Program-made: the position numbers and the translations under genes
From: Ensifer sp. PDNC004
Lineage (GTDB): Bacteria > Pseudomonadota > Alphaproteobacteria > Rhizobiales > Rhizobiaceae
Direction: 5' to 3'
Length of the DNA: 64,000 bases
NCBI RefSeq assembly: GCF_016919405.1
Contig: NZ_CP070352.1
Span: 1 to 64,000 of the forward strand
The notes under the pieces: model-generated
The model's input: the letters and a program-made list of their open reading frames with translations, nothing else
Databases searched by the model: none
Told to the model about the DNA's origin: nothing
In this document: one piece after another, positions 1 to 64,000 of the stretch
Layout: the number at the start of each line of letters is the position of its first letter
Position numbering within the stretch: position 1 is the first letter of the stretch

Positions 1-68
1 TCATGTCGCAACCGAGTCAAAGGCGATTTTTTTTAAGAATGGCGAGGCAGGCTTGTCCGGCCGTGCGG

Positions 69-347
69 TCAACGATTGAAGTGACCGGGCCGGTCCAGGC
101 GGTGGCTATTGCTGCCCGGCTTGTCGTCATTGGCCGATTGCAGCACTTCAGCCGCTTTTTTTCCGCGCTCACGCGCTTTCCTCCAGATGAGGAAAACGAC
201 CGCGAGGAAATAGCCGATCTGAATGAGGACCGCACAGATCGCCGTCTGGATCAGCGTGGATGTGAGAGAGCCATTGAGGAAATAGGTGACGACAGCAAAA
301 ACCGTCAGGGCGCCGATCATACTCACGAAGACGCGTGGTGCGTACAT
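69..347 (-). CDS. exoX: ExoX, exopolysaccharide production repressor
   Basis: A 92-aa inner-membrane protein that starts MYAPRVFVSMIG and has two hydrophobic segments (about residues 5-22 and 28-50) followed by a basic tail (WRKARERGKK). This is the pattern of rhizobial ExoX/Psi proteins, which lower succinoglycan output after transcription, depending on their ratio to ExoY. It lies divergent to exoY, as in Sinorhizobium. I chose the ATG at 347 because the protein then begins with the family's usual MYAPR; an in-frame ATG at 362 would add five residues. Recognition is from family memory and context, not a search. Confidence 0.85.
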   Translation of the reverse strand: MYAPRVFVSMIGALTVFAVVTYFLNGSLTSTLIQTAICAVLIQIGYFLAVVFLIWRKARERGKKAAEVLQSANDDKPGSNSHRLDRPGHFNR

Positions 348-1098
348 GACACTAGCTCGCAATCGGTTCTATCGCTGCAGACGTCATCGCAAAATCGGCC
401 TTTCCTCTGCAAATGTTAATATATTGGCGACGGACATCGGCTGCAACCGGCAATAGCCGCCGCTTTGGCACATAGAAACAGGCAAATCTTTATGTCGCGT
501 TTCGAGCAGCGTCGATCGAATCAAAATCAGTTGATTGGCCTCGAACGCCATTGCGACGCGAGCCTGCGCTCGGCAGCTGATTTTCCACCTCCCGTCGGGA
601 GACGCTCTCTGCGTCGCCCAATGGTTGCCGCCACACTCACGTGCTGATCAACTTTTATTACAAGTTTGAACGATGCTGCGCGTCTTCGTGTGCGCCGCGA
701 AGACTTGGTGCGACGCAGCAGAATTTGGGAAATACGGACGACCGATAATTTTGGAGCAGGGGAAATCACACTCCCGAAGCTCAAGGAAAACATCGGCCTG
801 CGAAGATATCGCCACTTATCCGGAAATGTAATTTGGCTCGCCAGAAACAATACAGGAATACGTGCGAGGTGATACTGTTTCTCGCAATAATATAACCGCG
901 CCTGTCACGGGAAATATTTCATATTCGAAAGTGGTGATATACGCATTTTGGCCCCTGCTCGGATACTCGCCTTTATTTCGCCTTCAAAAAGCAAATCCTT
1001 ACCGGACGTTCATTATTCACGATGAGCGCGCCCCAGTGTGGGCTGTAGGCCCCCCTGGGGAGACCGACAAATCGCCAAACGTAAATGGAGTCACCTCT
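348..1098. promoter_or_regulatory. exoX-exoY divergent intergenic region
   Basis: A 750-nt stretch between the divergent exoX and exoY genes. It is visibly richer in A/T than the flanking genes, especially around 740-1010, and the short reading frames in it have no family-like sequence. In Sinorhizobium the equivalent region carries exo promoters and regulator sites (for example MucR and ChvI responsive), so it is most likely the control region here. I could not place individual promoters or operators with confidence. Confidence 0.6.
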
Positions 1099-1779
1099 AT
1101 GAAGTCTGCGACCAGATCGGCCAATTCGCCGTTTTTCAGTGCCGCAGAGTTTGCGGCAATCCCACCCGTGGGTGGCGTTTCGAAGCGTGGCTTCGACGTG
1201 CTTGCCGCTTCCCTCGCCCTCGTTTTCTTAAGCCCGCTGTTCCTGATGCTCATGGCGCTGGTCAAGTTTTCCGACGGCGGCAGCATCTTCTACGGCCACC
1301 GCCGCATCGGCCATAACGGCAAGTCGTTCCGTTGCCTCAAGTTCCGCACCATGCGGCCTGATGGGGACCGTATCCTGCAGGACTATCTCAAGGCCAACCC
1401 GGCCGCCTATGAGGAATGGCGCGCGACGCGCAAACTGCAGGATGACCCCCGCGTCACGGTCGTAGGCAGCGTCCTGCGCAAACTCAGCCTCGATGAGCTG
1501 CCTCAACTCTTCAACATCGTGCGCGGTGAAATGAGCATCGTCGGTCCGCGCCCGGTGGTGGAGGACGAGCTGGAACTCTACGACAGCGCCGCCGTCTACT
1601 ACCTGCAATCCCGCCCCGGTCTCACCGGACTTTGGCAGATCAGCGGGCGCAACGACGTTTCCTACGCAACCCGTATCGCGTTCGACACCCACTACGTCCA
1701 GAACTGGTCGCTGCTGAGCGACTTTTCCATTGTTGTCAGGACCATTCCCGCCGTTTGCCTTTCGCGCGGCAGCTACTGA
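1099..1779 (+). CDS. exoY: ExoY, undecaprenyl-phosphate galactose phosphotransferase
   Basis: A 226-aa sugar transferase that starts succinoglycan repeat-unit assembly by moving galactose-1-phosphate from UDP-galactose to undecaprenyl phosphate in the inner membrane. It has one N-terminal hydrophobic segment (about residues 33-54) and the bacterial sugar transferase core: CLKFRTM, LSLDELPQL, GEMSIVGPRPV and RPGLTGLWQISGRND. Length equals the Sinorhizobium protein when the ATG at 1099 is used; the open frame extends upstream to 862 without family-like sequence. First gene of the plus-strand exoYFQZ run. Confidence 0.93.
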   Translation: MKSATRSANSPFFSAAEFAAIPPVGGVSKRGFDVLAASLALVFLSPLFLMLMALVKFSDGGSIFYGHRRIGHNGKSFRCLKFRTMRPDGDRILQDYLKANPAAYEEWRATRKLQDDPRVTVVGSVLRKLSLDELPQLFNIVRGEMSIVGPRPVVEDELELYDSAAVYYLQSRPGLTGLWQISGRNDVSYATRIAFDTHYVQNWSLLSDFSIVVRTIPAVCLSRGSY

Positions 1780-1846
1780 CGAAACAGCGCCTGGAAAGCC
1801 CGCGCGACCGGTCGCGGGACGGCGCCCCTTCATTCGGGAAGCCCAA

Positions 1847-3118
1847 ATGAAAAAACACAATCTGTCGGGAAAGTCGCGCATGCCGCGCGCGCTGCCCCGT
1901 TTCCTGCGCCGCGCCGCTCTCATCGCCGCGGCGCTCACTTTCGCTTTTCCGGCTTGGGCCGACGAGTACCAACTCGGCACCATGGACAGGCTGAGGATCC
2001 GCGTGGCCGAATGGCAGACCGCTGAAGGAGCCGTCCGCGACTGGTCTGTTGTCAGCGGCGAGTACACGGTCGGTCCGTCGGGAGCGCTTTCCTTGCCCTT
2101 CATCGGCGACCTGCCGGCAGCCGGCAAGACGACGACCGAAGTCGGCGAGGCGATCGGCGAGAAGATGCAGACGCTCTTCGGTCTGCGTGACCGACCGTCC
2201 GCCTCCGTTGAGCTTGCGCAATACCGCCCGGTCTATCTCGCGGGCGAGGTGCAGAAGCCAGGCGAATATCCCTTTGCGCCCAATCTGACGGTGCTGAAAG
2301 CCGTAAGCCTCGGCGGCGGTCTGCGTCGTTCCGAAAGCGGCCAGCGCTTTGCGCGCGACTACATAAATGCGCATGGCGATTCCAGCGTCCAGACGTCCGA
2401 GCGTAACCGGTTGTTGATCCGGCGCGCCCGCCTTCAGGCCGAGATCGCCGAAAAGGATGGCATCGAACTGCCGAAGGACCTTCAAGGGGTACCGGGCATC
2501 GATAAGCTTCTCGCCAACGAGACGGCGCTGATGGCCTCGCGCGACAGGAAGCAGAAGCTGCAATTGAAAGCGCTTGCCGATCTGAAGTCCCTGCTCGAAA
2601 GCGAAATCCAGTCGCTGGCAAAGAAGACGGAAACCCAGAATCGCCAGCTCGAGCTCGTCGTCGAAGACCGCGAGAAAGTCGAGAGCCTTGCCGAGAAGGG
2701 GCTGGCGCTCAGCCAGCGCAAACTGTCGTTGGAGCAGCGCGTCGCCGAACTGCAGGCCGCTCTTCTCGACATCGACACCGCTTCGCTGAAGGCGAAGCAG
2801 GATGTCAGCAAGGCGGGGCAGGACGAGACCAATCTTCGCAACGACTGGGACGCCCAACTGGCCCAGGACCTGCAGAACACCGAGGCCGAACTCGACACGC
2901 TTTCGATCAAGCTCGGCACCAGCCGCGATCTGATGGCCGAAGCGCTGCTGCAATCGGCCGAAGCCGCGCAGTCGAAGGACAATACGGCGGAGGCCACGAT
3001 CGCCTATTCGATCATGCGCGAGCGCGACGGCAAGCCGACGGAGATCGCCGCTGACGAAAACACGCCTGTATTGCCCGGTGACGTGATCAAGGTCGAAGCC
3101 AACCTGGCAACGCAGTAG
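1847..3118 (+). CDS. exoF: ExoF, periplasmic polysaccharide export protein
   Basis: A 423-aa exported protein with a signal peptide (basic start, hydrophobic core about 22-35, AWA cleavage site near residue 38). A Wza-type polysaccharide export domain (about 40-115) is followed by an SLBB-like segment (RPVYLAGEVQKPGEYPF) and a long charged, probably coiled-coil region (about 170-390). ExoF is needed with ExoY for the first lipid-linked sugar step and is thought to work in export. The start at 1847 gives a clean signal peptide; the longer frame from 1730 overlaps exoY and is unlikely. Confidence 0.9.
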   Translation: MKKHNLSGKSRMPRALPRFLRRAALIAAALTFAFPAWADEYQLGTMDRLRIRVAEWQTAEGAVRDWSVVSGEYTVGPSGALSLPFIGDLPAAGKTTTEVGEAIGEKMQTLFGLRDRPSASVELAQYRPVYLAGEVQKPGEYPFAPNLTVLKAVSLGGGLRRSESGQRFARDYINAHGDSSVQTSERNRLLIRRARLQAEIAEKDGIELPKDLQGVPGIDKLLANETALMASRDRKQKLQLKALADLKSLLESEIQSLAKKTETQNRQLELVVEDREKVESLAEKGLALSQRKLSLEQRVAELQAALLDIDTASLKAKQDVSKAGQDETNLRNDWDAQLAQDLQNTEAELDTLSIKLGTSRDLMAEALLQSAEAAQSKDNTAEATIAYSIMRERDGKPTEIAADENTPVLPGDVIKVEANLATQ

Positions 3119-3126
3119 GACCGGCT

Positions 3127-4410
3127 GTGAAGATTTCGAAGGCGAGCCTGATTTCTGCCGATCGCAATGGTGTCTATGGCACCGTTGCGATCGCGTTATC
3201 GCTCTTCGTCTTCGCCTATTCCTCGCGTTTCGGGCAGGCATCGATCCTGCTCTACTATGGCCTTTGGCTGCCGCTGGTGCTGGTCGATTATCGTCGCGTG
3301 CTCGGCAACTACGGCATCCGCCTCTGGATTCTTGGCTTCGCGATTTTCGCCTGCCTGTCGGTCTTCTGGTCGGCAGCGCCGGGTATGACGGCGCGAACGG
3401 GGGTGCAGTATCTCTCCCACGTGATATGCGCCCTGATTGCCATGCGGGTCGTCGGTATCAGGACATTGGTGCGCGGCGCGATTGCCGGCACCGGCGTCGT
3501 TCTCGTCTACTCGCTGCTCTTCGGCGTCTATCACCTCGATCCGCTCGACGGCACCTACAGTTTCGTCGGCGCCTTCGCCTCGAAAAACCAGCTTGGCTTC
3601 TACGCCTCGCTCGGCATCTATTTCGCCTTCGTCGCGCCGATAGCGCTTGGAGAACGCGGCCTGTGGCTCGCGGCATCGGGCCTGGTCGCGATGCTGTCGG
3701 CCTATTCCCTCTTTGCCTCGCAATCGGCGACGTCGGTGTTGACCACCGTGGTCATCCTCGGGCTCTGGCTCGGTATGCGGGTCGTCGGCCTATTGTCGCC
3801 GGCACACCGCAAGGGTCTCTTCCTCGCAGCTGCCGTTTGCGCCGTCATGGTTGCCGTTGCAGGTATCTATGGCGGGGGCGTCGATCTTGTCCTCGGCCTT
3901 TTCGGCAAGGATTCCACCCTGACCGGGCGCACCTATCTTTGGCAGCAGGGCATCGAGGCCGCCATGTCATCACCGTTGGTCGGTGTCGGCTATCAGGCCT
4001 ATTGGGTCCAGGGATTCTCGGAGCCCGAGCGTCTTTGGGAAGAGTTCTATATCGCCACGCGCTCTGGCTTCCACTTTCACAACACCTTTATCGAAGCGAT
4101 GGTGGAGACCGGCGCAATCGGGCTCGTTCTCTTGTCCGGTATCCTGCTGATAACCGTGCTCGGGCATACCAAGCGGCTTTTGACGCAGGACCACGACACG
4201 CAGTCCTCGGTGCTTTTCGGCATAGCGCTGCTGCTGCTGGTGCGGTCCTTCGTCGAGATCGACATCATGAACCCCTATCATATCGGCTCGTTCCTGCTCT
4301 ATTTCGCCGCCGGAAAGCTGACATTGCCGGAAGCGCGCCCGCAGCAGAGCGTCGAAGATCGTTCGGGGCCGGCCGTATCGGAGATCCCGCTGCGCTTGAG
4401 GTATCGATGA
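3127..4410 (+). CDS. exoQ: ExoQ, succinoglycan polymerase
   Basis: A 427-aa polytopic inner-membrane protein with about ten to twelve hydrophobic segments, belonging to the O-antigen ligase/Wzy polymerase superfamily. The large periplasmic loop carries GRTYLWQQGIEA and the FHFHNTFIE signature typical of the superfamily. In Sinorhizobium, ExoQ polymerises octasaccharide subunits into high-molecular-weight succinoglycan. It starts with GTG eight nucleotides after exoF stops and overlaps exoZ by four bases (ATGA), so the genes are probably translationally coupled. Confidence 0.9.
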   Translation: MKISKASLISADRNGVYGTVAIALSLFVFAYSSRFGQASILLYYGLWLPLVLVDYRRVLGNYGIRLWILGFAIFACLSVFWSAAPGMTARTGVQYLSHVICALIAMRVVGIRTLVRGAIAGTGVVLVYSLLFGVYHLDPLDGTYSFVGAFASKNQLGFYASLGIYFAFVAPIALGERGLWLAASGLVAMLSAYSLFASQSATSVLTTVVILGLWLGMRVVGLLSPAHRKGLFLAAAVCAVMVAVAGIYGGGVDLVLGLFGKDSTLTGRTYLWQQGIEAAMSSPLVGVGYQAYWVQGFSEPERLWEEFYIATRSGFHFHNTFIEAMVETGAIGLVLLSGILLITVLGHTKRLLTQDHDTQSSVLFGIALLLLVRSFVEIDIMNPYHIGSFLLYFAAGKLTLPEARPQQSVEDRSGPAVSEIPLRLRYR

Positions 4411-5420
4411 TCACCCCTCCGACGACGATCTACGGCATCCAGTACCTGCGGGCCGTCGCAGCGCTCGGTGTCGTCGTCTTTCATGCCGCCGAGCGCACCG
4501 GACATCACTTCGCGATCGGTGCTGCGGGCGTCGATGTCTTCTTCGTCATCAGCGGCTTCATCATGTGGGTGATCAGCGAGCGGCGGCCGGTGTCACCACT
4601 CGCATTCCTGCGCGACCGCGTTCAAAGGATCGCGCCGATCTATTGGCTCGCGACCGCGGTAATGGTCATCGGCGGCCTCGCCGGACTGTTTCCCAATCTC
4701 GTCTTGAGCAATGGACATGTGCTTTCCTCGCTGCTGTTCATTCCCACGCGCTCACCCAGCAGCGGCGAAATCTGGCCGGTGCTGGTGCAGGGCTGGACGC
4801 TGAACTACGAGATGTTCTTTTATGCCGTCTTCGCACTGACGCTGCTGTTGCCGCGGTCGAGGCGTCTGCTGGCGATCGCTGGCTGTTTCTCGGCGCTGGT
4901 GGCCATCGGCTTTGCCGTCGACAGCGACAACGCGCTCTTCGTCACCTATACACGGCCGATTATTCTCGAATTCGTGGCCGGTATGGTCGTCGCCGAACTC
5001 TGGCTGAGGGGCAGGGTGCCGGGCGCAACGTCCGGCCTCGTGCTTGTCGCCGGCGCGTTTTCAGGATTCGCGGCGGTCGCCGTGCTTCGCCTGCCTTTCG
5101 ACGAGTTCATTCTCGGACCCTTGGCCGTCATGCTGGTTTTGGGAACGCTGGCGCTCGAGGTTAAGGGCTGGTTTCGCCCGCGCAGGCTGCCGATGATGCT
5201 TGGCGACGCATCCTATTCAATCTATCTCTGGCACACCTTTGCGATATCGGTCGTGGTCAAGGCCTGTGGAATGATGGGGATTGGGCCGCTCGCATCGGCC
5301 CTGCTGGCGGTCGTTGCGGGGACGGCGCTTGGCGCTTTCGCCTATCTTCTGATTGAAAAGCCGTTGGCCACACGGCTGCGCTCGGGCTTTTTCTCAAGGC
5401 CGGTGCAGCACACGGCCTGA
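4407..5420 (+). CDS. exoZ: ExoZ, succinoglycan acetyltransferase
   Basis: A 337-aa integral-membrane acyltransferase of the acyltransferase 3 family. Typical features are the N-terminal GIQYLRAVAALGVVVFHA (catalytic-type His), GVDVFFVISGF, and the C-terminal DASYSIYLWHTF. In rhizobia ExoZ adds the acetyl group to succinoglycan. The ATG overlaps the exoQ stop codon. The neighbouring exo genes make the assignment firm, although acyltransferase 3 proteins as a class have many substrates. Confidence 0.88.
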   Translation: MITPPTTIYGIQYLRAVAALGVVVFHAAERTGHHFAIGAAGVDVFFVISGFIMWVISERRPVSPLAFLRDRVQRIAPIYWLATAVMVIGGLAGLFPNLVLSNGHVLSSLLFIPTRSPSSGEIWPVLVQGWTLNYEMFFYAVFALTLLLPRSRRLLAIAGCFSALVAIGFAVDSDNALFVTYTRPIILEFVAGMVVAELWLRGRVPGATSGLVLVAGAFSGFAAVAVLRLPFDEFILGPLAVMLVLGTLALEVKGWFRPRRLPMMLGDASYSIYLWHTFAISVVVKACGMMGIGPLASALLAVVAGTALGAFAYLLIEKPLATRLRSGFFSRPVQHTA

Positions 5421-5436
5421 CGCGTCGGAGTGATCC

Positions 5437-5461
5437 TGGTGCGGCGATGACCGCCGCACCA
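5437..5461. terminator. Hairpin between convergent exoZ and exoB
   Basis: TGGTGCGGC at 5437-5445 and GCCGCACCA at 5453-5461 form a ten-base-pair stem (with G5446-C5452) around a five-base loop. It sits between the stop codons of the convergent exoZ and exoB and could end both transcripts. There is no clear T run on either side, so efficiency is uncertain. Confidence 0.5.
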
Positions 5462-5475
5462 GCGCCATCAAAGCC

Positions 5476-6462
5476 TCAAACACCCTGATTGCGGCGGGAA
5501 TGCCAGTTCCAGGCCGTGCGCGTGATGTCGGTGAGGTCGTATTTCGGAACCCATCCCAGCACGTCGCGAGCCTTGTCATTGTTGGCGACCAGTGTCGTCG
5601 AATCTCCTTCGCGGCGTTCGACGAGATCAACCTGGAATTCACGTCCGGAAACCTCGGAAATCGCCGTCAGCAGTTCCTTGACGGTCGTGCCGGTGCCAGT
5701 GCCGAGGTTGAGCTCGACGCTGTCGCCGCCGGCAAGCAGGTGTTCGACCGCGCGCACATGGGCGTCGGCAAGATCAAGCACGTGGATGTAGTCGCGTACG
5801 CAGGTGCCGTCGCGCGTGTCGTAGTCCGTGCCGAAGATCTTGAAGCTCTGGCGCCGGCCGAGGGCGGCGTCGATGGCGAGCGGGATGGCATGCGTCTCCG
5901 GTTCGTGCCACTCGCCGATGCGGCCTTCCGGATCGGCGCCGGCGGCGTTGAAGTAGCGCAGGATGACCGAGCGCAAGCCCTTGTACTGCCCGTAGTCCTT
6001 CAGCGCCTGCTCGCACACCCACTTGGTCCGGCCGTAGGGGTTGATCGGCGCCTGGCGGTGCTGTTCGTCGATCGGCACGCTCTCCGGCAGGCCATAGGTG
6101 GCGCAGGTGGACGAGAACACGAAAGCTTCGACGCCGGCGGCAAGGGCGGCCGAAAGCAAGGTCAGCGTGCCGATGACATTGTTGTCGTAGAAGGAAACCG
6201 GGTCCTTCACCGATTCACCCACCTCGATCATCGCGGCAAAATGCAGGATGGCGCGTGGCTTGTGTCGGGCAAGCACCTCGTCGAGCCGCTTGCGGTCGCG
6301 GATATCACCCTTTTCCAGCACGCCCCATTTGACGAATTCCTCGTGGCCATTCGAAAGGTTGTCGTAAACGACCGGCTCGAAACCCTTGTTGGCGAGTTCG
6401 AGGCACGTATGCGAGCCGATGTAGCCGGCACCGCCGACGACGAGGACTTTATTGCTTTCCAT
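5476..6462 (-). CDS. exoB: ExoB, UDP-glucose 4-epimerase
   Basis: A 328-aa NAD-dependent epimerase of the extended short-chain dehydrogenase family that converts UDP-glucose to UDP-galactose, the sugar donor needed by ExoY. Visible motifs are the Rossmann GGAGYIGS near the N-terminus, SSTCATYG, and the catalytic YGRTK. Length equals Sinorhizobium ExoB when the ATG at 6462 is used; the frame continues 13 codons upstream. It is transcribed toward exoZ, as in known exo clusters. Confidence 0.93.
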   Translation of the reverse strand: MESNKVLVVGGAGYIGSHTCLELANKGFEPVVYDNLSNGHEEFVKWGVLEKGDIRDRKRLDEVLARHKPRAILHFAAMIEVGESVKDPVSFYDNNVIGTLTLLSAALAAGVEAFVFSSTCATYGLPESVPIDEQHRQAPINPYGRTKWVCEQALKDYGQYKGLRSVILRYFNAAGADPEGRIGEWHEPETHAIPLAIDAALGRRQSFKIFGTDYDTRDGTCVRDYIHVLDLADAHVRAVEHLLAGGDSVELNLGTGTGTTVKELLTAISEVSGREFQVDLVERREGDSTTLVANNDKARDVLGWVPKYDLTDITRTAWNWHSRRNQGV

Positions 6463-6793
6463 GATGCTTACGATCCTTGGGAGGTTCAGAGAAATTGCCA
6501 AGATTTTTCAACGGATGACGACAATGGTGTCAATGCCGCGCGCAATCAAGCACGTGTCCATGTCGCGTATGTGGCGGTGGTTACCAGCGTGCTTCTTTCC
6601 ACACTTCTGTCGATCCCGGCCCGTCAAAATCGGTGGGAAAAATACGGGAAGGGACAATTATCTCCCGGGCGTTCGCACGCTAGATGCTTCTTTCTGTTCG
6701 GGCAAAACATATAGCATATTAATTTACTAGATTTAATTGATTATGCCTGCCGCGGTCGTACCATAGCCTCCAGATTTCTGAAGGAAGGCTCTC
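6463..6793. promoter_or_regulatory. Divergent control region of exoB and the ABC operon
   Basis: A 331-nt gap that must hold the promoters of exoB (leftward) and of the ABC importer operon (rightward). Its right part is A/T-rich. An imperfect inverted repeat, GCATATTAAT at 6714-6723 and ATTGATTATGC at 6736-6746, lies about 50 nt before the binding-protein start and could be an operator. The ribosome site AAGGAAGG stands before the ATG at 6794. No regulator gene is adjacent. Confidence 0.4.
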
Positions 6794-8431
6794 ATGACGA
6801 CGAAACTGAAACGCCTGGCGCTGACGCTCGCCACACTTGCGACCTCTGGCCTGGCTCTGAGCGGTGCCCAGGCGCAAACGACGGATCCGGTCAAGGGCGG
6901 CACGTTGATCTATCTGGAGCAGCAGGCCCATACGAACCTCTACCCGCCGGCCGGCGGCTTCTATCCGAACGGTGGCATCCTCAACCAGATCACCGACAAG
7001 CTGACCTATCAGAACCCGAAGACGCTGGAGATCGAGCCCTGGATCGCCGAGTCCTGGACGGTCAACGCCGATGCGACCGAATACACGTTCAAGATTCGCC
7101 CCGGCGTGACGTTCTCCGATGGCTCGCCGCTCGACGCGGCTGCCGTTGCCAAGAATTACGACGTCTTCGGCCTCGGCAACAAGGCGTTGAAGCAGCCGGT
7201 TTCAGAGGTGATCAACAACTACGAGCGTAGCGAAGTCGTCGATCCGCTGACGGTCAAATTCTACTTCAAGAAGCCGTCGCCGGGGTTCCTTCAGGGAACG
7301 TCCGTGATCGGCTCGGGCCTGGTGGCCGAAAGCACGCTGGCGTTGCCTTTCGAAGAACTTGGTGACGCGACGAAAATCATCGGCTCCGGTCCGTTCGTCG
7401 TCGAGAGCGAGACGATCGGCAAGGAACTGAATCTGAAGGCCCGCGAGGAATACAACTGGGGCCCGGTCAAGCTCGAACACCAGGGCCGCGCCTATCTCGA
7501 CGGCATCAAGTACATCATCACCGGCGAAGACAGCGTGCGCATCGGTGCACTGCTCGCAGGGCAGGCGGATTTTATCCGCCAAGTCCAGGCCTATGACGAG
7601 GGTCAAGTCGAGGCGCAGGACTATCAGATCTACGCGCCTTCCACCCGCGGGGTGAACAACAGCGTCGTCTTCCGCCCGGACAACCCGTTGGTGGCCGACA
7701 TCCGGGTACGCCAGGCGCTGCTGCACGCGACCGACACCAAGGAAATCGTCACCACGCTGTTCTCGGCCAATTATCCGCAAGCCACTTCGATCATCGCGTC
7801 GTCGGCGCTCGGCTACAAGGACATCTCGGCCAAGCTCACTTTTGATCCCGTAAAGGCCAAGGCCCTGCTCGATGAAGCCGGTTGGTCGGTCGGCGCCAAC
7901 GGCCTCCGCCAGAAGGACGGCAAGGAACTGGTGCTGACGGCTTATGAATCGCTGCCGCAGCCGCAGAACAAGGAAACGCTTCAACTGGTCGCCCAGCAGT
8001 GGGGCAAGGTGGGCGTGAAGCTGAGCGTTCTTGCCGGCGACAGTGGCAGCAAGACGGTGGATGATCTCGATCCGCTGAAGACGCCGGTGTCGCCCGCCAT
8101 GGTCGGCCGCGCGGACCCCGATGTGATCAAGAGCCAATACTATCCGAAGAACCGCGATGTGCTGCGCCAGAAGGGCGGACTCAGCGACAAGGTTCAGAGC
8201 TTCGTCGATACCAAACTGAACGGTCTGCTCGATGCGCTCGCCTCCGAGCCGGATCGCGAGAAGCGCCTCGCGATCGCCGGCGAAGTCCAGGACTACGTCG
8301 TTGATCAGGCCTATGCGATCCCGATCTTCGAGGAACCGCAGGCCTATGCCGGTGCGCCCTACGTCCAGGGCGTGGCCTTCGAGGCTGTCGGCCGCCCAAG
8401 CTTCTACAGCACCTGGCTTGCCGAACACTGA
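6794..8431 (+). CDS. ABC transporter substrate-binding protein, family 5 (KPN_01854-like)
   Basis: A 545-aa periplasmic solute-binding protein of the oligopeptide/nickel class (SBP family 5). It has a signal peptide with cleavage near GAQAQ (about residue 27), the N-terminal GGTLIYLEQQ, the family motif WTVNADATEYTFKIRPGVTFSDGSPLDA, and RVRQALLHATD. Followed by two permeases, a double ATPase, a luciferase-like monooxygenase and two AhpD-fold proteins, it matches the binding protein of the conserved KPN_01854/Avi_7169 gene set whose substrate is not known. The oxygenase suggests a small organic compound rather than a peptide, but that is inference. Confidence 0.88.
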   Translation: MTTKLKRLALTLATLATSGLALSGAQAQTTDPVKGGTLIYLEQQAHTNLYPPAGGFYPNGGILNQITDKLTYQNPKTLEIEPWIAESWTVNADATEYTFKIRPGVTFSDGSPLDAAAVAKNYDVFGLGNKALKQPVSEVINNYERSEVVDPLTVKFYFKKPSPGFLQGTSVIGSGLVAESTLALPFEELGDATKIIGSGPFVVESETIGKELNLKAREEYNWGPVKLEHQGRAYLDGIKYIITGEDSVRIGALLAGQADFIRQVQAYDEGQVEAQDYQIYAPSTRGVNNSVVFRPDNPLVADIRVRQALLHATDTKEIVTTLFSANYPQATSIIASSALGYKDISAKLTFDPVKAKALLDEAGWSVGANGLRQKDGKELVLTAYESLPQPQNKETLQLVAQQWGKVGVKLSVLAGDSGSKTVDDLDPLKTPVSPAMVGRADPDVIKSQYYPKNRDVLRQKGGLSDKVQSFVDTKLNGLLDALASEPDREKRLAIAGEVQDYVVDQAYAIPIFEEPQAYAGAPYVQGVAFEAVGRPSFYSTWLAEH

Positions 8432-8441
8432 TCGGTTCGAC

Positions 8442-8462
8442 GGTCACCCAAAGTGGGTGGCC
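8442..8462 (+). promoter_or_regulatory. Intercistronic hairpin after the binding-protein gene
   Basis: GGTCACCC and GGGTGGCC form a stem with a G-T pair around a short AAAGT loop, 11 nt after the binding-protein stop and before the permease gene. No T run follows, so it looks like an RNA-stabilising or partial-termination element that would keep binding-protein mRNA more abundant than the membrane components. Confidence 0.4.
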
Positions 8463-8496
8463 GCCGTCTCTGAAATCCGCCTGCGAGGAAGGGATC

Positions 8497-9441
8497 ATGT
8501 CCGCCTATCTGTTCAATCGTGTCGCTCAGGCCCTATTTGTGCTTTGGGCCGCATTCACGATCTCGTTCGTGCTGCTGCAGGCAATGCCCGGCGACGCGAT
8601 CCTCATCAAGTTCCAGAACCCCGATCTCGGCCTGAACGCCGAACAGGTCGCCGAAATCCGCGCTTCCTATGCCGCCGACAGCTCCGTGCCGGTGCAGTAC
8701 GCGCGGACCATCGGCAACTTCCTGGCCGGCAACTTCGGCTACTCTGTTCAGGCCGGCGTTCCGGTTTCAAGCCTGCTCGCCGCGCATCTGCCGGCAACGC
8801 TAAAGCTCGCGGGGCTCGGCTTCGGACTAGCCGCGGTCCTGGCGATCATTATCGCTTTCCTATCCAGTCTCGCGCCGTTCGGCTGGCTGCGTGGCGCTTT
8901 GCAGTCGGTTCCCTCGCTCTTCATTTCGGTCCCCACCTTCTGGCTCGGCATTATGCTCATCCAGATCTTCTCCTTCCGCCTGAAGCTCGTGCCGGTCATC
9001 AATCCTGGTCCCTGGCAGGAACTGATCCTGCCGGTCGCGACACTTGCCGTGCCGATTTCCGCGCCGCTGGCGCAGGTGCTCGTGCGCAACATCGACGAGG
9101 TGATGACGCGGCCCTTCGTCGCCGTGGCGCGGGCAAAGGGCGCCACCCGCCTTTGGGTTCTCTGGCGGCACGTCGCGAAGAACGCGCTGCTTCCGACGTT
9201 GACGATTGCCGGTGTCCTCTTCGGCGAACTGATCGCCGGGGCCGTGGTGACGGAGACCGTCTTCGGGCTGAACGGCATCGGCGGGCTCACCGAACGCGCC
9301 GTCGGCAGCCAGGACGCCGCCGTGCTTCAGGCGATCGTCGTGCTGTCGGCACTGGCCTTCGTGATCATCAATCTCGCTGTGGACCTGCTCTATCCGGTGC
9401 TCGACCCACGCCTCAGGACCAAAACGGGAGCCGTTGCATGA
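8497..9441 (+). CDS. ABC transporter permease, DppB/OppB type
   Basis: A 314-aa inner-membrane permease with about six transmembrane segments. The N-terminal NRVAQALFVLWAAFTISFVLLQAMPGD and the cytoplasmic EAA-type loop (RAKGATRLWVLWRHVAKNAL) place it in the DppB branch of peptide-type importers. Its stop overlaps the next permease start by four bases. It forms the membrane channel of the 6794-11953 importer. Confidence 0.92.
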   Translation: MSAYLFNRVAQALFVLWAAFTISFVLLQAMPGDAILIKFQNPDLGLNAEQVAEIRASYAADSSVPVQYARTIGNFLAGNFGYSVQAGVPVSSLLAAHLPATLKLAGLGFGLAAVLAIIIAFLSSLAPFGWLRGALQSVPSLFISVPTFWLGIMLIQIFSFRLKLVPVINPGPWQELILPVATLAVPISAPLAQVLVRNIDEVMTRPFVAVARAKGATRLWVLWRHVAKNALLPTLTIAGVLFGELIAGAVVTETVFGLNGIGGLTERAVGSQDAAVLQAIVVLSALAFVIINLAVDLLYPVLDPRLRTKTGAVA

Positions 9442-10316
9442 CGACGTTAGATACGCTTCACGATGACGCCGTTGCGGCGCCAAGAGCAAAGAGCGAACGC
9501 AACGGCGCTACATCGCGGCTGCGCCGCGTTCCCCTAGGGTTGGCGCTTTCCTGGCTTATCCTTGGCACCGTGTTCCTCTGGGCGGTCACCCCTTCACTCT
9601 TCACAGGTTACAACCCAGTTGAAGGCGTCGGTGGTGCGCAGTTGCAGCGACCGAGCGCTGATCACTTGCTCGGAACCGATGCGCTCGGGCGCGATCTCTA
9701 TGCGCGCATCGTCTACGGGGCCGTTCATTCCCTGACCGGTGCTTTTGTCGCCGTCGGGCTGGGACTTGCGGTTGGCACCGGTCTCGGCGTCGTTGCTGGT
9801 TCGGTGCGGCGTCGCTTCGACGATGCGATCATGCGCGTTGTCGACGTGCTGTTGTCGATCCCTCCGCTGCTGCTTTCGCTCAGCATCATTATCCTGCTCG
9901 GCTTTGGAACTGTGAACGCGGCAATCGCTGTTGGGGTCACCTCGGTCGCAGGCTTTGCCCGTCTGGCGCGGGCGGAAGTCGTGCGCGTGCGTCGCAGCGA
10001 TTATGTCGAGGCGGCCTTCGGCAGTGGCGGAACCTTCGCCTCGGTTCTGTGGCGCCATATTCTGCCGAATTCCCTGACCTCGGTCGTCGCCTTTGCCGCG
10101 CTGCAATTCGGATCGGCCGTTCTGCAGATTTCGACGCTTGGATTTCTCGGCTACGGCGCGCCGCCGCCGACCCCGGAATGGGGCCTGCTGATCGCCGAGG
10201 GGCGCAATTACATCTCGACTGCCTGGTGGCTGACCACCGCACCCGGCATCGTGGTCGTCCTCGTCGTGCTGGCTGCCAATCGCGTCAGCCAATCTTTCGG
10301 AAGGGCCGCAGCATGA
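9438..10316 (+). CDS. ABC transporter permease, DppC/OppC type
   Basis: A 292-aa permease, second half of the channel. The DppC-type motif HLLGTDALGRDLYARIVYGA precedes five to six membrane segments, and the coupling loop reads FGSGGTFASVLWRHILPN. The ATG at 9438 overlaps the upstream stop, and its own stop overlaps the ATPase start. Residues 1-28 form a polar cytoplasmic leader. Confidence 0.92.
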   Translation: MTTLDTLHDDAVAAPRAKSERNGATSRLRRVPLGLALSWLILGTVFLWAVTPSLFTGYNPVEGVGGAQLQRPSADHLLGTDALGRDLYARIVYGAVHSLTGAFVAVGLGLAVGTGLGVVAGSVRRRFDDAIMRVVDVLLSIPPLLLSLSIIILLGFGTVNAAIAVGVTSVAGFARLARAEVVRVRRSDYVEAAFGSGGTFASVLWRHILPNSLTSVVAFAALQFGSAVLQISTLGFLGYGAPPPTPEWGLLIAEGRNYISTAWWLTTAPGIVVVLVVLAANRVSQSFGRAAA

Positions 10317-11953
10317 CCGTCATACCTGGATCGTTTCCGCCCGTTCTCGAGGTCGAGGGCCTCTGCATCGCCTATGCTGACGGTAGCGGCGAACGCCGCG
10401 CCGTTCACGACGTTTCGTTTCGCATCAATCCAGGCGAGGTTGTGGCGCTTGTCGGTGAATCCGGTTCCGGCAAGACGACGACGGCCCAGTCGATCATCGG
10501 TCTGCTCGCTGCGAATGGCCGGGTGGAGCAAGGCAGCATCAAGCTGAATGGAACCGATATCGCCCGCTGGACGGATCGACAGCTGGACACGGTGCGCGGC
10601 GCGAGGATCAGTCTCGTGCCGCAGGATCCGGGAAGTTCGCTCAACCCGGTCAAGACGATCGGCTCGCAACTCGGCGAGATCTTTCGCATTCACAGGGCGC
10701 TGCGTTCCGACGAGATCGAGGCCCGCGTCATCTCTCTTCTCGCCCGCGTCGGGTTGAGCGAGCCGGCGCTTCGAGCACGGCAATATCCGCATGAACTGTC
10801 GGGTGGCATGCGCCAAAGGGTGCTGATCGCGATCGCGATTGCTTTGAAGCCACAGTTGATCATTGCCGACGAACCGACGAGCGCGCTCGACGTCACCGTC
10901 CAGAAGCGCATTCTCGATCTGATCGACGACTTGCGAACGGAATATGGCACGGCTGTGCTTCTGGTGACCCACGATCTCGGTGTTGCCGCCGACCGCGCCG
11001 ATCGGATCGTCGTCCTTCAGGGCGGGCGGATTCAGGAGCAGGGCACAACGGGCGCGATACTTGCCGCACCGCGCAGCACCTACACGAAGCAACTGCTCTC
11101 AGACGCGCCGTCCTTTACCTCGCCCCCGAGGTTGGCAACCGTTCGACCACCCGTTGCGGAGGCTCCGGACGATATCGTCGTCGTCGAGGGGCTTGTCCGC
11201 GAGTTCGTCCGCAAGGACGGCGGTTCTCCGCTACGGGCCGTCGACGAGCTGAGCTTCCGCGTCCGGCGGGGAACGACCCACGCGATCGTCGGGGAGTCCG
11301 GATCTGGGAAGACGACGACGATCCGCAGCATTGTCGGCTTTGACAGGCCGACGGCAGGCCGGATCTCGATCGACGGAACCGAAGTTTCGGGGGTGACCGG
11401 AGAAGACCTTCGGCAGTTCCGCCGTAAGGTCCAGCTTGTCTACCAGAACCCCTACGGCTCGCTCGACCCGCGCCAGAGTGTGCTGCAGATCGTGACCGAG
11501 CCGCTGACGAATTATCCGGGACTTCGGCGTTCTGAGCGCGAGGAGAAGGCAAGGGCGATCCTAGGCCGGGTCGGCTTGCCGGAGGACGCATTTGCACGGC
11601 GGCCCCACGCGCTTTCCGGCGGCCAGCGTCAGCGCGTTGCCATCGCCCGGGCGCTGGTGCTCGATCCGCAACTGGTTGTGCTCGACGAAGCGGTATCCGC
11701 ACTCGATGTGAGTGTGCAGGCGCGCATTCTCGACCTCCTGGACGAACTGCAGTGCGATCTCGGGCTCACCTATCTCTTTGTTTCCCACGACCTCGCCGTC
11801 GTGCGCCAGATCTCCGATACCGTTTCGGTTCTGAAGGACGGGCGACTGGTCGACGGCGGAACCGCTTCCGACGTCTTCGAAAACCCGCGCAGCGATTACA
11901 CCCGTGAACTGATCAATGCCATCCCCGGACGCAGGCGCCGGGTCGCGGCCTGA
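10313..11953 (+). CDS. Fused double ABC ATPase (DppD-DppF type)
   Basis: A 546-aa protein with two complete nucleotide-binding domains in one chain. Domain 1 (about 1-260) has GESGSGKTT, LSGGMRQR and [12 protein letters not shown]; domain 2 (about 285-540) has GESGSGKTT, LSGGQRQR and LVVLDEAVSALD. It replaces the separate DppD and DppF ATPases of classic peptide importers and powers the transporter encoded just upstream. The ATG at 10313 overlaps the permease stop. Confidence 0.92.
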   Translation: MTVIPGSFPPVLEVEGLCIAYADGSGERRAVHDVSFRINPGEVVALVGESGSGKTTTAQSIIGLLAANGRVEQGSIKLNGTDIARWTDRQLDTVRGARISLVPQDPGSSLNPVKTIGSQLGEIFRIHRALRSDEIEARVISLLARVGLSEPALRARQYPHELSGGMRQRVLIAIAIALKPQLIIADEPTSALDVTVQKRILDLIDDLRTEYGTAVLLVTHDLGVAADRADRIVVLQGGRIQEQGTTGAILAAPRSTYTKQLLSDAPSFTSPPRLATVRPPVAEAPDDIVVVEGLVREFVRKDGGSPLRAVDELSFRVRRGTTHAIVGESGSGKTTTIRSIVGFDRPTAGRISIDGTEVSGVTGEDLRQFRRKVQLVYQNPYGSLDPRQSVLQIVTEPLTNYPGLRRSEREEKARAILGRVGLPEDAFARRPHALSGGQRQRVAIARALVLDPQLVVLDEAVSALDVSVQARILDLLDELQCDLGLTYLFVSHDLAVVRQISDTVSVLKDGRLVDGGTASDVFENPRSDYTRELINAIPGRRRRVAA

Positions 11954-11979
11954 ACAACCGACGACAGACAGGACCGACC

Positions 11980-13026
11980 ATGATTGAGACGACGCCACGC
12001 AAACGCCTTGGCTTTTTCACCCGACTGCTCGACGACGTACCGGCAGGCACCCGCTACTACTACGCAAAGGAGCAGATCGTCACGGCCGAGCGATTCGGTT
12101 TCGACACGGCCTGGGTGGCGCAGCACCATTTCCACGCGGACGAAGGCGGCCTTCCGGCGCCACTGGTTTTCCTCGCCCATGTTGCAGCCGAGACGACGCG
12201 TATCCGTCTTGGGACCGGTGTCATCACCCTGCCGCTTGAAAATCCGATCCGCGTGGCCGAGGACTCCGCCGTTTTCGATCTGCTCTCCGGCGGGCGACTG
12301 GAGGTCGGGTTCGGGACCGGCGGCACGCCATCCTCATTCTCGGCCTTTGGCCTGCAAAGCGCCGATCGCGGCGCGATCTACGGCAGGCATCTGCAAACCG
12401 TTCTCGACGCTTGGGCAGGGCGTGGGCTGCCCGGCGGCGATCGCCTCTATCCTGCAGCACCGCAACTGCTCGACCGCATCTGGCAGGCAACCTTTTCCGT
12501 GGCGGGCGGTGAGCGGGCCGGGCGTGCCGGCGACGGCCTGATGTTGTCGCGCACCCAGCCGCGGCCGGAGGGCAATCCGCATGCTTCACTGGCGGAGCTG
12601 CAAGACCCGATCATCGACGCCTATCTGCATGCGCTTCCTTCCGGCCGCGCGCCGCGTATCCTCGGTTCTCGCAGCCTGTTCGTCGCCGACAGCCGCGCCG
12701 AAGCGTTGCGGCTTGCCGAGGTTGGGTTGAGACGGGGCGCGGAACGGCTGATCGCCAGCGGCCACGCGGTTCCAGGCAATTCGCTTGCCGATCTGATCGC
12801 GGCCTTCGACGTACACGTCGGCTCTGTTGACGACGTCATCGCCAGCCTTAGCGCTGACGAGACGCTTGAGCGCGTCACCGACCTGGTGTTCCAGGTCCAT
12901 TCCGTCGATCCGCCGCACCCACTGATCCTGCGCTCGATCGAGCTCATCGCGACCCAGGTCGCACCGGCGCTCGGCTGGTCGCCACAGGAGAAATTTCATG
13001 CCCGGCGTTTTGGCGCCGTCGGTTGA
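11980..13026 (+). CDS. Luciferase-like flavin-dependent monooxygenase (KPN_01858 family)
   Basis: A 348-aa member of the bacterial luciferase-like superfamily, enzymes that use reduced FMN and oxygen to oxidise small organic substrates. Family features are AERFGFDTAWVAQHHF near residue 40, TTRIRLGTGVITLPLENPIRVAED, and DLLSGGRLEVGFGTGG. Position after an importer and before two AhpD-fold genes matches the conserved KPN_01858 family. No flavin reductase is encoded next to it; one lies at 32008-32652 but probably belongs to another regulon. Substrate unknown. Confidence 0.88.
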   Translation: MIETTPRKRLGFFTRLLDDVPAGTRYYYAKEQIVTAERFGFDTAWVAQHHFHADEGGLPAPLVFLAHVAAETTRIRLGTGVITLPLENPIRVAEDSAVFDLLSGGRLEVGFGTGGTPSSFSAFGLQSADRGAIYGRHLQTVLDAWAGRGLPGGDRLYPAAPQLLDRIWQATFSVAGGERAGRAGDGLMLSRTQPRPEGNPHASLAELQDPIIDAYLHALPSGRAPRILGSRSLFVADSRAEALRLAEVGLRRGAERLIASGHAVPGNSLADLIAAFDVHVGSVDDVIASLSADETLERVTDLVFQVHSVDPPHPLILRSIELIATQVAPALGWSPQEKFHARRFGAVG

Positions 13027-13063
13027 AACGGATTGCTTTCCATCTTGCAAAGGAGACGACGTC

Positions 13064-13681
13064 ATGACCACTACGTCACCGGATATCATCGATCTGCTGG
13101 CCGGCATTACGGCCGGATCGGCGCTCGACCGCATTCGCGCCCACCGGCCGGAAACCCGCGAACAGGCACAGAAGAGCTATCTCGCACTCTTTCAGCCCGC
13201 GGATTTCGGCGACGTATCGGCGGCGGATCGGCATGCGATCGCAAGTTTCGTTGCCGGCCTCCACCGTCAGCCGGACATTTTCGAATTTTACACAAGCCCG
13301 TTCGAGGATAGCGACACCGATCGCTGGTTGATCGAGGTCATCAAGGCCGAGATCGGGGCAGGACGGGCAACAGGGCCATACGGCAACTATCCCGACGGGC
13401 CGCTCAATGGAGAGAACCAAACCGGCCCGCTCTACCAAGTATCGCAGTCAAGTCGCGAGGCGCTCGGCCCCAAGCTGTCCGCGGCGCTGGAGCATGCCCA
13501 CCTGCTCATCTTCCATTTGCGTGATGCCAGCCCGCAGGCGTTGCAAGCCTTGCTCGACGCTGGCTGGACGACAAATGGTGTCGTGACCCTGTCGCAGCTG
13601 GTTTCCTTCGTTGCGTTTCAGATCCGTGTCATCACCGGTCTTGGCTTGCTGTCGACCGCCACGAAGCGCGCTGCGGCTTAA
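13064..13681 (+). CDS. CMD (AhpD-fold) domain protein, Avi_7170 family
   Basis: A 205-aa all-helical protein that matches the carboxymuconolactone decarboxylase-like family found beside Avi_7169-type peroxidases. There are no cysteines in the sequence, so the redox CxxC of AhpD enzymes is absent; it may be a structural or substrate-handling partner of the next gene product. The ATG at 13064 has a strong AAAGGAGA ribosome site; the frame extends further upstream without one. Confidence 0.82.
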   Translation: MTTTSPDIIDLLAGITAGSALDRIRAHRPETREQAQKSYLALFQPADFGDVSAADRHAIASFVAGLHRQPDIFEFYTSPFEDSDTDRWLIEVIKAEIGAGRATGPYGNYPDGPLNGENQTGPLYQVSQSSREALGPKLSAALEHAHLLIFHLRDASPQALQALLDAGWTTNGVVTLSQLVSFVAFQIRVITGLGLLSTATKRAAA

Positions 13682-13701
13682 GAACTCAAGAGGACATGCG
13701 A

Positions 13702-14304
13702 ATGACCGAACACGCCATCATTCCGATCGTCGAAAACCCGCCTGTCACGTTCACGCAGGCCGAGATCGGCTGGACACCGTGGCTGCAGCCTTTGCCGGAG
13801 GAAGAGTTGACGGAGCCTCACCTCAAAGGCCTGGTCGAGGCTGGGCGGGCTAAGTCGCCCTACTTCCGTCTGCTGGTGCGCGATCCGGAAGTGCTTGAGG
13901 CGCGCACGAAAACCGACAAGGACATCTTCTACAACACCCACTCGGGCCTGCCGCGCGCCGAGCGAGAACTGGCTGCGACCGCGGCGTCGCGATACAATGG
14001 CTGCATCTTCTGCGCTTCGGTCCATTCGCGCTTTGCTTCGCATCACTCCAAACGCAGCGAGGATGTGCAGAAGCTCCTCGACGAAGGTGTCGAAACCGAT
14101 CTCGGCGAGCGCTGGAACGCAATCGTCGCCGCTTCGGTGGCACTGACAGCGACCCCGCCAGCCTTCGGTGAGGAGCACATCTCCCGACTTTCGGCAGTGG
14201 GCCTCGACGAACTGGAGATCGCCGACGTCATCCATGGTGCCGCATTCTTCAACTGGGCGAACCGGCTGATGCTCTCGCTTGGAGAGCCGACACCGGCAAA
14301 CTGA
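13702..14304 (+). CDS. Alkylhydroperoxidase domain protein, Avi_7169 family
   Basis: A 200-aa AhpD-fold protein that keeps the redox motif: NGCIFCASVH has the CxxC and the following His of AhpD peroxidases. It probably reduces or processes a peroxide or other product of the monooxygenase step. I prefer the ATG at 13702, seven bases after the AAGAGGA ribosome site; the ATG at 13696 is too close to it. Last gene of the operon, followed by a terminator. Confidence 0.85.
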   Translation: MTEHAIIPIVENPPVTFTQAEIGWTPWLQPLPEEELTEPHLKGLVEAGRAKSPYFRLLVRDPEVLEARTKTDKDIFYNTHSGLPRAERELAATAASRYNGCIFCASVHSRFASHHSKRSEDVQKLLDEGVETDLGERWNAIVAASVALTATPPAFGEEHISRLSAVGLDELEIADVIHGAAFFNWANRLMLSLGEPTPAN

Positions 14305-14345
14305 GCCGCAGACGCGACCTACCGCAACCCGCACCAGACACAAGC

Positions 14346-14380
14346 AAGCCCGCAAGGTCGAGAGATTTGCGGGCTTTCGC
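14346..14380 (+). terminator. Terminator of the importer-monooxygenase operon
   Basis: AAGCCCGCAA (14346-14355) pairs with TTGCGGGCTT (14367-14376) around an 11-base loop, giving a ten-base-pair stem followed by TCGC. It lies 42 nt after the last stop codon of the operon. Confidence 0.75.
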
Positions 14381-14584
14381 ATGCGCGTCATCCAACGTGC
14401 CTCCCAGCTGTGCGCCGGCGCAACAGATAACGCGTTGGAGGTGAAGCCTTGGGGGGCAGCGTGCGGCAGGCAATCCAAAACGATTGCAATCACACGCAAA
14501 CGCTCATGCCGGCTCCGGGCGAAGTAATCCGGCCTATCCTAAGTCTGGAACAAGAAACGGTGGCCGACTTTACTTTCGCCATAG

Positions 14585-14620
14585 AAAAAGCCCGCAACCT
14601 TTTACGAAGTTGCGGGCTTC
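14585..14620 (-). terminator. Terminator of the porin gene
   Basis: AAGCCCGCAAC (14588-14598) pairs with GTTGCGGGCTT (14609-14619). Read on the minus strand the stem is followed by TTTTT, the classic Rho-independent form, 22 nt after the porin stop codon. Confidence 0.85.
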
Positions 14621-14641
14621 TTTCATCCGAGTTTAATCGGA

Positions 14642-15670
14642 TTAGAAGTTACGCTGCAGACGAACGAAGCCCGATACGAAATCGCGGTCGGTCGTCGCGT
14701 TGATGTCTTCCTTGTTGTACTGAACCGATACGCGGGTCGCCAGACCTTCGGTGATCGCGTAGTCGAGGGTCAGGCCAGCGCGCCAACGGTCGAGGTCGCT
14801 GTTGAACTTGTAGTCGCCCCAGTACTGAGCGCCGGGGGTGATCTTCAGCTTGTCGGTCGCCTTGAAGGCGTACGAAGCTGCAACCGTCCACTCCGAAGCG
14901 TTCCAGTAAGCGTTCGGGTCGGAGGCCCAGATACCAGCGAGCTGGAACGTGCCCGGGCCGAGGTCAGCCGAAAGCAGAGCGCGGATCGCGCCTTCTTCAA
15001 CTTCGGTGTCGTAACCGCCGAGCAGGTCGAAGGAAACACCACCGACCGTAGCCGAAACGATGGCTTCAACGCCAACGCCATTGTTCTTGGTCGTTGCGCC
15101 TTCGAGTTCGTCGATGGCGATACCAGCCTGGAACGAACCGCCATCATAGAGGTAGGCGATCGAGTTGAACTCGGTGACGTTGCCGAGCGAGTCGGATTCG
15201 CCGTTCAGGCCCTTATCCCACCAGCTGTAGAAGAAACCGGCCTTGAGGCCACCGAGCTGGATGTAGGCTTCGTCGACGTCGATGCGGCTGTCGCCAGCGT
15301 CGGTGTCGTTGTCGGCGTTGAATTCAGCAGCGAAGAAGCCGGTGAGCGTGCCGAATTCGGTGTCGCTCTTGGCGTCGAACGAGATGTAAGCGCGCGAGAA
15401 CGAATCCCAGTCAGACGTGCCGGCGTCGCCCCAGCCCTGACGGCCGTTGACTTCGTTCGGGCCGAAGGAGGTCTGGAAACGGATGAAGCCGCCGATCTTG
15501 AGGCAGGTTTCGGTGCCCGGGATGTAGAAGTAGCCAGTGCCGAAAGCGTCGCAAACGCGAACGTATTCCATGGGCTCCGGCTCGGCTGCAACGATGGCGT
15601 CGGCAGCCTGGGCGCCGGAAACTGCTGCGAGAGCAGCAGCGGAGCCGAGAAGAAGGCTTTTGATAGTCAT
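14642..15670 (-). CDS. Outer-membrane porin, rhizobial Omp2/RopA type
   Basis: A 342-aa trimeric-type porin that lets small hydrophilic solutes through the outer membrane. It has a signal peptide ending at GAQAAD (about residue 22), the alphaproteobacterial porin start with two cysteines (VCDAFGTGYFYIPGTETCLKIGG), alternating beta-strand pattern throughout and a C-terminal phenylalanine (VRLQRNF). The ATG at 15670 gives the signal peptide directly. Codon use is strongly biased toward preferred codons, which suggests high expression. Own terminator downstream and an A/T-rich promoter region upstream. Confidence 0.92.
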   Translation of the reverse strand: MTIKSLLLGSAAALAAVSGAQAADAIVAAEPEPMEYVRVCDAFGTGYFYIPGTETCLKIGGFIRFQTSFGPNEVNGRQGWGDAGTSDWDSFSRAYISFDAKSDTEFGTLTGFFAAEFNADNDTDAGDSRIDVDEAYIQLGGLKAGFFYSWWDKGLNGESDSLGNVTEFNSIAYLYDGGSFQAGIAIDELEGATTKNNGVGVEAIVSATVGGVSFDLLGGYDTEVEEGAIRALLSADLGPGTFQLAGIWASDPNAYWNASEWTVAASYAFKATDKLKITPGAQYWGDYKFNSDLDRWRAGLTLDYAITEGLATRVSVQYNKEDINATTDRDFVSGFVRLQRNF

Positions 15671-16175
15671 TCGATCGATCTCTCTAATGGTTATCAAGGT
15701 CAACAAGGCCCGGCCCTGGTGTCCCCCAGAGATTTATCGGTTACCTCGCTCGCGCTGCTACGAAATGAACCACTGCGATGACTCGCAGCGGGCAGCGGCG
15801 ACACCGCTATCACAAAAAACAAGACAGTTATGTAACAAACGCGTTTTGGGCGTTTGTTAATAGCTATTACTATAAGCTGTTGCATATGGGCAACTATCAT
15901 ATATTTCTAAAATAAGATTATCTTGCAAACGATAGTAATGAATCCGAATTATATTAAAGACGAAGTCTTCATATGACAAAATGCTCTCATAAAAACTTCA
16001 CAGTTTGCAGATTGACGTCTTGATTTTGTTATTTTACGTAGATCCGGCCTTTGAGAAGAGAGGCTTCCGGTGAAAGCGCCGTCAACTATCAACAGTTGGC
16101 GGCGCAATTATTTTCTAGGGGTGTGTTCGGAGGCTTTTGGGCTTCTCTGGTGCCCGGGAAGTGGCCTGCGTAGAT
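15671..16175. other. A/T-rich intergenic region upstream of the porin
   Basis: A 505-nt gap between the porin and DUF983 genes, both on the minus strand. The stretch from about 15840 to 16040 is far richer in A/T than the surroundings and probably includes the porin promoter. Its right end holds a plus-strand hairpin plus T-rich tail not accounted for by any gene (see candidate small RNA). Confidence 0.5.
16047..16116 (+). ncRNA. Candidate small RNA with intrinsic terminator
   Basis: GCGCCGTCAACT (16076-16087) pairs fully, with one G-T pair, with AGTTGGCGGCGC (16094-16105) around a six-base loop, followed by AATTATTTTCT. This is a strong plus-strand terminator although both neighbouring genes are on the minus strand. 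A second weaker hairpin (CCGGCCT and AGG-CTT-CCGG, about 16045-16070) precedes it. A TTGACG box at 16012-16017 with a poor -10 at 16035-16040 could start a transcript near 16047. The short frame from GTG 16070 overlaps the hairpin and looks accidental. No known family recognised. Confidence 0.35.
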
Positions 16176-16589
16176 CTACTGCGTCGTCGCCGCAGCAGAC
16201 GGATCGGTGTTTCGCCTTACGACCTTGCCTTCCTCGGCTTTGTAGAAAAACTGACTTGAGACGAGCCAGCCCTTGAGGGGGCGAAGCGGCGGAATGCAGG
16301 TCAGCAGCATGAAGGGGCCGGTCACCAACAGGTGTATCCAGAGCGGCGCGCTGTATTGAACTTCCAGCCAGACGCCAAGAAAGACGCTCGGCACGCAGGC
16401 AAAGCAGATGACGAAGAATGCAGGGCCATCGGCCGGATCGGCGAAGGAGTAATCCAGGCCGCAGACTTCGCATTCCTTGCGCATCTTCAGGAAGCCGTTG
16501 AAGAGGTGCCCTTGCCCACAGCGGGGGCAGCGACCGCGCAAGCCGGTCTGCATGGGTGGGATTGGCGGCCAGTCACTATCGGAAGACAT
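16176..16589 (-). CDS. DUF983 membrane protein
   Basis: A 137-aa protein of the DUF983 family, common in alphaproteobacteria. An N-terminal zinc-ribbon-like part has two CxxC pairs (CPRCGQG, CEVCGLD), followed by the family motif FADPADGPAFFVICFACVP and two transmembrane segments (about 55-75 and 82-102). Function is not known. A 12-bp palindrome lies about 140 nt upstream. Confidence 0.85.
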   Translation of the reverse strand: MSSDSDWPPIPPMQTGLRGRCPRCGQGHLFNGFLKMRKECEVCGLDYSFADPADGPAFFVICFACVPSVFLGVWLEVQYSAPLWIHLLVTGPFMLLTCIPPLRPLKGWLVSSQFFYKAEEGKVVRRNTDPSAAATTQ

Positions 16590-16724
16590 GTATGTTCCTT
16601 TCAGGCGTTCTTGCTGGCGCTTGGGGTTTGCGCCGAAATTGCCTGGATAGGCGGCCAGCCACTTCTTGGGGCCGTCTCAGGCTTGCCAAGATTAGGCGCC
16701 GAAAAACATACATTGTCAATTTAT

Positions 16725-16736
16725 TGTATGCATACA
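16725..16736. promoter_or_regulatory. Perfect palindrome TGTATGCATACA
   Basis: A 12-bp perfect palindrome in the A/T-rich gap between the DUF983 start (16589) and the end of the MocR-like gene (16764). Its form is like operators bound by GntR-type regulators. It is placed to act on the DUF983 promoter, but no matching regulator is adjacent. Confidence 0.3.
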
Positions 16737-16763
16737 TATGTGCGACAATTTCGCCGCCGGCGT

Positions 16764-18161
16764 TTACACCACGAAGCTGGAAGCGGCCGGGGGCTGGCCG
16801 ATAAGGTCAGTGATGACGAGAAGGCTGCGCCGCAACTCCGCGTGGCTGGCAGCAGCGCCGAGGCCGAGGCGGACGGCTTCCGGTGGCGTGCCGAGCGCAA
16901 AGGCGTCGCTTGCAACGACGCTGATCCCGGCCGCCTGCAATCGCGCGCTCAGTTCGCCGCGTGTCCAGGGGGATGGCAAGTGCAGCCAGGCGTGGAAGGC
17001 GTCCGGGTTCGTTTGAGCCACGTTGGCGGGAAGAAGCTCCGAGACGATGCGCTGTCGCGCCGCGGTCTCGCTGCGAATGGCTGCGAGCACCGCGTCAGCC
17101 GTCCCGTCCTCGATCCAGCGCGTGGCGATTGCGGCCGCAAGAGGGGACGCCATGCCGACTGTGGCGCGGATCGCGCCCTCGATGCGGACCGAGCTTCGGC
17201 TGTCTGGAACGATGAGATAGGCGATGCGCAAGGCGGGCGACAGGCATTTTGCAAGGCCGCCGACATAGTAGACGAGGTCCGGCGCCAGCGCTGCCAGCGG
17301 GCGCGGTGCGGAAATGGGAAGAGCGCCATAGGCATCGTCTTCGATGATCGCTACGTCGTGCCGCCTGGCGATAGTGACGATCGCCTGGCGCCGCTCGAGC
17401 GAAAGTGTCGTCGTCGTGGGATTGTGAAGCGTCGGATTGCAATAGAGCGCTTTCGGCGCTTCCTTCGCGCAGAGTTCTTCGAATGCCTCGGGCAACAGGC
17501 CTTCGCTGTCCATGGCGAGGCCACGCAGCCTGATGCCGAGGTGCGCTGCGAGCGCTCGGAGCCCGGGATAGGTAATCGCCTCGGCGCAAATCATGTCACC
17601 GGCTTTGGTCAGGCTTCCAAGCGTCGCAAGCAGAGCCCCTTGCGCGCCGGCGGAAATCAGCACGCGCTCCGCCGGAACCGCGCCCAGCCTGGGTTTGAGC
17701 CACGCGGCCCCTGTCGCGCGATTGTGCAGGGCGCCGCCCGGCGGCTGGTATCGCATCAGCAGTTCAAGACCGTGATCGGCCTGCAGCGCCGCCATGTCAT
17801 CCCAGAGACAAGCGGCGAGAATTCGATCGTCGAACAATGGCGGCAGGTTCATGCTCATGTCGACGAGACCGCCAGTCGGCGTGCCGCTGGCACGCACACG
17901 TCGCGTTTTCACGTAGGTGCCCTGCCCGACCCGGCCTTCGACGAGGCCGCGATGTCGGGCCTCGTTATAGGCGCGACTGACCGTGGTGAAGTCGATCCCG
18001 AGCGCCTCGGCCAGCGTGCGCTGCGGCGGCAGCCGCATCCCCTCGGACAAGCGCCCTTCGCCGATATCGGCCGCGATGGCGTCGGCGATGGCGAGATAGA
18101 GCGGCCCATCCGATTTGCGGATTGCCGGTTGCCACGAAATTCCCAAGCGTTCGTCCGCCAT
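16764..18161 (-). CDS. MocR-type regulator: GntR helix-turn-helix fused to aminotransferase
   Basis: A 465-aa PLP-dependent transcription factor. Residues about 15-80 are a GntR winged helix (MRLPPQRTLAEALGIDFTTVSRAYNEARHRGLVEG), joined to a class I aminotransferase-like domain with the YCNPTLHNPTTTTLS segment, EDDAYGALP and the PLP lysine region (VGGLAKCLSPALRIAYL). Such proteins often control amino-acid or vitamin B6 genes. The ATG at 18161 has an AGGAGGT ribosome site. It lies 104 nt after the LysE-type exporter gene on the same strand, which is a plausible target. Confidence 0.88.
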   Translation of the reverse strand: MADERLGISWQPAIRKSDGPLYLAIADAIAADIGEGRLSEGMRLPPQRTLAEALGIDFTTVSRAYNEARHRGLVEGRVGQGTYVKTRRVRASGTPTGGLVDMSMNLPPLFDDRILAACLWDDMAALQADHGLELLMRYQPPGGALHNRATGAAWLKPRLGAVPAERVLISAGAQGALLATLGSLTKAGDMICAEAITYPGLRALAAHLGIRLRGLAMDSEGLLPEAFEELCAKEAPKALYCNPTLHNPTTTTLSLERRQAIVTIARRHDVAIIEDDAYGALPISAPRPLAALAPDLVYYVGGLAKCLSPALRIAYLIVPDSRSSVRIEGAIRATVGMASPLAAAIATRWIEDGTADAVLAAIRSETAARQRIVSELLPANVAQTNPDAFHAWLHLPSPWTRGELSARLQAAGISVVASDAFALGTPPEAVRLGLGAAASHAELRRSLLVITDLIGQPPAASSFVV

Positions 18162-18265
18162 CGCGAATACCTCCTGCTGAATTGTATGGATATTGCATGT
18201 GTTTCGCGGTTCAGGCAAGTGCTCGTAGCGGAGAAGGCAAGCGGCAGGCCGCGAGCAAGCGTCAC

Positions 18266-18883
18266 CTAGCGTGACATGCTCACCGTTGTCAGCAATACGC
18301 CGAAGCCGACAAGCAGGGCACCGAAGGCGCGATCGATCCAATGGCGAAGCGCGATTAGGCGACGTCGTACTGTGCCCGACGAAAAGAACAGGGCGACGAT
18401 CGTAAACCAGATCAGATGTGTGGCAGAGATGAACGCTCCGTAAGCCATTTGGACGGGCAGCGACGTGGTCGGCTCGACGACCTGCATGAAAAGGCTGACG
18501 ACAAAGATCGTCGTTTTCGGATTGAGCGCGTTGGTCAGAAACCCCATACGCAGCGCGCCGAGATCGGAGAGCGCAGGAGGTGCGGCCAAGGCGGCCTCTT
18601 CGGCCGGTTTCGCGCGCAGCATCTGGATGCCGAGCCAGATCAGATAGGCGGCGCCGACGAGTTTCAGCAGGGTGAAGAGAAACAGAGACTGACGGACTAG
18701 AAGGCCGACGCCGAGCAGAGTATAGGCGACATGGACCCAGACGCCTGCGGCGATACCGAGCGCCGTCAGGACGCCGGCCCGTCGCGACAAGAGCAGGCTG
18801 TTGCGCGTCACCATCGCGAAATCCGGCCCCGGACTGATGACGGCGAAGATTGTAATGGTCACTACAGCTAACAATTCAGTCAT
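18266..18883 (-). CDS. LysE/RhtB family amino-acid exporter
   Basis: A 205-aa inner-membrane protein with about six hydrophobic segments and the LysE/RhtB motifs ISPGPDFAMVTRNSLLLSRRAG near residue 17 and GFLTNALNPKTTIFVVSLFMQ near 113. Members export amino acids or derivatives. It is divergent from a LysR-type regulator with a 64-nt gap and upstream of a MocR regulator, so either could control it. Confidence 0.88.
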   Translation of the reverse strand: MTELLAVVTITIFAVISPGPDFAMVTRNSLLLSRRAGVLTALGIAAGVWVHVAYTLLGVGLLVRQSLFLFTLLKLVGAAYLIWLGIQMLRAKPAEEAALAAPPALSDLGALRMGFLTNALNPKTTIFVVSLFMQVVEPTTSLPVQMAYGAFISATHLIWFTIVALFFSSGTVRRRLIALRHWIDRAFGALLVGFGVLLTTVSMSR

Positions 18884-18947
18884 TGTCTTTCCCGTTCGTC
18901 TCTTTCATTACTGCTTCAATAATTTGATCGATGAGAAACGACTAACG

Positions 18948-19877
18948 ATGAGTTCTGACGATTTTGGTGATTTCTACTCACAGATGAAAGCGCCACGGCT
19001 TCCGCCGCTTGCGGCGCTGCGCTGTTTCGAGGCGGCGGCCAGACTTGAGAGCTTCAGTCGCGCCGCGGACGTGCTGCATTTGACGCATGGCGCCATCAGC
19101 CGCGCAGTCCGTCTTATCGAAGACGATCTCGGCGTGGCGCTGTTCGAGCGCCGCAGTCGGCGTGTCTTCCTGACAGAGGCCGGGCGGAAGCTGGCGGCGG
19201 CCGTGCGCGAAGGCTTCGGTCTGGTGGAGAATGCTGTCCGGGAGATCAGGGAAGTGTCGCGAACGCCGGCGCTGGTGGTCTCCTGCGAGCCGACACTTTT
19301 GATGCGCTGGCTGATACCGCGCCTTCCGGATTTCCAGGTGCTGCACCCGGATGTGTCCGTCCATCTCGTTGCGGGTGGCGGGCCGGTACCCTTGGGGCGA
19401 GGTATCGATCTGGCGATCCGTCGCGACGATTTCCCCTGGCCGGAGGGCACTCATGTGGTGCGGCTTTTTCCGGAGCGAATAGGTCCGGTTTGCCGCGCGG
19501 ACAAGGTCACCGCGTTTTTCGACGCAGCCGAAGCCGGCTCCTCGCCCAAATTGCGGAAGGATGCGGTCCCCTTGCATACGCGAACGCGACCAGAAGCGTG
19601 GGAGACCTGGGCGAGAATGGTCGGCTGTGCCGTCCAAGAGCAGCGCGGCCAAGTCTTCGAGCATTTCTACATCAGCCTTCAGGCGGCGATCGCCGGGATG
19701 GGCGTCGCGATCGGGCCCTGGCAGCTTGTTCGCGACGATATCGACAATGGCATCCTGGCCGCGCCGTGCGGCTTTTTCGAAGACGGTTCGGCTTATCATC
19801 TGCTGTCGTCGGCGCCGATCGGCGAGCGCGGACCGAGCGCGGCGTTGCGCGACTGGCTGCTGGACGTATCGATCTGA
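18948..19877 (+). CDS. LysR family regulator, GcvA-like
   Basis: A 309-aa LysR-type regulator. The helix-turn-helix is near residues 25-75 (LESFSRAADVLHLTHGAISRAVRLIEDDLGVALFERRSRRVFLT), and the rest is the effector-binding domain (WLIPRLPDFQVLHPDVSVHL, GRGIDLAIRRDD). The RLPPLAALRCFEAAARLESFSRAA start is typical of the GcvA group; by analogy the ATG at 18984 (MKAPRLPPL) may be the true start, as the ribosome site before 18948 is weak. Divergent from the LysE exporter gene, its likely target. Confidence 0.85.
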   Translation: MSSDDFGDFYSQMKAPRLPPLAALRCFEAAARLESFSRAADVLHLTHGAISRAVRLIEDDLGVALFERRSRRVFLTEAGRKLAAAVREGFGLVENAVREIREVSRTPALVVSCEPTLLMRWLIPRLPDFQVLHPDVSVHLVAGGGPVPLGRGIDLAIRRDDFPWPEGTHVVRLFPERIGPVCRADKVTAFFDAAEAGSSPKLRKDAVPLHTRTRPEAWETWARMVGCAVQEQRGQVFEHFYISLQAAIAGMGVAIGPWQLVRDDIDNGILAAPCGFFEDGSAYHLLSSAPIGERGPSAALRDWLLDVSI

Positions 19878-20031
19878 AACGGACCGTTTTCATTTCTGTC
19901 ATTTGCATAAAGGCGAGCAACGTCATACGTTTAACGAAGACGTGCGCATGACCGGCGATGCCAGTTGGCGGAAAGGCGCGCGAAGCACCTGATATGCAAT
20001 CGATTCGACCTTCGGGTCCTGGAGCGGCGCC

Positions 20032-20811
20032 ATGAACATCCTCAAAATCAATCTCGGCCAGGAGCGCGGTAAGCTGCGCCCGGCTCGCGCAACGGCATCG
20101 AGGATCGTGGCCGACGTCATGAAAAGACTGGTCGTTCCGGCGGCTGCTTTGGGCCTTGTCGCGTTCGCGGCGCCGTCGATGGCGCAAGCGGCCAGTTGCA
20201 AGGATTCGGCATCGCCCGGAGCCGACTGGACCGACTGCAACAAGAAAGCGCTTATGCTCGGCGGCAGCGACCTTCAGGGTGCCAATCTCGTAAACACCGA
20301 CTTCACCTTGACGGATCTGCGCGGCGCGAACCTGACGGAAGCCAATCTGGAAAAGGCAACTCTGGTTCGATCCTCGATTGCGGGAGCGACGGCGAATGGC
20401 GCGAACTTCTCCAAGATCGAAGCCTATCGCTGCAACTTTGCCGGCGTCTCCGCCGAGAAGGCATCGTTCGTGAACTCCGAGCTGCAGCGGGCCAATTTCA
20501 GCGGCGCCCGCTTGACGGGCGCAAGCTTTGAGAAAGCCGAACTGGGCCGAGCCAATTTCGACAAGGCGGAGCTCACAGGAACCCGGTTTACGCACGCCAA
20601 TCTTTCGCGCGCGGACCTGACCAGCACGAGTTTTTCCGGCCCGATCGATTTCCAGGGCGCGTTCATGTTCCTGACGCGTATCGAGGGCGTTGACCTGTCG
20701 GAGGCAACCGGACTTGAGCAGGAGCAGGTCGACATGACCTGCGGCGACAGCTCGACCAAGCTTCCCACCGGCATGAATGCGCCGGCGGGCTGGCCCTGCG
20801 CCAGCGACTAA
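20032..20811 (+). CDS. Secreted pentapeptide-repeat protein
   Basis: A 259-aa protein with an N-terminal signal peptide (core near residues 31-48, cleavage near MAQAAS) and about 25 tandem A(N/D)Lxx-type pentapeptides from about residue 75 to 215, predicting a right-handed square beta-helix. Six cysteines outside the helix core may form disulfides. The ATG at 20032 has a good GGAG site seven bases upstream; an internal ATG at 20119 would give a standard-length signal peptide but lacks a good site. Function unknown; likely periplasmic. Confidence 0.78.
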   Translation: MNILKINLGQERGKLRPARATASRIVADVMKRLVVPAAALGLVAFAAPSMAQAASCKDSASPGADWTDCNKKALMLGGSDLQGANLVNTDFTLTDLRGANLTEANLEKATLVRSSIAGATANGANFSKIEAYRCNFAGVSAEKASFVNSELQRANFSGARLTGASFEKAELGRANFDKAELTGTRFTHANLSRADLTSTSFSGPIDFQGAFMFLTRIEGVDLSEATGLEQEQVDMTCGDSSTKLPTGMNAPAGWPCASD

Positions 20812-20845
20812 CTCCCGTCACAGAGCATCGGCTTCCGGCCGGCCG

Positions 20846-21421
20846 CTATGCCAGATGCTGCTTGGCGGCAATCGCAAGGCATTCCTTGAAGGCTTGTAGG
20901 TCGGTCAGGCGATCAGCCTCGGGTACTTCGCGCTGCACGAGCCTGCCTTCCCGTCGCAGAACGCCGCCATCTAGCATCAGGTTGTCGGCCATATCGAAGT
21001 CTTCGATGCTGTTCCCGTCCGGACCGGCCATGCGGCCGTCGGGGCGCAGGGCGGCGTTTCCGCCGTAGTGGTCATGCAGGATGCGCTCGTAGTAGCTGCG
21101 GGCGGTGTTCGTATAGGCATAGACGTGCTTGCCATGGCCGCACATGAAGCCGAGTTCGAACACTGTGCCGACGTCGGCGCTGATGCCGCGAAACGGCGTC
21201 AGGTTGGCGATGATCATGTCGGCGGCAAGCATCATGCCTTCGTCGACGGCGTAGATTGCAAGGCCGCGCTGATGCTTGGTCGGAGCCGGCGGGATCTCGA
21301 GATCGCCCGGCACCAGCGGCGTAAACCCGGCAGCGCGCGCCAGTTCCGCCTTCAGTTTCTGGATCTCAGCCGCATTGGGCAGAAACACTTCCGGGCCAGC
21401 GAGATAGACTTTCACGCGCAT
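20846..21421 (-). CDS. Nucleoside 2-deoxyribosyltransferase-like protein
   Basis: A 191-aa protein of the nucleoside 2-deoxyribosyltransferase family, which moves a 2-deoxyribose between bases or cleaves the bond. Motifs are KVYLAGPEVFLPNA at the start, DEGMMLAADMIIANLTPFRG and ADVGTVFELGFMCGHGK, which carries a likely catalytic Glu. The gene stands alone and convergent with the pentapeptide gene. It could have a salvage role or hydrolyse modified nucleotides; the sequence does not decide. Confidence 0.82.
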   Translation of the reverse strand: MRVKVYLAGPEVFLPNAAEIQKLKAELARAAGFTPLVPGDLEIPPAPTKHQRGLAIYAVDEGMMLAADMIIANLTPFRGISADVGTVFELGFMCGHGKHVYAYTNTARSYYERILHDHYGGNAALRPDGRMAGPDGNSIEDFDMADNLMLDGGVLRREGRLVQREVPEADRLTDLQAFKECLAIAAKQHLA

Positions 21422-21965
21422 TCCTCCTCACATTTTCGAGGGGCCAATCTAGGAGAGCTGCAGCCAAGAGCCTAGCCATGGACGTCAGCTTGCCCACGGA
21501 TTTTTGGAGCGGGGGAGGCTGGCGGGCCGCCTGGCATGTTCTGCGCCGGCGGAGACGCCGTTGGCCCAGATCAGCTTCGGCCAATCCCGGCATCTTTGAG
21601 CATGCCACGCGGGCGAGCTTGAAATGCCGGTAACCTGAAATCTGCAGCAGAAGTCTCCTCCGAAGGTGATCGCAACCGTTGCCACCGTTGCGCGCACCGC
21701 CGTTTGAGAAGGCTCACGTGCTGTTGCCGGCTCCGTATCCGTCACGTTTACATGCAGAAACACGCGTAAACGTCAGTGTTTTCGGTCGAATCCGGTTCTT
21801 GCGACGATTTTGCACCGTGTCCGTGCGCGGCTTGCCTGCCGAGGCTCGGCGGTTTCGATTCGCCCGACAGTTGCTGCGTTCCCTGAAATTTCCCCATGCC
21901 TTTGTTCGTCGACGAGTGGGCGTCTTTGCCGTCGTATGCGACTTTAAACAATCATGCATACAAAA

Positions 21966-21975
21966 TTGTCGACAA
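21966..21975. promoter_or_regulatory. Candidate GntR operator TTGTCGACAA
   Basis: A perfect 10-bp palindrome of the T-GT-N-AC-A type bound by FCD-subfamily GntR regulators, about 105 nt before the binding-protein gene at 22080. A near copy, TTGTCTACAA, lies at 32748-32757 next to the FCD-type GntR gene at 32844, which suggests that this regulator controls the importer operon. Confidence 0.5.
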
Positions 21976-21980
21976 AATAG

Positions 21981-22009
21981 TTGACATTGTCGCCGACAGC
22001 TTCAAATCT
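21981..22009 (+). promoter_or_regulatory. Candidate promoter of the second ABC operon
   Basis: A consensus -35 box TTGACA (21981-21986) is followed after 17 nt by a weak -10 (AAATCT, 22004-22009). The palindromic operator candidate ends five bases upstream of the -35, where a bound regulator could block or recruit polymerase. Confidence 0.4.
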
Positions 22010-22079
22010 AGGGCAACTTGCTCACGAGTGGGTGAGGGCGCCTGCATATGGCGACTGATGAGAAAACAGAGGGAACGAC

Positions 22080-23642
22080 ATGAAACTGAGAAAGCATCTC
22101 CTCGCGGGGTTGGCATTTGCCTTTCTCGCATCCTCGGCCTCCGCCGAAACGCTGCGTTGGGGTAGCCCGCGGGATATCTTCTCGCTCGACCCCTATTCCT
22201 ATGGCAGCACCTCGAACCTGGCCTTCCTCAACCACGTGTACGAAGGCCTGACGCGCTACACGCCGGAGTTCAAGGTCGAGCCGGCGCTCGCCACGAGCTG
22301 GGAGATGGTCAAGGACAAGGTCTGGCGCTTCCATCTGCGCAAGGGCGTAAAGTTCCAAAACGGCGCCGAGTTCAACGCTGACGACGTCGTCGCCTCCATG
22401 GCCCGCGTCAGCCATCCGACCTCGCCGCTGCGCGGCAACATTCCGGCCTATGTCTCGACCACCAAGGTCGACGATTACACGGTCGACATCGAAGTCAATT
22501 CGCCGAACCCGCTCTTCCTCAACGACATGACCAACATCTTCATGTTCGACAAGGACTGGCTGGTCGACAACAAGTCCGAGCTGCCAACCGATGTCGGCGC
22601 CAAGGTCGAAGGCTACGCCACCTACAACACCAACGGCACCGGCCCGTTCAAGGTCGAATCGCGCGTGCCCGACAGCAAGACCGTTCTCATCAAGAACGAC
22701 GGCTGGTGGGATACGCCGAAGCACAATCTCGACCGCATTGAATTCATGCCGATTACCTCGGCCGCAACCCGCGTTGCAGCGCTGCTTTCGGGCGAAATCG
22801 ATCTGACCGATGGTGCGCCGGTTCAGGATCTTGAGCGCCTAAAGAGCTCGCCGGACATCAAGGTAATCGAGCGCACTGACCTGCGCACCGTGCACATGGT
22901 CTTCAACCGTCACGAGACCTTCGCCGACGGTCGCGAAAACTTCTTCAACAACATCAAGGTGCGCCAGGCGATTGACCATGCCATCGACCGTCAGCTGATC
23001 TTCAAGCGCGTGATGCGCGGCAAGTCGCATGTCGCCGGCACCATGGTTGCTCCGGAAATCCCGGGCTACAGCGCCGAACTCGATGTGCCGACCGCCTATG
23101 ATCCGGAACTCTCCAAGAAGCTGCTCGAAGAGGCAGGCGCCGTCGGCAAGGAGTTCACGCTCGTCTGCATGAACGACGAAAGCGTCAACGAGGAAGACGT
23201 CTGCAGCGCACTGGTCTCTATGCTGTCGCGCGTCGGCCTGAAGCCAACCCTCGACATCGGTCCGCGCGCCGTGCAGGCGCCGAAGCGCGCCGGCGGCAAG
23301 TCCGACGCCTACATGATCGGCTGGGCCAACGAGCCGACGCTCGATGCCTATTCGATCCTGGTTCAGGTTCTCTCGACCCGTGAAGGTGCTGCCGGCGTTG
23401 CCAACTATGGCGGCTGGTCCTATCCGGAACTCGACGCGATGGTGAAGAAGGCCGCGCTCGAGATGGATCACGACAAGCGTCTGGCGATCGAGACCGAGGC
23501 GCTGAAGTTCGCCAAGGATGAGGTCATCATGATCCCGTTGCACCAGCAGCCGATGGCCTGGGCAATGTCGAAGAACGTCACGGATGTGACCATTCGGGCC
23601 GACAACAAGCCGCGTCACTGGCTGACCCGTATCGGCGATTGA
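22080..23642 (+). CDS. ABC transporter substrate-binding protein, family 5
   Basis: A 520-aa periplasmic binding protein of the peptide/opine/nickel class. It has a signal peptide (cleavage near SSASAE, residue 22), LRWGSPRDIFSLDPYSYGS, VWRFHLRKGVKFQNGAEFNADDVVASMARV, and IKVRQAIDHAIDRQLI. It begins an operon with two permeases, two amidohydrolases and two ATPases. Because the operon encodes ring-opening-type hydrolases and not peptidases, the ligand is more likely a small nitrogen compound; this is inference. Confidence 0.9.
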   Translation: MKLRKHLLAGLAFAFLASSASAETLRWGSPRDIFSLDPYSYGSTSNLAFLNHVYEGLTRYTPEFKVEPALATSWEMVKDKVWRFHLRKGVKFQNGAEFNADDVVASMARVSHPTSPLRGNIPAYVSTTKVDDYTVDIEVNSPNPLFLNDMTNIFMFDKDWLVDNKSELPTDVGAKVEGYATYNTNGTGPFKVESRVPDSKTVLIKNDGWWDTPKHNLDRIEFMPITSAATRVAALLSGEIDLTDGAPVQDLERLKSSPDIKVIERTDLRTVHMVFNRHETFADGRENFFNNIKVRQAIDHAIDRQLIFKRVMRGKSHVAGTMVAPEIPGYSAELDVPTAYDPELSKKLLEEAGAVGKEFTLVCMNDESVNEEDVCSALVSMLSRVGLKPTLDIGPRAVQAPKRAGGKSDAYMIGWANEPTLDAYSILVQVLSTREGAAGVANYGGWSYPELDAMVKKAALEMDHDKRLAIETEALKFAKDEVIMIPLHQQPMAWAMSKNVTDVTIRADNKPRHWLTRIGD

Positions 23643-23650
23643 GTTTTCCT

Positions 23651-23678
23651 GCCCCGGCAGAGCGTGCTTTGCCGGGGC
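23651..23678 (+). promoter_or_regulatory. Intercistronic hairpin after the binding-protein gene
   Basis: GCCCCGGCA (23651-23659) pairs with TGCCGGGGC (23670-23678), nine base pairs, directly after the binding-protein stop and before the permease gene. No T run follows. As in the 6794 operon, it may stabilise the upstream message and so favour binding-protein production. Confidence 0.5.
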
Positions 23679-23700
23679 TCCTCATTCAGCGAGAAACCCA

Positions 23701-24672
23701 ATGATTGTCTTTCTCATCAAGCGGCTGGCCAATGCCGTGCTGGTCATGCTCGCCGTCGCGCTGCTCGCCTTCCTGATCTTCCGCTTCGCCGGCGATCCGG
23801 TCGAGTTGATGGCCAACGAGCAGATGTCGCAGGCCGACCGTATCGAGCTGCGCGAAAAACTCGGGCTCAACGATTCGTTCCTCACCCAGTTCGGTCGCTT
23901 CGTCGGCAATGCCGCCCAGGGCGATTTCGGCATCAGCTACCGCAACGGCCAGGACGTGATGAAGCTCATTGCCGAGCGCTTCCCGGCAACGATGGAACTG
24001 GCGCTGGTCGCAACCGTCCTGTCGCTCCTGATCGGCCTTCCACTCGGCGTCCTGACCGCTATCCACCGAGGGCGATGGTATTCCGAGGGGTTGCAGTTCG
24101 TCAGTATCATCGGCGTCTCCTTGCCGAGCTTCGTCGTCGGTATCCTTCTGATCCTCGTCTTCGCCGTAACGCTCGGCCTCGTACCTGCTTTCGGGCGCGG
24201 CGATGTGGTGCAGCTCGGCTGGTGGAGCACCGGCCTGTTGACGTCGTCGGGCCGCGCGTCGCTGCTTCTGCCGTCGCTCGCACTCGCGCTCTACCAGATC
24301 ACTCTGGTCATGCGCCTGGTGCGCGCAGAAATGATGGAAGTGCTGCGCTCGGACTTCATCAAGTTCGCACGCGCCCGTGGCGTGCCGCGGTGGCGGATCT
24401 ATTTCCGACATGCGCTCAGGAACTGTCTGATGCCGGTTGTCACCATGACGGCGATGAACTTTGGCTCGCTGATCGCCTTCGCGCTGATCACCGAAACCGT
24501 GTTCCAGTGGCCGGGCATGGGCATGCTCTTCATCCAGGCGGTCACCTTCCTCGATATGCCAGTCATGGCGGGCTATCTCTGCATCGTCTCCTTCATCTTC
24601 GTCACGCTCAATACGCTCGTCGATATCGCCTATGCGGTCATCGATCCGCGGTTGCGCGATGCAACCCGCTGA
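23701..24672 (+). CDS. ABC transporter permease, DppB/OppB type
   Basis: A 323-aa inner-membrane permease with about six hydrophobic segments. DppB-type signatures are FLIKRLANAVLVMLAVALLAFLIFRFAGDP and the EAA loop RARGVPRWRIYFRHALRNCLMP. It pairs with the next gene product to form the channel of the importer encoded at 22080-30271. Confidence 0.92.
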   Translation: MIVFLIKRLANAVLVMLAVALLAFLIFRFAGDPVELMANEQMSQADRIELREKLGLNDSFLTQFGRFVGNAAQGDFGISYRNGQDVMKLIAERFPATMELALVATVLSLLIGLPLGVLTAIHRGRWYSEGLQFVSIIGVSLPSFVVGILLILVFAVTLGLVPAFGRGDVVQLGWWSTGLLTSSGRASLLLPSLALALYQITLVMRLVRAEMMEVLRSDFIKFARARGVPRWRIYFRHALRNCLMPVVTMTAMNFGSLIAFALITETVFQWPGMGMLFIQAVTFLDMPVMAGYLCIVSFIFVTLNTLVDIAYAVIDPRLRDATR

Positions 24673-24682
24673 GGTCGTTGCC

Positions 24683-25633
24683 ATGACAGATCACGTCCAG
24701 CAAACCACACCTGCGCGCAAGCCTTCGCGGCTTGCCCGCTGGCGCCAGAGCGATCTCTGGTGGTCCTTCACCCACAAGCCTTCGGCAATCATCGGCGCGA
24801 TCATCCTTACGTTCCTGATCGCGACCGCCTTTGCAGCACCTTTGATTGCGCCGCAGAACCCCTTCGATCCGGCTCAGCTCGAGCTCTGGAACTCCGAGCT
24901 GCCGCCGATCTGGGAGGCCGACGGCCAATGGCCTTACGTGCTCGGCACCGACACGCAAGGGCGCGACATGCTCTCGGCCATTCTCTATGGTTCGCGCATC
25001 TCGATCCTGATCGGCGTCGCCTCGGTCGTGCTTTCGCTCGCGGTCGGCCTTAGCCTCGGCCTCGTTGCCGGCTATTTCGGTCGCTTCATCGACAACTTCC
25101 TGATGCGCATCGGCGACGTGCTTCTGTCGATCCCGACCATCCTGATCGCGATCCTCGTCAGCGCCGTCGCGCGCCAGATGCTGCCGCCGGAACTCAGGGA
25201 TGTCGGCTCTGCCGCCGTTCTGGTGCTGGCGATCACGCTCAGCGCCTGGGTGCAATATGCTCGTACCGTGCGTGCCCAGACGATCGTCGAACGCGGCAAG
25301 GAATACGTGCAGGCTGCGCGCCTTCTGAAAACGCCGGCTCGGCGGATCATGCTGAAGCACATCCTGCCGAACACGCTGACGCCGATCATGGTCGCTGCGA
25401 CCCTGAACTTCGGCATGGCGATCCTGACGGAAGCGACGCTTTCGTTCCTCGGCATCGGCATGCCGCCGAGCCAGCCGAGCCTTGGAACGCTGATCCGTCT
25501 CGGCAATCAGTTCCTGTTTTCGGGCGTATGGTGGGTGGTACTCTTCCCCGTCGTCCAGCTTTGCCTTCTCGTCGTCTCGGTCAACCTGCTCGGTGACTGG
25601 CTGCGCGATGCGCTCAATCCGAAATTGAGGTGA
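24683..25633 (+). CDS. ABC transporter permease, DppC/OppC type
   Basis: A 316-aa permease with the DppC motif VLGTDTQGRDMLSAILYGSRIS, about six membrane segments and the coupling loop LLKTPARRIMLKHILPNTLTP. I chose the ATG at 24683; the frame starts earlier at 24632, inside the upstream permease gene. Its stop codon directly abuts the amidohydrolase start. Confidence 0.92.
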   Translation: MTDHVQQTTPARKPSRLARWRQSDLWWSFTHKPSAIIGAIILTFLIATAFAAPLIAPQNPFDPAQLELWNSELPPIWEADGQWPYVLGTDTQGRDMLSAILYGSRISILIGVASVVLSLAVGLSLGLVAGYFGRFIDNFLMRIGDVLLSIPTILIAILVSAVARQMLPPELRDVGSAAVLVLAITLSAWVQYARTVRAQTIVERGKEYVQAARLLKTPARRIMLKHILPNTLTPIMVAATLNFGMAILTEATLSFLGIGMPPSQPSLGTLIRLGNQFLFSGVWWVVLFPVVQLCLLVVSVNLLGDWLRDALNPKLR

Positions 25634-26830
25634 ATGATGTCCAATCTCCTGATCCGTAACGTCAGGCCCAACGCCGGCGAAGCGACCGACATTCTCGTGC
25701 GCGACGGCAAGATCGCCGCCTTCGGCAAGGGACTTGCCGCCGATGGCGTGGCCGTGGAAGACGGCAACGGCCATATCGTGATCTCCGGTCTGATCGAGGC
25801 GCATACCCATCTCGACAAGTCGGTCTGGGGCATGCCCTGGCACGTCAACGCCAAAACCGCGACGCTGCGCGAACGCATCGATTTCGAACGTGAGAAGCGG
25901 CTTGAAATCGGCATTGATCCGCACCGCCAGTCCATGCGCCAGGCGATCATGCTCGCTGCCAATGGCGCAAGCCACATCCGCAGCCATGTCGACATCGACA
26001 CCACCCACGGCCTCCGGCTGATGGAAGGCATCATCGAAACCCGCCAGGCGCTGAAGGATGTCATCGATATCGAGATCGTCGCCTTCCCGCAGTCGGGTCT
26101 CGTCACCCGGCCTGGTACTGTGGAGCTGCTCGACCAGGCTCTGAGCAAAGGTGCTGAAGTCCTTGGCGGCATTGATCCCTGCGGCATCGACCGCGACCCG
26201 AAGGGCCATCTCGACGCGATCTTCGGTCTTGCCGAAAAACACGGAAAGCCGATCGACATTCACCTGCACGAGCAGGGCGAGCTCGGCGCCTTCAGCATGG
26301 AAATGATGTTCGAACGCATCCGAGCGCTCGGCATGCAGGGCAAGGTGGCGATCAGCCATGCCTTTGCACTCGGCGCGCCGGATTATCTGCGCGTCGGCGG
26401 CCTGATCGAACAGATCGCCGAACTCGATATCCGTATCGTCACCACCGGTTCGCCGTCTTCGACCGTGCCGTCGATCTTGCGTCTGAAGGATGCCGGCGTG
26501 AAGGTTGCTGCCGGCTGCGACGGTATCCGCGACACCTGGGGTCCGTGGGGCCAGCCCGACATGATGGATCGTGCCCGCATCCTCGGCATGAAGAACGGCC
26601 TGCGCCGCGACGTCGATCTTGAATACGCGCTCTACGTCTGCTCCAAGGGCGGCGCCGACGTCATGGATATCGAGGGCTATGGCCTCGAGGTCGGCTGTGA
26701 CGCCGATTTCACCCTGCTCACCGGCGAGACTTTGGCGCATGCCGTCGTCGACGTCGCGCCTCGGCCGATAGTCGTCAAGCGCGGCCGCGTCGTCGCCCGC
26801 AACGGCGTTGCGGAGGTGGCGATCCCATGA
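25634..26830 (+). CDS. Amidohydrolase, cytosine deaminase (CodA)-like
   Basis: A 398-aa metal-dependent amidohydrolase of the cytosine-deaminase branch. The metal and catalytic motifs are intact: HTHLDKS (about 57-63), RSHVDI, IDIHLHEQGE (HxxE as in CodA), ISHAFAL and GCDGIRDTWGPWG with the metal Asp. Family members deaminate or hydrolyse cyclic amidines such as cytosine, creatinine-like or triazine compounds. The ATG follows the permease stop directly; a second ATG three bases later is equally possible. It overlaps the next gene by four bases. Substrate not known. Confidence 0.85.
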   Translation: MMSNLLIRNVRPNAGEATDILVRDGKIAAFGKGLAADGVAVEDGNGHIVISGLIEAHTHLDKSVWGMPWHVNAKTATLRERIDFEREKRLEIGIDPHRQSMRQAIMLAANGASHIRSHVDIDTTHGLRLMEGIIETRQALKDVIDIEIVAFPQSGLVTRPGTVELLDQALSKGAEVLGGIDPCGIDRDPKGHLDAIFGLAEKHGKPIDIHLHEQGELGAFSMEMMFERIRALGMQGKVAISHAFALGAPDYLRVGGLIEQIAELDIRIVTTGSPSSTVPSILRLKDAGVKVAAGCDGIRDTWGPWGQPDMMDRARILGMKNGLRRDVDLEYALYVCSKGGADVMDIEGYGLEVGCDADFTLLTGETLAHAVVDVAPRPIVVKRGRVVARNGVAEVAIP

Positions 26831-28311
26831 CCAACATCAAGGATTTGACGCTCGGTGAGCGCGCCGAAGGACGCACGCTTCTGACAGCGCAATGGGTGCT
26901 CGGGCACCGCGACGGTTCGCACCGGCTGATCCCGAACGGCGAAGTCGTCATCGAGGGCGGCACGCTGCTCTATGTCGGCCCGCGCTTCGAGGGTGAAGTG
27001 GCACGCCGCATCGATCTCGGCGCTGCCATGATCAGCCCCGGGCTGATCGACCTCGACGCGCTCTCAGATCTCGACACGACGATCCTTGCGATCGACCATC
27101 AGCCCGGCTGGGCCAAGGGTCGCGTCTGGCCGCTGAGCTACATCGAGCGCGGCCCCTATGAGATGTACACGCAGGAGGAGCTGGCGTTCCAGAAGCGCTT
27201 CGCCTTCGCGCAGCTTCTCTTGAATGGCATCACCACCGCAGCGCCGATCGCCTCGCTTTTCTATCGCGAATGGGGCGAGACCGTTGCTGAATTCGCCGCC
27301 GCATCCGACGCCGCAGGTGACCTCGGTCTTCGCGTTTATCTGAGCCCGGCCTATCGCGCCGGCGGCATGATGGTGACGGCGCCGGGTCAGCTCGAAGCGA
27401 TCTTCGACGAGGCAAGGGGTCTGAAGGGCCTTGACGACGCGATTGGCTTCATCCGTGACCATGAAGGTCGCCATGGTGGCCTGGTGAAGGGCCTGCTGGC
27501 TCCCGACCGGGTGGAAACCTGCACCGAGAAACTGCTGGTTCGCACCGCCGATGCGGCGCGCGACCTCAATTGCCCGATCCGGCTTCATGCTGCGCAGGGC
27601 ACGATGGAGGTCGACACCGTCCGCCGCCTGCATGGCAAGACGGCGCCGGAATGGCTGGCGAGCTTCGGTTTCTTGAGCGACCGGCTGATTGCGCCGCACG
27701 CAACGCATGCGACCGACAACGATCTGCGGCTCTATGCCGAAAATGGCGTGAGCATCGTGCACTGCCCGCTGGTTTCGGCCCGCGGCGGCAGCACGCTGAA
27801 CTCGTTCCGCTCGGTGAAGGCCCGCGGCGTCAACATTGCCATGGGCACAGACACCACGCCGCCGGACATGCTGATGAACCTGCTCGTCGGCCTGATTGCT
27901 GCCCGCGTCGTCGAAGGCGACCCGTCAGCCGTAAGTTGCGCCGATCTCTTCGACGCCGCGACACTTGGCGGCGCCAAGGCGCTCGGCCGCTCGGATCTCG
28001 GTCGCCTGGAAGCGGGCGCCCGTGCCGATATCGCCGTCTTCGATCTCATGGACCATCACATGGCGCCGGCGATCGATCCGATCACGACGCTCGTCGTCGG
28101 TGGTTCCGGACGCGTCACCAAGGCGGTTTTCGTCGATGGCCGTCTGTCGATGCGCGATGGCGAGGTGGCAGGCTTCGACATGAACGCGGCACGCGCGCAG
28201 GCACAGGTCCAGTTCGATGGCCTGATTGCCAAGTATCCGGAGCGGAGCTTCGGTCACCCGCCTGTCAGCGAGATCTTCCCGCCGAGCTACCCATTGGAGG
28301 TGCAGCGATGA
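26827..28311 (+). CDS. Amidohydrolase-fold protein lacking the HxH metal motif
   Basis: A 494-aa member of the TRZ/ATZ chlorohydrolase-like branch. The position that normally reads PGLxNxHxH is PGLIDLDALS (residues 71-80), so the first His is Asp and the second is Leu. HAAQ (254-257) stands where HxxE is usual, while the later APHATH (289-294) and GTDTTPPD (340-347, metal-type Asp342) remain. It may bind a metal differently or act without the usual hydrolysis. Encoded in tight overlap with the intact amidohydrolase and the ATPase genes. Confidence 0.8.
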   Translation: MTNIKDLTLGERAEGRTLLTAQWVLGHRDGSHRLIPNGEVVIEGGTLLYVGPRFEGEVARRIDLGAAMISPGLIDLDALSDLDTTILAIDHQPGWAKGRVWPLSYIERGPYEMYTQEELAFQKRFAFAQLLLNGITTAAPIASLFYREWGETVAEFAAASDAAGDLGLRVYLSPAYRAGGMMVTAPGQLEAIFDEARGLKGLDDAIGFIRDHEGRHGGLVKGLLAPDRVETCTEKLLVRTADAARDLNCPIRLHAAQGTMEVDTVRRLHGKTAPEWLASFGFLSDRLIAPHATHATDNDLRLYAENGVSIVHCPLVSARGGSTLNSFRSVKARGVNIAMGTDTTPPDMLMNLLVGLIAARVVEGDPSAVSCADLFDAATLGGAKALGRSDLGRLEAGARADIAVFDLMDHHMAPAIDPITTLVVGGSGRVTKAVFVDGRLSMRDGEVAGFDMNAARAQAQVQFDGLIAKYPERSFGHPPVSEIFPPSYPLEVQR

Positions 28312-29294
28312 CTGAACATGCCTCATCGGCCGTGCTCGACGTGCGCGGTCTCTGCGTCGAATTCCCCGGCCGCCATGGAACGGTGCAGGCGCTATCCGAC
28401 GTTTCGCTCAGCATTCGCCCCGGCGAAATCCTCGGCGTCGTCGGTGAATCCGGCGCTGGAAAGTCGATGACCGGTCTTGCCGTCCAGGGACTTCTGGAGC
28501 CGCCTGGTCGCATTTCCGGCGGCGAGGTCTGGGTCGGCGGCCGCCGCATCGACCAGCTCGACGACAAGCAGATGCAGCAGGTCCGCGGCCGGCAGATCGG
28601 CGCAATCTTCCAGGATCCGCTGACGTCGCTGAACCCGCTCTTCACCGTCGGGGCGCAGCTTGTCGAGACGATCCGCCTCCACTTGAAGCTGTCCAGGGCC
28701 GATGCCAAGGCGCGTGCCATCCAGCTCCTGAAGGAAGTCGGCATTCCGGCGCCCGAGGCACGTTATGACCACTATCCGCATCAGTTCTCGGGCGGCATGC
28801 GCCAGCGCGTTGTCATCGCCTTGGCGCTCGCCGCAGAACCGAAGCTGATCATTGCCGACGAGCCGACGACGGCGCTCGACGTCTCGATCCAGGCGCAGAT
28901 CACCTCGCTGCTTCGCCGTCTTTGCGACGATCACGGAACGGCGGTCATGCTCGTCACCCACGACATGGGCGTGATTGCCGAGACGGCCGATCGCGTGGCG
29001 GTCATGTATGCCGGGCGTCTCGTCGAGATCGGCCCTGTGGCCGAGGTACTGAAAAATGCCCGCCATCCCTATACGCGCGGCCTGATGGGCTCGATCCCGG
29101 CGCTTGGCCGCCGGGTCGAGCGGCTGAACCAGATCGACGGTTCCATGCCGCGTCTGAACGCGATCCCCGCCGGCTGCGCCTTCAATCCGCGCTGCCCGGA
29201 TGCCGGACCGCGCTGCCGCAAGGATCGGCCCGAACCGGCGCCGGTCGGGACCGGCGTCGCCGCATGCTGGCTCAATGCAGGAGGAGTGCTATGA
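28308..29294 (+). CDS. ABC transporter ATPase, DppD/OppD type
   Basis: A 328-aa ATPase with Walker [10 protein letters not shown], signature FSGGMRQR, Walker [13 protein letters not shown] and a C-terminal OppD extension with the cysteine cluster [14 protein letters not shown], which in this family can hold an iron-sulfur cluster or zinc. It starts inside the stop of the upstream amidohydrolase gene and energises the importer of this operon. Confidence 0.93.
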
Positions 29295-30271
29295 GTGATG
29301 CCCTGACGGTCAACGACCTGACCTGCAATTTCGACGTTTCGGCACCCTGGCTGAACCGGGTGATCGAGCGCAAACCGCGGCAGTTCGTGCGCGCCGTGGA
29401 TGACATCAGCTTTACCGTACCCATGGGCGGTTGTCTGAGCCTCGTCGGCGAATCCGGCTGCGGCAAGTCGACGGTGGCGCGGCTGGTCACCGGTCTCTAT
29501 CGCGCCAGCGAAGGCGAGGTGCGGTTCGCACCGAGCAAGAACGGCGAGCCGCTCTCGGCTCAGATGATCTTCCAGGATCCCTATGCCAGCCTCAATCCGC
29601 GCTGGCGGGTGCGCAACATCATCGCCGAACCGCTGCGCGAGTTGAAGCTGCGCAACTCCGAAGCCGAGATCATGGAACGGGTCGGCGAGCTGCTCACGAT
29701 CGTCGGCCTTGCGCCCTCTGATGGCGCGAAGTTTCCGCACGAGTTTTCGGGCGGCCAGCGCCAGCGTATCTCGATTGCCCGCGCGCTTGCCGGCGAGCCG
29801 GAGTTCCTCGTCTGCGACGAGCCGACCTCGGCGCTCGACGTATCGGTCCAGGCGCAGATCCTCAACCTCATGCGCAAGCTGCAGGACGAGATGGGGCTGA
29901 CCTATCTCTTCATCAGTCACGATATGAGCGTGGTGCGTCACATGTCGGATCGGATCGCCGTCATGTATCTCGGACGCATCGTCGAGGAGGCCGACACCGA
30001 GACGCTCTTTGCCAATCCGCGGCATCCCTATACCCAGCTGCTGCTGGAGACGATCCCGGATATCACCCATCCGAAGCGCGGGCGCAGCATTGCGGCAAGC
30101 GAAGTGCCGAGCCCGCTGAACCCGCCGTCCGGCTGTACCTTCCATCCGCGTTGCCCGTTTGCAGACCAGCGCTGCAAGAGCGAGCGGCCGGAGATGCGCA
30201 GCTTTTCTGACGGTTCGCGTGCCGCCTGTCACCGCATCGAAGAAACGGTGAAGGCGATCAACGCAGCGTAA
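29291..30271 (+). CDS. ABC transporter ATPase, DppF/OppF type
   Basis: A 326-aa second ATPase with GESGCGKST, FSGGQRQR, FLVCDEPTSALD and the C-terminal CTFHPRCPFADQRC cysteine motif. It overlaps the upstream ATPase gene by four bases and is the last gene of the operon; a terminator follows 27 nt later. Confidence 0.93.
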   Translation: MSDALTVNDLTCNFDVSAPWLNRVIERKPRQFVRAVDDISFTVPMGGCLSLVGESGCGKSTVARLVTGLYRASEGEVRFAPSKNGEPLSAQMIFQDPYASLNPRWRVRNIIAEPLRELKLRNSEAEIMERVGELLTIVGLAPSDGAKFPHEFSGGQRQRISIARALAGEPEFLVCDEPTSALDVSVQAQILNLMRKLQDEMGLTYLFISHDMSVVRHMSDRIAVMYLGRIVEEADTETLFANPRHPYTQLLLETIPDITHPKRGRSIAASEVPSPLNPPSGCTFHPRCPFADQRCKSERPEMRSFSDGSRAACHRIEETVKAINAA

Positions 30272-30297
30272 CGCCGACCTCTTTCCCTGAAGCCTTG

Positions 30298-30334
30298 GGC
30301 TCCGTGTCGTGCCAGTCGCGGAGCCTCTTTTTTT
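30298..30334 (+). terminator. Terminator of the second ABC operon
   Basis: GGCTCCG (30298-30304) pairs with CGGAGCC (30319-30325), followed by TCTTTTTTTT. A standard Rho-independent terminator 27 nt after the last ATPase gene. Confidence 0.88.
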
Positions 30335-30555
30335 GCCGCCGGCAAGTTTCAGTCTTTGCTCCGGGCAAATCGCGCGCCCCTTTCGCACCGCTGTCGTCAG
30401 GCAAATGCTAGCCTGCTAACCGGAATTCAACGAAATAGACCGATGACCATTCCCGGGCTCCAACACTCACGTTAGGGTAAGGGCCGATGGCCGGACCGCA
30501 TCCCGCTTGGGACATCTGGCCGGGATCGAAATGCGTTGATTTGAAGAGTTGGCCT

Positions 30556-31203
30556 ATGAACACGACCTCCGACACCGATTTCCCCATCCTCAATGCCGTT
30601 GAAGCCCGCGTTCTCGGATGCCTGATCGAGAAGAAGGAAACGACGCCCGACGTCTATCCGCTGACGCTCAATTCGGCGCATTCGGCTGCCAACCAGAAAA
30701 CGGCGCGCGATCCGGTCATGGCGCTCGAGCAGGTCGAGATCCACCGCGCGCTCTCGTCCCTGGCGCAGAAGGGATTGGTCCGGCAGGCGTTTGCCTCGCG
30801 GGTCGAGCGCTACGAGCACCTCGCAGCCAACCGTTTTTCGCTGACGTCGCCGCAGATCGTCGTGCTCGGCCTGCTTCTTCTTCGCGGCCCCCAGACGGCC
30901 TACGAGCTTTGGGCGCGCAGCGAGCGCATGGCACGGTTCTCGTCGGTCGAGGAGCTGAAGGACAATCTGGATCTGATGATGGGCCGCCGGCCGCCGCTGA
31001 TCGTTCAACTGAACCGGGGTGCCGGCCAGCGCGAGGACCGGTTCGCGCATCTGTTGTGCGGTGACGTCGAGCAGCCTGCCGAAAGGGCCGTCGTGTCTTC
31101 GGCGCCGAGCGGCTCGGCTTTATCGGCCCTCGAAGAACGACTGGAAGCGCTTGAGCGCAAGGTGGCGACGCTCGAGGAGCAGCTCGATGCTCTGACGCGC
31201 TGA
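30556..31203 (+). CDS. YceH family (DUF480) protein
   Basis: A 215-aa protein of the YceH/DUF480 family: tandem winged-helix domains (LNAVEARVLGCLIEKKETTPDVYPLTLNSAHSAANQK at the start, LSLT-type second domain about 95-160) and a short C-terminal coiled coil (LEERLEALERKVATLEEQ). The family is widespread in proteobacteria with no settled function. I used the ATG at 30556, where the family begins. It separates the importer operon from the racemase and regulator genes and is probably not part of that pathway. Confidence 0.85.
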   Translation: MNTTSDTDFPILNAVEARVLGCLIEKKETTPDVYPLTLNSAHSAANQKTARDPVMALEQVEIHRALSSLAQKGLVRQAFASRVERYEHLAANRFSLTSPQIVVLGLLLLRGPQTAYELWARSERMARFSSVEELKDNLDLMMGRRPPLIVQLNRGAGQREDRFAHLLCGDVEQPAERAVVSSAPSGSALSALEERLEALERKVATLEEQLDALTR

Positions 31204-31225
31204 AGGCGTCAAGCTTCTGAACATA

Positions 31226-31260
31226 ATGTCACCGGGCGCGCCATGTGCGTCCGGTGACAT
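31226..31260. terminator. Hairpin between convergent genes
   Basis: ATGTCACCGG (31226-31235) and CCGGTGACAT (31251-31260) form a perfect ten-base-pair stem between the yceH-like stop and the racemase stop. It can act on both strands, but lacks a T run. Confidence 0.5.
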
Positions 31261-31272
31261 ATCGGGATGCGC

Positions 31273-32004
31273 TCAGCCGGCGTCGACCAACTGGCAGGCT
31301 GGTGTTTCCTTGGCACGCGGATAGTCGTAGGCGCCCACCTTAGAGGTGGCATAGCCGCCACCGACCAGCGCTTCGGCAAGCTTCACGGCCGCCGTCACGC
31401 CGTCGATCACGGGCATGCCGGTCCGCGCCTTCAGCCGATCGCAGAGCTCGGACATGCCGGCGCAGCCGAGGATGATCGCTTCCGCGCCATCCTCCTGACG
31501 TGCCTTCAGGATTTCCTGAACCAGCATCTCCTCGGTGTGGGCAAGATCCTCCTCCAGCGCCAGCACGGGCATGTCGACCGAGCGCACCTTGCGGCAGCGA
31601 TGGCCGGCACCGTAGGCCTCGGCCAGATCCTCGATGATCGGCACGGAGCGGGGCAGGGTGGTGATGATCGTAAAACGGGTCGCGATGTTCATCGCCACCT
31701 GCACGGCCGCCTGACAGATGCCGATGACCGGACCGCGGGCGATTTCGCGTGCAGCGCCAAGGCCGGGATCGTCGAAGCAGGCAATCACATAGGCATCGAC
31801 GCCGCGCGCTTCGCCCTTGCGGATCTCCGCAAGCATCGCCGGCACCGCCATCGCTTCGTCCGCGTGGCCTTCGATGCTGGCCGGGCTCGATGTCGGGTTG
31901 ATCGATTCGAGTTGCGTGTCGGATGCAGCGACGCGCTCGGCGCTGCGGTGCGCCTGTTCGGTCATCGAGCGGGTGGAGTTTGGATTGATCAGCAGGATGC
32001 GCAT
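31273..32004 (-). CDS. Hydantoin/allantoin racemase-like protein (Asp/Glu racemase superfamily)
   Basis: A 243-aa cofactor-independent racemase of the HyuE/HpxA group. The start MRILLINPNST is typical, and the two catalytic cysteines are in VIACFDDPGL (about residue 75) and ILGCAGMSEL (about 185). Members interconvert enantiomers of 5-substituted hydantoins or allantoin. It is three bases downstream of the flavin reductase gene on the same strand and divergent from the GntR regulator. In this context it may supply the right enantiomer to the amidohydrolases. Confidence 0.85.
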   Translation of the reverse strand: MRILLINPNSTRSMTEQAHRSAERVAASDTQLESINPTSSPASIEGHADEAMAVPAMLAEIRKGEARGVDAYVIACFDDPGLGAAREIARGPVIGICQAAVQVAMNIATRFTIITTLPRSVPIIEDLAEAYGAGHRCRKVRSVDMPVLALEEDLAHTEEMLVQEILKARQEDGAEAIILGCAGMSELCDRLKARTGMPVIDGVTAAVKLAEALVGGGYATSKVGAYDYPRAKETPACQLVDAG

Positions 32005-32007
32005 GGA

Positions 32008-32652
32008 TCAGCTCGTCTTCCGCATGGCGTTTGCAAGGGGGGCATAGGCGGCAATGTCGGGCGTCGGCATGACGAATTGACGATCCGATGTGATGTAGTT
32101 ATTGGCGTGCAGCCGTGCGATCGGCTGGTATTGCGACGGGTCGACGTAGCGGCCCTCCTCGTCGAGGCAGTCCTTGCGCACGTGCATATGCACGACCTCG
32201 CCGAGAACGATGACTCGGCGGTCGTATTCAATGAGCCGTTCGACACGGCATTCCATCGAGCAGGGCGACTCGACGATACGGCGGGCGCCAACCTTGAGGC
32301 CGTCAGCCGCTGTCAGTCCGGCGATTGCCACTTCGTCGACATCCGGCTCGAAGGATAGGCCGCAGACCAGCATCTGGTCGGCGATCGCCATGTCCACCAT
32401 GTTGACGACGAATTCGTTGGTACGCCGGATATTGGCGACCGTGTCCTTCTCTTCGCCGTTCGGGCGGGTCTGGATACCGAGGATGACGATCGGCGGGTCG
32501 TGCGAGAAGACGTTGAAGAAGCTCATCGGCGCGGCATTGTCCTGTCCGCTCGGCGAGAGCGTCGAGACCAGCGCGATCGGTCGCGGGCCGATGAAGTTCG
32601 TCAGCAGGCGGTAACGGTCCTGGGCCGGCAGTTCTGTGAAATCGAAGTCCAT
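32008..32652 (-). CDS. Flavin reductase-like (flavoredoxin) domain protein
   Basis: A 214-aa FMN-binding split-barrel protein of the flavin reductase/flavoredoxin family. It shows GPRPIALVSTLSPSGQDNAAPMSFFNVFSHDPP (about 22-54) and KDTVANIRRTNEFVVNMV. Such proteins supply reduced flavin to an oxygenase or act as flavoredoxins. No partner oxygenase lies in this operon. The ATG at 32652 is used; a start four codons earlier is possible. Confidence 0.82.
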   Translation of the reverse strand: MDFDFTELPAQDRYRLLTNFIGPRPIALVSTLSPSGQDNAAPMSFFNVFSHDPPIVILGIQTRPNGEEKDTVANIRRTNEFVVNMVDMAIADQMLVCGLSFEPDVDEVAIAGLTAADGLKVGARRIVESPCSMECRVERLIEYDRRVIVLGEVVHMHVRKDCLDEEGRYVDPSQYQPIARLHANNYITSDRQFVMPTPDIAAYAPLANAMRKTS

Positions 32653-32747
32653 CGGAGCTCTCAATTGGCGCCGCGGCCCGGGTTTGTGCCGGTCGCACGG
32701 TCGTGTTTAAGCGGTTGCCATTGCACATCAAGTTGCGGTACACAATA

Positions 32748-32769
32748 TTGTCTACAATTTTGTAGTCAA
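32748..32769. promoter_or_regulatory. Candidate GntR operator in the divergent promoter region
   Basis: TTGTCTACAA (32748-32757) and TTGTAGTCAA (32760-32769) form an imperfect inverted repeat between the flavin reductase and gntR starts. The left half differs by one base from the palindrome at 21966-21975 upstream of the importer operon. This supports autoregulation plus control of the importer operon by the adjacent regulator. Confidence 0.5.
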
Positions 32770-32843
32770 TATCTAACTGCAGCGGATGGAATTGACTTTG
32801 AGCGCCGCACGGCGAGAGTAAGCGAACGGCTAAGGGAGATTTC

Positions 32844-33530
32844 ATGTATAACGCGGACGAAGTCGCCGGTGCTCCGACGGCGATCATTTGCGAGAAGATC
32901 TGGCTTGCGATTGCAGAGCGTCGGCTACGGCCGGGAACGCGATTGAAAGAAGAGCAACTTGCCGAAATATTCTCCGTCAGCAGGGCGCGCATCCGCCAGG
33001 CACTGACCGCGCTCGAGCGCGATGGCCTTGTGACGATCATGCCGAACCGTGGCGCCTTCGTCTCCGAGCCTTCGGTGGACGAGGCACGCGATGTCTTCGT
33101 TGCCCGCAGGGCGATCGAGCAGCGCGTCGTCGAGCGCCTTTGCGAGCGCGCCAATCCCAAGGATATCGTCCGGTTGCGCGCCCATATCGAAGAGGAGCGC
33201 ATTGCCGGCCGGTCCGGCAATCTTTCTGATATCGTTCGGCTTTCCGGCGGTTTCCACCTGTTGCTCGCGGAGCTTTCGGGTTCTGCCTTCCTCTTCGGCA
33301 TCCTGCGAGACCTCGTGTCCCGGACATCCCTGATCACAGCGATGTACCGGTCGAACCACCTGCACAATTGCGGGCCGGACGAGCACCTGGCCGTGGTCGA
33401 GTTCATCGCTTCTCGCGATGTGGCGAGCGCGATCAAGGAGATGGCCGAGCACCTGAACCATGTGGAAGCGGAACTGGATCTGGACGAGGAGAAGGACCAG
33501 CCCCGCGATCTTCGCACTGCATTGCTCTGA
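32844..33530 (+). CDS. GntR family regulator, FCD subfamily
   Basis: A 228-aa FadR-type regulator. The winged helix is near residues 10-75 (PGTRLKEEQLAEIFSVSRARIRQALTALERDGLV), followed by an all-helical FCD effector domain with likely metal-binding His residues (LRAHIEEE, GGFHLLLAEL, EHLAVVEFI). Such regulators commonly repress catabolic genes until a pathway intermediate binds. Adjacent and distant copies of a shared palindrome mark its likely targets. Confidence 0.9.
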   Translation: MYNADEVAGAPTAIICEKIWLAIAERRLRPGTRLKEEQLAEIFSVSRARIRQALTALERDGLVTIMPNRGAFVSEPSVDEARDVFVARRAIEQRVVERLCERANPKDIVRLRAHIEEERIAGRSGNLSDIVRLSGGFHLLLAELSGSAFLFGILRDLVSRTSLITAMYRSNHLHNCGPDEHLAVVEFIASRDVASAIKEMAEHLNHVEAELDLDEEKDQPRDLRTALL

Positions 33531-33599
33531 TGCGGCGCGCGCGACCCATTGCACCGCACTTTAGAGGAGGCGGTGCCTGCCAGCAGACTGAAGGAAGAT

Positions 33600-34427
33600 A
33601 TGACCAACCGTAGTTATTATGCGCCGCATGGCGGCAACCCGCCCCAAACCCAACTGCTTTCGGATCGCGCGGTCTTCACTGAAGCCTATGCGGTGATTCC
33701 GAAAGGGACGATGATGGACATCGTCACCAGCTATCTGCCGTTCTGGGACAAGACCCGGCTGTGGATACTGTCCCGGCCGCTCTCCGGTTTTGCTGAAACA
33801 TTTTCACAATATATCATGGAAATCGCTCCGGGGGGCGGTAGTGACAAGCCCGAACTCGACGAGGGCGCCGAAGGCGCGATCTTCGTCGTTGAGGGCGAAT
33901 TGACCATCACGCTCGACGGCAAGGCGCACAAGATGCAGCCGGGCGGCTTCGCCTTCATCCCGCCGGCAAGCAACTGGACCGTTCGCAATGCAAGTGAAGC
34001 GACCGTTCGCTTCCACTGGGTGCGCAAGGCCTACGAGTATGTCGATGGCCTGCCCGCGCCGGAGGCCTTCTTCACCAATGAGGCCGAAATCACCCCGTCG
34101 CCGATGCCCGGCACCGAAGGCAAGTGGGCAACGACCCGCTTCGTCGACCCGACGGACCTGCGCCACGACATGCACATGACGATCGTCACCTTCGAACCCG
34201 GCGCGATCATTCCCTTTGCCGAGACGCACGTGATGGAACACGGCCTCTATGTGCTCGAAGGCAAGGCGGTCTACCGACTCAACCAGGATTGGGTCGAGGT
34301 CGAGGCCGGCGACTATATGTGGCTGCGCGCGTTCTGCCCGCAGGCTTGCTATGCCGGCGGCCCGGGCAAGTTCCGTTACCTGCTCTACAAGGACGTGAAC
34401 CGCCACATGAAGCTGCGCTCGCGTTAA
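33600..34427 (+). CDS. (S)-ureidoglycine aminohydrolase-like bicupin
   Basis: A 275-aa two-cupin protein close in length and motifs to bacterial ureidoglycine aminohydrolase (YlbA/AllE): RSYYAPHGGNPPQTQLLSDRAVFTEAYAVIP at the start, GAEGAIFVVEGELTITLDGKAH in cupin 1, and ETHVMEHGLYVLEGKAVYRLN with the metal-binding E/H set in cupin 2. The known enzyme releases ammonia from ureidoglycine in allantoin breakdown. Here it follows gntR by 69 nt with an AAGGAAG site before the ATG at 33600. No allantoinase or allantoate amidohydrolase of the classic type is present, so the real substrate may differ. Confidence 0.85.
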   Translation: MTNRSYYAPHGGNPPQTQLLSDRAVFTEAYAVIPKGTMMDIVTSYLPFWDKTRLWILSRPLSGFAETFSQYIMEIAPGGGSDKPELDEGAEGAIFVVEGELTITLDGKAHKMQPGGFAFIPPASNWTVRNASEATVRFHWVRKAYEYVDGLPAPEAFFTNEAEITPSPMPGTEGKWATTRFVDPTDLRHDMHMTIVTFEPGAIIPFAETHVMEHGLYVLEGKAVYRLNQDWVEVEAGDYMWLRAFCPQACYAGGPGKFRYLLYKDVNRHMKLRSR

Positions 34428-34451
34428 GCGAGCCCACGCTCGGAAAGACAA

Positions 34452-34484
34452 AACCGCGCGTTCCGGGGAACGCGCGGTTTTTCT
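34452..34484 (+). terminator. Terminator after the ureidoglycine aminohydrolase-like gene
   Basis: AACCGCGCGTTCC and GGAACGCGCGGTT form a long stem (about 34452-34479) followed by TTTTTCTTT, 25 nt after the stop codon. Confidence 0.88.
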
Positions 34485-34548
34485 TTGCAATCAATCGGTT
34501 ATGGCGGCATCCGCAGACCGTTTTTTAATGGAAGCGGCGTCCGCTTGC

Positions 34549-36357
34549 TCAATCTACCAGTTGCGGATCGGCCGGCTGCAGGTTGCGCGGCTGGAGACGC
34601 CTGAGTGTGCTTCCGGTAGGGTTCTTGTCGAGGTGCAGCACGCGGGTAAAGAAGTCGCTGCCGCGTTCAGTGCGTCCGATGTTGACGATCGCCACGCCTT
34701 GAAGCTCGTCCTCCATGAACTTCAGCACGCGCTGGTAGGCGTCATCCTCGAGGGTATCGAGCGCTTCGTCGATGATCAGCCAGCGCGGCCTGTGCAGACC
34801 GAGCCTAGCGATGGCGAGGAGGCGCTGCTCGGCCTCGCTGAGGTTCATCTGCTTTCGTGCATCCTGGTCGAGCCGGCCACTCAGTCTGCCAAGGCCAACC
34901 TTGGAGAGAACGGCGGCGAGTTCGCCCTTGCTGTAGGTATCGGGCGGGCTCGGATAGGCGAGCACTTCTCCAAGCGTGCCCGGCGGGAAATAGGGAGACT
35001 TCGGCACAAAAGCCAGGCCATCGTCCACCGGCAGTGCGATGCGGCCGTGGCCCCAGGGCCAGAGCCCGGCGATTGCGCGGAAGAACGGCGCCTTTTCCAC
35101 CTCGGGCGCGCCGGTGACGAGCACGCGCTCGCCCGGATCGATGGTGACGCTCGGCTCGCGAAGCTGGATGCAGCCGGTCGGTGAGACGATCTCGATGTTG
35201 TCGAAGCTCATCTGCGGCGTATCGGAGGTCCTGAAGTCGATGCGCTTGTCGCCCTCATGCCGTTCGTCGGTCATCAGGAGCGCCGAGCGGAAGGCAGCGA
35301 CGCGCAGCAACGTGGCGCGCCAGTCGGCGATCGCGCCGATGTTGTCGACGAACCAGCGCAGCGACGCATGCACCTGGTTGAAGGCGCCGACGGCCATCAT
35401 CAGGCCACCGAAGCTGAGGTCGCCGGCGAAGTAGACCGGTGCGGCAATGACGATCGGCGCAACCACGGTGATCCAGCCATAGCCGCCGGTCACCCAGGTG
35501 AGTCGCGTTACCGCTCGCAGCAGGCCGTAGCTGACCTCGAGCACCGATGCGAGGTCGCGCTGTAGCCGCTTTTTCTCGTTGGCTTCGCCCGACGAAAGCG
35601 ACACGGCTTCGATATGCTCGTTGACCCGCATCAGCGAGAAACGCAGCGCCGCCTCCCGGGCATAGTGCTCGCCATTCAGCGCCACCAGAGGCCTGCCGAC
35701 CAGCCAGCTCAGCCAGGAAGCAGTCCCCGCATAGAGGATCGCCGCCCAGACCATGTAGCCGGGGATGGCGAAGGAATAGCTCGCGACATGGAAGACGAAG
35801 CCGTCCGATAGCGACCACAGTACGCCGATGAAGCTCACCAGCAGGATGCCGGATTGGAAGAGGCCGATCGAAAGTCCGGCCGAGAGGTCGGTCAGGTGGC
35901 GCGCATCCTCATGGATGCGCTGGTCCGGGTTGATGCCGATGGCGCCGGCATTCGCCAGCCGGAACGCCCGCGTCGGGCGCATCCATTCGGTAATCAGGTC
36001 CTGGGTCAGGCCTTCCCGCAGGCGCAGCTTGATGACCTGGCCGAGCCAGGTTTGCAGGACGTTGAGGACGAGAAGAACGCCGGCGATCTGGGCGAAGACG
36101 ACGAGTTGATGGAGAAAGGCCGGAAGGTCGCGGCGCTCGAGCGTGTCGTAGAACGGCTTGTACCATCGGTTGAGGATGATCTGACCAAAGGCTGTCACAA
36201 CGATGACAACGATGATGCTTATGCTCAGCCAGATGATCTTGTTGCGCAGTGGCGAGGCCATGAAGGCCCGATGCATCATCCGCAATTGATCACCGAGGGA
36301 TTGTTCGTCGCTAGGCTCTATCCGGCCACTAACTTCGCCGTTCGTCCGGTTCGACAT
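34549..36357 (-). CDS. ABC transporter with fused membrane and ATPase domains (YddA/SbmA-like), degenerate nucleotide site
   Basis: A 602-aa protein. Residues about 40-330 are an SbmA/BacA-like membrane domain (NRWYKPFYDTLERRDLPAFLHQ, NPDQRIHEDARHLTDL); the C-terminus is an ABC ATPase domain. Its Walker A position reads GAPEVEKA (416-423) where GxxGxGKS/T is usual, and the signature region reads MNLSEAEQR. The Walker B WLIIDEA (526-532) is kept. It may hydrolyse ATP poorly or not at all. I used the ATG at 36357; the frame extends upstream without family sequence. The gene stands alone. Confidence 0.85.
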   Translation of the reverse strand: MSNRTNGEVSGRIEPSDEQSLGDQLRMMHRAFMASPLRNKIIWLSISIIVVIVVTAFGQIILNRWYKPFYDTLERRDLPAFLHQLVVFAQIAGVLLVLNVLQTWLGQVIKLRLREGLTQDLITEWMRPTRAFRLANAGAIGINPDQRIHEDARHLTDLSAGLSIGLFQSGILLVSFIGVLWSLSDGFVFHVASYSFAIPGYMVWAAILYAGTASWLSWLVGRPLVALNGEHYAREAALRFSLMRVNEHIEAVSLSSGEANEKKRLQRDLASVLEVSYGLLRAVTRLTWVTGGYGWITVVAPIVIAAPVYFAGDLSFGGLMMAVGAFNQVHASLRWFVDNIGAIADWRATLLRVAAFRSALLMTDERHEGDKRIDFRTSDTPQMSFDNIEIVSPTGCIQLREPSVTIDPGERVLVTGAPEVEKAPFFRAIAGLWPWGHGRIALPVDDGLAFVPKSPYFPPGTLGEVLAYPSPPDTYSKGELAAVLSKVGLGRLSGRLDQDARKQMNLSEAEQRLLAIARLGLHRPRWLIIDEALDTLEDDAYQRVLKFMEDELQGVAIVNIGRTERGSDFFTRVLHLDKNPTGSTLRRLQPRNLQPADPQLVD

Positions 36358-36593
36358 CGGTGCGAATCTCTCCTTCCCGGTCTCCTCAATGAGAATATAG
36401 CCTGCCTTACCCTCTCTCCCTAGCGCGGATTGTCTGCACTCACATGTAACCGCGATCACTGCACGCCCCGCAAAGACCGATATGCTTCGAAGTCCCTGCC
36501 TTCGCGGCACTGAGAAAGTTGATTTGTAACCGCGTGCAGAGAGTTCATAGTTTTGTGAACGAGGTCGAAAACGGCACTGAGGGAGGAACCTGC

Positions 36594-37442
36594 ATGTCGG
36601 CGCATCTCGATCAAATCCGCGACCAACAAAGAGAGACCTGGGACCGCTTCTCCGCCGGCTGGAAGAAGTGGGACGCACTTGTGCTCGGCTGGCTTGCCCC
36701 CTTCGGCGAAGCGATGATCCGGCAGGCGGCGATCAAGGACGGCGACCAGGTGCTGGACGTTGCCGCCGGCACCGGCGAACCGGGTCTGACGGTGGCCGCG
36801 TCGATCCCGAAAGGTCGCGTGACCGTCACCGATCTCTCCGATCGCATGCTGCAGGTGGCGACGGAAAATGCCTGGCATCGCGGTTTGACGAATTTTGAAA
36901 CGAGGGTCTGCGATGCGGGTGCGTTGCCGTTTGCGGACGCGACATTCGACGCCGTCCTCTGCCGCTTCGGCTTCATGTTCTTTCCCGATGTTGCAGCGGC
37001 TGCCCAGCAGTTGACGCGGGTCGCGAAGCCCGGGTCGCGTGTTTGCGCCGCCGTCTGGGGCGCACCGGAAAAGAACGCCTGGGCTACGACGATCATGGCG
37101 ACGATTGCCCGCAACGTCGACATGCCGAAACCACCCGCCGGCGCGCCCGGCCTGTTTCGCTGCGCGCCCGAGGGCCTGATGAAGGCCGTCTTCGAGGATG
37201 CAGGCTTGCGGGACGTCCGGCAGGAGGAGGTGACCACCACGATGGTCCACGAGACCCCGGAGGACTACTGGGCCTTCATGACCGAGATCGCCGCACCCGT
37301 CGTTGCCGGACTGGCACAGGCGGACGACGAGACCCGCACCCGCATCCGCAGCGAGGTTCTCGATCTGGCGAGCCAGGCGATGCGGGTGGGCAAGGTGGAA
37401 CTACGCTCGACGGCAACGATCATCGCCGGCACGCGACCATAA
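36594..37442 (+). CDS. Class I SAM-dependent methyltransferase, UbiE-like
   Basis: A 282-aa methyltransferase of the Methyltransf_11/UbiE class. Motif I is VLDVAAGTGEPGLTVA (about 50-65), with DLSDRMLQVA and DAGALPFADATFDAVLCRFGFMFFPD following. The substrate cannot be read from the sequence. A GGGAGGAACC ribosome site precedes the ATG at 36594. It is 30 nt upstream of the decarboxylase remnant and may once have been co-transcribed with it. Confidence 0.85.
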   Translation: MSAHLDQIRDQQRETWDRFSAGWKKWDALVLGWLAPFGEAMIRQAAIKDGDQVLDVAAGTGEPGLTVAASIPKGRVTVTDLSDRMLQVATENAWHRGLTNFETRVCDAGALPFADATFDAVLCRFGFMFFPDVAAAAQQLTRVAKPGSRVCAAVWGAPEKNAWATTIMATIARNVDMPKPPAGAPGLFRCAPEGLMKAVFEDAGLRDVRQEEVTTTMVHETPEDYWAFMTEIAAPVVAGLAQADDETRTRIRSEVLDLASQAMRVGKVELRSTATIIAGTRP

Positions 37443-37472
37443 AAGAATGGAACGACGGGGAGGGAGGTTTCC

Positions 37473-37658
37473 ATGGACAAGCGGTCGGCAACGTCCAGCG
37501 GGGTGGAGGAAACGCTCGACCCGAAAGACTGGGCTGAATTGCGGGCTCTGTCGCATCGCATCGTCGACGATTCGATCGACTATCTGAGCGGGGTCCGGCA
37601 ACGGCGCCGCGACGAGCGTCTTTCGTCGCGACACCACGGGGTCTTCTCGATCGATTAG
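37473..37658 (+). pseudogene. Remnant of a PLP-dependent decarboxylase gene
   Basis: A 61-codon frame with a strong GGGAGGGAGG ribosome site. Its first 45 or so residues (EETLDPKDWAELRALSHRIVD, then YLSGVRQR) resemble the N-terminus of aromatic-L-amino-acid decarboxylase-like PLP enzymes, which are about 470 aa. After VRQR the family's PVWQ segment is missing and an unrelated tail runs to a stop that overlaps the end of the convergent hydrolase gene. No other frame downstream continues it, so the gene was cut by deletion and not only shifted. It may still be translated. Confidence 0.6.
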
Positions 37659-38731
37659 TCCAGCTTCTTTTCCGCCAGGAACTTGGAGATCTGGTCGGCG
37701 ATCTCGATGTTGTTGAGGTCAGACATCAGGAAGTGGGTGCCGCCCCTGATGCCTATGTCAGGCAAGTGAATGAGCGTGGCGTCGCCGCCGTGCCTGTTGA
37801 CCGCATCGACCCAAAGCTTCGCCATCCCGAGCCGCACACGCCAGTTGTCCTGACCGCGTTCTGCCGTCGGCTCGGCTGGGAAATTGTCACCGTAGTAGAT
37901 GACGATCGGCAGCTTGGTCAGCTTGTCGAAATCGGCGACGGGCACCACCTCGCCCTTGAGGGTTCCGGCGGCGCTCGGCATGTCGGCCGGAACCTCGCCC
38001 TCCGGAAAGATGAAGCCGCTTCCTGGCTCAAGCGCGACGATGGCCTTGACCTTCGGATTCTTGATCGCCGTCAACCAGCCGGGGCCACCAGCCTGCGAAT
38101 GGGTGAACAGGATCCCCGGACCGGTCTTGTCGAACAGCGCGGACATGGCATCGGAGATCACGTTGGGGTCGAAGGGCCCGGTGTTGGGCGTGACGGAGCG
38201 GAAGAACTGATCGAGTGCCGCGGGATCGCGGGAGAACTGGACGTTCGAGAAATACTCCGGCCACTTGCCGATACGGAACTGATCGAAGAAAAGCTGGTCG
38301 TATGGCGTCGGCTCGATCGTCGTTGCGACGGTGCTGTCGCCTGCACGGCCGCGACGCGGCTGATCGACAAGATAGACCGGGTATCCTCGGCGAAGGAAGA
38401 TTGTCTGGAAGCCTTCGCGGCCGTCGGGCGTCGTCTCCCAGCTTCGGGCGGACTGGAAGGCTCCGTGGAGCATTACGATCGGCAGGGGCTTGGGATTTGG
38501 CGGAATCTGATAGAATACGTAGGCATGGTCGCCATGCAGCGTTTGCCCTGCCGCCGTGGGAGCGTTGTTGTCGAAGGTTCCAGGCGTGCTCGATACCGTG
38601 CCGCCGACCGCGAAGCTTCCCTGCTGCTGAATTGTCAGCGGCTCCTGCTTGGAAGCGCCCTGGGCTCCCGCCACGCCCGACGATAGGAGCAGCATGGAGA
38701 GCGCGAGCGCGGATAGAGGTCTGGCGAACAT
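37655..38731 (-). CDS. Secreted alpha/beta hydrolase, esterase-713-like
   Basis: A 358-aa exported hydrolase with a signal peptide (cleavage near SGVAGAQG, about residue 25). It shows IVMLHGAFQSARSWETTPDGREGFQTIFLRRGYPVYLVDQ, the pattern of the esterase 713 group, and the nucleophile elbow FTHSQAGG, in which the usual GxSxG glycines are Thr and Ala. A C-terminal His is in GGTHFLM. The substrate is unknown. It lies next to a LysR regulator, with LysR-box-like repeats upstream of both. Confidence 0.82.
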   Translation of the reverse strand: MFARPLSALALSMLLLSSGVAGAQGASKQEPLTIQQQGSFAVGGTVSSTPGTFDNNAPTAAGQTLHGDHAYVFYQIPPNPKPLPIVMLHGAFQSARSWETTPDGREGFQTIFLRRGYPVYLVDQPRRGRAGDSTVATTIEPTPYDQLFFDQFRIGKWPEYFSNVQFSRDPAALDQFFRSVTPNTGPFDPNVISDAMSALFDKTGPGILFTHSQAGGPGWLTAIKNPKVKAIVALEPGSGFIFPEGEVPADMPSAAGTLKGEVVPVADFDKLTKLPIVIYYGDNFPAEPTAERGQDNWRVRLGMAKLWVDAVNRHGGDATLIHLPDIGIRGGTHFLMSDLNNIEIADQISKFLAEKKLD

Positions 38732-38845
38732 GGTCGGTACCTGCCTTTGAACATTGAGCTGGCAGGAGACTAACTGAGCATCATTCAGATGATTAGGGAT
38801 GCATTTCCGATTGAGGGTATTAGCCCTCCTTATCAATACATGTTG

Positions 38846-39739
38846 TCACCCTCTGTAGCGAAGGGCATCAACGACGAGCTGGAATGCCGGGGACGCGTGG
38901 CGGCGGTTCGGATAGTAGAGATGATATCCGGGAAACGGCGCGCACCAATCATCGAGCACCCGGATCAGAGTGCCCCTGGCGAGATCCTCGGCCACCAGGT
39001 CATCCGGCATGTAGGCAAGACCCAGACCACGCCGGACAGCGTCGAGACGCATCGCGATGTTGTTGAACACCATTTGTCCTTCGACGCGGACGTTCAGTTC
39101 ATGGCCGTCCTTCTCGAATTCCCACTGCAGGATGTTGCCATGCGTCGGCATGCGCATCTGGATGCAGTTGTGGGCCGTGAGATCCTGTGGGACTTCCGGC
39201 CACGCGTGCTGGCGGAAGTAGGACGGAGCGCCGACCACCGCCATGCGCATCTCCGGTCCGATCTTGATCGCGATCATGTCCTTGGCAAGTTGCTCGCCGA
39301 GCCGGACCCCCGCATCGTAGCGCTCCGCGACGATGTCGGTCAGGCCGTAGTCGACGGTGATCTCGACATTCACATCAGGATTTTCGGGCAGGAACTTGTC
39401 TAGGCAGGGTGCCAGGACCGAGATCGCGGCGTGCTCTCCCGCCGTAATCCTGACCGTCCCGGCTGGTTTGTCACGCATCTCGGTGAGGGCAGCAAGCTCC
39501 GCCTGTATCTCCTCGAAGCGCGGCCCGGCCGTCTGAAGGAGACGCTCTCCCGCCGCCGTTGGAGACACGCGGCGGGTCGTCCGCGTCAGCAAGCGGAGGC
39601 CCAGCCGCTCCTCCAGTCCCCGGACGGTCTGGCTAAGCGCCGACTGCGACACTCCGAGCTTCACCGCCGCCCGCGTGAAACTCTCCTCGCGCGCGACGGT
39701 CACGAACGCGACCAGATCGTTGAAGTTCTCCTGCGGCAT
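38846..39739 (-). CDS. LysR family regulator
   Basis: A 297-aa LysR-type regulator: helix-turn-helix near residues 18-65 (EESFTRAAVKLGVSQSALSQTVRGLEERLGLRLLTRTTRRVSPT) and a periplasmic-binding-type effector domain. It is divergent from the DHA2 pump and the aldo-keto reductase genes, the usual arrangement for LysR control. A perfect inverted repeat lies directly before its start codon. Confidence 0.9.
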   Translation of the reverse strand: MPQENFNDLVAFVTVAREESFTRAAVKLGVSQSALSQTVRGLEERLGLRLLTRTTRRVSPTAAGERLLQTAGPRFEEIQAELAALTEMRDKPAGTVRITAGEHAAISVLAPCLDKFLPENPDVNVEITVDYGLTDIVAERYDAGVRLGEQLAKDMIAIKIGPEMRMAVVGAPSYFRQHAWPEVPQDLTAHNCIQMRMPTHGNILQWEFEKDGHELNVRVEGQMVFNNIAMRLDAVRRGLGLAYMPDDLVAEDLARGTLIRVLDDWCAPFPGYHLYYPNRRHASPAFQLVVDALRYRG

Positions 39740-39741
39740 TC

Positions 39742-39756
39742 ATAAGGCATCCTTAT
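39742..39756. promoter_or_regulatory. LysR-box candidate ATAAGG-CAT-CCTTAT
   Basis: A perfect inverted repeat with the T-N11-A form of LysR binding sites, three bases upstream of the lysR start and in the divergent promoter region of the DHA2 pump gene. The related ATAAGGAGGG is found on the minus strand near 38824-38834, upstream of the hydrolase gene. Confidence 0.5.
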
Positions 39757-39870
39757 AGCTTCATCCCGATTACTGCCCCTAATCGACATGGTGAGCAAGA
39801 GCTATCTTTCCGTCATCGCAACGCAGCTTGCCGCGGAGGACGGTCAAGCAAGCAAGTCAACGGGACTGCA

Positions 39871-41310
39871 ATGCCTGACGCAAACACAGCTACCTCACCA
39901 TCGAACAAGACAGCGATCCTTGCGATCATCCTCATCAGCTACGTGATGATCGTGCTCGACATTTCGGTCGTCCTCACAGGCTTGCCGAAGATCCACAACG
40001 AACTCGGCTTCACGGACGCCGGGCTTGCGTGGGTTCAAAGCGCCTATACGCTGACCTTCGGCGGCTTCCTGCTGCTTGGCGCGCGTGCCGGCGACATACT
40101 CGGCCGCCGTCGGATGTTCGTCGTCGGCATGACGATTTTCACGGTCGCCTCCGTCGCCGTCGGAGCCTCGCAATCGTCGACATGGATGCTGTCGTGGCGT
40201 GCAATCCAGGGACTTGGATCTGCGATCCTCGCGCCAACGACGCTCGCTCTCTTGCAGACCACATTCGACGAAGGCGAAGAACGTGTCCGAGCTGTCTCGC
40301 TTTACAGTGCCGCAGCAGGCGTGTCCGCGACAGTCGGTCTCGTCGTTGGCGGACTGCTTGCGGACTGGCTCTCCTGGCGGGTCGGGTTCTTGATCAATCT
40401 CCCGATCGGCATCGCCACGGTTGCCGCGGCCCGCATCTACATCCACGAGACAAAGAAGCGTCCGGGAACGTTCGACCTGTTCGGTGCAGTGACTTCGACG
40501 CTCGGCATGGCCGCCTTCGTCTACGGATTCATCCGTTCCGCCCAATCGGGATGGGACATCATAACCCTGACGACATTGGCTTTCGCCGTCATCATGCTCG
40601 GGGCGTTCGTGCTGATCGAACGTCGTGCAAGGCAGCCGATCCTTCCGCTTCGCCTGTTCGCGGACATCGAGCGCTCCGGCGCCTATGGTGCCCGTGCGCT
40701 CTACATCAGTGCCATGGTCGGCTTCTTCTTTTTCACGACGCTGTACCTGCAGCAGGTCGCGGGTCTGCGCCCGGCACTGGCGGGACTTGCCTTCGTCCCC
40801 GCCACGATGCTGCATGTCCCGGTCGCGATGATCGTGCCTCGTCTCATCAGACGCTTCGGCCGGAATGCTGTTCTTATTGCGGGCATGCTGATCGGCATCG
40901 TCGCTATGGCCTGGCTCAGCCGGGCGGGGGTGGGTTCGAACTATTGGACGGCCGTGGCGTTGCCAATGGTTTTGATCGGCATCAGCCAGGGACTGACGCT
41001 CAGCCCGCTGACATCGTCTGGCGTCGTTCGGGTCGATCATGCGGACGCGGGAGCAGCCTCCGGCGCGGTCAACGTCGCCCACCAGATCGGCAGTTCCGTC
41101 GGTCTCGGCGTTCTCATCGCCATTGCCGCCATCGGATCGAATGGCCTCAACGGAGCCGACCTGACAGCATATCGAGTTTCCCATGCGTTCGACGCAGGAA
41201 CCGTCATGCTGATCGCGACATTGGTGATCTTGCTTCTGACCATCATCCCTGCTGCACGGCGGCAGTCTAAATCCCAGGAAGAAGTCGCGCCGACCGAATG
41301 CGCGGCCTGA
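39871..41310 (+). CDS. MFS multidrug efflux transporter, DHA2 (EmrB/QacA-like)
   Basis: A 479-aa inner-membrane drug:proton antiporter with about 14 hydrophobic segments. The DHA2 motif LDISVVLTGLPKIHNELGF and the loop motif LGARAGDILGRRRMF are clear, as is WRAIQGLGSAILAPTTLALLQ. It is probably controlled by the divergent LysR gene and followed, after 15 nt, by the aldo-keto reductase genes, suggesting defence against a reactive or toxic organic compound. Confidence 0.9.
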   Translation: MPDANTATSPSNKTAILAIILISYVMIVLDISVVLTGLPKIHNELGFTDAGLAWVQSAYTLTFGGFLLLGARAGDILGRRRMFVVGMTIFTVASVAVGASQSSTWMLSWRAIQGLGSAILAPTTLALLQTTFDEGEERVRAVSLYSAAAGVSATVGLVVGGLLADWLSWRVGFLINLPIGIATVAAARIYIHETKKRPGTFDLFGAVTSTLGMAAFVYGFIRSAQSGWDIITLTTLAFAVIMLGAFVLIERRARQPILPLRLFADIERSGAYGARALYISAMVGFFFFTTLYLQQVAGLRPALAGLAFVPATMLHVPVAMIVPRLIRRFGRNAVLIAGMLIGIVAMAWLSRAGVGSNYWTAVALPMVLIGISQGLTLSPLTSSGVVRVDHADAGAASGAVNVAHQIGSSVGLGVLIAIAAIGSNGLNGADLTAYRVSHAFDAGTVMLIATLVILLLTIIPAARRQSKSQEEVAPTECAA

Positions 41311-44107
<2,797 letters not shown>

Positions 44108-44120
44108 GAAGGGGCCGACC

Positions 44121-44504
44121 ATGCGAAACCAGAAAAGCAATATTCTTATGGCTGCGGCACTCTCCGTGGTTCTTTCAGGACAAGCCGACGCTCAGGGCGC
44201 GCGTCCCCCGCAGTACGCCGACGGCGAGTATACGGCGACGGGCGAATACGGCGGGCAGCCCTCTCACATCACCGTCCGAGTGACGCTGAATGACGGAGTC
44301 ATCACGGCAGTCGCTGTAACACCGCACGCCTACGTGCGTCGCTCCCTAGAACTCCAACGTGCATTCGCGGACGCCGTGCCGAAGGCCGTTGTAGGTAGAC
44401 GTATCGATCAAGTCAGGGTCGGAAAGCTGGCGGGTTCGAGCGGGACGCCGAAAGGATTCAACGACGCCATACGCCAGATTAGGGAACAAGCAGCGCGCAG
44501 GTAG
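44121..44504 (+). CDS. Small exported FMN-binding-domain protein
   Basis: A 127-aa protein with a signal peptide (cleavage near GQADAQG, about residue 25) and a single FMN-binding domain: DGEYTATGEYGGQPSHITVRVTLNDGVITAVAV, then KLAGSSGTPKGFNDAI near the C-terminus, where related proteins carry the Thr or Ser that ApbE modifies with FMN. It lies 13 nt after the ApbE gene, so it is the likely substrate of that enzyme and may act as a small periplasmic electron carrier. Confidence 0.8.
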   Translation: MRNQKSNILMAAALSVVLSGQADAQGARPPQYADGEYTATGEYGGQPSHITVRVTLNDGVITAVAVTPHAYVRRSLELQRAFADAVPKAVVGRRIDQVRVGKLAGSSGTPKGFNDAIRQIREQAARR

Positions 44505-44763
44505 ACAATAAACTACGTCGGTGGCGCTGACCGACAGGCCAGCCTTCTTGGACGCTCAGGCCTCCCAACAACGCTCAGTCGCTGCCGGCAAAATCGCGTG
44601 ATCGCGCCGTGATGCCGCGCCTCGGTGCCGCGATCTGGCGAACCCGCCGCGGCCAAACCTTTCAGGTTCGTGTCAGGTTAGGGTGGCTTGTGTGGTGCAT
44701 CAATCGCTCCGGGGACAGAGGCGATTGCCCTCTCCTTTGGCGTGCTCCGGAAAAGAAAGGAAA

Positions 44764-45537
44764 ATGCGAATGGTTGGCAAGGCCCCGCATCTACACGTGC
44801 ACGACAACAGCCACCGCCGGGATGAAGTTTTCGCCGCACCGGACCAGAATGTCGGCGACTTCGCCTTCAATGCCACCGTGGCTGCCGTCTTCGACGACAT
44901 GGTCAGCCGCTCGGTTCCCTATTACGGCGAAATCCAGCGGATGGTCTGCGAACTCGCCAGCGACTTTGCCGAAGCCGACACCAACCTCTACGACATCGGC
45001 TGCTCGACGGCGACGACGCTGCTCGGGCTGGACGCCATCGTCGATCCTGCCGTGCGCTTCGTCGGTATCGACAACGCGCCGGACATGATCGAGAAGGCCA
45101 AGGAAAAGATCGCCCAGGCAAACTCCAACCGGGCGATCGACCTCAGGGGAGGCGACCTGCACCAGGGCATCGAGATCCACAATGCCAGCGCTGTCCTGAT
45201 GCTTCTGACCCTGCAGTTCGTGCGCCCCCTCTATCGCGAGCGGGTCATGCGCTCGATCTATGATGGTCTCAACGAGCGCGGCGCTCTGCTGCTCGTCGAA
45301 AAGCTGACCAGCGAGGACTCGACGTTCAACCGCCTGTTCATCGAGCACTACTACGATTACAAGCGCCGCAACGGCTATTCCGAGATCGAGATCGCCAAGA
45401 AGCGCGAGGCGCTTGAGAACGTCCTCATTCCCTATCGCCTGGAAGAAAATTTCCAGCTTCTGAAGGAGGTGGGCTTCCGCAGCGTCGAAGTGTTTTTCCG
45501 CTGGTACAATTTCTGCGGCATTATCGCGATCAAGTAG
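44764..45537 (+). CDS. CmoA-like SAM-dependent enzyme
   Basis: A 257-aa protein close to CmoA, which turns SAM and prephenate into carboxy-SAM for tRNA wobble-uridine modification. Similar stretches are DEVFAAPDQNVGDFAF, VFDDMVSRSVPYY, LYDIGCSTATTLLGLD, LTLQFVRP and YSEIEIAKKREALENVLIPY, which keeps the CmoA-type Arg in KKR. No cmoB partner lies nearby; the next gene encodes a membrane methyltransferase-like protein. The ATG at 44764 or 44770 is the start; the longer frame from 44683 lacks support. True product uncertain. Confidence 0.75.
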   Translation: MRMVGKAPHLHVHDNSHRRDEVFAAPDQNVGDFAFNATVAAVFDDMVSRSVPYYGEIQRMVCELASDFAEADTNLYDIGCSTATTLLGLDAIVDPAVRFVGIDNAPDMIEKAKEKIAQANSNRAIDLRGGDLHQGIEIHNASAVLMLLTLQFVRPLYRERVMRSIYDGLNERGALLLVEKLTSEDSTFNRLFIEHYYDYKRRNGYSEIEIAKKREALENVLIPYRLEENFQLLKEVGFRSVEVFFRWYNFCGIIAIK

Positions 45538-45549
45538 GACGGACAGACC

Positions 45550-46284
45550 ATGATCGCGATCGGCAATTTTCTCTTCCGCTTCCGCAACCAGTTGTTCCCC
45601 GCGATCATCGTGGTGTTGTTCCTGCTGATGCCGCCGCCGGCATTGGTGTTGGACAATCCGCTGCTGACGCTGGCCAAGGACGCGGTCGCGATTCTCGTCA
45701 TCCTGGCCGGCCTGGCACTGCGCGCGACGGTCGTCGGCTACAAGTACATCCAGCGTGGTGGCCTGAAAAAGAAGGTCTACGCCAAGGACCTGGTGACCGA
45801 GGGCATGTTCGGCGTTTGCCGAAACCCGCTCTATGTCGGCAATATGTTGCTCTACTCCGGCGTCTTTCTGCTGCACGGCAACCCGCTGCTCATCGTGGTC
45901 GGTATCGGGCTCTTTGCCTTCATGTATCAGTGCATCGTTTATGCGGAGGAGGCCTTCCTGCTTCGCACCTTCGGCGACGCTTATCGCGCCTATTGCCGCG
46001 ATGTGCCGCGCTGGATGCTGCGCCTCTCGAACTTCAGCCAGTCGACGGAAGGCATGACGTTCAACATCAGGCGCGTCGTCGGCAAGGACTATTCGACCGT
46101 CTCGGCGGCCATGATCGCGGTGCTGGCGACGGAGATGTACAAGTTCGCGACCTACGAGTCGTCTAGCCAAAATGCCGGCGTGCTGGCTGTTCTCGGCGGC
46201 GCGATGGCGCTGGTCGGGATCGCGACGGCTGTCATCAGCTACAAGAAGCGGCGCGGGGCCTTTCGCGATCCCGTCGCCTCCTGA
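45550..46284 (+). CDS. Isoprenylcysteine carboxyl methyltransferase-like membrane protein
   Basis: A 244-aa integral-membrane protein of the ICMT/phospholipid methyltransferase-like family. The core VYAKDLVTEGMFGVCRNPLYVGNMLLYSG (GxYxxxRNPxYxG type) and EEAFLLRTFGDAYRAYCRDVPRW are the SAM-binding and catalytic motifs. There are about six hydrophobic segments. It follows the CmoA-like gene by 12 nt and is probably co-expressed with it; the pair could modify a lipid or quinone. Substrate unknown. Confidence 0.82.
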   Translation: MIAIGNFLFRFRNQLFPAIIVVLFLLMPPPALVLDNPLLTLAKDAVAILVILAGLALRATVVGYKYIQRGGLKKKVYAKDLVTEGMFGVCRNPLYVGNMLLYSGVFLLHGNPLLIVVGIGLFAFMYQCIVYAEEAFLLRTFGDAYRAYCRDVPRWMLRLSNFSQSTEGMTFNIRRVVGKDYSTVSAAMIAVLATEMYKFATYESSSQNAGVLAVLGGAMALVGIATAVISYKKRRGAFRDPVAS

Positions 46285-46407
46285 AATCCTCGCTCTTCTG
46301 CGCCTTGAGGGCGGCGGCCGAAACGGACCGCCGTCACCGCATTTCTCCGCTTGGCCGCTCAAGGACTTGACGCCCATCCCCGATCGACCCTAGGCAAGGA
46401 CGAACAA

Positions 46408-47076
46408 GTGTCCGGTGATATCTTGAGAGTCCTACTAGTCGAAGACGATCAGGTTCTGGGGGAGGCGCTGCGCGACCATGTCGCCGCGGCCGGCCATGCG
46501 GTGGACTGGTTCAAGCGCGTCCTCGATGCGGTGGCCGCGACCGATACGGTAACCTATGGACTGATCCTGCTCGATCTCAGGCTGCCCGACGGCGACGGAC
46601 TGATGCTTCTGCGTTCGCTGCGCGCACGTGGTGACGGCACGCCGGTGATCATCCTGACGGCGCACGACCAGATATCCGACCGGATCGAGGGGCTCAACAG
46701 CGGCGCGGACGACTATCTGGTCAAGCCTTTCGACCTCAATGAACTGACGGCCCGCATGCTGGCCGTTTCCAGGCGCTACACCGGCAACGCCGCGCCGACG
46801 GTCAAGCTGCCCGGTATCGAGATCGACCAGGTTCACCGCAAGATCGCCGTCAACGGCGACAGCCAGAACCTGAGCGCCCGCGAATGGGCCGTGCTGGACA
46901 AACTGGTCGCGCATCCCGGCGCGCTCGTGTCCAAGGCGCAACTGCACGATGCGCTTTACGCCTTTGGCGCCGAGATCGAAAGCAATACGGTCGAGGTCTA
47001 TATCAGCCGCCTGCGCAAGAAGATCGGGCCCGATCGGATCGAGACCGTGCGCGGCCTCGGCTACTGCCTTAGGTGA
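46408..47076 (+). CDS. OmpR/PhoB-type response regulator
   Basis: A 222-aa response regulator. The receiver has the acidic pair VEDD, phospho-acceptor Asp in LILLDLRLPDGDG (about residue 52) and the Lys in DDYLVKPFD; the C-terminal winged helix ends EVYISRLRKKIGPDRIETVRGLGYCLR. The GTG at 46408 is seven bases after AAGGA and fits the family length; the ATG at 46351 gives an unlikely leader. It works with the kinase encoded five bases downstream. Confidence 0.9.
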   Translation: MSGDILRVLLVEDDQVLGEALRDHVAAAGHAVDWFKRVLDAVAATDTVTYGLILLDLRLPDGDGLMLLRSLRARGDGTPVIILTAHDQISDRIEGLNSGADDYLVKPFDLNELTARMLAVSRRYTGNAAPTVKLPGIEIDQVHRKIAVNGDSQNLSAREWAVLDKLVAHPGALVSKAQLHDALYAFGAEIESNTVEVYISRLRKKIGPDRIETVRGLGYCLR

Positions 47077-47080
47077 TCGC

Positions 47081-48397
47081 ATGTCCGACAAGAGGAGCAT
47101 GACCCGCAGACTGGCGATTGCCCTTACCGGCATCGTCGCCCTCTTCTGGTTCGTTGCGCTCGGACTTGGCGTCTACGTGATGCAGGACGAGTTCACCGAA
47201 ATCTTCGACAGCGGCGTGCAGGAAACGGCCGAGCGATTGTTGCAGGTCATCGCCGACGATGTCGCCAGAGACGCGGCGGACGGCGCGCCAAAAGCCTCCG
47301 TCGTGGCACCGGCGCTCAATGCGCAATATCTCACCTATCAGGTGCGCGACCGCGATGGCCGCGTCCTGTTTGACGACGGCGCGCCGGAGCCCTTTGCCGT
47401 TCCCCTTGCGACCGGCTTCTCGCAGACCGCCACCCATCGGATCTTTACGGCCGGGACCACCGACGGATCGCTCTACGTGCAGGTTGCCGATGCAATGGAG
47501 CATCGGACAGAGGCGCTCATGGAAGGCGGAACAGCGCTGCTTCTGCCGTTGCTCGTGCTGATACCCGGCAGCATCCTTGCGATCGTCTTCGTCGTCCGCA
47601 GCACGCTGTCGCCCGTCTCTCAGCTGCGCGACGACATCCTGACCAAGGACAGCGGCAATCTGGCGCCGATCGACGAGGCGACGCTGCCACGTGAATTGCG
47701 CGCGATCGCCCGTTCCGTGAACCTGCTTTTGGCGCGGCTGAAGGCAGGCCTGGAGGCGGAGCGGGAGTTCACATCGAACAGCGCCCATGAACTGCGGACC
47801 CCGATTGCCGGCGCGCTCGCGCAAACCCAACGGCTGGCGCGCGAGGTGCCGCCGGAATACCAGCCGAGAACCGCCCAGATCGAAAGGGCGCTCGTGCATC
47901 TGAGCCGGCTTGCCGAGAAGCTGCTGCAGATGTCGCGCGCCGAGGCGGAGATTGCCATTTCGGACGAACAGCATGATCTGCTGCCGGTCTTGATGGTGGT
48001 GATGCAGGACCTGGAGCGCTCGGCGCTCGGCGCCAATCGCCTGAATGTTCACGTCGCCAAGGGCACCGTGCTCGAACGCCCGATTCGGGTGGACGCCTTT
48101 GCGATCGTTTTGCGCAATCTTCTCGAAAATGCGCTGATCCACAGCCCGCCGGGCAGCCGCGTCGATCTCCATGTCGACCCGATGGGTATCCGCGTCACCA
48201 ACGAAAGCGCTGTCGTCGCCGCCGACGTCCGCGCCAACCTGACCAAACGCTTCGTTCGCGGCCCGACCGAGGCCTCCGGTTCCGGGCTCGGCCTTGCCAT
48301 CGTTGAACGGCTGGTCGAGCAGATGCAGGGCGAATTGCGCATCGCTTCGCCGGCGCGGGGCAAAACGCAGGGTTTTGAGGTGGAGGTCCGCCTTTGA
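47081..48397 (+). CDS. Sensor histidine kinase
   Basis: A 438-aa inner-membrane kinase with two transmembrane segments (about 12-34 and 148-168), a periplasmic sensing domain of about 110 residues, H-box NSAHELRTPIAGAL, N-box NLLENALIHSPPGS and G-box GSGLGLAIVERLVEQM. This layout is like QseC/TctE-type sensors. Signal unknown. It is the partner of the response regulator just upstream. Confidence 0.9.
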   Translation: MSDKRSMTRRLAIALTGIVALFWFVALGLGVYVMQDEFTEIFDSGVQETAERLLQVIADDVARDAADGAPKASVVAPALNAQYLTYQVRDRDGRVLFDDGAPEPFAVPLATGFSQTATHRIFTAGTTDGSLYVQVADAMEHRTEALMEGGTALLLPLLVLIPGSILAIVFVVRSTLSPVSQLRDDILTKDSGNLAPIDEATLPRELRAIARSVNLLLARLKAGLEAEREFTSNSAHELRTPIAGALAQTQRLAREVPPEYQPRTAQIERALVHLSRLAEKLLQMSRAEAEIAISDEQHDLLPVLMVVMQDLERSALGANRLNVHVAKGTVLERPIRVDAFAIVLRNLLENALIHSPPGSRVDLHVDPMGIRVTNESAVVAADVRANLTKRFVRGPTEASGSGLGLAIVERLVEQMQGELRIASPARGKTQGFEVEVRL

Positions 48398-48475
48398 TGG
48401 CTCGCCGGTGAACCCGGCGGTGTCTGAGCCAAGTGTTTCGTGGCTATCGATCACGGCGACGCGGTGGAAGGACGA

Positions 48476-48509
48476 GCAACCGGGGCGCCTGGAACGGCAC
48501 CCCGGTTGC
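48476..48509. terminator. Hairpin between the convergent kinase and MFS genes
   Basis: GCAACCGGGG (48476-48485) pairs perfectly with CCCCGGTTGC (48500-48509). It stands between two convergent stop codons. No T run is present, so it is a possible bidirectional terminator. Confidence 0.45.
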
Positions 48510-48518
48510 CTCTAGACC

Positions 48519-49844
48519 TTACTGCTGGTCGAGCGCCCGGGTGAGGCTCAGCGCGGCGATCGTGCAGATTGCACCCGAAATCAGGTAGCCGCCGATGAAG
48601 ATGATGCCGAAGCTGCTTGCAAGGCCGAGCGCCACGAGCGGCGCGAAGGCCGCACCGACGAGCCAGGCGAGATCCGACGTCAGAGCGGCACCCGTGTAGC
48701 GGTAGTATTGGGTGAAGCGCGAGGAGACGGCGCCGGAGGACTGGCCGAAGGAAAGGCCGAGTATGGCGAAGCCGATCAGGATGTAGGCGTCCTGGCCCTT
48801 GCCGCCGGCATCGAGCAGGAAGGGAGCCGAGAAGCTGAAGATCGCGATCAGGATCGCGCCGATCATCAGCTGGTTGCGGCGGCCGACCCGGTCGGCAATC
48901 ACGCCCGAAAGCACGATACCGATGGCGCCAACGGCAGCACCGGCGACCTGAACCCACAGGAACTCTGCGGCCGACTGGCCACCGTTGAGCGTCACCCAGC
49001 TCAAGGGGAAGATGGTGACGAGGTGGAACATCGCAAAGCTTGCAAGCGGCACGAAGGCACCGAGCACGACGTCGATGCTGTGTTTGCTCAGCATCTCGAA
49101 GATCGGCCGCGCCTCGAGCTCCTTGGCTTCCATGGCGGCGCCGAACTCCTTGCTGGCGACGATGCGAAGGCGGGCAAAGAGCGCCACGACGTTGATCGCA
49201 AAGGCGACGAAGAAGGGATAGCGCCAGCCCCAGGCGAGGAAATCTTCCTGCGAGAGGTTGCTGACGAAGTAGCCGAAGAGGATGCTCGCAAGCGCAAAGC
49301 CGATCGGCGCGCCGAGCTGCGGGATCATCGCGTACCAGCCACGGTGATTCTGCGGCGCATTGAGGTTCAGCAGCGATGCAAGGCCATCCCAGGCGCCGCC
49401 AAGCGCAAAGCCCTGTCCGAGCCGGAACAATGCCAGGAGCGCCACGGCCCAATATCCGATCGTGTCATAGCCGGGCAGGAAGGCGATCGACGCCGTCGAG
49501 CCACCGAGAATGACGAGTGCGATCGTCAGCTTCGTGCCGCGCCCGTAATTGCGGTCGACCCACATGAAGACGAAGGAGCCGACCGGGCGGGCGAGGAAGG
49601 CAAGCGGGAACAGCGCGAAGGACATCAGCGTCGCGGTGACCGCATTGGGCTCGAACGGGAAGATCAGCTTCGGGAAAACGAGGATCGAGCCGAGGCCGTA
49701 GACGAAGAAGTCGAAGAACTCCGAGGTTCGCCCAATGACCACACCGATGGCGATGCTGCCGGGGGACAGAGGCTTGTCGTCCTCGTGAATGCGACGTGCG
49801 TCCCGTTCGAGACCAGACGATGTTGGGTTAGCGACCGAAACCAT
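48519..49844 (-). CDS. MFS transporter, metabolite:H+ symporter (MHS)-like
   Basis: A 441-aa MFS transporter with about 12 hydrophobic segments. It shows IGVVIGRTSEFFDFFVYGLGS, ARPVGSFVFMWVDRNYGRGTKL and RLGQGFALGGAWDGLASLLN, the pattern of the MHS family (proline/betaine, shikimate, citrate-type carriers), but its first motif has TSEFFDFF where EWYDFF is common. It is divergent from the cyo operon. Substrate not known. Confidence 0.88.
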   Translation of the reverse strand: MVSVANPTSSGLERDARRIHEDDKPLSPGSIAIGVVIGRTSEFFDFFVYGLGSILVFPKLIFPFEPNAVTATLMSFALFPLAFLARPVGSFVFMWVDRNYGRGTKLTIALVILGGSTASIAFLPGYDTIGYWAVALLALFRLGQGFALGGAWDGLASLLNLNAPQNHRGWYAMIPQLGAPIGFALASILFGYFVSNLSQEDFLAWGWRYPFFVAFAINVVALFARLRIVASKEFGAAMEAKELEARPIFEMLSKHSIDVVLGAFVPLASFAMFHLVTIFPLSWVTLNGGQSAAEFLWVQVAGAAVGAIGIVLSGVIADRVGRRNQLMIGAILIAIFSFSAPFLLDAGGKGQDAYILIGFAILGLSFGQSSGAVSSRFTQYYRYTGAALTSDLAWLVGAAFAPLVALGLASSFGIIFIGGYLISGAICTIAALSLTRALDQQ

Positions 49845-50138
49845 GAATTTCTCCGACGAACGAACGTCTTGTCGTTAGAGTGTTGACCAATTGGCGTCTG
49901 ATATCAAGAATGCCGTGCACGTACATGCGCACATGCCTCATTCGAGTTCGTGCCTAACGTTCGCTGGAACAGCCGGCATCGAACCGACAATAAGCCTTTG
50001 CGCCCGTACAAACGCGCATAGAGCGATAGGGCCGTCACTGCACTGCGGCAAAATGTTGCGCTGCGACGATGGACCTCACTTCCATGCGCGATCATGCCCG
50101 AGTAATGCCGACTAGACAAAACGCAAGTTGAGGCCGCA

Positions 50139-51260
50139 ATGCCGAAGCCATACAGTTTAGCCGGACGATCGATGATTGCCGTCCTGTTGCTCTCCGTTCT
50201 CTCGGGATGCAACATGGTGGTGATGTCGCCTTCCGGTGACATCGCCGCACAACAGCGGGATCTGATCGTTATTTCGACGGTCCTGATGCTGTTGATCATC
50301 GTTCCCGTCCTCTTCCTGACACTGTTCTTTGCCTGGCGCTATCGCCAGTCGAACACGGCCGCCAAGTATGATCCGGAATGGCACCATTCCACCGGCCTCG
50401 AAGTCATCATCTGGTCGGCGCCGCTCGCCATCATCATCGCGCTCGGCGCGATCACCTGGGTCAGCACCCACAAGCTCGACCCCTATCGACCGCTCGATCG
50501 GATCGATGCGGCGCGCCCGGTGACCGAAGAGATGAAGCCGATCACGGTCGAAGTCGTCGCGCTCGACTGGAAATGGCTGTTCTTCTATCCGGAATATGGC
50601 ATCGCCACGGTCAACGAGATGGCGGCGCCGGTCGACGTGCCGATCAATTTCAAGATCACCGCCTCCTCGGTGATGAATTCGTTCTATGTTCCCGCGCTCG
50701 CCGGCATGATCTATGCCATGCCCGGCATGCAGACCAAGCTGCACGCCGTGATCAACAAGCCAGGCGAATACGAAGGCCTTTCGTCCAACTACAGCGGCGA
50801 CGGCTTCTCGCACATGCGCTTCAAGTTCCACGGTGTGGACCAGGCCGGCTTTGACGCCTGGGTTGCCCGGGTCAAGCAGAACGGCACGATGCTCAACCGC
50901 GACGCCTACCTGAAGCTCGAAAAGCCGAGCATCAAGGAGCCGGTCCGCTACTACGCTTCGGTTGACGACGGCCTTTACGAGGCGGTGCTCAACATGTGCG
51001 TGCGCGAAGGGCAGATGTGCATGAAGGACATGATGCACATCGACATGATGGGCGGCGCAGGCGTCGAAAGCCACGAGAACCGCACCAAGCTCGAGCATGA
51101 CAACCGCCATGCGGGCGGTGTGACCGAAGCGGCCGCACCGGCTGCGACCTTCCCCGAAACCGGCAACCCCGCCAAGAGCGAGGAACCGGCCGAGGGCGTC
51201 AAGGAGCAGTCTGCACCATCGGCAGAGCCGATGAACCACGACATGCACAAGACGCAGTAG
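50139..51260 (+). CDS. cyoA: Cytochrome bo3-type quinol oxidase subunit II
   Basis: A 373-aa lipoprotein subunit of the quinol oxidase. Lipobox LSGC (Cys24), two transmembrane segments (about 47-70 and 87-108) and a cupredoxin-fold domain ([44 protein letters not shown]) without copper-A ligands, as expected for an enzyme taking electrons from ubiquinol. A C-terminal tail of about 80 residues is rich in Met and His ([14 protein letters not shown]) and then low-complexity. First gene of cyoABCD. Confidence 0.93.
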
Positions 51261-51340
51261 GACTTTCGCGCGCTCGCAGGCTTCGATCCAGCGAGCGCCA
51301 AGGCCTTTTGGGCCGCAATTCGAGACATATTGGAAGACCC

Positions 51341-53344
51341 ATGTTTGGTGACACCAGCCTCACGCAATTCATCTTCGGGCGGCTTACCTGGGAAGCGATC
51401 CCCTATCACGAGCCGATCCTTGTCGTGACCTTCGCGTCCGTGGCCGTCGGTGGCCTGGCGATCGTTGCGCTGATCACGAAGTACAAGCTCTGGGGCTATC
51501 TCTGGCACGAGTGGTTCACGTCGGTCGATCACAAGAAGATCGGCATCATGTACATCATCCTGGCGATCGTCATGCTTCTGCGCGGCTTTGCCGACGCGAT
51601 CATGATGCGCCTGCAGCAGGCGATCGCCTTCAACGGCAACGAGGGCTACCTCAACCCGCACCATTACGACCAGATCTTCACGGCGCACGGCGTGATCATG
51701 ATCTTCTTCGTGGCGATGCCCTTCGTCACCGGTTTCATGAACTATGTCGTGCCGCTGCAGATCGGCGCGCGTGACGTTTCGTTCCCCTTCCTCAACAATT
51801 TCTCGTTCTGGATGACGACGGGCGGCGCGGTCATCATCATGATGTCGCTGTTCGTCGGTGAATTCGCGCGCACCGGCTGGCTCGCCTATCCGCCGCTCTC
51901 GGGCGCGGACTACAGTCCCGGCGTCGGCGTCGACTATTACATCTGGGGCTTGCAGGTCGCGGGTGTCGGCACGACGCTATCAGGCATCAACCTGATCGCC
52001 ACCATCGTGAAGATGCGCGCTCCGGGCATGACCTTCATGAAGATGCCGGTCTTCACCTGGACTTCGCTCTGCACCAACATCCTGATCGTCGCGACCTTCC
52101 CGATCCTGACGGCGACCCTGGCGCTGTTGTCGCTCGACCGCTACCTCGGCTTCAACTTCTTCACCAATGACCTTGGTGGCAATCCGATGATGTACGTCAA
52201 CCTCATCTGGATCTGGGGCCACCCGGAAGTCTACATCCTGATCCTGCCGGCCTTCGGCATCTTCTCCGAGGTCGTCGCGACCTTCTGCGGCAAGCGTCTG
52301 TTCGGCTACACCTCGATGGTCTACGCCACCTGCGTCATCATGATCCTGTCCTACCTCGTGTGGCTGCATCACTTCTTCACGATGGGTTCGGGTGCCTCGG
52401 TCAACGCCTTCTTCGGCATCACCACGATGATCATCTCGATCCCGACGGGCGCGAAGATGTTCAACTGGCTCTTCACCATGTATCGCGGGCGCATCCGCTA
52501 CGAACTGCCGATGTTGTGGACGATCGGCTTCATGGTCACCTTCGTGATCGGCGGCATGACCGGTGTCATGCTGGCCATTCCCCCGGCGGACTTCGTGCTG
52601 CACAATTCGCTGTTCCTGATTGCCCACTTCCACAACGTCATCATCGGTGGCGTGCTGTTCGGGTTGATGGCCGGCGTCGTCTACTGGTGGCCGAAGGCCT
52701 TCGGCTACAAGCTCGATTACTTCTGGGGCGCGATGAGCTTCTGGTTCTGGCAGATCGGCTTCTTCTTTGCCTTCATGCCGCTCTATGTGCTCGGCCTGAT
52801 GGGCGTTACCCGTCGCGTCAGCCAGTTCGAAGACCCGTCGCTGCAGATCTGGTTCATCATCGCCGCCTTCGGTGCGATCCTGATCGCCATCGGCATCGCG
52901 TCCTTCATCATCCAGCTCGTCGTCAGCTATCTCCGCCGCGATCAGCTGCGCGAAACCTCGGGGGATGCCTGGGACGGCCGCACGCTCGAATGGTCGACCT
53001 CGTCGCCGCCGCCGGACTACAACTTCGCCTTCACGCCCGTCGTGCACGACCACGACAGCTGGTACGACATGAAGAGCCGCGGCTACGAACGCCCGCTCGA
53101 AGGCTTTAAGCCGATACACATGCCGAAGAACACCGGCACGGGCGTCATTCTCTCCGGCCTCAGCGTCGTGCTCGCCTTCGCGTTGATCTGGTACATCTGG
53201 TGGCTGGCGGCGGTATCCTTCGTCGCTCTGATCGCCGTCTCCATCGGTCACACCTTCAACTACAACCGTGATTTCTTCATTCCCGCGGAAACCGTCGCGG
53301 CTACGGAAGATGCACGCTCGAAGCTGCTTGCGGAACGGATCTGA
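51341..53344 (+). CDS. cyoB: Cytochrome bo3-type quinol oxidase subunit I
   Basis: A 667-aa heme-copper oxidase core subunit with about 15 membrane segments. It contains the copper-B/cross-link motif [30 protein letters not shown] and the heme ligand region [14 protein letters not shown]. It reduces oxygen to water and pumps protons. The ATG at 51341 is used; the frame opens 11 codons earlier. Confidence 0.95.
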
Positions 53345-53348
53345 AACG

Positions 53349-53969
53349 ATGAGCCAAACCCAAGTCCAAGAAACAGAAAAGCCGCAGTTCTACCTGAAGG
53401 AAGATCATCACCCGGAGCACAGCACCATGCTGGGCTTCTGGCTCTACCTGATGAGCGACTGCCTGATCTTCGCCGTTCTCTTCGCCACGCACGGCGTGGT
53501 TGGCCGCAACTATGCGGCAGGTCCGGCGCCGGCCGACCTGTTCGACCTCAACCTCATCGCCATCAACACGGCGATGCTCTTGTTCTCGTCGATTACCTAC
53601 GGCTTTGCCATGCTCCAGATGGAGCGCAACGCCAAGATGGAGACGCTGTTCTGGCTCGGCGTCACCGGCGTGTTCGGGGCGATCTTCCTCGCGCTCGAGC
53701 TCTATGAGTTCTACCACCTGATCCACGAGGGCGCCGGTCCGACGCGTTCGGCCTTCCTGTCCTCGTTCTTCACGTTGGTCGGCACACACGGTCTGCACGT
53801 CACCTTCGGCATCATCTGGCTGATCACGCTTATGGTGCAGGTCAAGAAACATGGATTGAATCCGGAAAACCGCCGCCGCCTGATGTGCCTCTCCATGTTC
53901 TGGCACTTCCTCGACGTCATCTGGATCGGCGTCTTCTCCTTCGTCTATCTGTTGGGAGTACTCGGATGA
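53349..53969 (+). CDS. cyoC: Cytochrome bo3-type quinol oxidase subunit III
   Basis: A 206-aa integral-membrane subunit with five hydrophobic segments: TMLGFWLYLMSDCLIFAVLFATH, ALELYEFYHLIHEGAG, and TLVGTHGLHVTFGIIWL. It starts four bases after cyoB and overlaps cyoD by four bases. Confidence 0.94.
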   Translation: MSQTQVQETEKPQFYLKEDHHPEHSTMLGFWLYLMSDCLIFAVLFATHGVVGRNYAAGPAPADLFDLNLIAINTAMLLFSSITYGFAMLQMERNAKMETLFWLGVTGVFGAIFLALELYEFYHLIHEGAGPTRSAFLSSFFTLVGTHGLHVTFGIIWLITLMVQVKKHGLNPENRRRLMCLSMFWHFLDVIWIGVFSFVYLLGVLG

Positions 53970-54370
53970 GTTCGCAACATCCTGGCCACGAAAGCGCGTT
54001 CGAGCCTCATCACGCGCACAGCCATCCGGGCGACGCTGCCGGGCATGGTTCGCTCAAGAGCTACATGACTGGCTTCATCCTGTCGGTGATCCTGACGGCC
54101 ATCCCGTTCTGGTTGGTCATGGGCGGCGTGCTCGACAGCAAGCTGCTGACGGCCGTGCTCGTCATGGGCATCGGCGTCGTGCAGATTGTCGTGCACGTTA
54201 TCTACTTCCTGCACATGAACGCCCGTTCGGAAGGCGGCTGGACGCTGATGGCGCTGATCTTCACGATCATCATCGTCGGCATCGCGCTCGCCGGTTCGCT
54301 CTGGGTCATGCATCACCTCAATACGAACATGATGCCGATGACCCACGAGATGATGAAGAACATGCCCTGA
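53966..54370 (+). CDS. cyoD: Cytochrome bo3-type quinol oxidase subunit IV
   Basis: A 134-aa subunit with a His-rich N-terminus (HPGHESAFEPHHAHSHPGDAAGH) and three transmembrane segments, the second reading VVHVIYFLHMN as in CyoD. The ATG overlaps the cyoC stop. Confidence 0.93.
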   Translation: MSSQHPGHESAFEPHHAHSHPGDAAGHGSLKSYMTGFILSVILTAIPFWLVMGGVLDSKLLTAVLVMGIGVVQIVVHVIYFLHMNARSEGGWTLMALIFTIIIVGIALAGSLWVMHHLNTNMMPMTHEMMKNMP

Positions 54371-54392
54371 TCAGGGGCGGACGGACGCGAAC

Positions 54393-55145
54393 ATGACCGG
54401 CGGCCACGACGTGAAAGTGGAGGGTGCGAATGCGTCCTCCCGCGCCCGTTTTCTTTTGACGGGCGCGCTCCTGCTTCTCGCCGTCGTCTTCGTCGCGCTC
54501 GGGACCTGGCAGATCCAGCGGCTCTTCTGGAAACTGGACCTGATCGCTCGCGTCGATGCGCGCGTGCATGCGGCAGCAGTGCCGGCCCCGCCGCGGCCGG
54601 ATTGGGACAGCATCACCCGGGAAAAGGACGAATATCTTCGCGTCACGGCGACGGGCACCTTCAATCATGACAAATCGGTGCTGGTGCAGGCCGTAACCGA
54701 GCGGGGTGCCGGATTCTGGCTGCTGACGCCGTTGCACCGCGAAGACGGCACGATGGTTCTCGTCAACCGCGGCTTCGTGCCTGCCGACCGGCGTGGTCGG
54801 GCTGACCGTGCGGAAGGTGAAGCACTAGGGTCGACAGGGGTCACCGGGCTTTTGCGCATCAGCGAACCGGGCGGCGCCTTTCTTCGATCCAACGATCCCT
54901 CAGGCGATCGCTGGTTTTCCCGCGATGTTGCGGCAATCGCGACGGCAAAAGGGCTGACGGATGTCGCCCCCTATTTCATTGACGCGGACGCGACGCCAAA
55001 CTCAGGCGGTCTGCCGATCGGCGGCCTCACGGTCGTCAGCTTCCGCAACAGCCATCTCGTCTACGCGCTGACCTGGTTCGCACTGGCGGGCATGAGCGTG
55101 GGGGGCGTATACATCGTCCGTCGAAGGTCGACGAGTTCACATTAG
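54393..55145 (+). CDS. SURF1 family oxidase assembly protein
   Basis: A 250-aa protein with transmembrane segments at both ends (about 19-38 and 220-240). SURF1 motifs are GTWQIQRLFWKLDLIARVDARV, YLRVTATGTF, VLVNRGFVPADRR and YALTWFALAGMS. SURF1 helps put heme into subunit I of heme-copper oxidases. It takes the place where cyoE (heme O synthase) is found in E. coli; no cyoE is present in this window. Confidence 0.9.
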   Translation: MTGGHDVKVEGANASSRARFLLTGALLLLAVVFVALGTWQIQRLFWKLDLIARVDARVHAAAVPAPPRPDWDSITREKDEYLRVTATGTFNHDKSVLVQAVTERGAGFWLLTPLHREDGTMVLVNRGFVPADRRGRADRAEGEALGSTGVTGLLRISEPGGAFLRSNDPSGDRWFSRDVAAIATAKGLTDVAPYFIDADATPNSGGLPIGGLTVVSFRNSHLVYALTWFALAGMSVGGVYIVRRRSTSSH

Positions 55146-55520
55146 TGAGGCGTCAGGTCGCGCCACCGCGTTGGTGTCGTTCACGATTCCGGCCACGGCA
55201 GACGGTCGCCGAGGGGTCTGTAGCGGGCGGTGGGCTGTAAAGGCGCGCGTCGGTCGATGATTCTGGTCCGTCATGTGCTGAAAGCTCGGGTAACAGCATC
55301 GACCGAGAAACCGTAATTACCATGAGTTGCAATGCGGGTAAGGTGAGTCCGGAAACGGCGAAAATCCACCTTCTAGACGTCAAAAACTGTGGCAAGTAGG
55401 CCACATGGATTGTTCGCATCGCGCTTTCCGCAACAATGAAGAGTTGCAAGATTGACTCTCTCCCCGCCGCTTCATTAGCTGCCTCGGCCGGGTGGGGCCC
55501 GGCATTTTTTGGGGGTGTTC
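55146..55520. other. Intergenic region before the large repeat protein gene
   Basis: A 375-nt gap after SURF1. I see no gene in it. Its end holds a terminator-like hairpin and T run (55487-55510) and a G-rich ribosome-binding stretch (55511-55517). Confidence 0.5.
55487..55510 (+). terminator. Terminator-like hairpin next to the large repeat protein start
   Basis: GCCGGG (55487-55492) pairs with CCCGGC (55498-55503) around a five-base loop, then ATTTTTT. It could end the cyo-SURF1 transcript. It lies only ten bases before the ATG at 55521, so any promoter of that gene further upstream must pass it, which makes attenuation possible. Confidence 0.55.
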
Positions 55521-58500
55521 ATGGGGCTGTGGGCTGGCAACGCCACGGACGGACGATCGTTTTCGTCCACTTTTTTGCGTGGAGCTTTTCCGTCGTTGTT
55601 CGGCGCAATGGCCATGCTGTTGGCTTCGGCTTTCGGCGCCGCGGCTCAATCCGTGGCAATATCCGCGAGCCCCACGACATTCAATGCGCTCGGTGACACG
55701 ATCAATTTCACCTATGTGATCAATCCCGGATCCTACACGATCACAGGTGTTGATGCCGCCACCAGCGCGATCAAGGGTGTTGCCGTTTCATGCGGTCCGG
55801 TCGGTAGCGGCACTTCGCCGATAACCTGTACCGGCTCCTATCGGGTCGATGCCAATGACGTGATGTCCGGGCAGTTTTCCGACTTTGTTCAATTCGCCGG
55901 AGGGCGCATCGGCGGCAACGAGAGATTCACCGCCACCAGCCCGACGATCGTCGTGCGTGCCGCAACAGGCGGCCCTGTTGTGCTCGACGTGGCTTCCTCG
56001 CCGAACCCGTCGCGTCCGGGGGACCCCGTATCCGTAACCGCCACGGTTTCGTCGATGGGCTGCAACGCCGGCCAGTCACCGCCGGGCAACGTGACGATCA
56101 CGATCGGATCGCAGTCGACGACCCTTGGGTTAACGCCGACCGGGCCTGTCAGCACGGCATCGTCCGCGACCTTCCAGACGTCGACGCTGCCGCTCGGTCA
56201 ACACACGGTTTCCGCCAGCTACGGTGGCGGCAGTGGCTGCAGCACCGGCACGGCGACCGGCGCCAGCCACTGGGTCGACACCAAGCCGACGGTCACGATC
56301 AACCAGGCTGCTTCGCAATCGGATCCCAGCGCCAGGACATCCATTGCCTTCGACGTGGTGTTCAACAAATCCGTCACCGGCTTTACCGCCGGCGACATCC
56401 AGATTTCCGGCACTGCCGGCGCAACGACGGCAAGCGTCTCGGGTTCGGGCGCCAATTACACCGTTTCGGTCAGCGGGATGACGCAGGCCGGCACGGTCGT
56501 GGCGTCCATCCCCGCCGGCAAGGCTGCGAGCGTGGCCGGCTTTACCAACGATGCATCCACCAGCACCGACAATTCGGTTGCTTACGCACCGATCGCGATC
56601 TCGACGACGACGCTGCCAAACCCGGTCTACAACCAGGCCTACGGCGCGCAAACGCTGAGCGCCACCGGGGGCGCGGGCGTGTTGAGTTACGCACGGACCG
56701 CCGGGGCACTGCCCGCTGGCATGTCGATCTCGAGCAGCGGCGTCGTTTCCGGCACGCCGACGGCGAGCGGTCCGTTCAATTTCACGGTGACAGGGACCGA
56801 TCTCGAAGGCTCGACCGCCTCGCGCGCATTCTCCTTCACCATCGCAGCCCCGACGATCGCGCTCTCGCCAACGACGCTTCCCGATCCGACGGCTGGCACC
56901 GCCTATTCGCAAACCCTGACGGCGTCGGGCGGCGCAAGCCCCTACACCTTCGTCGTCACGCAAAATGCCTTGCCCGGCGGAATGACGCTGGCGAGCAGCG
57001 GGGTCTTGTCAGGCACGGCAACGATCGGCGGCGCCTTCACCTTTACCATTCAGGCAACGGACGCCTATGGAGCGACGGGAAGTCAGGTCTTCACCGTCGA
57101 CGTTGCGCCGACGGTCCCCGACGCGCCGACCATTGGCGCGGCCGTGGAGGGTGACGGCTATGCGGATGTGGAGTTCACCGCTCCCACATCGGACGGCGGA
57201 GCGACCATCACGGACTATACCGTGACGTCGAGCCCCGGCGGCATCACGGCGACGGGACCGACGAGCCCGGTCCGAGTGCCTGGCCTGACCAACGGCACGA
57301 GCTATACGTTCAATGTGACTGCCACCAACAGCGCCGGGACAAGTATTGCATCGGCCGCGTCCAACCCGGTTACGCCGCGATTCGCGCAGACGATCACGTT
57401 TGCTAATCCGGGCACGCAGGCGTTCGGCACGGCTCCGACATTGACGGCGACGGCAAGTTCCAGCCTGGCTGTTGCCTTCACCTCGTCGACTGCCGGCGTG
57501 TGCACGGTGACGCCCGAGGGCGATCTGACCTTCCACGAGGCCGGCAGTTGCACCATCGCCGCCGATCAGGTGGGGAACGGAACGTACCTGGCTGCACCGA
57601 CAGTCTCACAGACGTTTGCGGTCGATGCCGTTATGCCCGGCGCACCGACGATCGGAACCGCAACCGCCGATGTCTCTTCGGCCTCCGTCGCCTTCACTGC
57701 GCCGGCCAGCACGGGGGGAGCGTCCATCACCAGCTACACCGTGACGTCGAGCCCGGGTGGTTTCACCGGAACGGGGCCGTCGAGCCCGGTCGCGGTGACC
57801 GGCTTGAGCAATGGGACCAGTTATACATTTACGGTTACGGCAACCAACAGCGCCGGCGCGGGGCCAGCGTCGGCGGTCTCGAACACCGTTACGCCGAAGG
57901 CAACCCAGACGATCACCTTCGTCAATCCAGGCGCGCAGAACTTCGACACTACGCCGACACTGACGGCATCGTCGAGCGCGAGTTTGCCTGTTGCTTTCGC
58001 ATCCTCGACCGCGGCCGTGTGCACGATCACCCCGGGTGGCAACCTGACCTTCCACAGCGCAGGGACCTGCTCGATTGCCGCGGACCAGGGCGGCGACGGA
58101 ACCTATCTGCCTGCGATGACGGTCACCCAGAGCTTTACCGTCAACGCGGTTGTTCCGGACGCCCCGACGGTGGGCACGGCTATCGCTGGCGACGGCGAGG
58201 TGTCTGTCAATTTTACCGCGCCGGCAAGCGCCGGCGGCGCATCGATCACCGGGTACACGGTCACGTCCAGTCCGGGCGGTTTTGTCGGAACCGGAGCGTC
58301 CAGTCCGGTCACGGTCGGCAGTCTCACCAACGGCGCGAGCTACAGCTTCACCGTGACGGCGACCAACGCTGTCGGCACGGGACCGGCCTCCAGTGCGTCG
58401 AACACGGTGACGCCCAAGGCGCCGCAGACGATCACATTCGCCAATCCCGGCCCGCAGGACTATGCAACGCCGGTGACGCTTTCGGCGAGCGCCAGCTCCG

Positions 58501-61500
58501 CGCTGCCGGTAACGTTCCAGTCGCTGACGACGCCCGTCTGCGTCGTCACGTCAACCGGCGATGTCACATTCCACAATGGCGGCACCTGCACCATCGAGGT
58601 CTCGCAGGCGGGTGACAGCGCTTACCTGGCCGCGTCCAATGTGAGCCAGTCCTTCCTCGTCTCCGCGCCGATATTCGCCTTCACGCCGGCGGCCGGCGCT
58701 TTGCCGACCGCAACCGTGGCAATGGCCTACAGCCAGAGCTTCACGGCCAGTGGCGGAACGGGGCCCTACAGCTACTCCTTGGCCAGTGGCGCGTTTCCGG
58801 CCGGACTTTCGCTCGACGCGGCTGGTACACTGTCCGGCACGCCGACTGCTGACGGCAGCTTCACCTTCACGCTCGAGGCGACCGATACCCATGGCGCAAC
58901 CGCGACCAGCGGCAGCTATAGCCTGACGGTTCGCATCCAGGCGCCGATCGCCAACGCGACAACGGCAACCGTTGCCGCCAACTCGTCGGCCAACGGGATT
59001 ACGCCCAATCTTACGGGCGGGGCGGCCGCTTCGGTCGCCATCGTCGCGACCCCATCGCATGGCACGGCCACGGTGGCTGGAAACACGTTCAACTACACGC
59101 CGGCGGCCGGCTTCTCCGGCGCTGACAGCTTCATCTATACGGCAACCAATACAACCGGCACTTCCGCCCCGGCGACCGTCACGGTGACAGTGTCGCCGCC
59201 GACATTCGCCTTCACGCCAGCTGCGGGTGCGCTTGCTGGTGCAACGGTTGCCGATACCTATGATCTGACGATCACCGCTGCCAACGGAACCGCTCCCTAC
59301 ACCTATGCGGTGACCGGCGGTGCACTTCCGGCTGGGTTGACGCTGGCAGCCGACGGCCGCCTGTCCGGAACGCCGACCGCCGATGGACCGGCAACGTTCA
59401 CGGTGACGGCGACCGACGCGAACAATGCCACAGGCACGGCAAGCTATAGTCTCGTGGTTGCCGTGGAGGCGCCATCGGCCGGCCCGGTCGGCGCCACTGT
59501 CGCTGCGAACTCCAGCGCAAATGCCATCAGCCTCAATCTGACGGGCGGGGCGGCGACGTCGGTTGCGATCGCCACGGCGCCAGCGCATGGCATGGCCACT
59601 GTGACGGGGACGGCGATCCTCTACACGCCGGCGGCCGGTTATTCGGGGGCGGACAGCTTCACCTACACGGCAACGAATGCGACCGGCACGTCGGCGCCGG
59701 CCACCGTTTCGGTTACGGTCTCGCTGCCGGTGCTGGTGTTGACGCCGGCAGCCGGGGCGCTTGCCAACGGCGTACCCGGTGTTTCCTATAGCCAGAGCAT
59801 TGCCGCCAGCGCCGGCACGGCCCCCTACAGCTACACGGTCTCGTCGGGTGCGCTGCCGGGCGGTCTCACGTTCGATGCATCGAGCGGGTCGATTTCGGGA
59901 CGGCCTTCGGCCGACGGCGATTTCGGCTTCACCGTGACGGCGACGGACGCCTATGGCGCGACAGGCCAGGCCAGCTACCGGATCGCCGTTGCGTCCGCGA
60001 GCTTCGTCTTTACCCCGTCGCCCGGCGGGCTTGCCGACGCCATGGTCGGTGAGGCCTATTCGGCCCGCATTGCGGCAACCGGTGGCACCGGTGCGCTGGT
60101 CTACAGCCTGAAGAGCGGCGCGTTGCCGAAGGGCATGGTGCTCAACATCTCGACCGGCGAATTGACCGGGCCGGTTGCCGCCGATGCGGCGCCTGACACC
60201 TACGGCTTCACCATTGCCGTGACCGACAGCCGCGGCGCCAGCGGTTCGGCCGCCTATACGCTGAAGCTGAACGCCCGCGCGGTGACGGTTCCCAATGTCG
60301 TCGTCGAGGTTCCGGCCGGTTCGACGCCGAAGGATGTCTATCTGAACGGTGGCGCCACCGGCGGTCCCTTCATCGATGCATCGGTCGCCTCGGTCTCGCC
60401 GCCCTTTGCCGGCACGGCCGAGATCATCGAAGGCGAGCTTGCGGCTGCCGGCAGCTTCACGCCGGTCGGCTTCTATCTGAAGTTCACGCCGAATCCGTCC
60501 TATTCCGGTTCGGCGGTGGTCAGCTACACCTTGAGAAGCGCGCTCGGCGCGTCCAATCTCGGCCGGGTTACCTACAAGATCGCGCTCGACCGTGTCGCAG
60601 CCGGCGAGGAGATCGACGGCCTGGTGCGCGATTTCGTGCGCAACCGGCAGAGCCTGCTGTCGTCGACGGTCAAGGTTCCGGGACTGATCGAACGGCGACG
60701 GGCGGCCGCCAGTACCGATCCGGTGACAACGGCGGTGACGCCGTCGGAGAAGGGCGCCCGCCTCGGCTTTTCCTCCAGCCTGTCGCAGATCCAGGCGGCG
60801 CGCGATGCCGCCGATGCAGAGGCAGCCGGACAAAGCTTCGTCGCCACCGACCGGCCGTTCGACATCTGGGTGAACGGCAGCTTCCTGTTCCACAAGGATG
60901 AAGACGACAGAAACGACAAGTGGGGCAATTTCGCCCTGTTTTCGCTCGGCGCCGACTATCTCCTGAGCGATCGGGCGCTCATCGGCCTGTCGTTCCACTA
61001 CGACTACATGACCGATCCGACCGACGCGGATGCCGAGCTTAAAGGCAACGGCTGGCTGGCCGGTCCTTATGCCTCGTTCGAGATCGGCCAGGGCGTCTTC
61101 CTCGACGCCAACCTGCTCTATGGCGGTTCGTCCAACGACATCGACACCGGCATCTTCACCGGCACGTTCGACACCACCCGCTGGATGGCGGACGTCAAGC
61201 TGACCGGCGAATGGCAACTGGATGAGGCGACGGTGCTGATGCCGAAGCTTAGAGCCGTCTACTTCAATGAAGAGACCGACGACTACACCGTCAAGAACGC
61301 GCTCGGCGAGGTGATCGATCTCAAGGGCTTCATCGAGGAACAGGCCCGTCTCAGCATCGGCTTCGACGTCGAACGCACGCTGGAACTGGAAAACGGGCTG
61401 ATCCTGTCGCCGACGGTCGGCGCCGATGTCGGCTTTGCCTCGCTTGACGGCGAGGGTCTGTTCGGGCGGGTGTCGGCCGGGCTTGCGCTCAGCAACAACG

Positions 61501-61595
61501 ACAACTGGGACATCGACTTCTCGCTGCTCTTCAACATCGAGGGCGACGGCTCGAAGTCGGCCGGTGCCAAGGTCGGCGCCCGCGTCCGGTTCTGA
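55521..61595 (+). CDS. Large autotransporter-like protein with Ig-like and FN3 repeats
   Basis: A 2,024-aa surface protein. Signal-peptide-like start (core about 29-46, cleavage near GAAAQ), then putative Ig domains (SGTPTASGPFNFTVTGTD, SGTATIGGAFTFTIQATD), three tandem 173-aa units of FN3 plus Ig-like fold, two full 176-177-aa units plus a related partial third, and a C-terminal beta-barrel (about 1773-2024) ending in Phe (GARVRF), as autotransporters do. Probably anchors long adhesive arms at the cell surface. Ligand unknown. I used the ATG at 55521; a TTG lies at 55509. Confidence 0.85.
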   Translation: MGLWAGNATDGRSFSSTFLRGAFPSLFGAMAMLLASAFGAAAQSVAISASPTTFNALGDTINFTYVINPGSYTITGVDAATSAIKGVAVSCGPVGSGTSPITCTGSYRVDANDVMSGQFSDFVQFAGGRIGGNERFTATSPTIVVRAATGGPVVLDVASSPNPSRPGDPVSVTATVSSMGCNAGQSPPGNVTITIGSQSTTLGLTPTGPVSTASSATFQTSTLPLGQHTVSASYGGGSGCSTGTATGASHWVDTKPTVTINQAASQSDPSARTSIAFDVVFNKSVTGFTAGDIQISGTAGATTASVSGSGANYTVSVSGMTQAGTVVASIPAGKAASVAGFTNDASTSTDNSVAYAPIAISTTTLPNPVYNQAYGAQTLSATGGAGVLSYARTAGALPAGMSISSSGVVSGTPTASGPFNFTVTGTDLEGSTASRAFSFTIAAPTIALSPTTLPDPTAGTAYSQTLTASGGASPYTFVVTQNALPGGMTLASSGVLSGTATIGGAFTFTIQATDAYGATGSQVFTVDVAPTVPDAPTIGAAVEGDGYADVEFTAPTSDGGATITDYTVTSSPGGITATGPTSPVRVPGLTNGTSYTFNVTATNSAGTSIASAASNPVTPRFAQTITFANPGTQAFGTAPTLTATASSSLAVAFTSSTAGVCTVTPEGDLTFHEAGSCTIAADQVGNGTYLAAPTVSQTFAVDAVMPGAPTIGTATADVSSASVAFTAPASTGGASITSYTVTSSPGGFTGTGPSSPVAVTGLSNGTSYTFTVTATNSAGAGPASAVSNTVTPKATQTITFVNPGAQNFDTTPTLTASSSASLPVAFASSTAAVCTITPGGNLTFHSAGTCSIAADQGGDGTYLPAMTVTQSFTVNAVVPDAPTVGTAIAGDGEVSVNFTAPASAGGASITGYTVTSSPGGFVGTGASSPVTVGSLTNGASYSFTVTATNAVGTGPASSASNTVTPKAPQTITFANPGPQDYATPVTLSASASSALPVTFQSLTTPVCVVTSTGDVTFHNGGTCTIEVSQAGDSAYLAASNVSQSFLVSAPIFAFTPAAGALPTATVAMAYSQSFTASGGTGPYSYSLASGAFPAGLSLDAAGTLSGTPTADGSFTFTLEATDTHGATATSGSYSLTVRIQAPIANATTATVAANSSANGITPNLTGGAAASVAIVATPSHGTATVAGNTFNYTPAAGFSGADSFIYTATNTTGTSAPATVTVTVSPPTFAFTPAAGALAGATVADTYDLTITAANGTAPYTYAVTGGALPAGLTLAADGRLSGTPTADGPATFTVTATDANNATGTASYSLVVAVEAPSAGPVGATVAANSSANAISLNLTGGAATSVAIATAPAHGMATVTGTAILYTPAAGYSGADSFTYTATNATGTSAPATVSVTVSLPVLVLTPAAGALANGVPGVSYSQSIAASAGTAPYSYTVSSGALPGGLTFDASSGSISGRPSADGDFGFTVTATDAYGATGQASYRIAVASASFVFTPSPGGLADAMVGEAYSARIAATGGTGALVYSLKSGALPKGMVLNISTGELTGPVAADAAPDTYGFTIAVTDSRGASGSAAYTLKLNARAVTVPNVVVEVPAGSTPKDVYLNGGATGGPFIDASVASVSPPFAGTAEIIEGELAAAGSFTPVGFYLKFTPNPSYSGSAVVSYTLRSALGASNLGRVTYKIALDRVAAGEEIDGLVRDFVRNRQSLLSSTVKVPGLIERRRAAASTDPVTTAVTPSEKGARLGFSSSLSQIQAARDAADAEAAGQSFVATDRPFDIWVNGSFLFHKDEDDRNDKWGNFALFSLGADYLLSDRALIGLSFHYDYMTDPTDADAELKGNGWLAGPYASFEIGQGVFLDANLLYGGSSNDIDTGIFTGTFDTTRWMADVKLTGEWQLDEATVLMPKLRAVYFNEETDDYTVKNALGEVIDLKGFIEEQARLSIGFDVERTLELENGLILSPTVGADVGFASLDGEGLFGRVSAGLALSNNDNWDIDFSLLFNIEGDGSKSAGAKVGARVRF
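57117..58673 (+). repeat. Three tandem 519-nt (173-aa) repeats
   Basis: Units begin at 57117, 57636 and 58155 with PDAPTIGAA, PGAPTIGTA and PDAPTVGTA, each exactly 519 nt. Every unit has an FN3-like part (YTVTSSPGG, NGTSYTF, VTATNSAG) and a second part starting QTITFANPG or similar with two conserved cysteines (xCTIxP, GTCTI). Equal length with clear sequence divergence points to old duplication under selection for domain size. Confidence 0.88.
58674..59732 (+). repeat. Two tandem 531/528-nt repeats
   Basis: Units begin at 58674 and 59205 with FAFTPAAGAL, and a related LVLTPAAGAL begins at 59733 without the full unit. Each holds a putative Ig domain (LSGTPTADG) and a cadherin-like part (TVAANSSAN, YTPAAGxSGADSFxYTATNxTGTSAPATV). 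Confidence 0.85.
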
Positions 61596-61605
61596 TCGCG
61601 CGCAA

Positions 61606-61636
61606 CCGGTTCGGGCAGGCAGGCCGCCCGAACCGG
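61606..61636 (+). terminator. Hairpin after the large repeat protein gene
   Basis: CCGGTTCGGGC (61606-61616) pairs perfectly with GCCCGAACCGG (61626-61636), 11 base pairs, starting 11 nt after the stop codon. Only a weak pyrimidine-rich tail follows. Confidence 0.6.
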
Positions 61637-61805
61637 CGCTCCACCGCCTTCTTTCCGCTCCGGGATATGCACCGGCCCATGTGCGTTCTGACCGTTAAAT
61701 CGCGTTGGAAATATTACGGGCTTCCGTCAAACATTAAAGATGAGTAATAGAGGAAGGAATTAGCCGGAGGCGTCGCCTCGTCCCTTGAGCATTGGATACG
61801 CCTGG

Positions 61806-62690
61806 ATGTCGTTTCAACCGCGGATGCAGAACAAGATTTCCGGATTCAAGGTGATCGGCGGGCTCAATCGGCGGGAGTGGAACGGCATCATCGCCGATGT
61901 CTGGGACGTCGAGTGCGAGGCGAGGGCAGGTGGCCACTATTTCTCGGATGATCCGCGCATGTTCATCGTGCTCGACGCTGAGGGCGGTAGCCGCTGCAAT
62001 GTCAGACTTTCGCCCGACGGGCGCGGCGCGGTCGCGAACGCGCACCAGCAGGCGCTTTCTTATATTCCGGCGGGTATGGAAATCTGGGCCGACATGGTCG
62101 ATGTCAGGCGCATCCGCCACCTCGATTTGCATTTCAATCTCGATGTCCTCAGCAGGCGCCTGGCGGAAGATCTCGATGCCGGCCGTTGCGACACGCCGCG
62201 GCTGATGTTTCATGACGAGCGCTTTCTGCAAATTGCGCAATTGATCGCCGCCGAATGCGTCAACCCGCAGCCTTTGCACGATCTCTACGGCGATGGCCTC
62301 ACGGTCGCCCTGTTCATCGACCTGATGAAACTCAACCGCAACGATGGCCGCAAACGCAGCCCGCTTGCGGCCTGGCAGCTTCGCCGTGCGGTTGAGTACA
62401 TCGATGAGAACTGGGGGCGCAACATCCGCCTGGAGGAATTGGCGTCCCTGGCCGGACTGTCGCAGTCGCATTTCAGCCATGCGTTCAAGGCGTCGACCGG
62501 CATGGCGCCGCACCAGTGGCAGATCAATGCACGGGTCGAACGAGCCAAGGAACTACTGCTGAAAAACGAGGCGTCGTTGACGACGGTTGCGGCTGAGACC
62601 GGATTCTCCGATCAGGCGCACTTCACCCGGGTGTTCCGCAAAGTCGTAGGTGCCACGCCGGCAGCGTGGAAGCGCAACCGAACGGCCTGA
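61806..62690 (+). CDS. AraC family regulator
   Basis: A 294-aa AraC/XylS-type regulator. The last 100 residues hold the two helix-turn-helix motifs (NIRLEELASLAGLSQSHFSHAFKASTGMAPHQW and TTVAAETGFSDQAHFTRVFRKVVGATPAAWKR). The N-terminal domain is not diagnostic. Lying directly upstream of a TonB-dependent siderophore receptor gene in the same direction, it may activate it in response to the siderophore, as PchR/YbtA-type regulators do. A TTG start at 61785 is also possible. Confidence 0.85.
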   Translation: MSFQPRMQNKISGFKVIGGLNRREWNGIIADVWDVECEARAGGHYFSDDPRMFIVLDAEGGSRCNVRLSPDGRGAVANAHQQALSYIPAGMEIWADMVDVRRIRHLDLHFNLDVLSRRLAEDLDAGRCDTPRLMFHDERFLQIAQLIAAECVNPQPLHDLYGDGLTVALFIDLMKLNRNDGRKRSPLAAWQLRRAVEYIDENWGRNIRLEELASLAGLSQSHFSHAFKASTGMAPHQWQINARVERAKELLLKNEASLTTVAAETGFSDQAHFTRVFRKVVGATPAAWKRNRTA

Positions 62691-62780
62691 GCAAGTGCCA
62701 TCTTCCAAAGCAGTTGTTCGCAGTAAAGAGCCCAGGAACGTTCAATTTCCGCCGATCGCGACAAGAGTTGCCCGAATAGT

Positions 62781-62795
62781 TGATATAAAAACTCA
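62781..62795 (+). promoter_or_regulatory. Iron-response-like motif TGA-N9-TCA
   Basis: TGA at 62781-62783 and TCA at 62793-62795 are separated by nine bases in an A/T-rich stretch, 70 nt before the receptor start. This is the form of the rhizobial IRO box bound by RirA, which represses iron-uptake genes when iron is plentiful. Short motif, so chance is possible, but its place fits. Confidence 0.5.
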
Positions 62796-62864
62796 TCTTA
62801 TCAGAGGGTGTAAGCCGCGTCGCCTGAAAAGGCCCTGCGGTCGATCGGGTGAGACGACAGACAG

Positions 62865-64000
62865 ATGATGGTAAGAGGCAAGGCAATACGGCGGACGGAA
62901 TGGCTGGCAAGCGGGGTCGCCGCCGTTGCGGTTCTGGCGGCGGGCGCAGCTATCGCGCAGGATGCACCGGCGACGAGGTTGGAAACGATCGAGGCGACAA
63001 GCGCCAGGACAGAGAGCGATGCGACCGGGCCGGTCGATGGCTATGTCGCCAAGGCAACGGCCACCGGCTCGAAATCCGCAACGCCGATTACCGAAATCCC
63101 GCAGAGCGTTTCCGTCGTCGGACGCGAGGAGCTTGACGACCGCGGCGTTGTCAACAAGGTCGATGAGGCGTTGCGCTACACGCCGGGCGTGATGGCCGAG
63201 CCCTTCGGCGTCGACCCGGATACCGACTGGTTCTACATCCGCGGCTTCGACGCGACGCAGACCGGCGTGTTCCTCGACGGCCTCAACCTCTTCTCCTACG
63301 GTTTCGGCGGGTTCCAGATCGATCCCTTCATGCTGGAGCGTGTCGAGGTGCTCAAGGGGCCGGCCTCCGTGCTCTATGGCGGCGCCAACCCGGGCGGCCT
63401 CATCAGTCTCATCAGCAAGCGGCCGCAGGCGGAGAACTCGACCTATGTCGAGACCGGCATCAACAACAACGGCAATGCCTTTCTCGGCATCGACGTGAAC
63501 CGCCAGCTCGACGACGCGATCAACTACCGCGTCACCGGCAAGGTTTCCGGCGGCAACAACTATGTCGATCACTCGGAAGATCTGCGCGGCTTCATTCTGC
63601 CGCAGATCACCTACGAGCCCGACGATGCGACCAGCCTGACCGTTTACGGCCTGCTGCAGGGCCTCGATCAGGTCCATACCGGCGGCGGCTTCCTGCCCTA
63701 TAACGGCTCCGTCGTCGACGCATCCTTCGGCAAGGTCGATCGCAAGGCCTTCTTCGGCGAACCGGACATCGATACCGGAACCTACGTGCAGCAGATGCTC
63801 GGCTACGAATTCAAGCACGAGTTCGACAGCGGCTGGCAGTTCAGCCAGAACCTGCGCTACGGCCATCTCTACAAGCACGAAAACGGGCCTTACACCTACG
63901 GCTACTACGATCCGAGCCTTCCCTTCCCGGTTTCGAACACGCCGGCGTCCCCGGGCAATCTGCTTTATCGCCTTGGCTTCGAGGCGACCTCGAAGGTGGA
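62865..64000 (+). CDS. TonB-dependent siderophore receptor (5' part, runs off the window)
   Basis: An open frame from ATG 62865 (ATG ATG) to the window end, at least 378 codons. It has a signal peptide (cleavage near AAIAQD, about residue 33), a plug domain with ITEIPQSVSVVGREELDDRGV, ALRYTPGV, WFYIRGFDATQTGVFLDGL and ERVEVLKGPASVLYGGANPGGLI, then beta-barrel strands. These are features of the FhuA/FoxA-like ferric-siderophore receptor family. The ligand cannot be named from the fragment. AraC gene and IRO-like motif upstream support iron regulation. Confidence 0.93.
   Translation, partial: MMVRGKAIRRTEWLASGVAAVAVLAAGAAIAQDAPATRLETIEATSARTESDATGPVDGYVAKATATGSKSATPITEIPQSVSVVGREELDDRGVVNKVDEALRYTPGVMAEPFGVDPDTDWFYIRGFDATQTGVFLDGLNLFSYGFGGFQIDPFMLERVEVLKGPASVLYGGANPGGLISLISKRPQAENSTYVETGINNNGNAFLGIDVNRQLDDAINYRVTGKVSGGNNYVDHSEDLRGFILPQITYEPDDATSLTVYGLLQGLDQVHTGGGFLPYNGSVVDASFGKVDRKAFFGEPDIDTGTYVQQMLGYEFKHEFDSGWQFSQNLRYGHLYKHENGPYTYGYYDPSLPFPVSNTPASPGNLLYRLGFEATSKV

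Follow-up and report, generated by a model that had tools for sequence, protein, structure and literature searches.

The window, a 64,000-nucleotide stretch of Ensifer sp. PDNC004 DNA, carries a putative GntR/FCD-controlled regulon for the uptake and catabolism of a small N-heterocycle, a reading that we hold with moderate confidence. The locus consists of an importer operon that includes two amidohydrolase genes (hereinafter designated AH1 and AH2) and of a second half with racemase, flavin reductase-like and regulator genes (Table 1). The reading builds on computed gene content, linkage between the halves, a promoter motif common to both and the missing HxH motif of AH2. Comparable gene sets occur in soil and marine bacteria of several groups and probably serve growth on a nitrogen-containing ring compound. 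If so, a sizeable fraction of rhizobia and of Roseobacter-type bacteria would possess an uncharacterised nitrogen-scavenging route.

Table 1 Features of the locus, in window coordinates
Feature	Position	Strand	Basis or place
SBP family 5 (peptide/nickel/opine type)	22080-23642	+	Pfam/NCBIfam
Dpp/Opp-type permease B (DppB-type)	23701-24672	+	Pfam/NCBIfam
Dpp/Opp-type permease C (DppC-type)	about 24659-25633 (start approximate)	+	Pfam/NCBIfam
AH1, subfamily PRK05985 amidohydrolase, AtzC/cytosine-deaminase group	25634-26830	+	Pfam/NCBIfam
AH2, subfamily PRK06151 'chlorohydrolase', cog0402-type amidohydrolase	26827-28311	+	Pfam/NCBIfam
Importer ATPase D (Opp/Dpp)	28308-29294	+	Pfam/NCBIfam
Importer ATPase F (Opp/Dpp)	29291-30271	+	Pfam/NCBIfam
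DUF480 gene, between both halves	30487-31203 (start unsure)	+	profile match
Asp/Glu/hydantoin racemase, hydantoin/allantoin-type	31273-32004	-	PF01177
Flavin reductase-like protein	32008-32664	-	profile match
GntR/FCD regulator	32844-33530	+	profile match
(S)-ureidoglycine aminohydrolase cupin	33549-34427 (alternative start 33600)	+	TIGR03214, NF040771
Proposed GntR operator, importer side	21965-21988		upstream of importer operon
Proposed GntR operator, flavin reductase/GntR intergenic	32747-32770		between both genes

Profile searches of the window with Pfam and NCBIfam models recovered the gene content described by an earlier, sequence-only reading of this DNA. We sampled 297 genomes from the window's family and detected AH2 (E ≤ 1e-120) in 45 of them, and likewise in 24 of 248 genomes from a second family, which we guess from gene content to be Rhodobacteraceae/Roseobacter-type (G058, G062 and G139 are, by the same kind of guess, Pseudomonas-like); 7 of the 45 (the window's own genome, three of the same genus and three others) and 3 of the 24 were left out of the locus comparison. 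Among 67 loci with a window-type AH2, we found AH1 in 60 (AH2 standing without it in seven), GntR in 57, the SBP in 54, the flavin reductase in 53 (not found in 14) and the racemase in 43 (not found in 24), counting matches of at least 33% identity over at least 50% of the query within about 20 kb, a rule that is lenient for GntR and the ABC subunits and misses other racemases and genes past the region edge; a PF01177 gene in L111 was missed by it. Gene order is rearranged between taxa while linkage is kept. Importer, flavin reductase and amidohydrolase genes touch one another and run in one direction in Marinovum and Leisingera, Sulfitobacter carries a tight cluster of system genes, and on Roseobacter-type plasmids the halves run as a single gene string.

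Either half also occurs alone. Of the 25 loci to which the racemase search led, five (L026-L030, 50-56% identity) hold neither the importer nor AH1/AH2; one S. meliloti plasmid carries racemase, flavin reductase and GntR with a different importer and no amidohydrolase, and another carries AH1, AH2 and allB with racemase and flavin reductase absent. A flavin reductase match is absent from 3 of 11 Ensifer-type loci (L008, L009 and L025). An importer operon that merely happens to lie beside an unrelated ureide gene pair would account for such solitary halves and for the DUF480 gene that separates them in the window and in other Ensifer-type loci, but is already contradicted by the linkage, the rearranged orders, the one-direction strings in other taxa and the common motif, and we consider it next to negligible. 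Orthologous clusters in which the halves are never linked were looked for, and the 67-locus linkage speaks against them, though some loci hold one half. The proposal that the two halves form one system is supported by linkage in many related loci, by single gene strings and by a common candidate operator. The DUF480 gene, absent from the gene list of the sequence-only reading, was set aside as a member because it is present in only 5 of 11 Ensifer-type loci (the L014 region ends before that place, and the L025 copy lies ~5 kb further off), and is probably not part of the system. DUF480-like genes near L078-L080 look like coincidence.

Both halves have a palindrome, ATTGT-N2-ACAAT, in their upstream regions, at 21965-21976 (9/10 positions) and at 32747-32758 (10/10). 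The importer-side site, ATTGTCGACAAA, matches ATTGTNNACAAT at 9/10 positions and is directly followed by a weaker ATAGTTGACATT (8/10); the site between flavin reductase and GntR, ATTGTCTACAAT (10/10), is directly followed by TTTGTAGTCAAT (8/10). Twelve places in the 64-kb window reach at least 8/10, and the only two that reach at least 9/10 are those at the two promoters. The palindrome is enriched upstream of both halves in relatives; of 88 sequences upstream of SBP genes, 64 contain a site of at least 9/10, whereas shuffling, by first-order Markov sampling, predicts 1.5, and many of these promoter sequences are related, so that de-duplicated counts are safer. Across the 6.78 Mb of the genome the exact palindrome occurs at three places, one of them in the window; a rough estimate from base composition predicts about one by chance in the genome. 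The second copy is found at a further GntR/amidohydrolase locus of this genome, in the gap that separates GntR from a divergently transcribed gene; the third (C1:900711) was dismissed as chance, being inside an ORF. One-mismatch sites are numerous in the genome (65 per strand against 11 for a reversed control), and the case for the SBP site therefore rests on conservation and not on rarity. We infer that GntR binds the palindromes at both promoters; the same candidate operator at each half argues against separate regulation of the two parts, which was also looked at. With such an operator, reporter screens could be used to find the substrate. The sequence-only reading had placed the start of the locus at 21966, which is inside the proposed importer-side operator.

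AH1 is, on the best reading, the putative canonical hydrolase of the system. Its alignment shows an intact metal site (HxH, His, Glu, His and Asp), as in the AtzC/cytosine deaminase group, and these motifs are kept in all aligned AH1 sequences, one of which (L037) is a fragment. Together with a subfamily score of 536 bits for NF004636 (cut-off 408), this places AH1 in that group, and its nearest solved relatives are 6nbo (371 bits) and AtzC (178 bits). AH1 differs from the group in being accompanied by an HxH-less partner, and start and stop codons overlap in the window at AH1/AH2, AH2/ATPase D and ATPase D/F.

AH2 has the amidohydrolase TIM-barrel fold, with PGLIDLDALSDLD where HxH is expected and HxxQ in place of HxxE. 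The HxH after strand 1 is the metal motif of cog0402 amidohydrolases. It was found in 0 of 73 AH2 copies, which were chosen by similarity (at least 42% identity), HxH-bearing relatives being more distant. Isocytosine deaminase Vcz, TrzN and AtzA, all cog0402 enzymes, differ from AH2 at this place, where AH2 has [D/N]x[L/I]: among 36 representatives HxH occurs in none, the first position is D in 34 and N in two, and the second is L in 35 and I in one. A branch with 100/100 support separates the HxH-less forms from the others. The glutamine is also present in the HxH-bearing AH4 group (8/9 rows) and so is not what sets AH2 apart. A PRK06151 family search of 299 genomes gave nine matches over the cut-off, eight of them HxH-less and adjoining AH1; the ninth (L056/L087) has HxH, and AH1 does not adjoin it. 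Deamination by both amidohydrolases, as the sequence-only reading had it, is unsupported because AH2 lacks the HxH motif.

On the best explanation, that of the regulon as a whole, to which we give moderate credence, AH2 departs from the ordinary metal-dependent deaminases and would have either a rebuilt site or a role as AH1 partner. Compatible with this, AH2 could be a non-catalytic pseudo-enzyme serving AH1 as a subunit or scaffold, in the manner of the pseudo-dihydroorotases and CRMPs. We regard this as a real but less than even possibility: HxH is absent across one whole clade and AH1 is the usual neighbour, its stop overlapping the AH2 start in the window, but H254, Q257, H291 and D342 are invariant in 36/36 representatives and, with the clade-specific D81, D83, R228 and R252, look like a working pocket, and AH2 also stands without AH1 in some loci. 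Tentatively, and with a weight similar to that of the pseudo-enzyme, AH2 may be the founder of an amidohydrolase clade that has given up HxH for an acidic [D/N]x[L/I]...DxD arrangement and may catalyse a new N-heterocycle reaction, in Alphaproteobacteria with AH1 as partner in a GntR-controlled catabolic regulon that moves horizontally. The clade raises the question of how an amidohydrolase works, or why it is kept, without the metal-holding motif of its relatives.

From these features we infer a substrate class, an order of steps and roles for AH2 and the flavin protein. The Dpp-type importer would take up a small N-heterocycle, AH1 would hydrolyse a C-N bond exocyclic to the ring, as AtzC or cytosine deaminase does, and the flavin protein would perform or feed a redox step. 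Allantoin, or a similar 5-substituted hydantoin-like intermediate, would be interconverted between its enantiomers by the racemase and could be opened by hydantoinase, carbamoylases or PuuE, general enzymes whose genes lie at other places in the genome. AH2, its fold and four active-site residues kept and HxH changed to [D/N]x[L/I], would supply a rebuilt site or assist AH1, and the cupin would be an addition in Ensifer. The N-heterocycle substrate proposed by the sequence-only reading stays plausible, on indirect grounds: an AtzC/cytosine-deaminase-like AH1, a hydantoin/allantoin-type racemase and single-locus neighbours, namely an NCS1-type permease adjoining the racemase in Leisingera, a PF00383 deaminase in L083 and xanthine-dehydrogenase-family genes in L034.

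The racemase has a PF01177 domain (204 bits) and cysteines in ACFDDPG and LGCAGM, the two cysteines that are catalytic in hydantoin/allantoin racemases. Its nearest solved relatives, both matched over the full length, are 3qvj, which we take to be the K. pneumoniae allantoin racemase, and then the allantoin racemase 5lfd. Both cysteines align with those of 3qvj and are changed in chain 3qvk, whereas 5lfd has Gly at the first position. The PDB name of 3qvj is 'putative hydantoin racemase'. Hyu operons combine a hydantoin-type racemase with hydantoinase and carbamoylase; the locus resembles them in its racemase and differs in that hydantoinase and carbamoylase are not found in it, matches over the cut-off (one hydantoinase and six of the hydantase family) lying elsewhere in the genome. 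With allantoin/purine gene clusters it has in common the cupin and the racemase type, but PuuE, UraD, AllA and UraH are lacking, and, the cupin excepted, the racemase gene stands outside any ureide operon.

The cupin belongs to its family by score (304 bits for TIGR03214, cut-off 200; 508 for NF040771, cut-off 350) and is the sole match over the cut-off in the genome. It lies just downstream of GntR on the same strand in Ensifer-type loci, being present in 11 of 11 of these but in 1 of 67 loci of the wider AH2 set, which weakens the earlier placing of it as a core step. The claim that classic allantoin enzymes are missing holds for the locus (21966-34427), where no allantoinase or downstream ureide enzyme other than the cupin was found, but not for the genome, which encodes PuuE-UraD-AllA-UraH at one place and PuuE-UraD-allantoicase at another. 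With two PuuE allantoinases and an allantoicase available, the system could feed the ordinary ureide route: an imported compound such as imino-allantoin or another oxidised guanine product would be deaminated by AH1 to allantoin and passed through the racemase to PuuE, allantoicase and the cupin. The naming of the racemase's nearest relatives, the single cupin and a 56%-identical racemase clustered with cupin and PuuE-UraD in L026 all point this way. We nevertheless think it unlikely, rating it lower because 5lfd lacks the first cysteine of the window racemase; moreover, the cupin is largely confined to Ensifer-type loci and the core holds no ureide enzyme. PuuE over the cut-off in 40/40 cluster genomes (of 69 AH2-positive) and in 38/40 genomes outside the positives reflects a ceiling effect and did not discriminate.

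Two further substrates fit parts of the evidence. An N-alkylated, amino-acid- or polyamine-like ring, for example an arginine imidazolone adduct, might be stripped of its amine by AH1 in AtzC-like fashion, the racemase receiving a 5-substituted hydantoin. AH1 is nearest to AtzC-type enzymes, and the importers vary around a mostly peptide type, with an SBP_bac_8 type, taken as polyamine-like, in L078, SBP_bac_8-like importers judged by eye in L079, L080, L114 and L134, and an amino-acid-type importer, also by eye, at the second GntR/amidohydrolase locus. Importer families guide ligands poorly, however, and the adduct idea is drawn from general chemistry; we consider this substrate improbable. 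A 3-hydroxyanthranilate-type aromatic amine route with the flavin protein as nitroreductase seems to us more improbable still. The nearest solved relative of that protein is a 2-nitrobenzoate nitroreductase, the AH2 fold matches include AHS, whose structure was solved with 3-HAA, and AH2 lies near a 3-hydroxyanthranilate dioxygenase gene in Rhodococcus (L150) and L127, not an obvious fit to the N-heterocycle regulon; but these are two loci only, where window-type AH1, flavin reductase and racemase were not found, and AHS ranks below many deaminases.

The AH2 clade extends over two Alphaproteobacterial families, a further Pseudomonadota class and Rhodococcus, and is thin in a plain class-wide sample (5/387). 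Among the literature matches listed, none dealt with this cluster or with the HxH-less clade. In the laboratory strain S. meliloti 1021 a related cluster survives, in the stretch read, only as a remnant, which may be one reason why the cluster escaped notice.

ORF and family searches of the window bore out the genes and families listed by the sequence-only reading. In the importer operon, start and stop codons overlap at three junctions (AH1/AH2, AH2/ATPase D and ATPase D/F), and a DUF480 gene lies between it and the other half of the cluster, a racemase/flavin-reductase pair on the minus strand and a GntR/cupin pair on the plus strand. One of the two amidohydrolases, AH2, lacks the HxH metal motif, a feature that is new relative to that reading. 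The window sits on a 1.79-Mb contig of the 6.78-Mb genome, and Ensifer adhaerens plasmids carry 96% identical DNA across the entire stretch.

Coordinates of features in the window, elsewhere in the genome (contig C1) and in related loci (L-numbers)
Feature	Position	Strand	Remark
Importer operon	22080-30271	+	AH1 and AH2 placed between permease and ATPase genes
Candidate operator, importer side	21965-21976		9/10 match; weaker 8/10 copy directly after
Candidate operator, flavin-reductase side	32747-32758		10/10 match; weaker 8/10 copy directly after
Family-5 binding protein and double ATPase	6794-8431, 10313-11953	+	possibly a second peptide-type importer of the window
Nucleoside 2-deoxyribosyltransferase family	20846-21421	-	upstream of importer
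SbmA/BacA-like ABC membrane protein	34549-36279	-	adjoins cupin; also in Ensifer-type loci
Protein of ~2000 residues	55608-61595	+	repeated Ig-like and fibronectin domains
Second GntR/importer/amidohydrolase locus (L085)	C1:275268-282846
Exact copy of the candidate operator in L085	C1:280310-280321		flanked by a gene ending at 280165 (importer binding protein by eye) and a GntR gene starting at 280432
Third amidohydrolases	L033 12154-13596; L034 2761-4119; L035 10589-12004		HxH kept; beta5 His-xx-Glu unaligned (LLTQDGH or similar)
Cluster remnant, S. meliloti 1021 pSymA	L148 17218-19040		1.8 kb

The proposal that the two halves belong together proved largely right. Taking window-type AH2 genes as anchors gave 67 loci: 40 in 38 genomes of the window's family, 19 in a second family, one in a class sample, and L078-L084 in a phylum sample. 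The partners in this set are ATPase F in 61, AH1 in 60, ATPase D in 59, the GntR regulator in 57, the permeases in 55 and 54, the solute-binding protein (SBP) in 54, the flavin reductase in 53, the racemase in 43 and the cupin in one. A racemase-based search returned 25 loci, two of them (L014 and L016) ended by contig ends; AH2 is present in 18 (Ensifer-type, Pseudochrobactrum-type, Oceaniglobus and MAG RHODO1), and the cupin in 11/11 Ensifer-type loci.

Rearranged plasmid clusters likewise argue for linkage. On the annotated Marinovum algicola plasmid pMaD8, importer, flavin reductase, AH1, AH2, a third amidohydrolase and racemase follow one another as touching genes in one direction. In Leisingera the flavin reductase follows the importer and precedes AH1, AH2 and a third amidohydrolase; an NCS1-type permease and the racemase come next, divergent from a second GntR gene. 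Sulfitobacter has importer-flavin reductase-racemase-AH1-AH2 close to xanthine-dehydrogenase-family genes; plasmids of S. medicae and S. meliloti Ak57 carry further rearranged forms. The linkage is nevertheless broken in S. meliloti ml21 (racemase, flavin reductase and GntR beside a different importer, without an amidohydrolase), in S. meliloti R28 (allB together with AH1, AH2 and a third amidohydrolase, but neither racemase nor flavin reductase), and in five of the 25 racemase-found loci (L026-L030, racemase 50-56% identical), which have neither importer nor AH1/AH2. Seven of the 67 AH2 genes (L110, L113 and L123-L127) lack AH1 and have different neighbours. As a whole, the originally reported cluster is real.

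When all gapped palindromes were counted in the ~330 bases preceding SBP and flavin-reductase genes, ATTGT-N2-ACAAT and its nested shorter forms ranked top in both sets. Exact copies occur in 23/73 SBP and 13/55 flavin-reductase de-duplicated upstream sequences (expected 0.0, 20 shuffled sets), and copies with at most one mismatch in 64/88 (1.5 in shuffles) and 43/77 (0.7), respectively. Both genes are present in 71 loci, and a match of at least 8/10 occurs at both promoters in 47 of these and at one or more in 70; an 8/10 match alone is weak evidence, as shuffles give ~15/88 and ~8/77. The remainder of the 64-kb window nowhere exceeds 8/10. Good sites are missing at both promoters in L117 and L118 (scores 8 and 6; 7 and 6), and flavin-reductase genes embedded in the importer string (Marinovum, for example) have none of their own (5/10). 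Because a second copy lies at +12 in 18/61 SBP sites and usually at offset 22 (15/30) in flavin-reductase sites, the paired arrangement is not uniform. This shared motif, a candidate operator, is new relative to the sequence-only reading.

The exact motif occurs three times in the whole genome (reversed control, 0). The copy at L085 makes it possible that the proposed regulon extends to another locus of this genome, one that the sequence-only reading did not include. Its GntR is 44% identical to that of the window; its amidohydrolase, AH4, has HxH and lies close to the main cluster in 5/67 AH2 loci.

The AH1 site is intact, with 6nbo and AtzC as nearest relatives. For the flavin protein the closest match is 2-nitrobenzoate nitroreductase, followed by nitrilotriacetate (NTA) monooxygenase component B, and the cupin is the sole gene in the genome over the cut-off for (S)-ureidoglycine aminohydrolase. 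Elsewhere, contig C2 carries PuuE-UraD-AllA-UraH near guanine deaminase, C1 carries a PuuE-UraD fusion adjoining allantoicase, and one hydantoinase and six hydantase-family genes score over cut-off; a hydantoin- or allantoin-like product could thus be completed in trans. The cluster might alternatively feed the ordinary ureide route, with AH1 deaminating an imported compound to allantoin for racemisation. Over its full length the racemase aligns with both 3qvj and the allantoin racemase 5lfd; it shares both Cys with 3qvj, and 5lfd has Gly at the first; this lowers slightly the standing of an already improbable explanation.

AH2 was found in 45/297 genomes of the window's family and 24/248 of a second family (E<=1e-120), and in 5/387 genomes sampled class-wide (E<=1e-80). 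Members of the two families are intermixed in the AH2 tree, which suggests transfer between them.

Several variants were observed. An SBP_bac_8-type importer replaces the Dpp type beside AH1-AH2 in L078 (Pfam) and in L079, L080, L114 and L134 (by eye). A xylose-isomerase-like TIM-barrel gene adjoins AH2 in L127 and L150 (PF01261 confirmed) and, by eye, in L111 and L113. L150, a Rhodococcus sp. JS3073 plasmid, encodes an HxH-less AH2 (DLNAL) and an AH3 near genes for 3-hydroxyanthranilate dioxygenase, acetaldehyde dehydrogenase and 4-hydroxy-2-oxovalerate aldolase. A record titled Bacillus subtilis SK6B4 contains a Pseudochrobactrum-like cluster, which points to possible mislabelling or contamination. 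Of a related cluster, the 30 kb examined of S. meliloti 1021 pSymA contains only the remnant, which is 98.3% identical to strain R28 and consists of an AH2 shortened at its 5' end and the beginning of allB.
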